Of a stretch of DNA of 64,000 bases, positions 1-64,000 are shown in pieces; position 1 is the first letter of the stretch; each line of letters opens with the position of its first letter. Origin of the DNA: Sabellastarte sp. h YS-2021. Taxonomy: Eukaryota > Annelida > Polychaeta > Sabellida > Sabellidae. The translations under genes were made by a program, and so were the position numbers. Location of the stretch: positions 12,066,496-12,130,495 of the forward strand of contig OZ024936.1 in the NCBI GenBank assembly GCA_964017235.1. Reading direction: 5' to 3'. Under the pieces are notes generated by a model. It ran no database searches. It had not been told where the DNA came from and worked only from the letters and a program-made list of their open reading frames with translations.

Positions 1-49
1 ATATTGTATAGACTCAGACTGGACCACTCTATCCATTGGTGGAAAAAAA
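1..49 (+). repeat. Partial monomer at left window edge
   Basis: These are the last 49 bases of a monomer (ATATTGTATAGACTC to the A7 tract). The array therefore continues to the left of the window, and this unit cannot be assigned to type A or B because its cassette lies outside. Confidence 0.95.
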
Positions 50-628
50 TTGGTGTCCCTCGGAACGACCAAAATTTGCGTACTCGATGGTAAGGCATCT
101 ACACATGTACGACGAAATCCCCATTTAAAATCAATGGGAAATACTGTTTCTGCTCATATCTACGAAATTAAGGTCTTTAGACCCTACCCTGTTATATTGT
201 ATAGACTCAGACTGGACCACTCTATCAATTGGTGGAAAAAAATTGGTGTCCCTCGGAACGACCAAAATTGGCGTACTCAATGGTAAGGCATCTACACATG
301 TACGACGAAATCCCCATTTAAAATCAATGGGAAATACTGTTTCTGCTCATATCTACGAAATTAAGGTCTTTAGACCCTACCCTGTTATATTGTATAGACT
401 CAGACTGGACCACTCTATCAATTGGTGGAAAAAAATTGGTGTCCCTCGGAACGACCAAAATTGGCGTACTCAATGGTAAGGCATCTACACATGTACGACG
501 AAATCCCCATTTAAAATCAATGGGAAATACTGTTTCTGCTCATATCTACGAAATTAAGGTCTTTAGACCCTACCCTGTTATATTGTATAGACTCAGACTG
601 GACCACTCTATCCATTGGTGGAAAAAAA

Positions 629-651
629 TTGGTGTCCCTCGGAACGACCAA
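629..651 (+). repeat. Interrupted dyad TTGGT...ACCAA
   Basis: TTGGT and ACCAA, 13 bases apart, are reverse complements, and between them TCC/GGA flank a three-base loop. Together they could form an imperfect hairpin (5 bp, bulge, 3 bp) at the monomer anchor. The two-base variant GTCGATCGG (units at 31858 and 34785) and the TTGATG, TTGGGG and TTGGCG variants fall in or beside its left arm. Function unknown; arms this short occur readily by chance. Confidence 0.45.
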
Positions 652-676
652 AATTGGCGTACTCGATGGTAAGGCA

Positions 677-693
677 TCTACACATGTACGACG
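677..693 (+). other. A cassette (17 bp) of the reference A monomer
   Basis: TCTACACATGTACGACG lies between the shared flanks GGTAAGGCA and AAATCCCC. It contains the palindrome ACATGT and two of the monomer's seven CpG sites. It is the only stretch that separates A from B units consistently. Read on the minus strand together with the shared AAA it gives a weak resemblance to the CENP-B box (see findings). A protein-binding role is not shown by the sequence. Confidence 0.85.
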
Positions 694-698
694 AAATC

Positions 699-717
699 CC
701 CATTTAAAATCAATGGG
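699..717 (+). repeat. Short inverted repeat CCCATT-7 nt-AATGGG
   Basis: A perfect 6-bp dyad with a seven-base AT-rich loop (TAAAATC) occurs just after the A/B cassette in nearly every monomer. Eight units carry AATGGGG, which extends the stem to 7 bp. Ten units at 31.9-46.2 kb carry AGTGGG, which in RNA would still pair through a G-U wobble. It may be a cruciform or RNA hairpin, or simply conserved by homogenisation along with the rest of the unit. Confidence 0.7.
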
Positions 718-807
718 AAATACTGTTTCTGCTCATATCTACGAAATTAAGGTCTTTAGACCCTACCCTGTTATATTGTATAGACTCAGACTGGACCACT
801 CTATCCA

Positions 808-827
808 TTGGTGGAAAAAAATTGGTG
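808..827 (+). repeat. Monomer junction: TTGGTG, G, A7, TTGGTG
   Basis: A 6-bp direct repeat TTGGTG flanks the A7 tract, so the end of one unit and the start of the next share sequence. Most small length changes of the array sit here: GGA8 (units starting 1988, 3742, 7048, 8014, 8787, 13444, 20625), GGA6 (31079), and GA7 with one base lost (52387, 54332, 55682, 57619, 58969, 63656). Many other units have GA8 by a G-to-A change without a length change. The A-tract is a plausible nucleosome-disfavouring linker, which is inference. Confidence 0.75.
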
Positions 828-1022
828 TCCCTCGGAACGACCAAAATTGGCGTACTCGATGGTAAGGCACCTGTACTAGTGTATATGCATGGCAAAATCC
901 CCATTTAAAATCAATGGGAAATACTGTTTCTGCTCATATCTACGAAATTAAGGTCTTTAGACCCTACCCTGTTATATTGTATAGACTCAGACTGGACCAC
1001 TCTATCCATTGGTGGAAAAAAA
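822..1022 (+). repeat. Reference type B monomer (201 bp)
   Basis: Identical in plan to type A except that a 25-bp segment replaces the 17-bp A cassette. There are 63 complete B units, starting at 822, 2375, 2576, 4129, 4330, 4724, 8787, 9568, 10348, 14217, 14997, 18864, 19065, 19266, 21398, 22178, 22765, 29133, 29334, 31271, 32051, 33024, 33997, 34391, 34978, 35951, 36345, 37125, 37519, 38106, 38886, 39087, 39481, 40647, 42006, 43172, 43373, 44346, 44933, 45134, 45528, 46887, 47088, 47482, 47683, 48077, 48471, 48865, 49066, 49460, 50240, 50634, 51028, 52579, 52973, 56260, 59547, 59941, 60335, 61115, 61895, 62096 and 62490. The cassette is almost invariant; the only change I saw is ACTAATG for ACTAGTG in the unit at 50240. 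Eight B units also carry CCCTATTT for CCCCATTT, a variant I did not see in A units. Confidence 0.95.
870..894 (+). other. B cassette (25 bp) of the reference B monomer
   Basis: The segment begins CCTGTACTAGTG and ends TATGCATGGCA, replacing the A cassette at the same place. It contains the palindromes ACTAGT and ATGCAT and no CpG, so B units have five CpG sites instead of seven. It aligns poorly with the A cassette, so it looks like a replacement or an old divergent allele and not a simple 8-bp insertion. Origin unknown. Confidence 0.85.
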
Positions 1023-2776
1023 TTGGTGTCCCTCGGAACGACCAAAATTTGCGTACTCGATGGTAAGGCATCTACACATGTACGACGAAATCCCCATTTA
1101 AAATCAATGGGAAATACTGTTTCTGCTCATATCTACGAAATTAAGGTCTTTAGACCCTACCCTGTTATATTGTATAGACTCAGACTGGACCACTCTATCA
1201 ATTGGTGGAAAAAAATTGGTGTCCCTCGGAACGACCAAAATTGGCGTACTCAATGGTAAGGCATCTACACATGTACGACGAAATCCCCATTTAAAATCAA
1301 TGGGAAATACTGTTTCTGCTCATATCTACGAAATTAAGGTCTTTAGACCCTACCCTGTTATATTGTATAGACTCAGACTGGACCACTCTATCAATTGGTG
1401 GAAAAAAATTGGTGTCCCTCGGAACGACCAAAATTGGCGTACTCAATGGTAAGGCATCTACACATGTACGACGAAATCCCCATTTAAAATCAATGGGAAA
1501 TACTGTTTCTGCTCATATCTACGAAATTAAGGTCTTTAGACCCTACCCTGTTATATTGTATAGACTCAGACTGGACCACTCTATCCATTGGTGGAAAAAA
1601 ATTGGTGTCCCTCGGAACGACCAAAATTGGCGTACTCGATGGTAAGGCATCTACACATGTACGACGAAATCCCCATTTAAAATCAATGGGAAATACTGTT
1701 TCTGCTCATATCTACGAAATTAAGGTCTTTAGACCCTACCCTGTTGTATTGTATAGACTCAGACTGGACCACTCTATCCATTGGTGGAAAAAAATTGGTG
1801 TCCCTCGGAACGACCAAAATTGGAGTACTCGATGGTAAGGCATCTACACATGTACGACGAAATCCACATTTAAAATCAATGGGAAATACTGTTTCTGCTC
1901 ATATCTACGAAATTAAGGTCTTTAGACCCTACCCTGTTATATTGTATAGACTCAGACTGGACCACTCTATCCATTGGTGGAAAAAAATTGGTGTCCCTCG
2001 AAACGACCAAAATTGGCGTACTCGATGGTAAGGCATCTACACATGTACGACGAAATCCCCATTTAAAATCAATGGGAAATACTGTTTCTGCTCATATCTA
2101 CGAAATTAAGGTCTTTAGACCCTACCCTGTTGTATTGTATAGACTCAGACTGGACCACTCTATCCATTGGTGGAAAAAAAATTGGTGTCCCTCGGAACGA
2201 CCAAAATTGGCGTACTCGATGGTAAGGCATCTACACATGTACGACGAAATCCCCATTTAAAATCAATGGGGAATACTGTTTCTGCTCATATCTACGAAAT
2301 TAAGGTCTTTAGACCCTACCCTGTTATATTGTATAGACTCAGACTGGACCACTCTATCCATTGGTGGAAAAAAATTGGTGTCCCTCGGAACGACCAAAAT
2401 TGGCGTACTCGATGATAAGGCACCTGTACTAGTGTATATGCATGGCAAAATCCCTATTTAAAATCAATGGGAAATACTGTTTCTGCTCATATCTACGAAA
2501 TTAAGGTCTTTAGACCCTACCCTGTTATATTGTATAGACTCAGACTGGACCACTCTATCCATTGGTGGAAAAAAATTGGTGTCCCTCGGAACGACCAAAA
2601 TTGGCGTACTCGATGGTAAGGCACCTGTACTAGTGTATATGCATGGCAAAATCCCCATTTAAAATCAATGGGAAATACTGTTTCTGCTCATATCTACGAA
2701 ATTAAGGTCTTTAGACCCTACCCTGTTATATTGTATAGACTCAGACTGGACCACTCTATCAATTGGTGGAAAAAAA
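1023..2776 (+). repeat. 9-monomer higher-order repeat, copy 1 (1,754 bp)
   Basis: Nine units (1023, 1216, 1409, 1602, 1795, 1988, 2182, 2375 B, 2576 B). Markers in order: ATTTGCG; CTCAATGG twice; GTTGTATT at 1602; GGAGTAC with TCCACATT at 1795; GTTGTATT with an A8 tract at 1988; AATGGGG at 2182; CCCTATTT in the first B. The same order and the same total length follow at 2777-4530. Copy-specific changes include CCTCGAAACG near 1996 and CGATGATAAGG near 2411. Confidence 0.85.
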
Positions 2777-4530
2777 TTGGTGTCCCTCGGAACGACCAAA
2801 ATTGGCGTACTCAATGGTAAGGCATCTACACATGTACGACGAAATCCCCATTTAAAATCAATGGGAAATACTGTTTCTGCTCATATCTACGAAATTAAGG
2901 TCTTTAGACCCTACCCTGTTATATTGTATAGACTCAGACTGGACCACTCTATCAATTGGTGGAAAAAAATTGGTGTCCCTCGGAACGACCAAAATTGGCG
3001 TACTCAATGGTAAGGCATCTACACATGTACGACGAAATCCCCATTTAAAATCAATGGGAAATACTGTTTCTGCTCATATCTACGAAATTAAGGTCTTTAG
3101 ACCCTACCCTGTTATATTGTATAGACTCAGACTGGACCACTCTATCCATTGGTGGAAAAAAATTGGTGTCCCTCGGAACGACCAAAATTGGCGTACTCAA
3201 TGGTAAGGCATCTACACATGTACGACGAAATCCCCATTTAAAATCAATGGGAAATACTGTTTCTGCTCATATCTACGAAATTAAGGTCTTTAGACCCTAC
3301 CCTGTTATATTGTATAGACTCAGACTGGACCACTCTATCCATTGGTGGAAAAAAATTGGTGTCCCTCGGAACGACCAAAATTGGCGTACTCGATGGTAAG
3401 GCATCTACACATGTACGACGAAATCCCCATTTAAAATCAATGGGAAATACTGTTTCTGCTCATATCTACGAAATTAAGGTCTTTAGACCCTACCCTGTTG
3501 TATTGTATAGACTCAGACTGGACCACTCTATCCATTGGTGGAAAAAAATTGGTGTCCCTCGGAACGACCAAAATTGGAGTACTCGATGGTAAGGCATCTA
3601 CACATGTACGACGAAATCCACATTTAAAATCAATGGGAAATACTGTTTCTGCTCATATCTACGAAATTAAGGTCTTTAGACCCTACCCTGTTATATTGTA
3701 TAGACTCAGACTGGACCACTCTATCCATTGGTGGAAAAAAATTGGTGTCCCTCGGAACGACCAAAATTGGCGTACTCGATGGTAAGGCATCTACACATGT
3801 ACGACGAAATCCCCATTTAAAATCAATGGGAAATACTGTTTCTGCTCATATCTACGAAATTAAGGTCTTTAGACCCTACCCTGTTGTATTGTATAGACTC
3901 AGACTGGACCACTCTATCCATTGGTGGAAAAAAAATTGGTGTCCCTCGGAACGACCAAAATTGGCGTACTCGATGGTAAGGCATCTACACATGTACGACG
4001 AAATCCCCATTTAAAATCAATGGGGAATACTGTTTCTGCTCATATCTACGAAATTAAGGTCTTTAGACCCTACCCTGTTATATTGTATAGACTCAGACTG
4101 GACCACTCTATCCATTGGTGGAAAAAAATTGGTGTCCCTCGGAACGACCAAAATTGGCGTACTCGATGGTAAGGCACCTGTACTAGTGTATATGCATGGC
4201 AAAATCCCTATTTAAAATCAATGGGAAATACTGTTTCTGCTCATATCTACGAAATTAAGGTCTTTAGACCCTACCCTGTTATATTGTATAGACTCAGACT
4301 GGACCACTCTATCCATTGGTGGAAAAAAATTGGTGTCCCTCGGAACGACCAAAATTGGCGTACTCGATGGTAAGGCACCTGTACTAGTGTATATGCATGG
4401 CAAAATCCCCATTTAAAATCAATGGGAAATACTGTTTCTGCTCATATCTACGAAATTAAGGTCTTTAGACCCTACCCTGTTATATTGTATAGACTCAGAC
4501 TGGACCACTCTATCCATTGGTGGAAAAAAA
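2777..4530 (+). repeat. 9-monomer higher-order repeat, copy 2 (1,754 bp)
   Basis: Units 2777, 2970, 3163, 3356, 3549, 3742, 3936, 4129 B and 4330 B match copy 1 one for one, including the GTTGTATT, GGAGTAC, A8 and AATGGGG units and the two closing B units. The first unit has GGCG and CTCAATGG where copy 1 has TTGCG and CTCGATGG, and the second ends TCCATTGG instead of TCAATTGG. Tandem duplication by unequal exchange is the simple explanation. Confidence 0.85.
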
Positions 4531-7241
4531 TTGGTGTCCCTCGGAACGACCAAAATTTGCGTACTCGATGGTAAGGCATCTACACATGTACGACGAAATC
4601 CCCATTTAAAATCAATGGGAAATACTGTTTCTGCTCATATCTACGAAATTAAGGTCTTTAGACCCTACCCTGTTATATTGTATAGACTCAGACTGGACCA
4701 CTCTATCCATTGGTGGAAAAAAATTGGTGTCCCTCGGAACGACCAAAATTGGCGTACTCAATGGTAAGGCACCTGTACTAGTGTATATGCATGGCAAAAT
4801 CCCTATTTAAAATCAATGGGAAATACTGATTCTGCTCATATCTACGAAATTAAGGTCTTTAGAACCTACCCTGTTATATTGTATAGACTCAGACTGGACC
4901 ACTCTATCCATTGGTGGAAAAAAATTGGTGTCCCTCGGAACGACCAAAATTGGCGTACTCGATGGTAAGGCATCTACACATGTACGACGAAATCCCCATT
5001 TAAAATCAATGGGAAATACTGTTTCTGCTCATATCTACGAAATTAAGGTCTTTAGACCCTACCCTGTTATATTGTATAGACTCAGACTGGACCACTCTAT
5101 CAATTGGTGGAAAAAAATTGGTGTCCCTCGGAACGACAAAAATTGGCGTACTCAATGGTAAGGCATCTACACATGTACGACGAAATCCCCATTTAAAATC
5201 AATGGGAAATACTGTTTCTGCTCATATCTACGAAATTAAGGTCTTTAGACCCTACCCTGTTATATTGTATAGACTCAGACTGGACCACTCTATCCATTGG
5301 TGGAAAAAAATTGGTGTCCCTCGGAACGACCAAAATTGGCGTACTCGATGGTAAGGCATCTACACATGTACGACGAAATCCCCATTTAAAATCAATGGGA
5401 AATACTGTTTCTGCTCATATCTACGAAATTAAGGTCTTTAGACCCTACCCTGTTATATTGTATAGACTCAGACTGGACCACTCTATCCATTGGTGGAAAA
5501 AAATTGGTGTCCCTCGGAACGACCAAAATTGGCGTACTCGATGGTAAGGCATCTACACATGTACGACGAAATCCCCATTTAAAATCAATGGGAAATACTG
5601 TTTCTGCTCATATCTACGAAATTAAGGTCTTTAGACCCTACCCTGTTGTATTGTATAGACTCACACTGGACCACTCTATCCATTGGTGGAAAAAAATTGG
5701 TGTCCCTCGGAACGACCAAAATTGGCGTACTCGATGGTAAGGCATCTACACATGTACGACGAAATCCCCATTTAAAATCAATGGGAAATACTGTTTTTGC
5801 TCATATCTACGAAATTAAGGTCTTTAGACCCTACCCTGTTATATTGTATAGACTCAGACTGGACCACTCTATCAATTGGTGGAAAAAAATTGGTGTCCCT
5901 CGGAACGACCAAAATTGGCATACTCAATGGTAAGGCATCTACACATGTACGACGAAATCCCCATTTAAAATCAATGGGAAATACTGTTTCTGCTCATATC
6001 TACGAAATTAAGGTCTTTAGACCCTACCCTGTTATATTGTATAGACTCAGACTGGACCACTCTATCCATTGGTGGAAAAAAATTGGTGTCCCTCGGAACG
6101 ACCAAAATTGGCGTACTCGATGGTAAGGCATCTACACATGTACGACGAAATCCCCATTTAAAATCAATGGGAAATACTGTTTCTGCTCATATCTACGAAA
6201 TTAAGGTCTTTAGACCCTACCCTGTTATATTGTATAGACTCAGACTGGACCACTCTATCCATTGGTGGAAAAAAATTGGTGTCCCTCGGAACGACCAAAA
6301 TTGGCGTACTCGATGGTAAGGCATCTACACATGTACGACGAAATCCACATTTAAAATCAATGGGAAATACTGTTTTTGCTCATATCTACGAAATTAAGGT
6401 CTTTAGACCCTACCCTGTTATATTGTATAGACTCAGACTGGACCACTCTATCAATTGGTGGAAAAAAATTGGTGTCCCTCGGAATGACCAAAATTGGCAT
6501 ACTCGATGGTAAGGCATCTACACATGTACGACGAAATCCCCATTTAAAATCAATGGGAAATACTGTTTCTGCTCATATCTACGAAATTAAGGTCTTTAGA
6601 CCCTACCCTGTTATATTGTATAGACTCAGACTGGACCACTCTATCCATTGGTGGAAAAAAATTGGTGTCCCTCGGAACGACCAAAATTGGCGTACTCGAT
6701 GGTAAGGCATCTACACATGTACGACGAAATCCCCATTTAAAATCAATGGGAAATACTGTTTCTGCTCATATCTACGAAATTAAGGTCTTTAGACCCTACC
6801 CTGTTGTATTGTATAGACTCAGACTGGACCACTCTATCCATTGGTGGAAAAAAATTGGTGTCCCTCGGAACGACCAAAATTGGAGTACTCGATGGTAAGG
6901 CATCTACACATGTACGACGAAATCCACATTTAAAATCAATGGGAAATACTGTTTCTGCTCATATCTACGAAATTAAGGTCTTTAGACCCTACCCTGTTAT
7001 ATTGTATAGACTCAGACTGGACCACTCTATCCATTGGTGGAAAAAAATTGGTGTCCCTCGGAACGACCAAAATTGGCGTACTCGATGGTAAGGCATCTAC
7101 ACATGTACGACAAAATCCCCATTTAAAATCAATGGGAAATACTGTTTCTGCTCATATCTACGAAATTAAGGTCTTTAGACCCTACCCTGTTGTATTGTAT
7201 AGACTCAGACTGGACCACTCTATCCATTGGTGGAAAAAAAA
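4531..7241 (+). repeat. Irregular block of 14 monomers, one B
   Basis: Units 4531 (ATTTGCG), 4724 (B, CCCTATTT), then twelve A units to 7048. It looks like a decayed or rearranged relative of the 9-mer: the run 6662, 6855, 7048 repeats the GTTGTATT, GGAGTAC, GTTGTATT-plus-A8 order. Local variants include GTTTTTGCTC (5697 and 6276), TGGCATAC (5890 and 6469), AGAACC (4724), ACGACAAAAA-type loss of a C near 5138 and AATGACC (6485). No fixed internal period is visible. Confidence 0.7.
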
Positions 7242-10200
7242 TTGGTGTCCCTCGGAACGACCAAAATTGGCGTACTCGATGGTAAGGCATCTACACATGT
7301 ACGACGAAATCCCCATTTAAAATCAATGGGGAATACTGTTTATGCTCATATCTACGAAATTAAGGTCTTTAGACCCTACCCTGTTATATTGTATAGACTC
7401 AGACTGGACCACTCTATCCATTGGTGGAAAAAAATTGGTGTCCCTCGGAACGACCAAAATTGGCGTACTCGATGGTAAGGCATCTACACATGTACGACGA
7501 AATCCCCATTTAAAATCAATGGGAAATACTGTTTCTGTTCATATCTACGAAATTAAGGTCTTTAGACCCTACCCTGTTATATTGTATAGACTCAGACTGG
7601 ACCACTCTATCCATTGGTGAAAAAAAATTGGTGTCCCTCGGAACGACCAAAATTGGCGTACTCGATGGTAAGGCATCTACACATGTACGACGAAATCCCC
7701 ATTTAAAATCAATGGGAAATACTGTTTCTGCTCATATCTACGAAATTAAGGTCTTTAGACCCTACCCTGTTATATTGTATAGACTCAGACTGGACCACTC
7801 TATCCATTGGTGGAAAAAAATTGGTGTCCCTCGGAACGACCAAAATTGGAGTACTCGATGGTAAGGCATCTACACATGTACGACGAAATCCACATTTAAA
7901 ATCAATGGGAAATACTGTTTCTGCTCATATCTACGAAATTAAGGTCTTTAGACCCTACCCTGTTATATTGTATAGACTCAGACTGGACCACTCTATCCAT
8001 TGGTGGAAAAAAATTGGTGTCCCTCGGAACGACCAAAATTGGCGTACTCGATGGTAAGGCATCTACACATGTACGACAAAATCCCCATTTAAAATCAATG
8101 GGAAATACTGTTTCTGCTCATATCTACGAAATTAAGGTCTTTAGACCCTACCCTGTTGTATTGTATAGACTCAGACTGGACCACTCTATCCATTGGTGGA
8201 AAAAAAATTGGTGTCCCTCGGAACGACCAAAATTGGCGTACTCGATGGTAAGGCATCTACACATGTACGACGAAATCCCCATTTAAAATCAATGGGGAAT
8301 ACTGTTTATGCTCATATCTACGAAATTAAGGTCTTTAGACCCTACCCTGTTATATTGTATAGACTCAGACTGGACCACTCTATCCATTGGTGGAAAAAAA
8401 TTGGTGTCCCTCGGAACGACCAAAATTGGCGTACTCGATGGTAAGGCATCTACACATGTACGACGAAATCCCCATTTAAAATCAATGGGAAATACTGTTT
8501 CTGTTCATATCTACGAAATTAAGGTCTTTAGACCCTACCCTGTTATATTGTATAGACTCAGACTGGACCACTCTATCCATTGGTGAAAAAAAATTGGTGT
8601 CCCTCGGAACGACCAAAATTGGCGTACTCGATGGTAAGGCATCTACACATGTACGACGAAATCCCCATTTAAAATCAATGGGAAATACTGTTTCTGCTCA
8701 TATCTACGAAATTAAGGTCTTTAGACCCTACCCTGTTATATTGTATAGACTCAGACTGGACCACTCTATCCATTGGTGGAAAAAAATTGGTGTCCCTCGG
8801 AACGACCAAAATTGGCGTACTCAATGGTAAGGCACCTGTACTAGTGTATATGCATGGCAAAATCCCCATTTAAAATCAATGGGAAATACTGTTTCTGCTC
8901 ATATCTACGAAATTAAGGTCTTTAGACCCTACCCTGTTATATGGTATAGACTCAGACTGGACCACTCTATCCATTGGTGGAAAAAAAATTGGTGTCCCTC
9001 GGAACGACCAAAATTGGCGTACTCGATGGTAAGGCATCTACACATGTACGACGAAATCCCCATTTAAAATCAATGGGGAATACTGTTTATGCTCATATCT
9101 ACGAAATTAAGGTCTTTAGACCCTACCCTGTTATATTGTATAGACTCAGACTGGACCACTCTATCCATTGGTGGAAAAAAATTGGTGTCCCTCGGAACGA
9201 CCAAAATTGGCGTACTCGATGGTAAGGCATCTACACATGTACGACGAAATCCCCATTTAAAATCAATGGGAAATACTGTTTCTGTTCATATCTACGAAAT
9301 TAAGGTCTTTAGACCCTACCCTGTTATATTGTATAGACTCAGACTGGACCACTCTATCCATTGGTGAAAAAAAATTGGTGTCCCTCGGAACGACCAAAAT
9401 TGGCGTACTCGATGGTAAGGCATCTACACATGTACGACGAAATCCCCATTTAAAATCAATGGGAAATACTGTTTCTGCTCATATCTACGAAATTAAGGTC
9501 TTTAGACCCTACCCTGTTATATTGTATAGACTCAGACTGGACCACTCTATCCATTGGTGGAAAAAAATTGGTGTCCCTCGGAACGACCAAAATTGGCGTA
9601 CTCAATGGTAAGGCACCTGTACTAGTGTATATGCATGGCAAAATCCCCATTTAAAATCAATGGGAAATACTGTTTCTGCTCATATCTACGAAATTAAGGT
9701 CTTTAGACCCTACCCTGTTATATTGTATAGACACAGACTGGACCACTCTATCCATTGGTGGAAAAAAATTGGTGTCCCTCGGAACGACCAAAATTGGCGT
9801 ACTCGATGGTAAGGCATCTACACATGTACGACGAAATCCCCATTTAAAATCAATGGGAAATACTGTTTCTGTTCATATCTACGAAATTAAGGTCTTCAGA
9901 CCCTACCCTGTTATATTGTATAGACTCAGACTGGACCACTCTATCCATTGGTGAAAAAAAATTGGTGTCCCTCGGAACGACCAAAATTGGCGTACTCGAT
10001 GGTAAGGCATCTACACATGTACGACGAAATCCCCATTTAAAATCAATGGGAAATACTGTTTCTGCTCATATCTACGAAATTAAGGTCTTTAGACCCTACC
10101 CTGTTATATTGTATAGACTCAGACTGGACCACTCTATCCATTGGTGGAAAAAAATTGGTGTCCCTCGGAACGACCAAAATTGGCGTACTCGATGGTAAGG

Positions 10201-12671
10201 CATCTACACATGTACGACGAAATCCCCATTTAAAATCAATGGGAAATACTGTTTCTGTTCATATCTACGAAATTAAGGTCTTTAGACCCTACCCTGTTAT
10301 ATTGTATAGACTCAGACTGGACCACTCTATCCATTGGTGGAAAAAAATTGGTGTCCCTCGGAACGACCAAAATTGGCGTACTCAATGGTAAGGCACCTGT
10401 ACTAGTGTATATGCATGGCAAAATCCCCATTTAAAATCAATGGGAAATACTGTTTCTGCTCATATCTACGAAATTAAGGTCTTTAGACCCTACCCTGTTA
10501 TATTGTATAGACACAGACTGGACCACTCTATCCATTGGTGGAAAAAAATTGGTGTCCCTCGGAACGACCAAAATTGGCGTACTCGATGGTAAGGCATCTA
10601 CACATGTACGACGAAATCCCCATTTAAAATCAATGGGAAATACTGTTTCTGTTCATATCTACGAAATTAAGGTCTTTAGACCCTACCCTGTTATATTGTA
10701 TAGACTCAGACTGGACCACTCTATCCATTGGTGAAAAAAAATTGGTGTCCCTCGGAACGACCAAAATTGGCGTACTCGATGGTAAGGCATCTACACATGT
10801 ACGACGAAATCCCCATTTAAAATCAATGGGAAATACTGTTTCTGCTCATATCTACGAAATTAAGGTCTTTAGACCCTACCCTGTTATATTGTATAGACTC
10901 AGACTGGACCACTCTATCCATTGGTGGAAAAAAATTGGTGTCCCTCGGAACGACCAAAATTGGCGTACTCGATGGTAAGGCATCTACACATGTACGACGA
11001 AATCCCCATTTAAAATCAATGGGAAATACTGTTTCTGCTCATATCTACGAAATTAAGGTCTTTAGACCCTACCCTGTTATATTGTATAGACTCAGACTGG
11101 ACCACTCTATCCATTGGTGGAAAAAAATTGGTGTCCCTCGGAACGACCAAAATTGGCGTACTCGATGGTAAGGCATCTACACATGTACGACGAAATCCCC
11201 ATTTAAAATCAATGGGAAATACTGTTTTTGCTCATATCTATGAAATTAAGGTCTTTAGACCCTACCCTGTTATATTGTATAGACTCAGACTGGACCACTC
11301 TATCCATTGGTGGAAAAAAATTGGTGTCCCTCGGAACGACCAAAATTGGCGTACTCGATGGTAAGGCATCTACACATGTACGACGAAATCCCCATTTAAA
11401 ATCAAAGGGAAATACTGTTTCTGCTCATATCTACGAAATTAAGGTCTTTAGACCCTACCCTGTTATATTGTATAGACTCAGACTGGACCACTCTATCCAT
11501 TGGTGGAAAAAAATTGGTGTCCCTCGGAACGACCAAAATTGGCGTACTCGACGGTAAGGCATCTACACATGTACGACGAAATCCCCATTTAAAATCAATG
11601 GGAAATACTGTTTCTGCTCATATCTACGAAATTAAGGTCTTTAGACCCTACCCTGTTGTATTGTATAGACTCAGACTGGACCACTCTATCCATTGGTGGA
11701 AAAAAATTGGTGTCCCTCGGAACGACCAAAATTGGCGTACTCGATGGTAAGGCACCTACACATGTACGACGAAATCCCCATTTAAAATCAATGGGAAATA
11801 CTGTTTCTGCTCATATCTACGAAATTAAGGTCTTTAGACCCTACCCTGTTATATTGTATAGACTCAGACTGGACCACTCTATCCATTGGTGGAAAAAAAT
11901 TGGTGTCCCTCGGAACGACCAAAATTGGCGTACTCGATGGTAAGGCATCTACACATGTACGACGAAATCCCCATTTAAAATCAATGGGAAATACTGTTTC
12001 TGCTCATATTTACGAAATTAAGGTCTTTAGACCCTACCCTGTTTTATTGTATAGACTCAGACTGGACCACTCTATCCATTGGTGAAAAAAAATTGGTGTC
12101 CCTCGGAACGACCAAAATTGGCGTACTCGATGGTAAGGCATCTACACATGTACGACGAAATCCCCATTTAAAATCAATGGGAAATACTGTTTCTGCTCAT
12201 ATCTACGAAATTAAGGTCTTTAGACCCTACCCTGTTATATTGTATAGACTCAGACTGGACCACTCTATCCATTGGTGAAAAAAAATTGGTGTCGCTCGGA
12301 ACGACCAAAATTGGCGTACTCGATGGTAAGGCATCTACACATGTACGACGAAATCCCCATTTAAAATCAATGGGAAATACTGTTTCTGCTCATATCTACG
12401 AAATTAAGGTCTTTAGACCCTACCCTGTTATATTGTATAGACTCAGACTGGACCACTCTATCCATTGGTGGAAAAAAATTGGTGTCCCTCGGAACGACCA
12501 AAATTGGCGTACTCGATGGTAAGGCATCTACACATGTACGACGAAATCCCCATTTAAAATCAATGGGAAATACTGTTTCTGCTCATATCTACGAAATTAA
12601 GGTCTTTAGACCCTACCCTGTTATATTGTATAGACACAGACTGGACCACTCTATCCATTGGTGGAAAAAAA
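7242..12671 (+). repeat. Long superunit, copy 1 (28 monomers, 5,430 bp)
   Basis: This starts with the AATGGGG/TTTATGCTC unit at 7242 and ends with the TAGACACA unit at 12479. Ordered markers include CTGTTCAT with TTGGTGA (7435), ACGACAAAAT with A8 (8014), three consecutive tetramers (8208, 8989, 9769), CTTCAGA (9769), TTTTTGCTC with TATGAAAT (11128), ATCAAAGGG (11321), GCACCTACAC (11707), CATATTTAC with GTTTTATT (11900) and GTCGCTCGG (12286). The same order recurs in the next 6,000 bases, including rare single-copy changes, so these are tandem copies of one long unit. Confidence 0.85.
8208..10548 (+). repeat. Tetramer HOR (3 A + 1 B), three tandem copies
   Basis: Units 8208-8988 (781 bp), 8989-9768 (780 bp) and 9769-10548 (780 bp) each contain three A units followed or closed by one B. 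The first two start with AATGGGG/TTTATGCTC, then a CTGTTCAT/TTGGTGA unit, a plain unit and a B. The third starts with CTGTTCAT. The first B (8787) is 202 bp because of an A8 tract and has ATATGGTATAG. The same tetramer recurs at 13638-15197 and 20819-22378. Confidence 0.8.
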
Positions 12672-13637
12672 TTGGTGTCCCTCGGAACGACCAAAATTGG
12701 CGTACTCGATGGTAAGGCATCTACACATGTACGACGAAATCCCCATTTAAAATCAATGGGGAATACTGTTTATGCTCATATCTACGAAATTAAGGTCTTT
12801 AGACCCTACCCTGTTATATTGTATAGACTCAGACTGGACCACTCTATCCATTGGTGGAAAAAAATTGGTGTCCCTCGGAACGACCAAAATTGGCGTACTC
12901 GATGGTAAGGCATCTACACATGTACGACGAAATCCCCATTTAAAATCAATGGGAAATACTGTTTCTGTTCATATCTACGAAATTAAGGTCTTTAGACCCT
13001 ACCCTGTTATATTGTATAGACTCAGACTGGACCACTCTATCCATTGGTGAAAAAAAATTGGTGTCCCTCGGAACGACCAAAATTGGCGTACTCGATGGTA
13101 AGGCATCTACACATGTACGACGAAATCCCCATTTAAAATCAATGGGAAATACTGTTTCTGCTCATATCTACGAAATTAAGGTCTTTAGACCCTACCCTGT
13201 TATATTGTATAGACTCAGACTGGACCACTCTATCCATTGGTGGAAAAAAATTGGTGTCCCTCGGAACGACCAAAATTGGAGTACTCGATGGTAAGGCATC
13301 TACACATGTACGACGAAATCCACATTTAAAATCAATGGGAAATACTGTTTCTGCTCATATCTACGAAATTAAGGTCTTTAGACCCTACCCTGTTATATTG
13401 TATAGACTCAGACTGGACCACTCTATCCATTGGTGGAAAAAAATTGGTGTCCCTCGGAACGACCAAAATTGGCGTACTCGATGGTAAGGCATCTACACAT
13501 GTACGACAAAATCCCCATTTAAAATCAATGGGAAATACTGTTTCTGCTCATATCTACGAAATTAAGGTCTTTAGACCCTACCCTGTTGTATTGTATAGAC
13601 TCAGACTGGACCACTCTATCCATTGGTGGAAAAAAAA

Positions 13638-15197
13638 TTGGTGTCCCTCGGAACGACCAAAATTGGCGTACTCGATGGTAAGGCATCTACACATGTACGA
13701 TGAAATCCCCATTTAAAATCAATGGGGAATACTGTTTATGCTCATATCTACGAAATTAAGGTCTTTAGACCCTACCCTGTTATATTGTATAGACTCAGAC
13801 TGGACCACTCTATCCATTGGTGGAAAAAAATTGGTGTCCCTCGGAACGACCAAAATTGGCGTACTCGATGGTAAGGCATCTACACATGTACGACGAAATC
13901 CCCATTTAAAATCAATGGGAAATACTGTTTCTGTTCATATCTACGAAATTAAGGTCTTTAGACCCTACCCTGTTATATTGTATAGACTCAGACTGGACCA
14001 CTCTATCCATTGGTGAAAAAAAATTGGTGTCCCTCGGAACGACCAAAATTGGCGTACTCGATGGTAAGGCATCTACACATGTACGACGAAATCCCCATTT
14101 AAAATCAATGGGAAATACTGTTTCTGCTCATATCTACGAAATTAAGGTCTTTAGACCCTACCCTGTTATATTGTATAGACTCAGACTGGACCACTCTATC
14201 CATTGGTGGAAAAAAATTGGTGTCCCTCGGAACGATCAAAATTGGCGTACTCAATGGTAAGGCACCTGTACTAGTGTATATGCATGGCAAAATCCCCATT
14301 TAAAATCAATGGGAAATACTGTTTCTGCTCATATCTACGAAATTAAGGTCTTTAGACCCTACCCTGTTATATTGTATAGACACAGACTGGACCACTCTAT
14401 CCATTGGTGGAAAAAAATTGGTGTCCCTCGGAACGACCAAAATTGGCGTACTCGATGGTAAGGCATCTACACATGTACGACGAAATCCCCATTTAAAATC
14501 AATGGGAAATACTGTTTCTGTTCATATCTACGAAATTAAGGTCTTCAGACCCTACCCTGTTATATTGTATAGACTCAGACTGGACCACTCTATCCATTGG
14601 TGAAAAAAAATTGGTGTCCCTCGGAACGACCAAAATTGGCGTACTCGATGGTAAGGCATCTACACATGTACGACGAAATCCCCATTTAAAATCAATGGGA
14701 AATACTGTTTCTGCTCATATCTACGAAATTAAGGTCTTTAGACCCTACCCTGTTATATTGTATAGACTCAGACTGGACCACTCTATCCATTGGTGGAAAA
14801 AAATTGGTGTCCCTCGGAACGACCAAAATTGGCGTACTCGATGGTAAGGCATCTACACATGTACGACGAAATCCCCATTTAAAATCAATGGGAAATACTG
14901 TTTCTGTTCATATCTACGAAATTAAGGTCTTTAGACCCTACCCTGTTATATTGTATAGACTCAGACTGGACCACTCTATCCATTGGTGGAAAAAAATTGG
15001 TGTCCCTCGGAACGACCAAAATTGGCGTACTCAATGGTAAGGCACCTGTACTAGTGTATATGCATGGCAAAATCCCCATTTAAAATCAATGGGAAATACT
15101 GTTTCTGCTCATATCTACGAAATTAAGGTCTTTAGACCCTACCCTGTTATATTGTATAGACACAGACTGGACCACTCTATCCATTGGTGGAAAAAAA
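13638..15197 (+). repeat. Tetramer HOR (3 A + 1 B), two tandem copies
   Basis: Two 780-bp tetramers, 13638-14417 and 14418-15197, sit inside superunit copy 2. The second carries CTTCAG near 14,545, matching the same rare change near 9,896 in copy 1, which proves the correspondence. Copy 1 has one more tetramer in this place. Confidence 0.8.
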
Positions 15198-16934
15198 TTG
15201 GTGTCCCTCGGAACGACCAAAATTGGCGTACTCGATGGTAAGGCATCTACACATGTACGACGAAATCCCCATTTAAAATCAATGGGAAATACTGTTTCTG
15301 TTCATATCTACGAAATTAAGGTCTTTAGACCCTACCCTGTTATATTGTATAGACTCAGACTGGACCACTCTATCCATTGGTGAAAAAAAATTGGTGTCCC
15401 TCGGAACGACCAAAATTGGCGTACTCGATGGTAAGGCATCTACACATGTACGACGAAATCCCCATTTAAAATCAATGGGAAATACTGTTTCTGCTCATAT
15501 CTACGAAATTAAGGTCTTTAGACCCTACCCTGTTATATTGTATAGACTCAGACTGGACCACTCTATCCATTGGTGGAAAAAAATTGGTGTCCCTCGGAAC
15601 GACCAAAATTGGCGTACTCGATGGTAAGGCATCTACACATGTACGACGAAATCCCCATTTAAAATCAATGGGAAATACTGTTTCTGCTCACATCTACGAA
15701 ATTAAGGTCTTTAGACCCTACCCTGTTATATTGTATAGACTCAGACTGGACCACTCTATCCATTGGTGAAAAAAAATTGGTGTCCCTCGGAACGACCAAA
15801 ATTGGCGTACTCGATGGTAAGGCATCTACACATGTACGACGAAATCCCCATTTAAAATCAATGGGAAATACTGTTTCTGCTCATATCTACGAAATTAAGG
15901 TCTTTAGACCCTACCCTGTTATATTGTATAGACTCAGACTGGACCACTCTATCCATTGGTGGAAAAAAATTGGTGTCCCTCGGAACGACCAAAATTGGCG
16001 TACTCGATGGTAAGGCATCTACACATGTACGACGAAATCCCCATTTAAAATCAATGGGAAATACTGTTTCTGCTCATATCTACGAAATTAAGGTCTTTAG
16101 ACCCTACCCTGTTATATTGTATAGACTCAGACTGGACCACTCTATCCATTGGTGGAAAAAAATTGGTGTCCCTCGGAACGACCAAAATTGGCGTACTCGA
16201 TGGTAAGGCATCTACACATGTACGACGAAATCCCCATTTAAAATCAATGGGAAATACTGTTTCTGTTCATATCTACGAAATTAAGGTCTTTAGACCCTAC
16301 CCTGTTATATTGTATAGACTCAGACTGGACCACTCTATCCATTGGTGAAAAAAAATTGGTGTCCCTCGGAACGACCAAAATTGGCGTACTCGATGGTAAG
16401 GCATCTACACATGTACGACGAAATCCCCATTTAAAATCAATGGGAAATACTGTTTCTGCTCATATCTACGAAATTAAGGTCTTTAGACCCTACCCTGTTA
16501 TATTGTATAGACTCAGACTGGACCACTCTATCCATTGGTGGAAAAAAATTGGTGTCCCTCGGAACGACCAAAATTGGCGTACTCGATGGTAAGGCATCTA
16601 CACATGTACGACGAAATCCCCATTTAAAATCAATGGGAAATACTGTTTCTGCTCATATCTACGAAATTAAGGTCTTTAGACCCTACCCTGTTATATTGTA
16701 TAGACTCAGACTGGACCACTCTATCCATTGGTGGAAAAAAATTGGTGTCCCTCGGAACGACCAAAATTGGCGTACTCGATGGTAAGGCATCTACACATGT
16801 ACGACGAAATCCCCATTTAAAATCAATGGGAAATACTGTTTTTGCTCATATCTATGAAATTAAGGTCTTTAGACCCTACCCTGTTATATTGTATAGACTC
16901 AGACTGGACCACTCTATCCATTGGTGGAAAAAAA

Positions 16935-17706
16935 TTGGTGTCCCTCGGAACGACCAAAATTGGCGTACTCGATGGTAAGGCATCTACACATGTACGACGA
17001 AATCCCCATTTAAAATCAAAGGGAAATACTGTTTCTGCTCATATCTACGAAATTAAGGTCTTTAGACCCTACCCTGTTATATTGTATAGACTCAGACTGG
17101 ACCACTCTATCCATTGGTGGAAAAAAATTGGTGTCCCTCGGAACGACCAAAATTGGCGTACTCGACGGTAAGGCATCTACACATGTACGACGAAATCCCC
17201 ATTTAAAATCAATGGGAAATACTGTTTCTGCTCATATCTACGAAATTAAGGTCTTTAGACCCTACCCTGTTGTATTGTATAGACTCAGACTGGACCACTC
17301 TATCCATTGGTGGAAAAAAATTGGTGTCCCTCGGAACGACCAAAATTGGCGTACTCGATGGTAAGGCATCTACACATGTACGACGAAATCCCCATTTAAA
17401 ATCAAAGGGAAATACTGTTTCTGCTCATATCTACGAAATTAAGGTCTTTAGACCCTACCCTGTTATATTGTATAGACTCAGACTGGACCACTCTATCCAT
17501 TGGTGGAAAAAAATTGGTGTCCCTCGGAACGACCAAAATTGGCGTACTCGACGGTAAGGCATCTACACATGTACGACGAAATCCCCATTTAAAATCAATG
17601 GGAAATACTGTTTCTGCTCATATCTACGAAATTAAGGTCTTTAGACCCTACCCTGTTGTATTGTATAGACTCAGACTGGACCACTCTATCCATTGGTGGA
17701 AAAAAA
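16935..17706 (+). repeat. Recent dimer duplication (2 x 386 bp)
   Basis: 16935-17320 and 17321-17706 each consist of an ATCAAAGGG unit ending CTCGACGG followed by a GTTGTATT unit. Superunit copy 1 has this pair once (11321-11706). The extra pair accounts exactly for the jump of the inter-copy offset from 5,614 to 6,000 bp. Confidence 0.85.
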
Positions 17707-18671
17707 TTGGTGTCCCTCGGAACGACCAAAATTGGCGTACTCGATGGTAAGGCACCTACACATGTACGACGAAATCCCCATTTAAAATCAATGGGAAATA
17801 CTGTTTCTGCTCATATCTACGAAATTAAGGTCTTTAGACCCTACCCTGTTATATTGTATAGACTCAGACTGGACCACTCTATCCATTGGTGGAAAAAAAT
17901 TGGTGTCCCTCGGAACGACCAAAATTGGCGTACTCGATGGTAAGGCATCTACACATGTACGACGAAATCCCCATTTAAAATCAATGGGAAATACTGTTTC
18001 TGCTCATATTTACGAAATTAAGGTCTTTAGACCCTACCCTGTTTTATTGTATAGACTCAGACTGGACCACTCTATCCATTGGTGAAAAAAAATTGGTGTC
18101 CCTCGGAACGACCAAAATTGGCGTACTCGATGGTAAGGCATCTACACATGTACGACGAAATCCCCATTTAAAATCAATGGGAAATACTGTTTCTGCTCAT
18201 ATCTACGAAATTAAGGTCTTTAGACCCTACCCTGTTATATTGTATAGACTCAGACTGGACCACTCTATCCATTGGTGAAAAAAAATTGGTGTCGCTCGGA
18301 ACGACCAAAATTGGCGTACTCGATGGTAAGGCATCTACACATGTACGACGAAATCCCCATTTAAAATCAATGGGAAATACTGTTTCTGCTCATATCTACG
18401 AAATTAAGGTCTTTAGACCCTACCCTGTTATATTGTATAGACTCAGACTGGACCACTCTATCCATTGGTGGAAAAAAATTGGTGTCCCTCGGAACGACCA
18501 AAATTGGCGTACTCGATGGTAAGGCATCTACACATGTACGACGAAATCCCCATTTAAAATCAATGGGAAATACTGTTTCTCCTCATATCTACGAAATTAA
18601 GGTCTTTAGACCCTACCCTGTTATATTGTATAGACACAGACTGGACCACTCTATCCATTGGTGGAAAAAAA

Positions 18672-19466
18672 TTGGTGTCCCTCGGAACGACCAAAATTGG
18701 CGTACTCGATGGTAAGGCATCTACACATGTACGACGAAATCCCCATTTAAAATCAATGGGAAATACTGTTTCTGCTCATATCTACGAAATTAAGGTCTTT
18801 AGACCCTACCCTGTTATATTGTATAGACTCAGACTGGACCACTCTATCCATGGTGGAAAAAAATTGGTGTCCCTCGGAACGACCAAAATTGGCGTACTCG
18901 ATGGTAAGGCACCTGTACTAGTGTATATGCATGGCAAAATCCCCATTTAAAATCAATGGGAAATACTGTTTCTGCTCATATCTACGAAATTAAGGTCTTT
19001 AGACCCTACCCTGTTATATTGTATAGACTCAGACTGGACCACTCTATCCATTGGTGGAAAAAAATTGGTGTCCCTCGGAACGACCAAAATTGGCGTACTC
19101 GATGGTAAGGCACCTGTACTAGTGTATATGCATGGCAAAATCCCTATTTAAAATCAATGGGAAATACTGTTTCTGCTCATATCTACGAAATTAAGGTCTT
19201 TAGACCCTACCCTGTTATATTGTATAGACTCAGACTGGACCACTCTATCCATTGGTGGAAAAAAATTGGTGTCCCTCGGAACGACCAAAATTGGCGTACT
19301 CGATGGTAAGGCACCTGTACTAGTGTATATGCATGGCAAAATCCCCATTTAAAATCAATGGGAAATACTGTTTCTGCTCATATCTACGAAATTAAGGTCT
19401 TTAGACCCTACCCTGTTATATTGTATAGACTCAGACTGGACCACTCTATCCATTGGTGGAAAAAAA
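18672..19466 (+). repeat. 192-bp CCATGG unit followed by three B monomers
   Basis: The unit at 18672 has lost one T (CCATGG for CCATTGG) and is 192 bp. It is followed by B units at 18864, 19065 (CCCTATTT) and 19266, the only run of three B units I found. The same one-base deletion precedes two B units at 28941-29534, so the two junctions share descent. The block separates the long superunit from the chimeric block. Confidence 0.85.
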
Positions 19467-22400
19467 TTGGTGTCCCTCGGAACGACCAAAATTTGCGTAC
19501 TCGATGGTAAGGCATCTACACATGTACGACGAAATCCCCATTTAAAATCAATGGGAAATACTGTTTCTGCTCATATCTACGAAATTAAGGTCTTTAGACC
19601 CTACCCTGTTATATTGTATAGACTCAGACTGGACCACTCTATCAATTGGTGGAAAAAAATTGGTGTCCCTCGGAACGACCAAAATTGGCGTACTCAATGG
19701 TAAGGCATCTACACATGTACGACGAAATCCCCATTCAAAATCAATGGGAAATACTGTTTCTGCTCATATCTACGAAATTAAGGTCTTTAGACCCTACCCT
19801 GTTATATTGTATAGACTCAGACTGGACCACTCTATCAATTGGTGGAAAAAAATTGGTGTCCCTCGGAACGACCAAAATTGGCGTACTCAATGGTAAGGCA
19901 TCTACACATGTACGACAAAATCCCCATTTAAAATCAATGGGAAATACTGTTTCTGCTCATATCTACGAAATTAAGGTCTTTAGACCCTACCCTGTTATAT
20001 TGTATAGACTCAGACTGGACCACTCTATCCATTGGTGGAAAAAAATTGGTGTCCCTCGGAACGACCAAAATTGGCGTACTCGATGGTAAGGCATCTACAC
20101 ATGTACGACGAAATCCCCATTTAAAATCAATGGGAAATACTGTTTCTGCTCATATCTACGAAATTAAGGTCTTTAGACCCTACCCTGTTATATTGTATAG
20201 ACTCAGACTGGACCACTCTATCCATTGGTGGAAAAAAATTGGTGTCCCTCGGAACGACCAAAATTGGCGTACTCGATGGTAAGGCATCTACACATGTACG
20301 ACGAAATCCCCATTTAAAATCAATGGGAAATACTGTTTCTGCTCATATCTACGAAATTAAGGTCTTTAGACCCTACCCTGTTGTATTGTATAGACTCAGA
20401 CTGGACCACTCTATCCATTGGTGGAAAAAAATTGGTGTCCCTCGGAACGACCAAAATTGGAGTACTCGATGGTAAGGCATCTACACATGTACGACGAAAT
20501 CCACATTTAAAATCAATGGGAAATACTGTTTCTGCTCATATCTACGAAATTAAGGTCTTTAGACCCTACCCTGTTATATTGTATAGACTCAGACTGGACC
20601 ACTCTATCCATTGGTGGAAAAAAATTGGTGTCCCTCGGAACGACCAAAATTGGCGTACTCGATGGTAAGGCATCTACACATGTACGACGAAATCCCCATT
20701 TAAAATCAATGGGAAATACTGTTTCTGCTCATATCTACGAAATTAAGGTCTTTAGACCCTACCCTGTTGTATTGTATAGACTCAGACTGGACCACTCTAT
20801 CCATTGGTGGAAAAAAAATTGGTGTCCCTCGGAACGACCAAAATTGGCGTACTCGATGGTAAGGCATCTACACATGTACGACGAAATCCCCATTTAAAAT
20901 CAATGGGGAATACTGTTTATGCTCATATCTACAAAATTAAGGTCTTTAGACCCTACCCTGTTATATTGTATAGACTCAGACTGGACCACTCTATCCATTG
21001 GTGGAAAAAAATTGGTGTCCCTCGGAACGACCAAAATTGGCGTACTCGATGGTAAGGCATCTACACATGTACGACGAAATCCCCATTTAAAATCAATGGG
21101 AAATACTGTTTCTGTTCATATCTACGAAATTAAGGTCTTTAGACCCTACCCTGTTATATTGTATAGACTCAGACTGGACCACTCTATCCATTGGTGAAAA
21201 AAAATTGGTGTCCCTCGGAACGACCAAAATTGGCGTACTCGATGGTAAGGCATCTACACATGTACGACGAAATCCCCATTTAAAATCAATGGGAAATACT
21301 GTTTCTGCTCATATCTACGAAATTAAGGTCTTTAGACCCTACCCTGTTATATTGTATAGACTCAGACTGGACCACTCTATCCATTGGTGGAAAAAAATTG
21401 GTGTCCCTCGGAACGACCAAAATTGGCGTACTCAATGGTAAGGCACCTGTACTAGTGTATATGCATGGCAAAATCCCCATTTAAAATCAATGGGAAATAC
21501 TGTTTCTGCTCATATCTACGAAATTAAGGTCTTTAGACCCTACCCTGTTATATTGTATAGACACAGACTGGACCACTCTATCCATTGGTGGAAAAAAATT
21601 GGTGTCCCTCGGAACGACCAAAATTGGCGTACTCGATGGTAAGGCATCTACACATGTACGACGAAATCCCCATTTAAAATCAATGGGAAATACTGTTTCT
21701 GTTCATATCTACGAAATTAAGGTCTTTAGACCCTACCCTGTTATATTGTATAGACTCAGACTGGACCACTCTATCCATTGGTGAAAAAAAATTGGTGTCC
21801 CTCGGAACGACCAAAATTGGCGTACTCGATGGTAAGGCATCTACACATGTACGACGAAATCCCCATTTAAAATCAATGGGAAATACTGTTTCTGCTCATA
21901 TCTACGAAATTAAGGTCTTTAGACCCTACCCTGTTATATTGTATAGACTCAGACTGGACCACTCTATCCATTGGTGGAAAAAAATTGGTGTCCCTCGGAA
22001 CGACCAAAATTGGCGTACTCGATGGTAAGGCATCTACACATGTACGACGAAATCCCCATTTAAAATCAATGGGAAATACTGTTTCTGCTCATATCTACGA
22101 AATTAAGGTCTTTAGACCCTACCCTGTTATATTGTATAGACTCAGACTGGACCACTCTATCCATTGGTGGAAAAAAATTTGTGTCCCTCGGAACGACCAA
22201 AATTGGCGTACTCAATGGTAAGGCACCTGTACTAGTGTATATGCATGGCAAAATCCCCATTTAAAATCAATGGGAAATACTGTTTCTGCTCATATCTACG
22301 AAATTAAGGTCTTTAGACCCTACCCTGTTATATTGTATAGACACAGACTGGACCACTCTATCCATTGGTGGAAAAAAATTGGTGTCCCTCGGAACGACCA

Positions 22401-22965
22401 AAATTGGCGTACTCGATGGTAAGGCATCTACACATGTACGACGAAATCCCCATTTAAAATCAATGGGAAATACTGTTTCTGTTCATATCTACGAAATTAA
22501 GGTCTTTAGACCCTACCCTGTTATATTGTATAGACTCAGACTGGACCACTCTATCCATTGGTGAAAAAAAATTGGTGTCCCTCGGAACGACCAAAATTGG
22601 CGTACTCGATGGTAAGGCATCTACACATGTACGACGAAATCCCCATTTAAAATCAATGGGAAATACTGTTTCTGCTCATATCTACGAAATTAAGGTCTTT
22701 AGACCCTACCCTGTTATATTGTATAGACTCAGACTGGACCACTCTATCCATTGGTGGAAAAAAATTGGTGTCCCTCGGAACGACCAAAATTGGCGTACTC
22801 AATGGTAAGGCACCTGTACTAGTGTATATGCATGGCAAAATCCCCATTTAAAATCAATGGGAAATACTGTTTCTGCTCATATCTACGAAATTAAGGTCTT
22901 TAGACCCTACCCTGTTATATTGTATAGACTCAGACTGGACCACTCTATCCATTGGTGGAAAAAAA
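19467..22965 (+). repeat. Chimeric block: 9-mer family joined to tetramer family
   Basis: Units 19467-20818 follow the 9-mer order (ATTTGCG; CTCAATGG twice; plain; GTTGTATT; GGAGTAC with TCCACATT; GTTGTATT with A8). From 20819 the order switches to that of the tetramer family (TTTATGCTC, CTGTTCAT, plain, B; two 780-bp copies and a shortened 587-bp copy at 22379-22965). Local changes: CCATTCAAAA near 19,736 removes a recurring TAA, CTACAAAAT near 20,933, AAATTTGTG near 22,180. The join resembles that at 7,048-7,242. Confidence 0.75.
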
Positions 22966-23351
22966 TTGGTGTCCCTCGGAACGACCAAAATTGGCGTACT
23001 CGATGGTAAGGCATCTACACATGTACGACGAAATCCCCTTTTAAAATCAATGGGAAATACTGTTTCTGCTCATATCTACGAAATTAAGGTCTTTAGACCC
23101 TACCCTGTTGTATTGTATAGACTCAGACTGGACCACTCTATCCATTGGTGGAAAAAAATTGGTGTCCCTCGGAACGACCAAAATTGGCGTACTCGATGGT
23201 AAGGCATCTACACATGTACGACAAAATTCCCATTTAAAATCAATGGGAAATACTGTTTCTGCTCATATCTACGAAATTAAGGTCTTTAGACCCTACCCTG
23301 TTATATTGTATAGACTCAGACTGGACCACTCTATCCATTGGTGGAAAAAAA
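22966..23351 (+). repeat. Two A monomers leading into the 15-mer
   Basis: Units 22966 (CCCCTTTTAAA and GTTGTATT) and 23159 (ACAAAATTCCC) match the pairs 24317/24510 and 27397/27590 inside the 15-mers, so this is the tail of another copy of that repeat. Confidence 0.75.
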
Positions 23352-26246
23352 TTGGTGTCCCTCGGAACGACCAAAATTGGCGTACTCGATGGTAAGGCAT
23401 CTACACATGTACGACGAAATCCCCATTTAAAATCAATGGGAAATACTGTTTCTGTTCATATCTACGAAATTAAGGTCTTTAGACCCTACCCTGTTATATT
23501 GTATAGACTCAGACTGGACCACTCTATCCATTGGTGAAAAAAAATTGGTGTCCCTCGGAACGACCAAAATTGGCGTACTCGATGGTAAGGCATCTACACA
23601 TGTATGACGAAATCCCCATTTAAAATCAATGGGAAATACTGTTTCTGCTCAAATCTACGAAATTAAGGTCTTTAGACCCTACCCTGTTATATTGTATAGA
23701 CTCAGACTGGACCACTCTATCCATTGGTGGAAAAAAATTGGTGTCCCTCGGAACGACCAAAATTGGCGTACTCGATGGTAAGGCATCTACACATGTACGA
23801 CGAAATCCCCATTTAAAATCAATGGGAAATACTGTTTCTGCTCATATCTACGAAATTAAGGTCTTTAGACCCTACCCTGTTATATTGTATAGACTCAGAC
23901 TGGACCACTCTATCCATTGGTGGAAAAAAATTGGTGTCCCTCGGAACGACCAAAATTGGCGTACTCGATGGTAAGGCATCTACACATGTACGACGAAATC
24001 CCCATTTAAAATCAATGGGAAATACTGTTTCTGCTCATATCTACGAAATTAAGGTCTTTAGACCCTACCCTGTTGTATTGTATAGACTCAGACTGGACCA
24101 CTCTATCCATTGGTGGAAAAAAATTGGTGTCCCTCGGAACGACCAAAATTGGCGTACTCGATGGTAAGGCATCTACACATGTACGACGAAATCCCCATTT
24201 AAAATCAATGGGAAATACTGTTTCTGCTCATATCTACGAAATTAAGGTCTTTAGACCCTACCCTGTTATATTGTATAGACTCAGACTGGACCACTCTATC
24301 CATTGGTGGAAAAAAATTGGTGTCCCTCGGAACGACCAAAATTGGCGTACTCGATGGTAAGGCATCTACACATGTACGACGAAATCCCCATTTAAAATCA
24401 ATGGGAAATACTGTTTCTGCTCATATCTACGAAATTAAGGTCTTTAGACCCTACCCTGTTGTATTGTATAGACTCAGACTGGACCACTCTATCCATTGGT
24501 GGAAAAAAATTGGTGTCCCTCGGAACGACCAAAATTGGCGTACTCGATGGTAAGGCATCTACACATGTACGACAAAATTCCCATTTAAAATCAATGGGAA
24601 ATACTGTTTCTGCTCATATCTACGAAATTAAGGTCTTTAGACCCTACCCTGTTATATTGTATAGACTCAGACTGGACCACTCTATCCATTGGTGGAAAAA
24701 AATTGGTGTCCCTCGGAACGACCAAAATTGGCGTACTCGATGGTAAGGCATCTACACATGTACGACGAAATCCCCATTTAAAATCAATGGGAAATACTGT
24801 TTCTGTTCATATCTACGAAATTAAGGTCTTTAGACCCTACCCTGTTATATTGTATAGACTCAGACTGGACCACTCTATCCATTGGTGAAAAAAAATTGGT
24901 GTCCCTCGGAACGACCAAAATTGGCGTACTCGATGGTAAGGCATCTACACATGTACGACGAAATCCCCATTTAAAATCAATGGGAAATACTGTTTCTGCT
25001 CATATCTACGAAATTAAGGTCTTTAGACCCTACCCTGTTATATTGTATAGACTCAGACTGGACCACTCTATCCATTGGTGGAAAAAAATTGGTGTCCCTC
25101 GGAACGACCAAAATTGGCGTACTCGATGGTAAGGCATCTACACATGTACGACGAAATCCCCATTTAAAATCAATGGGAAATACTGTTTCTGCTCAAATCT
25201 ACGAAATTAAGGTCTTTAGACCCTACCCTGTTATATTGTATAGACTCAGACTGGACCACTCTATCCATTGGTGGAAAAAAATTCGTGTTCCTCGGAACGA
25301 CCAAAATTGGCGTACTCGATGGTAAGGCATCTACACATGTACGACGAAATCCCCATTTAAAATCAATGGGAAATACTGTTTCTGCTCATATCTACGAAAT
25401 TAAGGTCTTTAGACCCTACCCTGTTATATTGTATAGACTCAGACTGGACCACTCTATCCATTGGTGGAAAAAAATTGGTGTCCCTCGGAACGACCAAAAT
25501 TGGCGTACTCGATGGTAAGGCATCTACACATGTACGACGAAATCCCCATTTAAAATCAATGGGAAATACTGTTTCTGCTCATATCTACGAAATTAAGGTC
25601 TTTAGACCCTACCCTGTTGTATTGTATAGACTCAGACTGGACCACTCTATCCATTGGTGGAAAAAAATTGGTGTCCCTCGGAACGACCAAAATTGGCGTA
25701 CTCGATGGTAAGGCACCTACACATGTACGACGAAATCCCCATTTAAAATCAATGGGAAATACTGTTTCTGCTCATATCTACGAAATTAAGGTCTTTAGAC
25801 CCTACCCTGTTATATTGTATAGACTCAGACTGGACCACTCTATCCATTGGTGGAAAAAAATTGGTGTCCCTCGGAACGACCAAAATTGGCGTACTCGATG
25901 GTAAGGCATCTACACATGTACGACGAAATCCCCATTTAAAATCAATGGGAAATACTGTTTCTGCTCATATCTACGAAATTAAGGTCTTTAGACCCTACCC
26001 TGTTTTATTGTATAGACTCAGACTGGACCACTCTATCCATTGGTGAAAAAAAATTGGTGTCCCTCGGAACGACCAAAATTGGCGTACTCGATGGTAAGGC
26101 ATCTACACATGTACGATGAAATCCCCATTTAAAATCAATGGGAAATACTGTTTCTGCTCATATCTACGAAATTAAGGTCTTTAGACCCTACCCTGTTATA
26201 TTGTATAGACTCAGACTGGACCACTCTATCCATTGGTGGAAAAAAA
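23352..26246 (+). repeat. 15-monomer higher-order repeat, copy 1 (2,895 bp)
   Basis: Fifteen A units with no B. Markers in order: CTGTTCAT with TTGGTGA (23352), CATGTATGACG with CTCAAATC (23545), GTTGTATT (23931, 24317), ACAAAATTCCC (24510), CTGTTCAT (24703), CTCAAATC (25089), ATTCGTGTTCC (25282), GTTGTATT (25475), GCACCTACAC (25668), GTTTTATT with TTGGTGA (25861) and GTACGATG (26054). Copy 2 follows directly in the same order. Confidence 0.85.
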
Positions 26247-29132
26247 TTGGTGTCCCTCGGAACGACCAAAATTGGCGTACTCGATGGTAAGGCATCTACA
26301 CATGTACGACGAAATCCCCATTTAAAATCAATGGGAAATACTGTTTCTGTTCATATCTACGAAATTAAGGTCTTTAGACCCTACCCTGTTATATTGTATA
26401 GACTCAGACTGGACCACTCTATCCATTGGTGAAAAAAAATTGGTGTCCCTCGGAACGACCAAAATTGGCGTACTCGATGGTAAGGCATCTACACATGTAC
26501 GACGAAATCCCCATTTAAAATCAATGGGAAATACTGTTTCTGCTCATATCTACGAAATTAAGGTCTTTAGACCCTACCCTGTTATATTGTATAGACTCAG
26601 ACTGGACCACTCTATCCATTGGTGGAAAAAAATTGGTGTCCCTCGGAACGACCAAAATTGGCGTACTCGATGGTAAGGCATCTACACATGTATGACGAAA
26701 TCCCCATTTAAAATCAATGGGAAATACTGTTTCTGCTCAAATCTACGAAATTAAGGTCTTTAGACCCTACCCTGTTATATTGTATAGACTCAGACTGGAC
26801 CACTCTATCCATTGGTGGAAAAAAATTGGTGTCCCTCGGAACGACCAAAATTGGCGTACTCGATGGTAAGGCATCTACACATGTACGACGAAATCCCCAT
26901 TTAAAATCAATGGGAAATACTGTTTCTGCTCATATCTACGAAATTAAGGTCTTTAGACCCTACCCTGTTATATTGTATAGACTCAGACTGGACCACTCTA
27001 TCCATTGGTGGAAAAAAATTGGTGTCCCTCGGAACGACCAAAATTGGCGTACTCGATGGTAAGGCATGTACGACGAAATCCCCATTTAAAATCAATGGGA
27101 AATACTGTTTCTGCTCATATCTACGAAATTAAGGTCTTTAGACCCTACCCTGTTGTATTGTATAGACTCAGACTGGACCACTCTATCCATTGGTGGAAAA
27201 AAATTGGTGTCCCTCGGAACGACCAAAATTGGCGTACTCGATGGTAAGGCATCTACACATGTACGACGAAATCCCCATTTAAAATCAATGGGAAATACTG
27301 TTTCTGCTCATATCTACGAAATTAAGGTCTTTAGACCCTACCCTGTTATATTGTATAGACTCAGACTGGACCACTCTATCCATTGGTGGAAAAAAATTGG
27401 TGTCCCTCGGAACGACCAAAATTGGCGTACTCGATGGTAAGGCATCTACACATGTACGACGAAATCCCCATTTAAAATCAATGGGAAATACTGTTTCTGC
27501 TCATATCTACGAAATTAAGGTCTTTAGACCCTACCCTGTTGTATTGTATAGACTCAGACTGGACCACTCTATCCATTGGTGGAAAAAAATTGGTGTCCCT
27601 CGGAACGACCAAAATTGGCGTACTCGATGGTAAGGCATCTACACATGTACGACAAAATTCCCATTTAAAATCAATGGGAAATACTGTTTCTGCTCATATC
27701 TACGAAATTAAGGTCTTTAGACCCTACCCTGTTATATTGTATAGACTCAGACTGGACCACTCTATCCATTGGTGGAAAAAAATTGGTGTCCCTCGGAACG
27801 ACCAAAATTGGCGTACTCGATGGTAAGGCATCTACACATGTACGACGAAATCCCCATTTAAAATCAATGGGAAATACTGTTTCTGTTCATATCTACGAAA
27901 TTAAGGTCTTTAGACCCTACCCTGTTATATTGTATAGACTCAGACTGGACCACTCTATCCATTGGTGAAAAAAAATTGGTGTCCCTCGGAACGACCAAAA
28001 TTGGCGTACTCGATGGTAAGGCATCTACACATGTACGACGAAATCCCCATTTAAAATCAATGGGAAATACTGTTTCTGCTCATATCTACGAAATTAAGGT
28101 CTTTAGACCCTACCCTGTTATATTGTATAGACTCAGACTGGACCACTCTATCCATTGGTGGAAAAAAATTGGTGTCCCTCGGAACGACCAAAATTGGCGT
28201 ACTCGATGGTAAGGCATCTACACATGTATGACGAAATCCCCATTTAAAATCAATGGGAAATACTGTTTCTGCTCAAATCTACGAAATTAAGGTCTTTAGA
28301 CCCTACCCTGTTATATTGTATAGACTCAGACTGGACCACTCTATCCATTGGTGGAAAAAAATTGGTGTCCCTCGGAACGACCAAAATTGGCGTACTCGAT
28401 GGTAAGGCATCTACACATGTACGACGAAATCCCCATTTAAAATCAATGGGAAATACTGTTTCTGCTCATATCTACGAAATTAAGGTCTTTAGACCCTACC
28501 CTGTTGTATTGTATAGACTCAGACTGGACCACTCTATCCATTGGTGGAAAAAAATTGGTGTCCCTCGGAACGACCAAAATTGGCGTACTCGATGGTAAGG
28601 CACCTACACATGTACGACGAAATCCCCATTTAAAATCAATGGGAAATACTGTTTCTGCTCATATCTACGAAATTAAGGTCTTTAGACCCTACCCTGTTAT
28701 ATTGTATAGACTCAGACTGGACCACTCTATCCATTGGTGGAAAAAAATTGGTGTCCCTCGGAACGACCAAAATTGGCGTACTCGATGGTAAGGCATCTAC
28801 ACATGTACGACGAAATCCCCATTTAAAATCAATGGGAAATTCTGTTTCTGCTCATATCTACGAAATTAAGGTCTTTAGACCCTACCCTGTTTTATTGTAT
28901 AGACTCAGACTGGACCACTCTATCCATTGGTGAAAAAAAATTGGTGTCCCTCGGAACGACCAAAATTGGCGTACTCGATGGTAAGGCATCTACACATGTA
29001 CGATGAAATCCCCATTTAAAATCAATGGGAAATACTGTTTCTGCTCATATCTACGAAATTAAGGTCTTTAGACCCTACCCTGTTATATTGTATAGACTCA
29101 GACTGGACCACTCTATCCATGGTGGAAAAAAA
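26247..29132 (+). repeat. 15-monomer higher-order repeat, copy 2 (2,886 bp)
   Basis: Fifteen A units in the order of copy 1, with one added plain unit after the first (26440) and the ATTCGTGTTCC unit missing. It is 9 bp shorter because the unit at 27019 has an 8-bp deletion and the last unit (28941) has the one-base CCATGG deletion. A private change is AAATTCTG near 28,840. Confidence 0.85.
27019..27203 (+). repeat. 185-bp deletion monomer
   Basis: The A cassette is shortened: GGCATGTACGACG replaces GGCATCTACACATGTACGACG. Eight bases between two CAT trinucleotides are gone, with one CAT kept, as expected from slippage or microhomology-mediated deletion. It is the only unit of this length in the window and removes half of the cassette. 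Confidence 0.9.
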
Positions 29133-31857
29133 TTGGTGTCCCTCGGAACGACCAAAATTGGCGTACTCGATGGTAAGGCACCTGTACTAGTGTATATGCA
29201 TGGCAAAATCCCCATTTAAAATCAATGGGAAATACTGTTTCTGCTCATATCTACGAAATTAAGGTCTTTAGACCCTACCCTGTTATATTGTATAGACTTA
29301 GACTGGACCACTCTATCCATTGGTGGAAAAAAATTGGTGTCCCTCGGAACGACCAAAATTGGCGTACTCAATGGTAAGGCACCTGTACTAGTGTATATGC
29401 ATGGCAAAATCCCCATTTAAAATCAATGGGAAATACTGTTTCTGCTCATATCTACGAAATTAAGGTCTTTAGACCCTACCCTGTTATATTGTATAGACTC
29501 AGACTGGACCACTCTATCAATTGGTGGGAAAAAATTGGTGTCCCTCGGAACGACCAAAATTGGCGTACTCGATGGTAAGGCATCTACACATGTACGACGA
29601 AATCCCCATTTAAAATCAATGGGAAATACTGTTTCTGCTCATATCTACGAAATTAAGGTCTTTAGACCCTACCCTGTTATATTGTATAGACTCAGACTGG
29701 ACCACTCTATCCATTGGTGGAAAAAAATTGGTGTCCCTCGGAACGACCAAAATTGACGTACTCGATGGTAAGGCATCTACACATGTACGACGAAATCGCC
29801 ATTTAAAATCAATGGGAAATACTGTTTCTGCTCATATCTACGAAATTAAGGTCTTTAGACCCTACCCTGTTATATTGTATAGACTCAGACTGGACCACTC
29901 TATCCATGGGTGGAAAAAAATTGGTGTCCCTCGGAACGACCAAAATTGGCGTACTCGATGGTAAGGCATCTACACATGTACGACGAAATCCCCATTTAAA
30001 ATCAATGGGAAATACTGTTTCTGCTCATATCTACGAAATTAAGGTCTTTAGACCCTACCCTGTTGTATTGTATAGACTCAGACTGGACCACTCTATCCAT
30101 TGGTGGAAAAAAATTGGTGTCCCTCGGAACGACCAAAATTGGCGTACTCGATGGTAAGGCATCTACACATGTACGACGAAATCCCCATTTAAAATCAATG
30201 GGAAATACTGTTTCTGCTCATATCTACGAAATTAAGGTCTTTAGACCCTACCCTGTTATATTGTATAGACTCAGACTGGACCACTCTATCCATGGGTGGA
30301 AAAAAATTGGTGTCCCTCGGAACGACCAAAATTGGCGTACTCGATGGTAAGGCATCTACACATGTACGACGAAATCCCCATTTAAAATCAATGGGAAATA
30401 CTGTTTCTGCTCATATCTACGAAATTAAGGTCTTTAGACACTACCCTGTTGTATTGTATAGACTCAGACTGGACCACTCTATCCATTGGTGGAAAAAAAT
30501 TGGTGTCCCTCGGAACGACCAAAATTGGCGTACTCGATGGTAAGGCATCTACACATGTACGACGAAATCCCCATTTAAAATCAATGGGAAATACTGTTTC
30601 TGCTCATATCTACGAAATTAAGGTCTTTAGACCCTACCCTGTTTTATTGTATAGACTCAGACTGGACCACTCTATCCATTGGTGAAAAAAAATTGGTGTC
30701 CCTCGGAACGACCAAAATTGGCGTACTCGATGGTAAGGCATCTACACATGTACGACGAAATCCCAATTTAAATTCAATGGGAAATACTGTTTCTGCTCAT
30801 ATCTACGAAATTAAGGTCTTTAGAGCCTACCCTGTTATATTGTATAGACTCAGACTGGACCACTCTATCCATTGGTGAAAAAAAATTGGTGTCCCTCGGA
30901 ACGACCAAAATTGGCGTACTCGATGGTAAGGCATCTACACATGTACGACGAAATCCCCATTTAAAATCAATGGGAAATACTGTTTCTGCTCTTATCTACG
31001 AAATTAAGGTCTTTAGACCCTACCCTGTTATATTGTATAGACTCAGACTGGACCACTCTATCCATTGGTGGAAAAAAATTGGTGTCCCTCGGAACGACCA
31101 AAATTGGCGTACTCGATGGTAAGGCATCTACACATGTACGACGAAATCCCCATTTAAAATCAATGGGAAATACTGTTTCTGCTCATATCTACGAAATTAA
31201 GGTCTTTAGACCCTACCCTGTTATATTGTATAGACTCAGACTGGACCACTCTATCCATTGGTGGAAAAAATTGGTGTCCCTCGGAACAACCAAAATTGGC
31301 GTACTCAATGGTAAGGCACCTGTACTAGTGTATATGCATGGCAAAATCCCCATTTAAAATCAATGGGAAATACTGTTTCTGCTCATATCTACGAAATTAA
31401 GGTCTTTAGACCCTACCCTGTTATATTGTATAGACACAGACTGGACCACTCTATCCATTGGTGGAAAAAAATTGGTGTCCCTCGGAACGACCAAAATTGG
31501 CGTACTCGATGGTAAGGCATCTACACATGTACGACGAAATCCCCATTTAAAATCAATGGGAAATACTGTTTCTGCTCATATCTACGAAATTAAGGTCTTT
31601 AGACCCTACCTTGTTATATTGTATAGACTCAGACTGGACCACTCTATCCATTGGTGGAAAAAAATTGGTATCCCTCGGAACGACCAAAATTGGCGTACTC
31701 GATGGTAAGGCATCTACACATGTACGACGAAATCCCCATTTAAAATCAATGGGAAATACTGTTTCTGCTCATATCTACGAAATTAAGGTCTTTAGACCCT
31801 ACCCTGTTATATTGTATAGACTCAGACTGGACCACTCTATCCATTGGTGGAAAAAAA
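29133..31857 (+). repeat. Heterogeneous block, 14 monomers including three B
   Basis: B units at 29133, 29334 and 31271. The A units hold many private changes: TGGGAAAAAA (29527), ATTGACG (29755), AAATCGCC (29797), CCATGGGTGG (29908 and 30294), AGACACTAC (30439), CCCAATTTAAATTC and AGAGCC (unit 30693), an A6 tract (end of 31079), CCTTGTT and GGTATCCC (31472-31670). The 29728-30499 stretch is two copies of a dimer (386 bp). Divergence is higher here than in the flanking HORs. Confidence 0.75.
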
Positions 31858-32830
31858 TTGGTGTCGATCGGAACGACCAAAATTGGCGTACTCGATGGTA
31901 AGGCATCTACACATGTACGACGAACTCCCCATTTAAAATCAGTGGGAAATACTGTTTCTGCTCATATCTACGAAATTAAGGTCTTTAGACCCTACCCTGT
32001 TATATTGTATAGACTCAGACTGGACCACTCTATCCATTGGTGGAAAAAAATTGGTGTCCCTCGGAACGACCAAAATTGGCATACTCGATGGTAAGGCACC
32101 TGTACTAGTGTATATGCATGGCAAAATCCCCATTTAAAATCAATGGGAAATACTGTTTCTGCTCATATCTACGAAATTAAGGTCTTTAGAACCTACCCTG
32201 TTATATTGTATAGACTCAGACTGGACCACTCTATCCATTGGTGGAAAAAAATTGGTGTCCCTCGGAACGACCAAAATTGGCGTACTCGATGGTAAGGCAT
32301 CTACACATGTACGACGAAATCCCCATTTAAAATCAATGGGAAATACTGTTTCTGCTCATATCTACGAAATTAAGGTCTTTAGACCCTACCCTGTTTTATT
32401 GTATAGACTCAGACTGGACCACTCTATCCATTGGTGAAAAAAAATTGGTGTCCCTCGGAACGACCAAAATTGGCGTACTCGATGGTAAGGCATCTACACA
32501 TGTACGACGAAATCCCCATTTAAAATCAATGGGAAATACTGTTTCTGCTCATATCTACGAAATTAAGGTCTTTAGACCCTACCCTGTTATATTGTATAGA
32601 CTCAGACTGGACCACTCTATCCATTGGTGAAAAAAAATTGGTGTCCCTCGGAACGACCAAAATTGGCGTACTCGATGGTAAGGCATCTACACATGTACGA
32701 CGAAATCCCCATTTAAAATCAATGGGAAATACTGTTTCTGCTCTTATCTACGAAATTAAGGTCTTTAGACCCTACCCTGTTATATTGTATAGACTCAGAC
32801 TGGACCACTCTATCCATTGGTGGAAAAAAA
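31858..32830 (+). repeat. 5-monomer HOR, copy 1 (973 bp)
   Basis: Order: GAACTCCCC with ATCAGTGGG (31858, also GTCGATCGG), B with GGCATAC and AGAACC (32051), GTTTTATT with TTGGTGA (32252), TTGGTGA (32445), GCTCTTATC (32638). Repeated directly at 32831-33803 and again at 34785-35757. Confidence 0.85.
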
Positions 32831-33803
32831 TTGGTGTCCCTCGGAACGACCAAAATTGGCGTACTCGATGGTAAGGCATCTACACATGTACGACGAACTC
32901 CCCATTTAAAATCAGTGGGAAATACTGTTTCTGCTCATATCTACGAAATTAAGGTCTTTAGACCCTACCCTGTTATATTGTATAGACTCAGACTGGACCA
33001 CTCTATCCATTGGTGGAAAAAAATTGGTGTCCCTCGGAACGACCAAAATTGGCATACTCGATGGTAAGGCACCTGTACTAGTGTATATGCATGGCAAAAT
33101 CCCCATTTAAAATCAATGGGAAATACTGTTTCTGCTCATATCTACGAAATTAAGGTCTTTAGAACCTACCCTGTTATATTGTATAGACTCAGACTGGACC
33201 ACTCTATCCATTGGTGGAAAAAAATTGGTGTCCCTCGGAACGACCAAAATTGGCGTACTCGATGGTAAGGCATCTACACATGTACGACGAAATCCCCATT
33301 TAAAATCAATGGGAAATACTGTTTCTGCTCATATCTACGAAATTAAGGTCTTTAGACCCTACCCTGTTTTATTGTATAGACTCAGACTGGACCACTCTAT
33401 CCATTGGTGAAAAAAAATTGGTGTCCCTCGGAACGACCAAAATTGGCGTACTCGATGGTAAGGCATCTACACATGTACGACGAAATCCCCATTTAAAATC
33501 AATGGGAAATACTGTTTCTGCTCATATCTACGAAATTAAGGTCTTTAGACCCTACCCTGTTATATTGTATAGACTCAGACTGGACCACTCTATCCATTGG
33601 TGAAAAAAAATTGGTGTCCCTCGGAACGACCAAAATTGGCGTACTCGATGGTAAGGCATCTACACATGTACGACGAAATCCCCATTTAAAATCAATGGGA
33701 AATACTGTTTCTGCTCTTATCTACGAAATTAAGGTCTTTAGACCCTACCCTGTTATATTGTATAGACTCAGACTGGACCACTCTATCCATTGGTGGAAAA
33801 AAA
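32831..33803 (+). repeat. 5-monomer HOR, copy 2 (973 bp)
   Basis: Same five units in the same order as 31858-32830 and the same length. The first unit has the common GTCCCTCGG instead of GTCGATCGG. Confidence 0.85.
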
Positions 33804-34977
33804 TTGGTGTCCCTCGGAACGACCAAAATTGGCGTACTCGATGGTAAGGCATCTACACATGTACGACGAAATCCCCATTTAAAATCAATGGGAAATACTG
33901 TTTCTGCTCATATCTACGAAATTAAGGTCTTTAGACCCTACCCTGTTATATTGTATAGACTCAGACTGGACCACTCTATCCATTGGTGGAAAAAAATTGG
34001 TGTCCCTCGGAACAACCAAAATTGGCGTACTCAATGGTAAGGCACCTGTACTAGTGTATATGCATGGCAAAATCCCCATTTAAAATCAATGGGAAATACT
34101 GTTTCTGCTCATATCTACGAAATTAAGGTCTTTAGACCCTACCCTGTTATATTGTATAGACACAGACTGGACCACTCTATCCATTGGTGGAAAAAAATTG
34201 GTGTCCCTCGGAACGACCAAAATTGGCGTACTTGATGGTAAGGCATCTACACATGTACGACGAAATCCCCATTTAAAATCAATGGGAAATACTGTTTCTG
34301 CTCATATCTACGAAATTAAGGTCTTTAGACCCTACCCTGTTATATTGTATAGACTCAGACTGGACCACTCTATCCATTGGTGGAAAAAAATTGGTGTCCC
34401 TCGGAACGACCAAAATTGGCGTACTCAATGGTAAGGCACCTGTACTAGTGTATATGCATGGCAAAATCCCCATTTAAAATCAATGGGAAATACTGTTTCT
34501 GCTCATATCTACGAAATTAAGGTCTTTAGACCCTACCCTGTTATATTGTATAGACTCAGACTGGCCCACTCTATCCATTGGTGGAAAAAAATTGGTGTCC
34601 CTCGGAACGACCAAAATTGGCGTACTCGATGGTAAGGCATCTACACATGTACGACGAAATCCCCATTTAAAATCAATGGGAAATACTGTTTCTGCTCATA
34701 TCTACGAAATTAAGGTCTTTAGACCCTACCCTGTTATATTGTATAGACTCAGACTGGACCACTCTATCCATTGGTGGAAAAAAATTGGTGTCGATCGGAA
34801 CGACCAAAATTGGCGTACTCGATGGTAAGGCATCTACACATGTACGACGAACTCCCCATTTAAAATCAGTGGGAAATACTGTTTCTGCTCATATCTACGA
34901 AATTAAGGTCTTTAGACCCTACCCTGTTATATTGTATAGACTCAGACTGGACCACTCTATCCATTGGTGGAAAAAAA
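33804..34977 (+). repeat. 6-monomer HOR, copy 1 (1,174 bp)
   Basis: Order: plain A; B with AACAACC, CTCAATGG and TAGACACA (33997); A with ACTTGATGG (34198); B with CTGGCCCAC (34391); plain A (34592); A with GAACTCCCC/ATCAGTGGG (34785, GTCGATCGG). Two further copies follow at 35758 and 36932. The last unit is shared with the 5-mer that comes next. Confidence 0.85.
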
Positions 34978-35757
34978 TTGGTGTCCCTCGGAACGACCAA
35001 AATTGGCGTACTCGATGGTAAGGCACCTGTACTAGTGTATATGCATGGCAAAATCCCCATTTAAAATCAATGGGAAATACTGTTTCTGCTCATATCTACG
35101 AAATTAAGGTCTTTAGAACCTACCCTGTTATATTGTATAGACTCAGACTGGACCACTCTATCCATTGGTGGAAAAAAATTGGTGTCCCTCGGAACGACCA
35201 AAATTGGCGTACTCGATGGTAAGGCATCTACACATGTACGACGAAATCCCCATTTAAAATCAATGGGAAATACTGTTTCTGCTCATATCTACGAAATTAA
35301 GGTCTTTAGACCCTACCCTGTTTTATTGTATAGACTCAGACTGGACCACTCTATCCATTGGTGAAAAAAAATTGGTGTCCCTCGGAACGACCAAAATTGG
35401 CGTACTCGATGGTAAGGCATCTACACATGTACGACGAAATCCCCATTTAAAATCAATGGGAAATACTGTTTCTGCTCATATCTACGAAATTAAGGTCTTT
35501 AGACCCTACCCTGTTATATTGTATAGACTCAGACTGGACCACTCTATCCATTGGTGAAAAAAAATTGGTGTCCCTCGGAACGACCAAAATTGGCGTACTC
35601 GATGGTAAGGCATCTACACATGTACGACGAAATCCCCATTTAAAATCAATGGGAAATACTGTTTCTGCTCTTATCTACGAAATTAAGGTCTTTAGACCCT
35701 ACCCTGTTATATTGTATAGACTCAGACTGGACCACTCTATCCATTGGTGGAAAAAAA
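34978..35757 (+). repeat. Remaining four units of 5-mer copy 3 (780 bp)
   Basis: B with AGAACC (34978), GTTTTATT/TTGGTGA (35179), TTGGTGA (35372) and GCTCTTATC (35565) complete a third 5-mer that begins at 34785. Together with the 6-mer before it they form a 10-monomer, 1,954-bp compound unit (33804-35757). Confidence 0.8.
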
Positions 35758-36931
35758 TTGGTGTCCCTCGGAACGACCAAAATTGGCGTACTCGATGGTA
35801 AGGCATCTACACATGTACGACGAAATCCCCATTTAAAATCAATGGGAAATACTGTTTCTGCTCATATCTATGAAATTAAGGTCTTTAGACCCTACCCTGT
35901 TATATTGTATAGACTCAGACTGGACCACTCTATCCATTGGTGGAAAAAAATTGGTGTCCCTCGGAACAACCAAAATTGGCGTACTCAATGGTAAGGCACC
36001 TGTACTAGTGTATATGCATGGCAAAATCCCCATTTAAAATCAATGGGAAATACTGTTTCTGCTCATATCTACGAAATTAAGGTCTTTAGACCCTACCCTG
36101 TTATATTGTATAGACACAGACTGGACCACTCTATCCATTGGTGGAAAAAAATTGGTGTCCCTCGGAACGACCAAAATTGGCGTACTTGATGGTAAGGCAT
36201 CTACACATGTACGACGAAATCCCCATTTAAAATCAATGGGAAATACTGTTTCTGCTCATATCTACGAAATTAAGGTCTTTAGACCCTACCCTGTTATATT
36301 GTATAGACTCAGACTGGACCACTCTATCCATTGGTGGAAAAAAATTGGTGTCCCTCGGAACGACCAAAATTGGCGTACTCAATGGTAAGGCACCTGTACT
36401 AGTGTATATGCATGGCAAAATCCCCATTTAAAATCAATGGGAAATACTGTTTCTGCTCATATCTACGAAATTAAGGTCTTTAGACCCTACCCTGTTATAT
36501 TGTATAGACTCAGACTGGCCCACTCTATCCATTGGTGGAAAAAAATTGGTGTCCCTCGGAACGACCAAAATTGGCGTACTCGATGGTAAGGCATCTACAC
36601 ATGTACGACGAAATCCCCATTTAAAATCAATGGGAAATACTGTTTCTGCTCATATCTACGAAATTAAGGTCTTTAGACCCTACCCTGTTATATTGTATAG
36701 ACTCAGACTGGACCACTCTATCCATTGGTGGAAAAAAATTGGTGTCCCTCGGAACGACCAAAATTGGCGTACTCGATGGTAAGGCATCTACACATGTACG
36801 ACGAACTCCCCATTTAAAATCAGTGGGAAATACTGTTTCTGCTCATATCTACGAAATTAAGGTCTTTAGACCCTACCCTGTTATATTGTACAGACTCAGA
36901 CTGGACCACTCTATCCATTGGTGGAAAAAAA
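35758..36931 (+). repeat. 6-monomer HOR, copy 2 (1,174 bp)
   Basis: Same order as 33804-34977. Private change: TATGAAAT near 35,871. The GAACTCCCC unit (36739) now also carries TTGTACAGAC, a marker absent from the earlier copies and present in all later ones. Confidence 0.85.
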
Positions 36932-38105
36932 TTGGTGTCCCTCGGAACGACCAAAATTGGCGTACTCGATGGTAAGGCATCTACACATGTACGACGAAAT
37001 CCCCATTTAAAATCAATGGGAAATACTGTTTCTGCTCATATCTACGAAATTAAGGTCTTTAGACCCTACCCTGTTATATTGTATAGACTCAGACTGGACC
37101 ACTCTATCCATTGGTGGAAAAAAATTGGTGTCCCTCGGAACAACCAAAATTGGCGTACTCAATGGTAAGGCACCTGTACTAGTGTATATGCATGGCAAAA
37201 TCCCCATTTAAAATCAATGGGAAATACTGTTTCTGCTCATATCTACGAAATTAAGGTCTTTAGACCCTACCCTGTTATATTGTATAGACACAGACTGGAC
37301 CACTCTATCCATTGGTGGAAAAAAATTGGTGTCCCTCGGAACGACCAAAATTGGCGTACTTGATGGTAAGGCATCTACACATGTACAACGAAATCCCCAT
37401 TTAAAATCAATGGGAAATACTGTTTCTGCTCATATCTACGAAATTAAGGTCTTTAGACCCTACCCTGTTATATTGTATAGACTCAGACTGGACCACTCTA
37501 TCCATTGGTGGAAAAAAATTGGTGTCCCTCGGAACGACCAAAATTGGCGTACTCAATGGTAAGGCACCTGTACTAGTGTATATGCATGGCAAAATCCCCA
37601 TTTAAAATCAATGGGAAATACTGTTTCTGCTCATATCTACGAAATTAAGGTCTTTAGACCCTACCCTGTTATATTGTATAGACTCAGACTGGCCCACTCT
37701 ATCCATTGGTGGAAAAAAATTGGTGTCCCTCGGAACGACCAAAATTGGCGTACTCGATGGTAAGGCATCTAAACATGTACGACGAAATCCCCATTTAAAA
37801 TCAATGGGAAAAACTGTTTCTGCTCATATCTACGAAATTAAGGTCTTTAGACCCTACCTTGTTATATTGTATAGACTCAGACTGGACCACTCTATCCATT
37901 GGTGGAAAAAAATTGGTGTCCCTCGGAACGACCAAAATTGGCGTACTCGATGGTAAGGCATCTACACATGTACGACGAACTCCCCATTTAAAATCAGTGG
38001 GAAATACTGTTTCTGCTCATATCTACGAAATTAAGGTCTTTAGACCCTACCCTGTTATATTGTACAGACTCAGACTGGACCACTCTATCCATTGGTGGAA
38101 AAAAA
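36932..38105 (+). repeat. 6-monomer HOR, copy 3 (1,174 bp)
   Basis: Same order and length as copies 1 and 2. Private changes: GTACAACG (37387) and, in the fifth unit (37720), TCTAAACATG with GGGAAAAACTG and ACCTTGTT. That fifth unit recurs at 43960 and, in part, at 60536. Confidence 0.85.
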
Positions 38106-39681
38106 TTGGTGTCCCTCGGAACGACCAAAATTGGCGTACTCGATGGTAAGGCACCTGTACTAGTGTATATGCATGGCAAAATCCCCATTTAAAATCAATG
38201 GGAAATACTGTTTCTGCTCATATCTACGAAATTAAGGTCTTTAGACCCTACCCTGTTATATTGTATAGACTCAGACTGGACCACTCTATCCATTGGTGGA
38301 AAAAAATTGGTATCCCTCGGAACGACCAAAATTTGCGTACTCGATGGTAAGGCATCTACACATGTACGACGAAATCCCCATTTAAAATCAATGGGAAATA
38401 CTGTTTCTGCTCATATCTACGAAATTAAGGTCTTTAGACCCTACCCTGTTATATTGTATAGACTCAGACTGGACCACTCTATCCATTGGTGGAAAAAAAT
38501 TGGTGTCCCTCGGAACGACCAAAATTGGCGTACTCGATGGTAAGGCATCTACACATGTACGACGAAATCCCCATTTAAAATCAATGGGAAATACTGTTTC
38601 TGCTCATATCTACGAAATTAAGGTCTTTAGGCCCTACCCTGTTATATTGTATAGACTCTGACTGGACCACTCTATCCATTGGTGGAAAAAAATTGGTGTC
38701 CCTCGGAACGACCAAAATTGGCGTACTCGATGGTAAGGCATCTACACATGTACGACGAAATCCCCATTTAAAATCAATGGGAAATACTGTTTCTGCTCAT
38801 ATCTACGAAATTAAGGTCTTTAGACCCTACCCTGTTATATTGTATAGACTCAGACTGGACCACTCTATCCATTGGTGGAAAAAAATTGGTGTCCCTCGGA
38901 ACAACCAAAATTGGCGTACTCAATGGTAAGGCACCTGTACTAGTGTATATGCATGGCAAAATCCCCATTTAAAATCAATGGGAAATACTGTTTCTGCTCA
39001 TATCTACGAAATTAAGGTCTTTAGACCCTACCCTGTTATATTGTATAGACTCAGACTGGACCACTCTATCCATTGGTGGAAAAAAATTGGTGTCCCTCGG
39101 AACGACCAAAATTGGCATACTCGATGGTAAGGCACCTGTACTAGTGTATATGCATGGCAAAATCCCCATTTAAAATCAATGGGAAATACTGTTTCTGCTC
39201 ATATCTACGAAATTAAGGTCTTTAGAACCTACCCTGTTATATTGTATAGACTCAGACTGGACCACTCTATCCATTGGTGGAAAAAAATTGGTGTCCCTCG
39301 GAACGACCAAAATTGGCGTACTCGATGGTAAGGCATCTACACATGTACGACGAAATCCCCATTTAAAATCAATGGGAAATACTGTTTCTGCTCATATCTA
39401 CGAAATTAAGGTCTTTAGACCCTACCCTGTTATATTGTATAGACTCAGACTGGACCACTCTATCCATTGGTGGAAAAAAATTGGTGTCCCTCGGAACGAC
39501 CAAAATTGGCGTACTCGATGGTAAGGCACCTGTACTAGTGTATATGCATGGCAAAATCCCCATTTAAAATCAATGGGAAATACTGTTTCTGCTCATATCT
39601 ACGAAATTAAGGTCTTTAGACCCTACCCTGTTATATTGTATAGACTCAGACTGGACCACTCTATCCATTGGTGGAAAAAAA
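38106..39681 (+). repeat. 8-monomer mixed block (1,576 bp), recurs at 61,115
   Basis: Order: B (38106), ATTTGCG (38307), TTAGGCCC with CTCTGAC (38500), plain (38693), B with AACAACC (38886), B with GGCATAC and AGAACC (39087), plain (39288), B (39481). The same order and exact length recur at 61115-62690, and a version lacking one A unit occurs at 44346-45728. Four of eight units are B. Confidence 0.85.
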
Positions 39682-40847
39682 TTGGTGTCCCTCGGAACGA
39701 CCAAAATTGGCGTACTCGATGGTAAGGCATCTACACATGTACGACGAAATCCCCATTTAAAATCAATGGGAAATACTGTTTCTGCTCATATCTACGAAAT
39801 TAAGGTCTTTAGACCCTACCCTGTTATATTGTATAGACTCAGACTGGACCACTCTATCCATTGGTGGAAAAAAATTGGTGTCCCTCGGAACGACCAAAAT
39901 TGGCGTACTCGATGGTAAGGCATCTACACATGTACGACGAACTCCCCATTTAAAATCAGTGGGAAATACTGTTTCTGCTCATATCTACGAAATTAAGGTC
40001 TTTAGACCCTACCCTGTTATATTGTACAGACTCAGACTGGACCACTCTATCCATTGGTGGAAAAAAATTGGTGTCCCTCGGAACGACCAAAATTGGCGTA
40101 CTCGATGGTAAGGCATCTACACATGTACGACGAAATCCCCATTTAAAATCAATGGGAAATACTGTTTCTGCTCATATCTACGAAATTAAGGTCTTTAGAC
40201 CCTACCCTGTTATATTGTATAGACTCAGACTGGACCACTCTATCCATTGGTGGAAAAAAATTGGTGTCCCTCGGAACGACCAAAATTGGCGTACTCGATG
40301 GTAAGGCATCTACACATGTACGACGAAATCCCCATTTAAAATCAATGGGAAATACTGTTTCTGCTCATATCTACGAAATTAAGGTCTTTAGGCCCTACCC
40401 TGTTATATTGTATAGACTCAGACTGGACCACTCTATCCATTGGTGGAAAAAAATTGGTGTCCCTCGGAACGACCAAAATTGGCGTACTCGATGGTAAGGC
40501 ATCTACACATGTACGACGAAATCCCCATTTAAAATCAATGGGAAATACTGTTTCTGCTCATATCTACGAAATTAAGGTCTTTAGACCCTACCCTGTTATA
40601 TTGTATAGACTCAGACTGGACCACTCTATCCATTGGTGGAAAAAAATTGGTGTCCCTCGGAACGACCAAAATTGGCGTACTCGATGGTAAGGCACCTGTA
40701 CTAGTGTATATGCATGGCAAAATCCCCATTTAAAATCAATGGGAAATACTGTTTCTGCTCATATCTACGAAATTAAGGTCTTTAGACCCTACCCTGTTAT
40801 ATTGTATAGACTCAGACTGGACCACTCTATCCATTGGTGGAAAAAAA
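39682..40847 (+). repeat. 6-monomer HOR (5 A + 1 B), copy 1 (1,166 bp)
   Basis: Order: plain, GAACTCCCC/ATCAGTGGG with TTGTACAG (39875), plain, TTAGGCCC (40261), plain, B (40647). This is a different 6-mer from the 1,174-bp unit to its left, which has two B units. Confidence 0.85.
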
Positions 40848-42206
40848 TTGGTGTCCCTCGGAACGACCAAAATTGGCGTACTCGATGGTAAGGCATCTAC
40901 ACATGTACGACGAAATCCCCATTTAAAATCAATGGGAAATACTGTTTCTGCTCATATCTACGAAATTAAGGTCTTTAGACCCTACCCTGTTATATTGTAT
41001 AGACTCAGACTGGACCACTCTATCCATTGGTGGAAAAAAATTGGTGTCCCTCGGAACGACCAAAATTGGCGTACTCGATGGTAAGGCATCTACACATGTA
41101 CGACGAACTCCCCATTTAAAATCAGTGGGAAATACTGTTTCTGCTCATATCTACGAAATTAAGGTCTTTAGACCCTACCCTGTTATATTGTACAGACTCA
41201 GACTGGACCACTCTATCCATTGGTGGAAAAAAATTGGTGTCCCTCGGAACGACCAAAATTGGCGTACTCGATGGTAAGGCATCTACACATGTACGACGAA
41301 ATCCCCATTTAAAATCAATGGGAAATACTGTTTCTGCTCATATCTACGAAATTAAGGTCTTTAGACCCTACCCTGTTATATTGTACAGACTCAGACTGGA
41401 CCACTCTATCCATTGGTGGAAAAAAATTGGTGTCCCTCGGAACGACCAAAATTGGCGTACTCGATGGTAAGGCATCTACACATGTACGACGAAATCCCCA
41501 TTTAAAATCAATGGGAAATACTGTTTCTGCTCATATCTACGAAATTAAGGTCTTTAGACCCTACCCTGTTATATTGTATAGACTCAGACTGGACCACTCT
41601 ATCCATTGGTGGAAAAAAATTGGTGTCCCTCGGAACGACCAAAATTGGCGTACTCGATGGTAAGGCATCTACACATGTACGACGAAATCCCCATTTAAAA
41701 TCAATGGGAAATACTGTTTCTGCTCATATCTACGAAATTAAGGTCTTTAGGCCCTACCCTGTTATATTGTATAGACTCAGACTGGACCACTCTATCCATT
41801 GGTGGAAAAAAATTGGTGTCCCTCGGAACGACCAAAATTGGCGTACTCGATGGTAAGGCATCTACACATGTACGACGAAATCCCCATTTAAAATCAATGG
41901 GAAATACTGTTTCTGCTCATATCTACGAAATTAAGGTCTTTAGACCCTACCCTGTTATATTGTATAGACTCAGACTGGACCACTCTATCCATTGGTGGAA
42001 AAAAATTGGTGTCCCTCGGAACGACCAAAATTGGCGTACTCGATGGTAAGGCACCTGTACTAGTGTATATGCATGGCAAAATCCCCATTTAAAATCAATG
42101 GGAAATACTGTTTCTGCTCATATCTACGAAATTAAGGTCTTTAGACCCTACCCTGTTATATTGTATAGACTCAGACTGGACCACTCTATCCATTGGTGGA
42201 AAAAAA
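40848..42206 (+). repeat. Same 6-mer, copy 2 with an extra monomer (1,359 bp)
   Basis: Order as copy 1 with one added A unit (41234) that also carries TTGTACAG but not GAACTCCCC. The added unit looks like a hybrid of the GAACTCCCC unit's right side and a plain unit's left side, as expected from an unequal exchange inside the monomer. Length is copy 1 plus exactly 193. Confidence 0.85.
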
Positions 42207-43372
42207 TTGGTGTCCCTCGGAACGACCAAAATTGGCGTACTCGATGGTAAGGCATCTACACATGTACGACGAAATCCCCATTTAAAATCAATGGGAAATA
42301 CTGTTTCTGCTCATATCTACGAAATTAAGGTCTTTAGACCCTACCCTGTTATATTGTATAGACTCAGACTGGACCACTCTATCCATTGGTGGAAAAAAAT
42401 TGGTGTCCCTCGGAACGACCAAAATTGGCGTACTCGATGGTAAGGCATCTACACATGTACGACGAACTCCCCATTTAAAATCAGTGGGAAATACTGTTTC
42501 TGCTCATATCTACGAAATTAAGGTCTTTAGACCCTACCCTGTTATATTGTACAGACTCAGACTGGACCACTCTATCCATTGGTGGAAAAAAATTGGTGTC
42601 CCTCGGAACGACCAAAATTGGCGTACTCGATGGTAAGGCATCTACACATGTACGACGAAATCCCCATTTAAAATCAATGGGAAATACTGTTTCTGCTCAT
42701 ATCTACGAAATTAAGGTCTTTAGACCCTACCCTGTTATATTGTATAGACTCAGACTGGACCACTCTATCCATTGGTGGAAAAAAATTGGTGTCCCTCGGA
42801 ACGACCAAAATTGGCGTACTCGATGGTAAGGCATCTACACATGTACGACGAAATCCCCATTTAAAATCAATGGGAAATACTGTTTCTGCTCATATCTACG
42901 AAATTAAGGTCTTTAGGCCCTACCCTGTTATATTGTATAGACTCAGACTGGACCACTCTATCCATTGGTGGAAAAAAATTGGTGTCCCTCGGAACGACCA
43001 AAATTGGCGTACTCGATGGTAAGGCATCTACACATGTACGACGAAATCCCCATTTAAAATCAATGGGAAATACTGTTTCTGCTCATATCTACGAAATTAA
43101 GGTCTTTAGACCCTACCCTGTTATATTGTATAGACTCAGACTGGACCACTCTATCCATTGGTGGAAAAAAATTGGTGTCCCTCGGAACAACCAAAATTGG
43201 CGTACTCAATGGTAAGGCACCTGTACTAGTGTATATGCATGGCAAAATCCCCATTTAAAATCAATGGGAAATACTGTTTCTGCTCATATCTACGAAATTA
43301 AGGTCTTTAGACCCTACCCTGTTATATTGTATAGACTCAGACTGGACCACTCTATCCATTGGTGGAAAAAAA
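42207..43372 (+). repeat. Same 6-mer, copy 3 (1,166 bp)
   Basis: Order as copy 1. The closing B (43172) carries AACAACC and CTCAATGG, unlike the closing B of copies 1 and 2, so the end of this copy has recombined with the B family seen at 38886. Confidence 0.85.
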
Positions 43373-43959
43373 TTGGTGTCCCTCGGAACGACCAAAATTG
43401 GCATACTCGATGGTAAGGCACCTGTACTAGTGTATATGCATGGCAAAATCCCCATTTAAAATCAATGGGAAATACTGTTTCTGCTCATATCTACGAAATT
43501 AAGGTCTTTAGAACCTACCCTGTTATATTGTATAGACTCAGACTGGACCACTCTATCCATTGGTGGAAAAAAATTGGTGTCCCTCGGAACGACCAAAATT
43601 GGCGTACTCGATGGTAAGGCATCTACACATGTACGACGAAATCCCCATTTAAAATCAATGGGAAATACTGTTTCTGCTCATATCTACGAAATTAAGGTCT
43701 TTAGACCCTACCCTGTTATATTGTATAGACTCAGACTGGACCACTCTATCCATTGGTGGAAAAAAATTGGTGTCCCTCGGAACGACCAAAATTGGCGTAC
43801 TCGATGGTAAGGCATCTAAACATGTACGACGAAATCCCCATTTAAAATCAATGGGAAATACTGTTTCTGCTCATATCTACGAAATTAAGGTCTTTAGACC
43901 CTACCCTGTTATATTGTATAGACTCAGACTGGACCACTCTATCCATTGGTGGAAAAAAA
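43373..43959 (+). repeat. Three-monomer linker block (B-A-A)
   Basis: B with GGCATAC and AGAACC (43373), plain A (43574), A with TCTAAACATG (43767). It joins the 1,166-bp 6-mer series to the duplicate of the 37,720-39,681 segment. Confidence 0.7.
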
Positions 43960-45728
43960 TTGGTGTCCCTCGGAACGACCAAAATTGGCGTACTCGATGG
44001 TAAGGCATCTAAACATGTACGACGAAATCCCCATTTAAAATCAATGGGAAAAACTGTTTCTGCTCATATCTACGAAATTAAGGTCTTTAGACCCTACCTT
44101 GTTATATTGTATAGACTCAGACTGGACCACTCTATCCATTGGTGGAAAAAAATTGGTGTCCCTCGGAACGACCAAAATTGGCGTACTCGATGGTAAGGCA
44201 TCTACACATGTACGACGAACTCCCCATTTAAAATCAGTGGGAAATACTGTTTCTGCTCATATCTACGAAATTAAGGTCTTTAGACCCTACCCTGTTATAT
44301 TGTACAGACTCAGACTGGACCACTCTATCCATTGGTGGAAAAAAATTGGTGTCCCTCGGAACGACCAAAATTGGCGTACTCGATGGTAAGGCACCTGTAC
44401 TAGTGTATATGCATGGCAAAATCCCCATTTAAAATCAATGGGAAATACTGTTTCTGCTCATATCTACGAAATTAAGGTCTTTAGACCCTACCCTGTTATA
44501 TTGTATAGACTCAGACTGGACCACTCTATCCATTGGTGGAAAAAAATTGGTGTCCCTCGGAACGACCAAAATTGGCGTACTCGATGGTAAGGCATCTACA
44601 CATGTACGACGAAATCCCCATTTAAAATCAATGGGAAATACTGTTTCTGCTCATATCTACGAAATTAAGGTCTTTAGGCCCTACCCTGTTATATTGTATA
44701 GACTCTGACTGGACCACTCTATCCATTGGTGGAAAAAAATTGGTGTCCCTCGGAACGACCAAAATTGGCGTACTCGATGGTAAGGCATCTACACATGTAC
44801 GACGAAATCCCCATTTAAAATCAATGGGAAATACTGTTTCTGCTCATATCTACGAAATTAAGGTCTTTAGACCCTACCCTGTTATATTGTATAGACTCAG
44901 ACTGGACCACTCTATCCATTGGTGGAAAAAAATTGGTGTCCCTCGGAACAACCAAAATTGGCGTACTCAATGGTAAGGCACCTGTACTAGTGTATATGCA
45001 TGGCAAAATCCCCATTTAAAATCAATGGGAAATACTGTTTCTGCTCATATCTACGAAATTAAGGTCTTTAGACCCTACCCTGTTATATTGTATAGACTCA
45101 GACTGGACCACTCTATCCATTGGTGGAAAAAAATTGGTGTCCCTCGGAACGACCAAAATTGGCATACTCGATGGTAAGGCACCTGTACTAGTGTATATGC
45201 ATGGCAAAATCCCCATTTAAAATCAATGGGAAATACTGTTTCTGCTCATATCTACGAAATTAAGGTCTTTAGAACCTACCCTGTTATATTGTATAGACTC
45301 AGACTGGACCACTCTATCCATTGGTGGAAAAAAATTGGTGTCCCTCGGAACGACCAAAATTGGCGTACTCGATGGTAAGGCATCTACACATGTACGACGA
45401 AATCCCCATTTAAAATCAATGGGAAATACTGTTTCTGCTCATATCTACGAAATTAAGGTCTTTAGACCCTACCCTGTTATATTGTATAGACTCAGACTGG
45501 ACCACTCTATACATTGGTGGAAAAAAATTGGTGTCCCTCGGAACGACCAAAATTGGCGTACTCGATGGTAAGGCACCTGTACTAGTGTATATGCATGGCA
45601 AAATCCCCATTTAAAATCAATGGGAAATACTGTTTCTGCTCATATCTACGAAATTAAGGTCTTTAGACCCTACCCTGTTATATTGTATAGACTCAGACTG
45701 GACCACTCTATCCATTGGTGGAAAAAAA
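43960..45728 (+). repeat. Duplicate of 37,720-39,681 lacking one monomer
   Basis: Nine units matching 37720-39681 one for one except that the ATTTGCG unit (38307) has no counterpart: TCTAAACATG/GGGAAAAACTG/ACCTTGTT (43960), GAACTCCCC (44153), B (44346), TTAGGCCC/CTCTGAC (44547), plain, B AACAACC (44933), B GGCATAC (45134), A with TCTATACATTGG (45335), B (45528). The offset to the source changes from 6,240 to 6,047, which is 193. Confidence 0.85.
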
Positions 45729-47288
45729 TTGGTGTCCCTCGGAACGACCAAAATTGGCGTACTCGATGGTAAGGCATCTACACATGTACGACGAAATCCC
45801 CATTTAAAATCAATGGGAAATACTGTTTCTGCTCATATCTACGAAATTAAGGTCTTTAGGCCCTACCCTGTTATATTGTATAGACTCAGACTGGACCACT
45901 CTATCCATTGGTGGAAAAAAATTGGTGTCCCTCGGAACGACCAAAATTGGCGTACTCGATGGTAAGGCATCTACACATGTACGACGAAATCCCCATTTAA
46001 AATCAATGGGAAATACTGTTTCTGCTCATATCTACGAAATTAAGGTCTTTAGACCCTACCCTGTTATATTGTATAGACTCAGACTGGACCATTCTATCCA
46101 TTGGTGGAAAAAAATTGGTGTCCCTCGGAACGACCAAAATTGGCGTACTCGATGGTAAGGCATCTACACATGTACGACGAACTCCCCATTTAAAATCAGT
46201 GGGAAATACTGTTTCTGCTCATATCTACGAAATTAAGGTCTTTAGACCCTACCCTGTTATATTGTACAGACTCAGACTGGACCACTCTATCCATTGGTGG
46301 AAAAAAATTGGTGTCCCTCGGAACGACCAAAATTGGCGTACTCGATGGTAAGGCATCTACACATGTACGACGAAATCCCCATTTAAAATCAATGGGAAAT
46401 ACTGTTTCTGCTCATATCTACGAAATTAAGGTCTTTAGACCCTACCCTGTTATATTGTATAGACTCAGACTGGACCACTCTATCCATTGGTGGAAAAAAA
46501 TTGGTGTCCCTCGGAACGACCAAAATTGGCGTACTCGATGGTAAGGCATCTACACATGTACGACGAAATCCCCATTTAAAATCAATGGGAAATACTGTTT
46601 CTGCTCATATCTACGAAATTAAGGTCTTTAGGCCCTACCCTGTTATATTGTATAGACTCAGACTGGACCACTCTATCCATTGGTGGAAAAAAATTGGTGT
46701 CCCTCGGAACGACCAAAATTGGCGTACTCGATGGTAAGGCATCTACACATGTACGACGAAATCCCCATTTAAAATCAATGGGAAATACTGTTTCTGCTCA
46801 TATCTACGAAATTAAGGTCTTTAGACCCTACCCTGTTATATTGTATAGACTCAGACTGGACCACTCTATCCATTGGTGGAAAAAAATTGGTGTCCCTCGG
46901 AACAACCAAAATTGGCGTACTCAATGGTAAGGCACCTGTACTAGTGTATATGCATGGCAAAATCCCCATTTAAAATCAATGGGAAATACTGTTTCTGCTC
47001 ATATCTACGAAATTAAGGTCTTTAGACCCTACCCTGTTATATTGTATAGACTCAGACTGGACCACTCTATCCATTGGTGGAAAAAAATTGGTGTCCCTCG
47101 GAACGACCAAAATTGGCATACTCGATGGTAAGGCACCTGTACTAGTGTATATGCATGGCAAAATCCCCATTTAAAATCAATGGGAAATACTGTTTCTGCT
47201 CATATCTACGAAATTAAGGTCTTTAGAACCTACCCTGTTATATTGTATAGACTCAGACTGGACCACTCTATCCATTGGTGGAAAAAAA
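45729..47288 (+). repeat. 8-monomer block related to the 1,166-bp 6-mer
   Basis: Units TTAGGCCC (45729), plain with GGACCATTC (45922), GAACTCCCC/TTGTACAG (46115), plain, TTAGGCCC (46501), plain, B AACAACC (46887), B GGCATAC/AGAACC (47088). From 45,922 on this follows the order of 42207-43573. It holds the last GAACTCCCC unit in the window. Confidence 0.8.
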
Positions 47289-50200
47289 TTGGTGTCCCTC
47301 GGAACGACCAAAATTGGCGTACTCGATGGTAAGGCATCTACACATGTACGACGAAATCCCCATTTAAAATCAATGGGAAATACTGTTTCTGCTCATATCT
47401 ACGAAATTAAGGTCTTTAGACCCTACCCTGTTATATTGTATAGACTCAGACTGGACCACTCTATCCATTGGTGGAAAAAAATTGGTGTCCCTCGGAACGA
47501 CCAAAATTGGCGTACTCGATGGTAAGGCACCTGTACTAGTGTATATGCATGGCAAAATCCCCATTTAAAATCAATGGGAAATACTGTTTCTGCTCATATC
47601 TACGAAATTAAGGTCTTTAGACCCTACCCTGTTATATTGTATAGAATCAGACTGGACCACTCTATCCATTGGTGGAAAAAAATTGGTGTCCCTCGGAACG
47701 ACCAAAATTGGCATACTCGATGGTAAGGCACCTGTACTAGTGTATATGCATGGCAAAATCCCCATTTAAAATCAATGGGAAATACTGTTTCTGCTCATAT
47801 CTACGAAATTAAGGTCTTTAGAACCTACCCTGTTATATTGTATAGACTCAGACTGGACCACTCTATCCATTGGTGGAAAAAAATTGGTGTCCCTCGGAAC
47901 GACCAAAATTGGCGTACTCGATGGTAAGGCATCTACACATGTACGACGAAATCCCCATTTAAAATCAATGGGAAATACTGTTTCTGCTCATATCTACGAA
48001 ATTAAGGTCTTTAGACCCTACCCTGTTATATTGTATAGACTCAGACTGGACCACTCTATCCATTGGTGGAAAAAAATTGGTGTCCCTCGGAACGACCAAA
48101 ATTGGCGTACTCGATGGTAAGGCACCTGTACTAGTGTATATGCATGGCAAAATCCCCATTTAAAATCAATGGGAAATACTGTTTCTGCTCATATCTACGA
48201 AATTAAGGTCTTTAGACCCTACCCTGTTATATTGTATAGACTCAGACTGGACCACTCTATCCATTGGTGGAAAAAAATTGGTGTCCCTCGGAACGACCAA
48301 AATTGGCGTACTCGATGGTAAGGCATCTACACATGTACGACGAAATCCCCATTTAAAATCAATGGGAAATACTGTTTCTGCTCATATCTACGAAATTAAG
48401 GTCTTTAGACCATACCCTGTTATATTGTATAGACTCAGACTGGACCACTCTATCCATTGGTGGAAAAAAATTGGTGTCCCTCGGAACGACCAAAATTGGC
48501 GTACTCGATGGTAAGGCACCTGTACTAGTGTATATGCATGGCAAAATCCCTATTTAAAAGCAATGGGAAATACTGTTTCTGCTCATATCTACGAAATTAA
48601 GGTCTTTAGACCCTACCCTGTTATATTGTATAGACTCAGACTGGACCACTCTATCCATTGGTGGAAAAAAATTGGTGTCCCTCGGAACGACCAAAATTTG
48701 CGTACTCGATGGTAAGGCATCTACACATGTACGACGAAATCCCCATTTAAAATCAATGGGAAATACTGTTTCTGCTCATATCTACGAAATTAAGGTCTTT
48801 AGACCCTACCCTGTTATATTGTATAGAATCAGACTGGACCACTCTATCCATTGGTGGAAAAAAATTGGTGTCCCTCGGAACGACCAAAATTGGCATACTC
48901 GATGGTAAGGCACCTGTACTAGTGTATATGCATGGCAAAATCCCCATTTAAAATCAATGGGAAATACTGTTTCTGCTCATATCTACGAAATTAAGGTCTT
49001 TAGAACCTACCCTGTTATATTGTATAGACTCAGACTGGACCACTCTATCCATTGGTGGAAAAAAATTGGTGTCCCTCGGAACGACCAAAATTGGCGTACT
49101 CGATGGTAAGGCACCTGTACTAGTGTATATGCATGGCAAAATCCCCATTTAAAATCAATGGGAAATACTGTTTCTGCTCATATCTACGAAATTAAGGTCT
49201 TTAGACCCTACCCTGTTATATTGTATAGACTCAGACTGGACCACTCTATCCATTGGTGGAAAAAAATTGGTGTCCCTCGGAACGACCAAAATTGGCGTAC
49301 TCGATGGTAAGGCATCTACACATGTACGACGAAATCCCCATTTAAAATCAATGGGAAATACTGTTTCTGCTCATATCTACGAAATTAAGGTCTTTAGACC
49401 ATACCCTGTTATATTGTATAGACTCAGACTGGACCACTCTATCCATTGGTGGAAAAAAATTGGTGTCCCTCGGAACGACCAAAATTGGCGTACTCGATGG
49501 TAAGGCACCTGTACTAGTGTATATGCATGGCAAAATCCCTATTTAAAAGCAATGGGAAATACTGTTTCTGCTCATATCTACGAAATTAAGGTCTTTAGAC
49601 CCTACCCTGTTATATTGTATAGACTCAGACTGGACCACTCTATCCATTGGTGGAAAAAAATTGGTGTCCCTCGGAACAACCAAAATTGGCATACTCGATG
49701 GTAAGGCATCTACACATGTACGACGAAATCCCCATTTAAAATCAATGGCAAATACTGTTTCTGCTCATATCTACGAAATTAAGGTCTTTAGACCCTACCC
49801 TGTTATATTGTATAGACTCAGACTGGACCACTCTATCCATTGGTGGAAAAAAATTGGTGTCCCTCGGAACGACCAAAATTGGCGTACTCGATGGTAAGGC
49901 ATCTACACATGTACGACGAAATCCCCATTTAAAATCAATGGGAAATACTGTTTCTGCTCATATCTACGAAATTAAGGTCTTTAGGCCCTACCCTGTTATA
50001 TTGTATAGACTCAGACTGGACCACTCTATCCATTGGTGGAAAAAAATTGGGGTCCCTCGGAACGACCAAAATTGGCGTACTCGATGGTAAGGCATCTACA
50101 CATGTACGACGAAATCCCCATTTAAAATCAATGGGAAATACTGTTTCTGCTCATATCTACGAAATTAAGGTCTTTAGACCCTACCCTGTTATATTGTATA

Positions 50201-50834
50201 GACTCAGACTGGACCACTCTATCCATTGGTGGAAAAAAATTGGTGTCCCTCGGAACAACCAAAATTGGCGTACTCAATGGTAAGGCACCTGTACTAATGT
50301 ATATGCATGGCAAAATCCCCATTTAAAATCAATGGGAAATACTGTTTCTGCTCATATCTACGAAATTAAGGTCTTTAGACCCTACCCTGTTATATTGTAT
50401 AGACTCAGACTGGACCACTCTATCCATTGGTGGAAAAAAATTGGTGTCCCTCGGAACAACCAAAATTGGCATACTCGATGGTAAGGCATCTACACATGTA
50501 CGACGAAATCCCCATTTAAAATCAATGGCAAATACTGTTTCTGCTCATATCTACGAAATTAAGGTCTTTAGACCCTACCCTGTTATATTGTATAGACTCA
50601 GACTGGACCACTCTATCCATTGGTGGAAAAAAATTGGTGTCCCTCGGAACGACCAAAATTGGCGTACTCGATGGTAAGGCACCTGTACTAGTGTATATGC
50701 ATGGCAAAATCCCCATTTAAAATCAATGGGAAATACTGTTTCTGCTCATATCTACGAAATTAAGGTCTTTAGACCCTACCCTGTTATATTGTATAGACTC
50801 AGACTGGACCACTCTATCCATTGGTGGAAAAAAA
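47289..50834 (+). repeat. B-dense mosaic block (18 monomers, nine of them B)
   Basis: B units at 47482, 47683, 48077, 48471, 48865, 49066, 49460, 50240 and 50634. Local repeats: the pair AGACCATACC + B with AAAAGCAATGGG occurs at 48278-48671 and 49267-49660 (989 bp apart); TAGAATCAG occurs at 47683 (near 47,644) and 48672; a tetramer start with AACAACC/GGCATAC/ATGGCAAAT occurs at 49661 and 50441 (780 bp apart). Short-range exchange appears frequent here. Confidence 0.75.
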
Positions 50835-52779
50835 TTGGTGTCCCTCGGAACGACCAAAATTGGCGTACTCGATGGTAAGGCATCTACACATGTACGACGA
50901 AATCCCCATTTAAAATCAATGGGAAATACTGTTTCTGCTCATATCTACGAAATTAAGGTCTTTAGACCCTACCCTGTTATATTGTATAGACTCAGACTGG
51001 ACCACTCTATCCATTGGTGGAAAAAAATTGGTGTCCCTCGGAACGACCAAAATTGGCGTACTCGATGGTAAGGCACCTGTACTAGTGTATATGCATGGCA
51101 AAATCCCTATTTAAAATCAATGGGAAATACTGTTTCTGCTCATATCTACGAAATTAAGGTCTTTAGACCCTACCCTGTTATATTGTATAGACTCAGACTG
51201 GACCACTCTATCCATTGGTGGAAAAAAATTGGTGTCCCTCGGAACGACCAAAATTGGCGTACTCGATGGTAAGGCATCTACACATGTACGACGAAATCCC
51301 CATTTAAAATCAATGGGAAATACTGTTTCTGCTCATATCTACGAAATTAAGGTCTTTAGACCCTACCCTGTTATATTGTATAGACTCATACTGGACCACT
51401 CTATCAATTGGTGGAAAAAAATTGATGTCCCTCGGAACGACCAAAATTGGCGTACTCGATGGTAAGGCATCTACACATGTACGACGAAATCCCCATTTAA
51501 AATCAATGGGAAATACTGTTTCTGCTCATATCTACGAAATTAAGATCTTTAGACCCTACCCTGTTATATTGTATAGACTCAGACTGGACCACTCTATCCA
51601 TTGGTGGAAAAAAATTGGTGTCCCTCGGAACGACCAAAATTGGCGTACTCGATGGTAAGGCATCTACACATGTACGACGAAATCCCCATTTAAAATCAAT
51701 GGGAAATACTGTTTCTGCTCATATCTACGAAATTAAGGTCTTTAGACCCTACCCTGTTATATTGTATAGACTCAGACTGGACCACTCTATCCATTGGTGG
51801 AAAAAAATTGGGGTCCCTCGGAACGACCAAAATTGGCGTACTCGATGGTAAGGCATCTACACATGTACGACGAAATCCCCATTTAAAATCAATGGGAAAT
51901 ACTGTTTCTGCTCATATCTACGAAATTAAGGTCTTTAGACCCTACCCTGTTGTATTGTATAGACTCAGACTGGACCACTCTATCCATTGGTGGAAAAAAA
52001 TTGGGGTCCCTCGGAACGACCAAAATTGGCGTACTTGATGGTAAGGCATCTACACATGTACGACGAAATCCCCATTTAAAATCAATGGGAAATACTGTTT
52101 CTGCTCATATCTACGAAATTAAGGTCTTTAGACCCTACCCTGTTGTATTGTATAGACTCAGACTGGACCACTCTATCCATTGGTGGAAAAAAATTGGTGT
52201 CCCTCGGAACGACCAAAATTGGCGTACTCGATGGTAAGGCATCTACACATGTACGACGAAATCCCCATTTAAAATCAATGGGAAATACTGTTTCTGCTCA
52301 TATCTACGAAATTAAGGTCTTTAGACCCTACCCTGTTTTATTGTATAGACTCAGACTGGACCACTCTATCCATTGGTGAAAAAAAATTGGTGTCCCTCGG
52401 AACGACCAAAATTGGCGTACTCGATGGTAAGGCATCTACACATGTACGACGAAATCCCCATTTAAAATCAATGGGAAATACTGTTTCTGCTCATATCTAC
52501 GAAATTAAGGTCTTTAGACCCTACCCTGTTATATTGTATAGACTCAGACTGGACCACTCTATCCATTGGTGAAAAAAATTGGTGTCCCTCGGAACGACCA
52601 AAATTGGCGTACTCCATGGTAAGGCACCTGTACTAGTGTATATGCATGGCAAAATCCCCATTTAAAATCAATGGGAAATACTGTTTCTGCTCATATCTAC
52701 GAAATTAAGGTCTTTAGACCCTACCCTGTTATATTGTATAGACTCAGACTGGACCACTCTATCCATTGGTGGAAAAAAA
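50835..52779 (+). repeat. 10-monomer HOR, copy 1 (1,945 bp)
   Basis: Order: plain (50835), B with CCCTATTT (51028), CTCATACTGG/TCAATTGG (51229), TTGATGTCC with TAAGATC (51422), plain, TTGGGGTCC with GTTGTATT (51808), the same plus ACTTGATGG (52001), GTTTTATT/TTGGTGA (52194), 192-bp GA7 unit (52387), B with ACTCCATGG (52579). Copy 2 follows directly. Confidence 0.85.
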
Positions 52780-54716
52780 TTGGTGTCCCTCGGAACGACC
52801 AAAATTGGCGTACTCGATGGTAAGGCATCTACACATGTACGACGAAATCCCCATTTAAAATCAATGGGAAATACTGTTTCTGCTCATATCTACGAAATTA
52901 AGGTCTTTAGACCCTACCCTGTTATATTGTATAGACTCAGACTGGACCACTCTATCCATTGGTGGAAAAAAATTGGTGTCCCTCGGAACGACCAAAATTG
53001 GCGTACTCGATGGTAAGGCACCTGTACTAGTGTATATGCATGGCAAAATCCCTATTTAAAATCAATGGGAAATACTGTTTCTGCTCATATCTACGAAATT
53101 AAGGTCTTTAGACCCTACCCTGTTATATTGTATAGACTCAGACTGGACCACTCTATCCATTGGTGGAAAAAAATTGGTGTCCCTCGGAACGACCAAAATT
53201 GGCGTACTCGATGGTAAGGCATCTACACATGTACGACGAAATCCCCATTTAAAATCAATGGGAAATACTGTTTCTGCTCATATCTACGAAATTAAGGTCT
53301 TTAGACCCTACCCTGTTATATTGTATAGACTCATACTGGACCACTCTATCAATTGGTGGAAAAAAATTGATGTCCCTCGGAACGACCAAAATTGGCGTAC
53401 TCGATGGTAAGGCATCTACACATGTACGACGAAATCCCCATTTAAAATCAATGGGAAATACTGTTTCTGCTCATATCTACGAAATTAAGATCTTTAGACC
53501 CTACCCTGTTATATTGTATAGACTCAGACTGGACCACTCTATCCATTGGTGGAAAAAAATTGGTGTCCCTCGGAACGACCAAAATTGGCGTACTCGATGG
53601 TAAGGCATCTACACATGTACGACGAAATCCCCATTTAAAATCAATGGGAAATACTGTTTCTGCTCATATCTACGAAATTAAGGTCTTTAGACCCTACCCT
53701 GTTATATTGTATAGACTCAGACTGGACCACTCTATCCATTGGTGGAAAAAAATTGGGGTCCCTCGGAACGACCAAAATTGGCGTACTCGATGGTAAGGCA
53801 TCTACACATGTACGACGAAATCCCCATTTAAAATCAATGGGAAATACTGTTTCTGCTCATATCTACGAAATTAAGGTCTTTAGACCCTACCCTGTTGTAT
53901 TGTATAGACTCAGACTGGACCACTCTATCCATTGGTGGAAAAAAATTGGGGTCCCTCGGAACGACCAAAATTGGCGTACTTGATGGTAAGGCATCTACAC
54001 ATGTACGACGAAATCCCCATTTAAAATCAATGGGAAATACTGTTTCTGCTCATATCTACGAAATTAAGGTCTTTAGACCCTACCCTGTTGTATTGTATAG
54101 ACTCAGACTGGACCACTCTATCCATTGGTGGAAAAAAATTGGTGTCCCTCGGAACGACCAAAATTGGCGTACTCGATGGTAAGGCATCTACACATGTACG
54201 ACGAAATCCCCATTTAAAATCAATGGGAAATACTGTTTCTGCTCATATCTACGAAATTAAGGTCTTTAGACCCTACCCTGTTTTATTGTATAGACTCAGA
54301 CTGGACCACTCTATCCATTGGTGAAAAAAAATTGGTGTCCCTCGGAACGACCAAAATTGGCGTACTCGATGGTAAGGCATCTACACATGTACGACGAAAT
54401 CCCCATTTAAAATCAATGGGAAATACTGTTTCTGCTCATATCTACGAAATTAAGGTCTTTAGACCCTACCCTGTTATATTGTATAGACTCAGACTGGACC
54501 ACTCTATCCATTGGTGAAAAAAATTGGTGTCCCTCGGAACGACCAAAATTGGCGTACTCGATGGTAAGGCATCTACACATGTACGACGAAATCCCCATTT
54601 AAAATCAATGGGAAATACTGTTTCTGCTCATATCTACGAAATTAAGGTCTTTAGACCCTACCCTGTTATATTGTATAGACTTAGACTGGACCACTCTATC
54701 CATTGGTGGAAAAAAA
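52780..54716 (+). repeat. 10-monomer HOR, copy 2 (1,937 bp)
   Basis: Same order as copy 1 for the first nine units. The tenth position is an A unit with GACTTAGAC (54524), whereas copy 1 has a B there (52579), which accounts for the 8-bp length difference. So one copy swapped cassette type at a homologous position. Confidence 0.85.
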
Positions 54717-56653
54717 TTGGCGTCCCTCGGAACGACCAAAATTGGAGTACTCGATGGTAAGGCATCTACACATGTACGACGAAATCCCCATTTAAAATCA
54801 ATGGGAAATACTGTTTCTGCTCATATCTACGAAATTAAGGTCTTTAGACCCTACCCTGTTATATTGTATAGACTCATACTGGACCACTCTATCAATTGGT
54901 GGAAAAAAATTGATGTCCCTCGGAACGACCAAAATTGGCGTACTCGATGGTAAGGCATCTACACATGTACGACGAAATCCCCATTTAAAATCAATGGGAA
55001 ATACTGTTTCTGCTCATATCTACGAAATTAAGGTCTTTAGACCCTACCCTGTTATATTGTATAGACTCAGACTGGACCACTCTATCCATTGGTGGAAAAA
55101 AATTGGTGTCCCTCGGAACGACCAAAATTGGCGTACTCGATGGTAAGGCATCTACACATGTACGACGAAATCCCCATTTAAAATCAATGGGAAATACTGT
55201 TTCTGCTCATATCTACGAAATTAAGGTCTTTAGACCCTACCCTGTTATATTGTATAGACTCAGACTGGACCACTCTATCCATTGGTGGAAAAAAATTGGG
55301 GTCCCTCGGAACGACCAAAATTGGAGTACTCGATGGTAAGGCATCTACACATGTACGACGAAATCCCCATTTAAAATCAATGGGAAATACTGTTTCTGCT
55401 CATATCTACGAAATTAAGGTCTTTAGACCCTACCCTGTTGTATTGTATAGACTCAGACTGGACCACTCTATCCATTGGTGGAAAAAAATTGGTGTCCCTC
55501 GGAACGACCAAAATTGGCGTACTCGATGGTAAGGCATCTACACATGTACGACGAAATCCCCATTTAAAATCAATGGGAAATACTGTTTCTGCTCATATCT
55601 ACGAAATTAAGGTCTTTAGACCCTACCCTGTTTTATTGTATAGACTCAGACTGGACCACTCTATCCATTGGTGAAAAAAAATTGGTGTCCCTCGGAACGA
55701 CCAAAATTGGCGTACTCGATGGTAAGGCATCTACACATGTACGACGAAATCCCCATTTAAAATCAATGGGAAATACTGTTTCTGCTCATATCTACGAAAT
55801 TAAGGTCTTTAGACCCTACCCTGTTATATTGTATAGACTCAGACTGGACCACTCTATCCATTGGTGAAAAAAATTGGTGTCCCTCGGAACGACCAAAATT
55901 GGCGTACTCGATGGTAAGGCATCTACACATGTACGACGAAATCCCCATTTAAAATCAATGGGAAATACTGTTTCTGCTCATATCTACGAAATTAAGGTCT
56001 TTAGAACCTACCCTGTTATATTGTATAGACTCAGACTGGACCACTCTATCCATTGGTGGAAAAAAATTGGTGTCCCTCGGAACGACCAAAATTGGCGTAC
56101 TCGATGGTAAGGCATCTACACATGTACGACGAAATCCCCATTTAAAATCAATGGCAAATACTGTTTCTGCTCATATCTACGAAATTAAGGTCTTTAGACC
56201 CTACCCTGTTATATTGTATAGACTCAGACTGGACCACTCTATCCATTGGTGGAAAAAAATTGGTGTCCCTCGGAACGACCAAAATTGGCGTACTCGATGG
56301 TAAGGCACCTGTACTAGTGTATATGCATGGCAAAATCCCCATTTAAAATCAATGGGAAATACTGTTTCTGCTCATATCTACGAAATTAAGGTCTTTAGAC
56401 CCTACCCTGTTATATTGTATAGACTCAGACTGGACCACTCTATCCATTGGTGGAAAAAAATTGGTGTCCCTCGGAACGACCAAAATTGGCGTACTCGATG
56501 GTAAGGCATCTACACATGTACGACGAAATCCCCATTTAAAATCAATGGGAAATACTGTTTCTGCTCATATCTACGAAATTAAGGTCTTTAGACCCTACCC
56601 TGTTATATTGTATAGACTCAGACTGGACCACTCTATCCATTGGTGGAAAAAAA
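54717..56653 (+). repeat. Variant of the 7/10-mer family (10 monomers, 1,937 bp)
   Basis: Starts with TTGGCGTCC, GGAGTAC and CTCATACTGG/TCAATTGG (54717), then TTGATG, plain, TTGGGG with GGAGTAC and GTTGTATT (55296), GTTTTATT/TTGGTGA (55489), 192-bp unit (55682), then three units foreign to the 7-mer: AGAACC (55874), ATGGCAAAT (56067) and B (56260), and a plain unit (56461). The foreign units resemble those at 50441-50834. Confidence 0.8.
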
Positions 56654-58003
56654 TTGGTGTCCCTCGGAACGACCAAAATTGGCGTACTCGATGGTAAGGC
56701 ATCTACACATGTACGACGAAATCCCCATTTAAAATCAATGGGAAATACTGTTTCTGCTCATATCTACGAAATTAAGGTCTTTAGACCCTACCCTGTTATA
56801 TTGTATAGACTCATACTGGACCACTCTATCAATTGGTGGAAAAAAATTGATGTCCCTCGGAACGACCAAAATTGGCGTACTCGATGGTAAGGCATCTACA
56901 CATGTACGACGAAATCCCCATTTAAAATCAATGGGAAATACTGTTTCTGCTCATATCTACGAAATTAAGGTCTTTAGACCCTACCCTGTTATATTGTATA
57001 GACTCAGACTGGACCACTCTATCCATTGGTGGAAAAAAATTGGTGTCCCTCGGAACGACCAAAATTGGCGTACTCGATGGTAAGGCATCTACACATGTAC
57101 GACGAAATCCCCATTTAAAATCAATGGGAAATACTGTTTCTGCTCATATCTACGAAATTAAGGTCTTTAGACCCTACCCTGTTATATTGTATAGACTCAG
57201 ACTGGACCACTCTATCCATTGGTGGAAAAAAATTGGGGTCCCTCGGAACGACCAAAATTGGCGTACTCGATGGTAAGGCATCTACACATGTACGACGAAA
57301 TCCCCATTTAAAATCAATGGGAAATACTGTTTCTGCTCATATCTACGAAATTAAGGTCTTTAGACCCTACCCTGTTGTATTGTATAGACTCAGACTGGAC
57401 CACTCTATCCATTGGTGGAAAAAAATTGGTGTCCCTCGGAACGACCAAAATTGGCGTACTCGATGGTAAGGCATCTACACATGTACGACGAAATCCCCAT
57501 TTAAAATCAATGGGAAATACTGTTTCTGCTCATATCTACGAAATTAAGGTCTTTAGACCCTACCCTGTTTTATTGTATAGACTCAGACTGGACCACTCTA
57601 TCCATTGGTGAAAAAAAATTGGTGTCCCTCGGAACGACCAAAATTGGCGTACTCGATGGTAAGGCATCTACACATGTACGACGAAATCCCCATTTAAAAT
57701 CAATGGGAAATACTGTTTCTGCTCATATCTACGAAATTAAGGTCTTTAGACCCTACCCTGTTATATTGTATAGACTCAGACTGGACCACTCTATCCATTG
57801 GTGAAAAAAATTGGTGTCCCTCGGAACGACCAAAATTGGCGTACTCAATGGTAAGGCATCTACACATGTACGACGAAATCCCCATTTAAAATCAATGGGA
57901 AATACTGTTTCTGCTCATATCTACGAAATTAAGGTCTTTAGACCCTACCCTGTTATATTGTATAGACTTAGACTGGACCACTCTATCCATTTGTGGAAAA
58001 AAA
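56654..58003 (+). repeat. 7-monomer HOR, copy 1 (1,350 bp)
   Basis: Order: CTCATACTGG/TCAATTGG (56654), TTGATG (56847), plain (57040), TTGGGG/GTTGTATT (57233), GTTTTATT/TTGGTGA (57426), 192-bp GA7 unit (57619), GACTTAGAC (57811, with CTCAATGG and TCCATTTGTGG). This is the compact form of the 10-mers to its left, with no B and only one TTGGGG unit. Confidence 0.85.
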
Positions 58004-59353
58004 TTGGCGTCCCTCGGAACGACCAAAATTGGAGTACTCGATGGTAAGGCATCTACACATGTACGACGAAATCCCCATTTAAAATCAATGGGAAATACTG
58101 TTTCTGCTCATATCTACGAAATTAAGGTCTTTAGACCCTACCCTGTTATATTGTATAGACTCATACTGGACCACTCTATCAATTGGTGGAAAAAAATTGA
58201 TGTCCCTCGGAACGACCAAAATTGGCGTACTCGATGGTAAGGCATCTACACATGTACGACGAAATCCCCATTTAAAATCAATGGGAAATACTGTTTCTGC
58301 TCATATCTACGAAATTAAGGTCTTTAGACCCTACCCTGTTATATTGTATAGACTCAGACTGGACCACTCTATCCATTGGTGGAAAAAAATTGGTGTCCCT
58401 CGGAACGACCAAAATTGGCGTACTCGATGGTAAGGCATCTACACATGTACGACGAAATCCCCATTTAAAATCAATGGGAAATACTGTTTCTGCTCATATC
58501 TACGAAATTAAGGTCTTTAGACCCTACCCTGTTATATTGTATAGACTCAGACTGGACCACTCTATCCATTGGTGGAAAAAAATTGGGGTCCCTCGGAACG
58601 ACCAAAATTGGCGTACTCGATGGTAAGGCATCTACACATGTACGACGAAATCCCCATTTAAAATCAATGGGAAATACTGTTTCTGCTCATATCTACGAAA
58701 TTAAGGTCTTTAGACCCTACCCTGTTGTATTGTATAGACTCAGACTGGACCACTCTATCCATTGGTGGAAAAAAATTGGTGTCCCTCGGAACGACCAAAA
58801 TTGGCGTACTCAATGGTAAGGCATCTACACATGTACGACGAAATCCCCATTTAAAATCAATGGGAAATACTGTTTCTGCTCATATCTACGAAATTAAGGT
58901 CTTTAGACCCTACCCTGTTTTATTGTATAGACTCAGACTGGACCACTCTATCCATTGGTGAAAAAAAATTGGTGTCCCTCGGAACGACCAAAATTGGCGT
59001 ACTCGATGGTAAGGCATCTACACATGTACGACGAAATCCCCATTTAAAATCAATGGGAAATACTGTTTCTGCTCATATCTACGAAATTAAGGTCTTTAGA
59101 CCCTACCCTGTTATATTGTATAGACTCAGACTGGACCACTCTATCCATTGGTGAAAAAAATTGGTGTCCCTCGGAACGACCAAAATTGGCGTACTCGATG
59201 GTAAGGCATCTACACATGTACGACGAAATTCCCATTTAAAATCAATGGGAAATACTGTTTCTGCTCATATCTACGAAATTAAGGTCTTTAGACCCTACCC
59301 TGTTATATTGTATAGACTTAGACTGGACCACTCTATCCATTGGTGGAAAAAAA
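58004..59353 (+). repeat. 7-monomer HOR, copy 2 (1,350 bp)
   Basis: Same seven positions as copy 1 and the same length. It begins with the TTGGCGTCC/GGAGTAC form of the first unit. Private changes: CTCAATGG at the fifth unit (58776) and AAATTCCC near 59,230. Confidence 0.85.
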
Positions 59354-61114
59354 TTGGCGTCCCTCGGAACGACCAAAATTGGAGTACTCGATGGTAAGGC
59401 ATCTACACATGTACGACGAAATCCCCATTTAAAATCAATGGGAAATACTGTTTCTGCTCATATCTACGAAATTAAGGTCTTTAGACCCTACCCTGTTATA
59501 TTGTATAGACTCAGACTGGACCACTCTATCCATTGGTGGAAAAAAATTGGTGTCCCTCGGAACAACCAAAATTGGCGTACTCAATGGTAAGGCACCTGTA
59601 CTAGTGTATATGCATGGCAAAATCCCCATTTAAAATCAATGGGAAATACTGTTTCTGCTCATATCTACGAAATTAAGGTCTTTAGACCCTACCCTGTTAT
59701 ATTGTATAGACACAGACTGGACCACTCTATCCATTGGTGGAAAAAAATTGGTGTCCCTCGGAACGACCAAAATTGGCGTACTCGATGGTAAGGCATCTAC
59801 ACATGTACGACGAAATCCCCATTTAAAATCAATGGGAAATACTGTTTCTGCTCATATCTACGAAATTAAGGTCTTTAGACCCTACCCTGTTATATTGTAT
59901 AGACTCAGACTGGACCACTCTATCCATTGGTGGAAAAAAATTGGTGTCCCTCGGAACGACCAAAATTGGCGTACTCGATGGTAAGGCACCTGTACTAGTG
60001 TATATGCATGGCAAAATCCCCATTTAAAATCAATGGGAAATACTGTTTCTGCTCATATCTACGAAATTAAGGTCTTTAGACCCTACCCTGTTATATTGTA
60101 TAGACTCAGACTGGACCACTCTATCCATTGGTGGAAAAAAATTGGTGTCCCTCGGAACGACCAAAATTGGCGTACTCGATGGTAAGGCATCTACACATGT
60201 ACGATGAAATCCCCATTTAAAATCAATGGGAAATACTGTTTCTGCTCATATCTACGAAATTAAGGTCTTTAGACCCTACCCTGTTATATTGTATAGACTC
60301 AGACTGGACCACTCTATCCATTGGTGGAAAAAAATTGGTGTCCCTCTTAACGACCAAAATTGGCGTACTCAATGGTAAGGCACCTGTACTAGTGTATATG
60401 CATGGCAAAATCCCCATTTAAAATCAATGGGAAATACTGTTTCTGCTCATATCTACGAAATTAAGGTCTTTAGACCCTACCCTGTTATATTGTATAGACT
60501 CAGACTGGCCCACTCTATCCATTGGTGGAAAAAAATTGGTGTCCCTCGGAACGACCAAAATTGGCGTACTCGATGGTAAGGCATCTACACATGTACGACA
60601 AAATCCCCATTTAAAATCAATGGGAAAAACTGTTTCTGCTCATATCTACGAAATTAAGGTCTTTAGACCCTACCTTGTTATATTGTATAGACTCAGACTG
60701 GACCACTCTATCCATTGGTGGAAAAAAATTGGTGTCCCTCGGAACGACCAAAATTGGCGTACTCGATGGTAAGGCATCTACACATGTACGACGAAATCCC
60801 CATTTAAAATCAATGGGAAATACTGTTTCTGCTCATATCTACGAAATTAAGGTCTTTAGACCCTACCCTGTTATATTGTATAGACTCAGACTGGACCACT
60901 CTATCCATTGGTGGAAAAAAATTGGTGTCCCTCGGAACGACCAAAATTGGCGTACTCGATGGTAAGGCATCTACACATGTACGACGAAATCCCCATTTAA
61001 AATCAATGGGAAATACTGTTTCTGCTCATATCTACGAAATTAAGGTCTTTAGACCCTACCCTGTTATATTGTATAGACTCAGACTGGACAACTCTATCCA
61101 TTGGTGGAAAAAAA
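59354..61114 (+). repeat. Transition block, nine monomers including three B
   Basis: The first unit (59354) has the TTGGCGTCC/GGAGTAC start of the 7-mer but then lacks CTCATACTGG. The order then follows the 1,174-bp 6-mer: B AACAACC/TAGACACA (59547), A, B (59941), A with GTACGATG (60142), B with CTCTTAACG and CTGGCCCAC (60335), A with GTACGACAAAA, GGGAAAAACTG and ACCTTGTT (60536). The unit at 60922 has GGACAACTC. So it is a chimera of two HOR families. Confidence 0.75.
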
Positions 61115-62690
61115 TTGGTGTCCCTCGGAACGACCAAAATTGGCGTACTCGATGGTAAGGCACCTGTACTAGTGTATATGCATGGCAAAATCCCCATTTA
61201 AAATCAATGGGAAATACTGTTTCTGCTCATATCTACGAAATTAAGGTCTTTAGACCCTACCCTGTTATATTGTATAGACTCAGACTGGACCACTCTATCC
61301 ATTGGTGGAAAAAAATTGGTGTCCCTCGGAACGACCAAAATTTGCGTACTCGATGGTAAGGCATCTACACATGTACGACGAAATCCCCATTTAAAATCAA
61401 TGGGAAATACTGTTTCTGCTCATATCTACGAAATTAAGGTCTTTAGACCCTACCCTGTTATATTGTATAGACTCAGACTGGACCACTCTATCCATTGGTG
61501 GAAAAAAATTGGTGTCCCTCGGAACGACCAAAATTGGCGTACTCGATGGTAAGGCATCTACACATGTACGACGAAATCCCCATTTAAAATCAATGGGAAA
61601 TACTGTTTCTGCTCATATCTACGAAATTAAGGTCTTTAGGCCCTACCCTGTTATATTGTATAGACTCAGACTGGACCACTCTATCCATTGGTGGAAAAAA
61701 ATTGGTGTCCCTCGGAACGACCAAAATTGGCGTACTCGATGGTAAGGCATCTACACATGTACGACGAAATCCCCATTTAAAATCAATGGGAAATACTGTT
61801 TCTGCTCATATCTACGAAATTAAGGTCTTTAGACCCTACCCTGTTATATTGTATAGACTCAGACTGGACCACTCTATCCATTGGTGGAAAAAAATTGGTG
61901 TCCCTCGGAACAACCAAAATTGGCGTACTCAATGGTAAGGCACCTGTACTAGTGTATATGCATGGCAAAATCCCCATTTAAAATCAATGGGAAATACTGT
62001 TTCTGCTCATATCTACGAAATTAAGGTCTTTAGACCCTACCCTGTTATATTGTATAGACTCAGACTGGACCACTCTATCCATTGGTGGAAAAAAATTGGT
62101 GTCCCTCGGAACGACCAAAATTGGCATACTCGATGGTAAGGCACCTGTACTAGTGTATATGCATGGCAAAATCCCCATTTAAAATCAATGGGAAATACTG
62201 TTTCTGCTCATATCTACGAAATTAAGGTCTTTAGAACCTACCCTGTTATATTGTATAGACTCAGACTGGACCACTCTATCCATTGGTGGAAAAAAATTGG
62301 TGTCCCTCGGAACGACCAAAATTGGCGTACTCGATGGTAAGGCATCTACACATGTACGACGAAATCCCCATTTAAAATCAATGGGAAATACTGTTTCTGC
62401 TCATATCTACGAAATTAAGGTCTTTAGACCCTACCCTGTTATATTGTATAGACTCAGACTGGACCACTCTATCCATTGGTGGAAAAAAATTGGTGTCCCT
62501 CGGAACGACCAAAATTGGCGTACTCGATGGTAAGGCACCTGTACTAGTGTATATGCATGGCAAAATCCCCATTTAAAATCAATGGGAAATACTGTTTCTG
62601 CTCATATCTACGAAATTAAGGTCTTTAGACCCTACCCTGTTATATTGTATAGACTCAGACTGGACCACTCTATCCATTGGTGGAAAAAAA
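61115..62690 (+). repeat. Second copy of the 1,576-bp mixed block
   Basis: Units B (61115), ATTTGCG (61316), TTAGGCCC (61509), plain (61702), B AACAACC (61895), B GGCATAC/AGAACC (62096), plain (62297), B (62490) match 38106-39681 in order and length at a constant offset of 23,009 bp. A visible difference is CTCAGAC here against CTCTGAC in the third unit there. Confidence 0.85.
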
Positions 62691-63847
62691 TTGGTGTCCC
62701 TCGGAACGACCAAAATTGGCGTACTCGATGGTAAGGCATCTACACATGTACGACGAAATCCCCATTTAAAATCAATGGGAAATACTGTTTCTGCTCATAT
62801 CTACGAAATTAAGGTCTTTAGACCCTACCCTGTTATATTGTATAGACTCATACTGGACCACTCTATCAATTGGTGGAAAAAAATTGATGTCCCTCGGAAC
62901 GACCAAAATTGGCGTACTCGATGGTAAGGCATCTACACATGTACGACGAAATCCCCATTTAAAATCAATGGGAAATACTGTTTCTGCTCATATCTACGAA
63001 ATTAAGGTCTTTAGACCCTACCCTGTTATATTGTATAGACTCAGACTGGACCACTCTATCCATTGGTGGAAAAAAATTGGTGTCCCTCGGAACGACCAAA
63101 ATTGGCGTACTCGATGGTAAGGCATCTACACATGTACGACGAAATCCCCATTTAAAATCAATGGGAAATACTGTTTCTGCTCATATCTACGAAATTAAGG
63201 TCTTTAGACCCTACCCTGTTATATTGTATAGACTCAGACTGGACCACTCTATCCATTGGTGGAAAAAAATTGGGGTCCCTCGGAACGACCAAAATTGGCG
63301 TACTCGATGGTAAGGCATCTACACATGTACGACGAAATCCCCATTTAAAATCAATGGGAAATACTGTTTCTGCTCATATCTACGAAATTAAGGTCTTTAG
63401 ACCCTACCCTGTTGTATTGTATAGACTCAGACTGGACCACTCTATCCATTGGTGGAAAAAAATTGGTGTCCCTCGGAACGACCAAAATTGGCGTACTCGA
63501 TGGTAAGGCATCTACACATGTACGACGAAATCCCCATTTAAAATCAATGGGAAATACTGTTTCTGCTCATATCTACGAAATTAAGGTCTTTAGACCCTAC
63601 CCTGTTTTATTGTATAGACTCAGACTGGACCACTCTATCCATTGGTGAAAAAAAATTGGTGTCCCTCGGAACGACCAAAATTGGCGTACTCGATGGTAAG
63701 GCATCTACACATGTACGACGAAATCCCCATTTAAAATCAATGGGAAATACTGTTTCTGCTCATATCTACGAAATTAAGGTCTTTAGACCCTACCCTGTTA
63801 TATTGTATAGACTCAGACTGGACCACTCTATCCATTGGTGAAAAAAA
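62691..63847 (+). repeat. 7-monomer HOR family, resumed copy (first six units)
   Basis: Order CTCATACTGG/TCAATTGG (62691), TTGATG (62884), plain (63077), TTGGGG/GTTGTATT (63270), GTTTTATT/TTGGTGA (63463), 192-bp GA7 unit (63656). It matches 56654-57810. The seventh unit is cut by the window edge. Confidence 0.85.
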
Positions 63848-64000
63848 TTGGTGTCCCTCGGAACGACCAAAATTGGCGTACTCAATGGTAAGGCATCTAC
63901 ACATGTACGACGAAATCCCCATTTAAAATCAATGGGAAATACTGTTTCTGCTCATATCTACGAAATTAAGGTCTTTAGACCCTACCCTGTTATATTGTAT
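63848..64000 (+). repeat. Partial type A monomer at right window edge
   Basis: The first 153 bases of an A unit, ending at GTTATATTGTAT. It carries CTCAATGG like the corresponding unit at 57811, so the 7-mer series continues beyond the window. Confidence 0.95.

What the first reader, a model, noticed from the sequence alone, without database searches (positions are those of the whole stretch)
629..1022. Two monomer types differ by a swapped 17/25-bp cassette
A and B units share essentially the same sequence outside one site, where a 17-bp segment is replaced by a dissimilar 25-bp segment. The B cassette is nearly invariant in 63 units, and it sits on backgrounds whose other variants (CTCAATGG, AACAACC, GGCATAC, CGATGG) also occur in A units. 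So the cassette appears to move by conversion or exchange. Human alpha satellite has a comparable two-state box (A box or CENP-B box) at one position, where it affects protein binding. A similar role here is untested.
Basis: partly seen in the sequence, partly recalled or inferred. Interest (0 to 1): 0.72.

Follow-up and report, generated by a model that had tools for sequence, protein, structure and literature searches.

The report
Two-state satellite monomers, local exchange
This stretch is part of a very long tandem DNA array in an animal genome whose repeat unit comes in two forms that differ at one short site; the forms are mostly inherited with the blocks of repeats around them and now and then swap between near neighbours, which resembles known two-state repeats of mammalian centromeres.

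Summary
The whole window is one satellite array: 328 full units, 265 with the 17-bp A cassette, 63 with the 25-bp B cassette. In 1,116 units sampled over 2.1 Mb the A and B consensus backbones are identical. Carriers of shared non-CpG variants do (50 against 14.8; 0 of 359 shifts reach it), so exchange is real, but local and uncommon: 0 of 119 strictly matched contexts differ in state. Several switches are unit chimeras or neighbour pairs, not a mobile box. In the wider sample the B cassette is no more conserved than the backbone. The multi-base deletions found start at the cassette's left edge, so it may be an indel hotspot. No CENP-B box. An ordinary higher-order satellite with a neat two-state site; protein binding and centromere role are untested.

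The parts
1..64000 (+). one satellite array of 193/201-bp monomers, head to tail
   Evidence: TRF; segmentation into 328 full units
629..821 (+). A unit named in the finding (193 bp)
822..1022 (+). B unit named in the finding (201 bp)
677..693 (+). A cassette, 17 bp
   Evidence: 241 of 265 A units of the window carry it exactly
870..894 (+). B cassette, 25 bp
   Evidence: 62 of 63 B units of the window carry it exactly
968..983 (+). segment of the monomer's own backbone that matches the first 16 bp of the B cassette at 13 of 16 positions; possible template of the B cassette
   Evidence: the score is reached by 15 of 600 base shuffles and 4 of 600 dinucleotide shuffles of the cassette; position read
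26973..27157 (+). A unit with an 8-bp deletion that the alignment places at the left edge of the cassette (unit of 185 bp)
42547..42739 (+). A unit with variant T6C between neighbours A123C,A140G and A187G: A form of a unit that also exists as B between the same neighbours
44300..44500 (+). B unit with T6C between the same two neighbour haplotypes: candidate switched cassette

Best explanation
The window lies in a satellite array that spans at least 2.1 Mb of one chromosome of an animal. The monomer has a two-state site. The B form most likely arose once, by a local rearrangement at a site prone to small indels (inferred). Both forms were spread over the array by block duplication into higher-order repeats (blocks shown). 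The state is normally inherited with its block; now and then short-range unequal exchange, and perhaps short gene conversion, between nearby units puts a B cassette on a backbone piece that is also found with A, or the reverse (shown statistically and in single cases; the mechanism is inferred). Backbones stay common to both forms because the array is homogenised, while the cassette keeps two states because it is one non-matching block (inferred). No special function of the cassette need be assumed.
For: Identical A and B consensus backbones; net A-B backbone divergence 0.08 differences per unit against within-class diversity of 2.57 and 2.65, while 7 of 17 aligned cassette columns differ in consensus against 0 of 176 backbone bases. 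Block inheritance: of 119 strictly matched contexts 107 are identical, 12 differ by points, 0 in state; repeated blocks such as a 22-unit block at offset 28 in L038. Local exchange: shared non-CpG variants co-locate, 50 against 14.8 (0 of 359 shifts; 33 against 11.5, 1 of 359 shifts, without G84C), CpG ones do not within 2.5 kb. Chimeras: in L047 the order G84C, A:T6C, B, A45C.. is also seen as G84C, B:T6C, A45C.., one unit fewer; neighbouring B|A pairs share G84C, or A41- with T58G. Hotspot: among 1,116 units the multi-base deletions are one of 8 bp (one unit) and one of 17 bp (two units of one duplicated block), both placed at column 94.
Against: Whole arms with two or more variants are never found with both states (0 of 43 left, 0 of 27 right), so exchange rests on single variants and on partial arms such as A41-,T58G; 8 of 19 shared non-CpG variants show no co-located pair. 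Many of the chimera cases are a few events multiplied by duplication. In the 54 ungapped matched blocks, 14 of 518 aligned unit pairs differ in state; 8 of the 14 are at block ends, 6 inside (blocks overlap), so switches may be commoner than the strict count says. The case at 42547 and 44300 keeps both neighbours and the unit number, which looks more like conversion than unequal crossing-over. At 5 kb the CpG class also leans to co-location (36 against 22.2, 15 of 359 shifts). A single origin of B and the hotspot rest on small numbers, and deletion placement depends on the alignment.
Confidence: 0.6

Rival explanations
1. A selected two-state protein-binding box, as in alpha satellite: the cassette is converted from unit to unit and kept in two states because one of them binds a protein.
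For: Two sharply distinct states at one site on a common consensus backbone; a conversion-like case with both neighbours kept; in the window 62 of 63 B cassettes are exact; the - strand of the A cassette holds the A unit's best CENP-B-box match, 7 of 9 core bases, which the B unit lacks.
Against: In the wider sample the B cassette varies as much as the backbone; a 7-of-9 match is expected about 0.5 times per unit by chance (hand estimate, no call); state differs in 0 of 119 strict contexts; no clear periodic placement of B (lags 1 to 32: absolute z at most 2.4, 3 of 32 at 2 or more).
Confidence: 0.14
2. Old subfamily without exchange: A and B are two separate monomer lineages, and all shared backbone variants arose twice.
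For: Strong association of most variants with one state (33 of 49 non-CpG variants with n of 8 or more have at most one carrier in the other state); six of seven CpG variants shared, without co-location within 2.5 kb; 8 of 19 shared non-CpG variants without a co-located pair; no full multi-variant arm shared.
Against: Co-location of shared non-CpG variants (0 of 359 shifts), apparent chimeric units, and no consensus difference in the backbone against 7 of 17 columns in the cassette, which long separation would not leave.
Confidence: 0.1
3. The two cassettes are diverged homologues in which the purine/pyrimidine order is what matters: an alternating tract (flexible or Z-prone DNA) kept while the bases changed by transitions only.
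For: 17 of 17 purine/pyrimidine agreement with one 8-bp gap; 1 of 20,000 random 25-mers and 1 of 20,000 base shuffles reach it; each cassette holds the longest alternating tract of its unit, 12 and 13 bp.
Against: 621 of 20,000 dinucleotide shuffles of B reach the same agreement, and an alternating tract at least as long turns up in 18 (A) and 16 (B) of 1,000 unit shuffles; base identity of 10 of 17 is near what two sequences of one purine/pyrimidine pattern would share by chance (my reasoning); single-strand folds are ordinary. Noticed after seeing the sequences.
Confidence: 0.1

Closest known systems
Human alpha satellite A/B box (positions 35-51; B binds CENP-B, A reportedly pJalpha)
   Same: Two states at one short position of a monomer, both found in higher-order arrays; in rare cases box and monomer class contradict each other (passages of PMC4496801).
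   Different: There a binding protein is known for B. Here the states differ in length (17 and 25 bp), the consensus backbones of the two classes are identical, the CENP-B box is not met and no binder is known.
Mouse minor satellite (120-mer, 112-mer, 112-64-dimer; CENP-B box intact or not)
   Same: Units within one array split by presence or absence of a box, and length classes 8 bp apart exist (passages of PMC10880262).
   Different: In mouse the length classes make up separate kinds of array and separate clades; here the two lengths are mixed within one array. CENP-B box function is known in mouse, nothing is known here.
Meloidogyne satellites with a 17-bp CENP-B-box-like Box 1 and a Box 2
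   Same: Invertebrate satellites in which short boxes sit at recombination junctions (passages of PMC3694981).
   Different: There the box is conserved among divergent satellites; here the site is the part that differs in an otherwise uniform monomer.

Membership tests
Satellite DNA with higher-order repeats | head-to-tail array of near-identical monomers | tested here: met
Satellite DNA with higher-order repeats | blocks of many monomers repeated with matching variants | tested here: met
   54 matching blocks at score 18 or more, examples; B cassettes repeat at 6,253-bp spacing near C14:11.91-11.93 Mb (positions)
Alpha-satellite-like A/B-box satellite | two alternative sequences at one fixed site of the monomer | tested here: met
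   754 A, 360 B and 2 with the cassette deleted among 1,116 units
Alpha-satellite-like A/B-box satellite | one state is a CENP-B box (core TTCG....A..CGGG, recalled) | tested here: not met
   best match misses 2 of 9 core bases in the A unit and 3 of 9 in the B unit
Alpha-satellite-like A/B-box satellite | a protein binds one state | not testable with these tools
   needs pull-down or chromatin data
Alpha-satellite-like A/B-box satellite | centromeric location, CENP-A chromatin | not testable with these tools
   a megabase array near 12-14 Mb of a 99.7-Mb contig would suit a centromere but does not show one
Alpha-satellite-like A/B-box satellite | present on all or most chromosomes | tested here: inconclusive
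   the 100 places listed out of 3,626 are all on C14 (capped list); further genome searches got no answer

The most novel reading that the evidence does not exclude
The site is a live switch box outside mammals: an indel-prone, alternating purine/pyrimidine spot that keeps producing box states (-17, -8, 0 and +8 bp relative to A), of which two are maintained because they differ in binding of a centromere or heterochromatin protein, with the A:B ratio (63 of 328 B in this window, 32 of 50 in L044) tuning the array.
Probability: 0.08. Interest if true: 0.75.

Novelty: new member of a known kind. Interest (0 to 1): 0.34.

Why it matters
The array gives a clean marker, a multi-base two-state site on an otherwise uniform monomer, for measuring how satellite units exchange pieces. 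It also shows a trap: variants shared between monomer classes need not mean exchange when they lie at CpG sites. If one state proved to bind a protein, it would be a two-state centromere box in what is probably an invertebrate.

Tried and rejected
Four-gamete counts by distance from the cassette: 16 of 49 non-CpG variants, with no clear fall with distance; ordinary pairs give far fewer (0.9 to 4.2% by distance bin) but are far rarer variants, so this is not decisive. Hairpin or cruciform: four stretches fold no better than shuffles, and 629-1022 has no inverted repeat of 8 bp or more within 60 bp. CENP-B box: not met. Conservation of the B cassette: seen in the window, not in the wider sample. 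Origin of B from the monomer's own junction (13 of 16): possible, weak. Diverged relics of the monomer in seven flanking 10-kb blocks and 370 bp left of the array gap: no BLAST hit at E 1. Species: not identified; six fragments of the unit in the paper library gave 0 papers, Rfam gave 0 matches at the gathering score on eight blocks. Paper searches seen as listings only; one search gave 0 papers. Searches for a donor of the B cassette on other backbones, for the genome count of the A cassette and for COX1 got no answer, so the origin of B and the spread over other chromosomes stay open.

Full report
What is there. The window is one tandem array from end to end (TRF period 193, 329 copies). Cut at a fixed anchor it gives 328 full units, 265 with the 17-bp A cassette and 63 with the 25-bp B cassette; 253 of the 328 are 193 bp and 59 are 201 bp. 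The named coordinates hold one A unit and one B unit. The window is C14:12066496-12130495 of a genome of 1.786 Gb in 647 contigs. The exact B cassette occurs 999 times on one strand and 2,627 times on the other; the reversed control gives 0. All 13 blocks of 10 kb sampled between 11.90 and 14.01 Mb of C14 are array; the seven at 10.0, 11.0, 11.65, 11.75, 11.80, 11.85 and 15.0 Mb hold no unit by the anchor and cassette search. The array begins after a 200-N gap near 11,862,566, and its strand flips across another 200-N gap in L042, so the orientation of the second part may be a scaffolding choice. A receptor-like frame in L048 (Pfam 7tm_1, E 2.2e-21) suggests an animal; the species is not known, and 'invertebrate' is my guess from genome size and by-eye reading of the flanks.

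A wider sample. Window, tiles and blocks give 1,117 units; one holding an inserted element was left out, leaving 1,116: 754 A, 360 B and 2 with the cassette deleted. The B share runs from 63 of 328 in the window to 32 of 50 in L044. The consensus backbones of A and B are the same at every column. Seven of 17 aligned cassette columns differ in consensus, plus the 8-bp gap; these are not all strictly fixed, for instance 69 of 754 A units carry the B base at column 116 and 17 at column 120. Net A-B divergence in the backbone is 0.08 differences per unit, small against the within-class diversity of 2.57 and 2.65 but above all 500 label shuffles (maximum 0.006). So the cassette does not reflect a long separate history of two whole monomers, unless homogenisation has wiped the backbone clean since.

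Does the cassette change hands? Three of the four cited variants are CpG-to-CpA changes and the fourth is the consensus. Six of seven common CpG variants are shared, against 16 of 49 others (n of 8 or more). If sharing means exchange, A and B carriers of a variant should lie near each other; if it means repeated mutation, they need not. With B carriers shifted around the array as a control, the 19 shared non-CpG variants (two or more carriers in each state) have 50 B carriers with an A carrier within 2.5 kb against 14.8 expected, and 0 of 359 shifts reach that; the 6 CpG variants have 20 against 17.0, and 125 of 359 shifts reach that. Taken one by one, 6 of the 19 reach P below 0.05 and 8 of the 19 have no co-located pair, so repeated mutation plays a part there too. 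Other radii agree for non-CpG variants (0.5 kb: 5 of 359 shifts; 1 kb: 1; 5 and 10 kb: 0); for CpG variants 5 kb leans towards co-location (15 of 359) and 10 kb gives 46 of 359. Without G84C, 33 against 11.5 remain (1 of 359). So the cited sites are poor evidence, but exchange is real.

How it changes hands. In contexts with the same two units on each side and each side rarer than 1 in 100, 107 of 119 centres are identical, 12 differ by points and none differs in state; with a limit of 1 in 10, 1 of 128 differs, in state and backbone. With one unit on each side, 4 of 136 contexts (6 of 158 with the looser limit) differ in state, 2 of them on the same backbone. In ungapped matched blocks 14 of 518 aligned unit pairs differ in state, 8 of these at block ends. 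The clearest case in the window is the T6C unit between A123C,A140G and A187G, A at 40022 and 42547 and B at 44300. In L047 the order G84C, A:T6C, B, A45C.. is also seen as G84C, B:T6C, A45C.., one unit fewer, as a crossover inside the unit would give; and neighbouring B and A units share G84C, or A41- with T58G, left of the cassette. Among adjacent A-B pairs 15 of 480 share a non-CpG variant, all left of the cassette, but these come from three variant sets copied by duplication. A-B pairs share variants less often than same-state pairs at every lag from 1 to 12 (1.0 to 3.6% against 5.1 to 20.4%), so the state marks two lineages with a leak. Whole arms with two or more variants are never seen with both states (0 of 43 left, 0 of 27 right). 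The tree test gives 47 state changes on 282 haplotypes (200 shuffles: mean 82.6, minimum 72) and 26 on the 190 haplotypes with two or more variants (mean 54.0, minimum 43), between full agreement and none, with the reservation that the tree is near a star.

What the site is. The B cassette is no more conserved than its backbone (12 of 25 against 78 of 176 segregating sites, P 0.83), nor is the A cassette (13 of 17 against 101 of 176, P 0.20). Apart from single bases, the indels in the 1,116 units are an 8-bp deletion (one unit, in the window) and a 17-bp deletion (two units, one duplicated block), both placed by the alignment at column 94, the left edge of the cassette; the left-out unit has its insert elsewhere in the unit. 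Together with the 8-bp A/B difference this makes the edge look like an indel hotspot, on few events. Both cassettes hold the longest alternating purine/pyrimidine tract of their unit (12 and 13 bp; 18 and 16 of 1,000 shuffles reach that) and agree in purine/pyrimidine at 17 of 17 positions with one gap; 1 of 20,000 random 25-mers but 621 of 20,000 dinucleotide shuffles of B do so. The first 16 bp of B match the monomer's own junction at 13 of 16 (15 of 600 and 4 of 600 shuffles), so a copied patch is another possible origin. These are hints, tested after seeing the sequence.

Compared with what is known. Alpha satellite has a two-state A/B box at positions 35-51, and in rare cases box and monomer class contradict each other (passages of PMC4496801). 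Mouse minor satellite arrays split into units with and without a CENP-B box and have length classes 8 bp apart (passages of PMC10880262). Meloidogyne satellites have a 17-bp box at recombination junctions (passages of PMC3694981). The present array resembles these as a mixed two-state satellite, but fails the CENP-B-box test (best 7 of 9 core bases, in A; about 0.5 such matches per unit expected by chance, hand estimate) and has no known binder. I found no description of this satellite: six of its fragments gave 0 papers, which says little, since satellite sequences are seldom printed in text.

Verdict. A real, clean two-state site in an ordinary higher-order satellite array, with limited local exchange. 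Its function, if any, is open.

Noticed in passing
L036:3820-5368: One B unit is interrupted by 1,346 bp with terminal inverted repeats (CCCAGCAGGCA) and a likely 2-bp target duplication (AC): a DNA transposon-like insert in the array.
   Followed up: partly
L042:6877-7076: The array changes strand across a 200-N gap; either an inversion or a scaffold joined the wrong way round.
   Followed up: partly
L037:2772-2947 and L037:8617-8792: Two copies of a unit that has lost 17 bp at the cassette and so has neither A nor B.
   Followed up: yes
window units, backbone columns 60, 64, 65, 78, 84, 169, 170: Seven CpG transitions are among the 56 variants with 8 or more carriers, although by eye the backbone has only five CpG sites; this suggests germline methylation of the array (not tested formally).
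   Followed up: partly
L031:2516-3056: A short tandem repeat that reads as an open frame on both strands (repeated STPAKRVVW on -, DQTTRLAGV on +).
   Followed up: no
L032, L033, L049: Long frames that look, by eye only, like retroelement genes.
   Followed up: no
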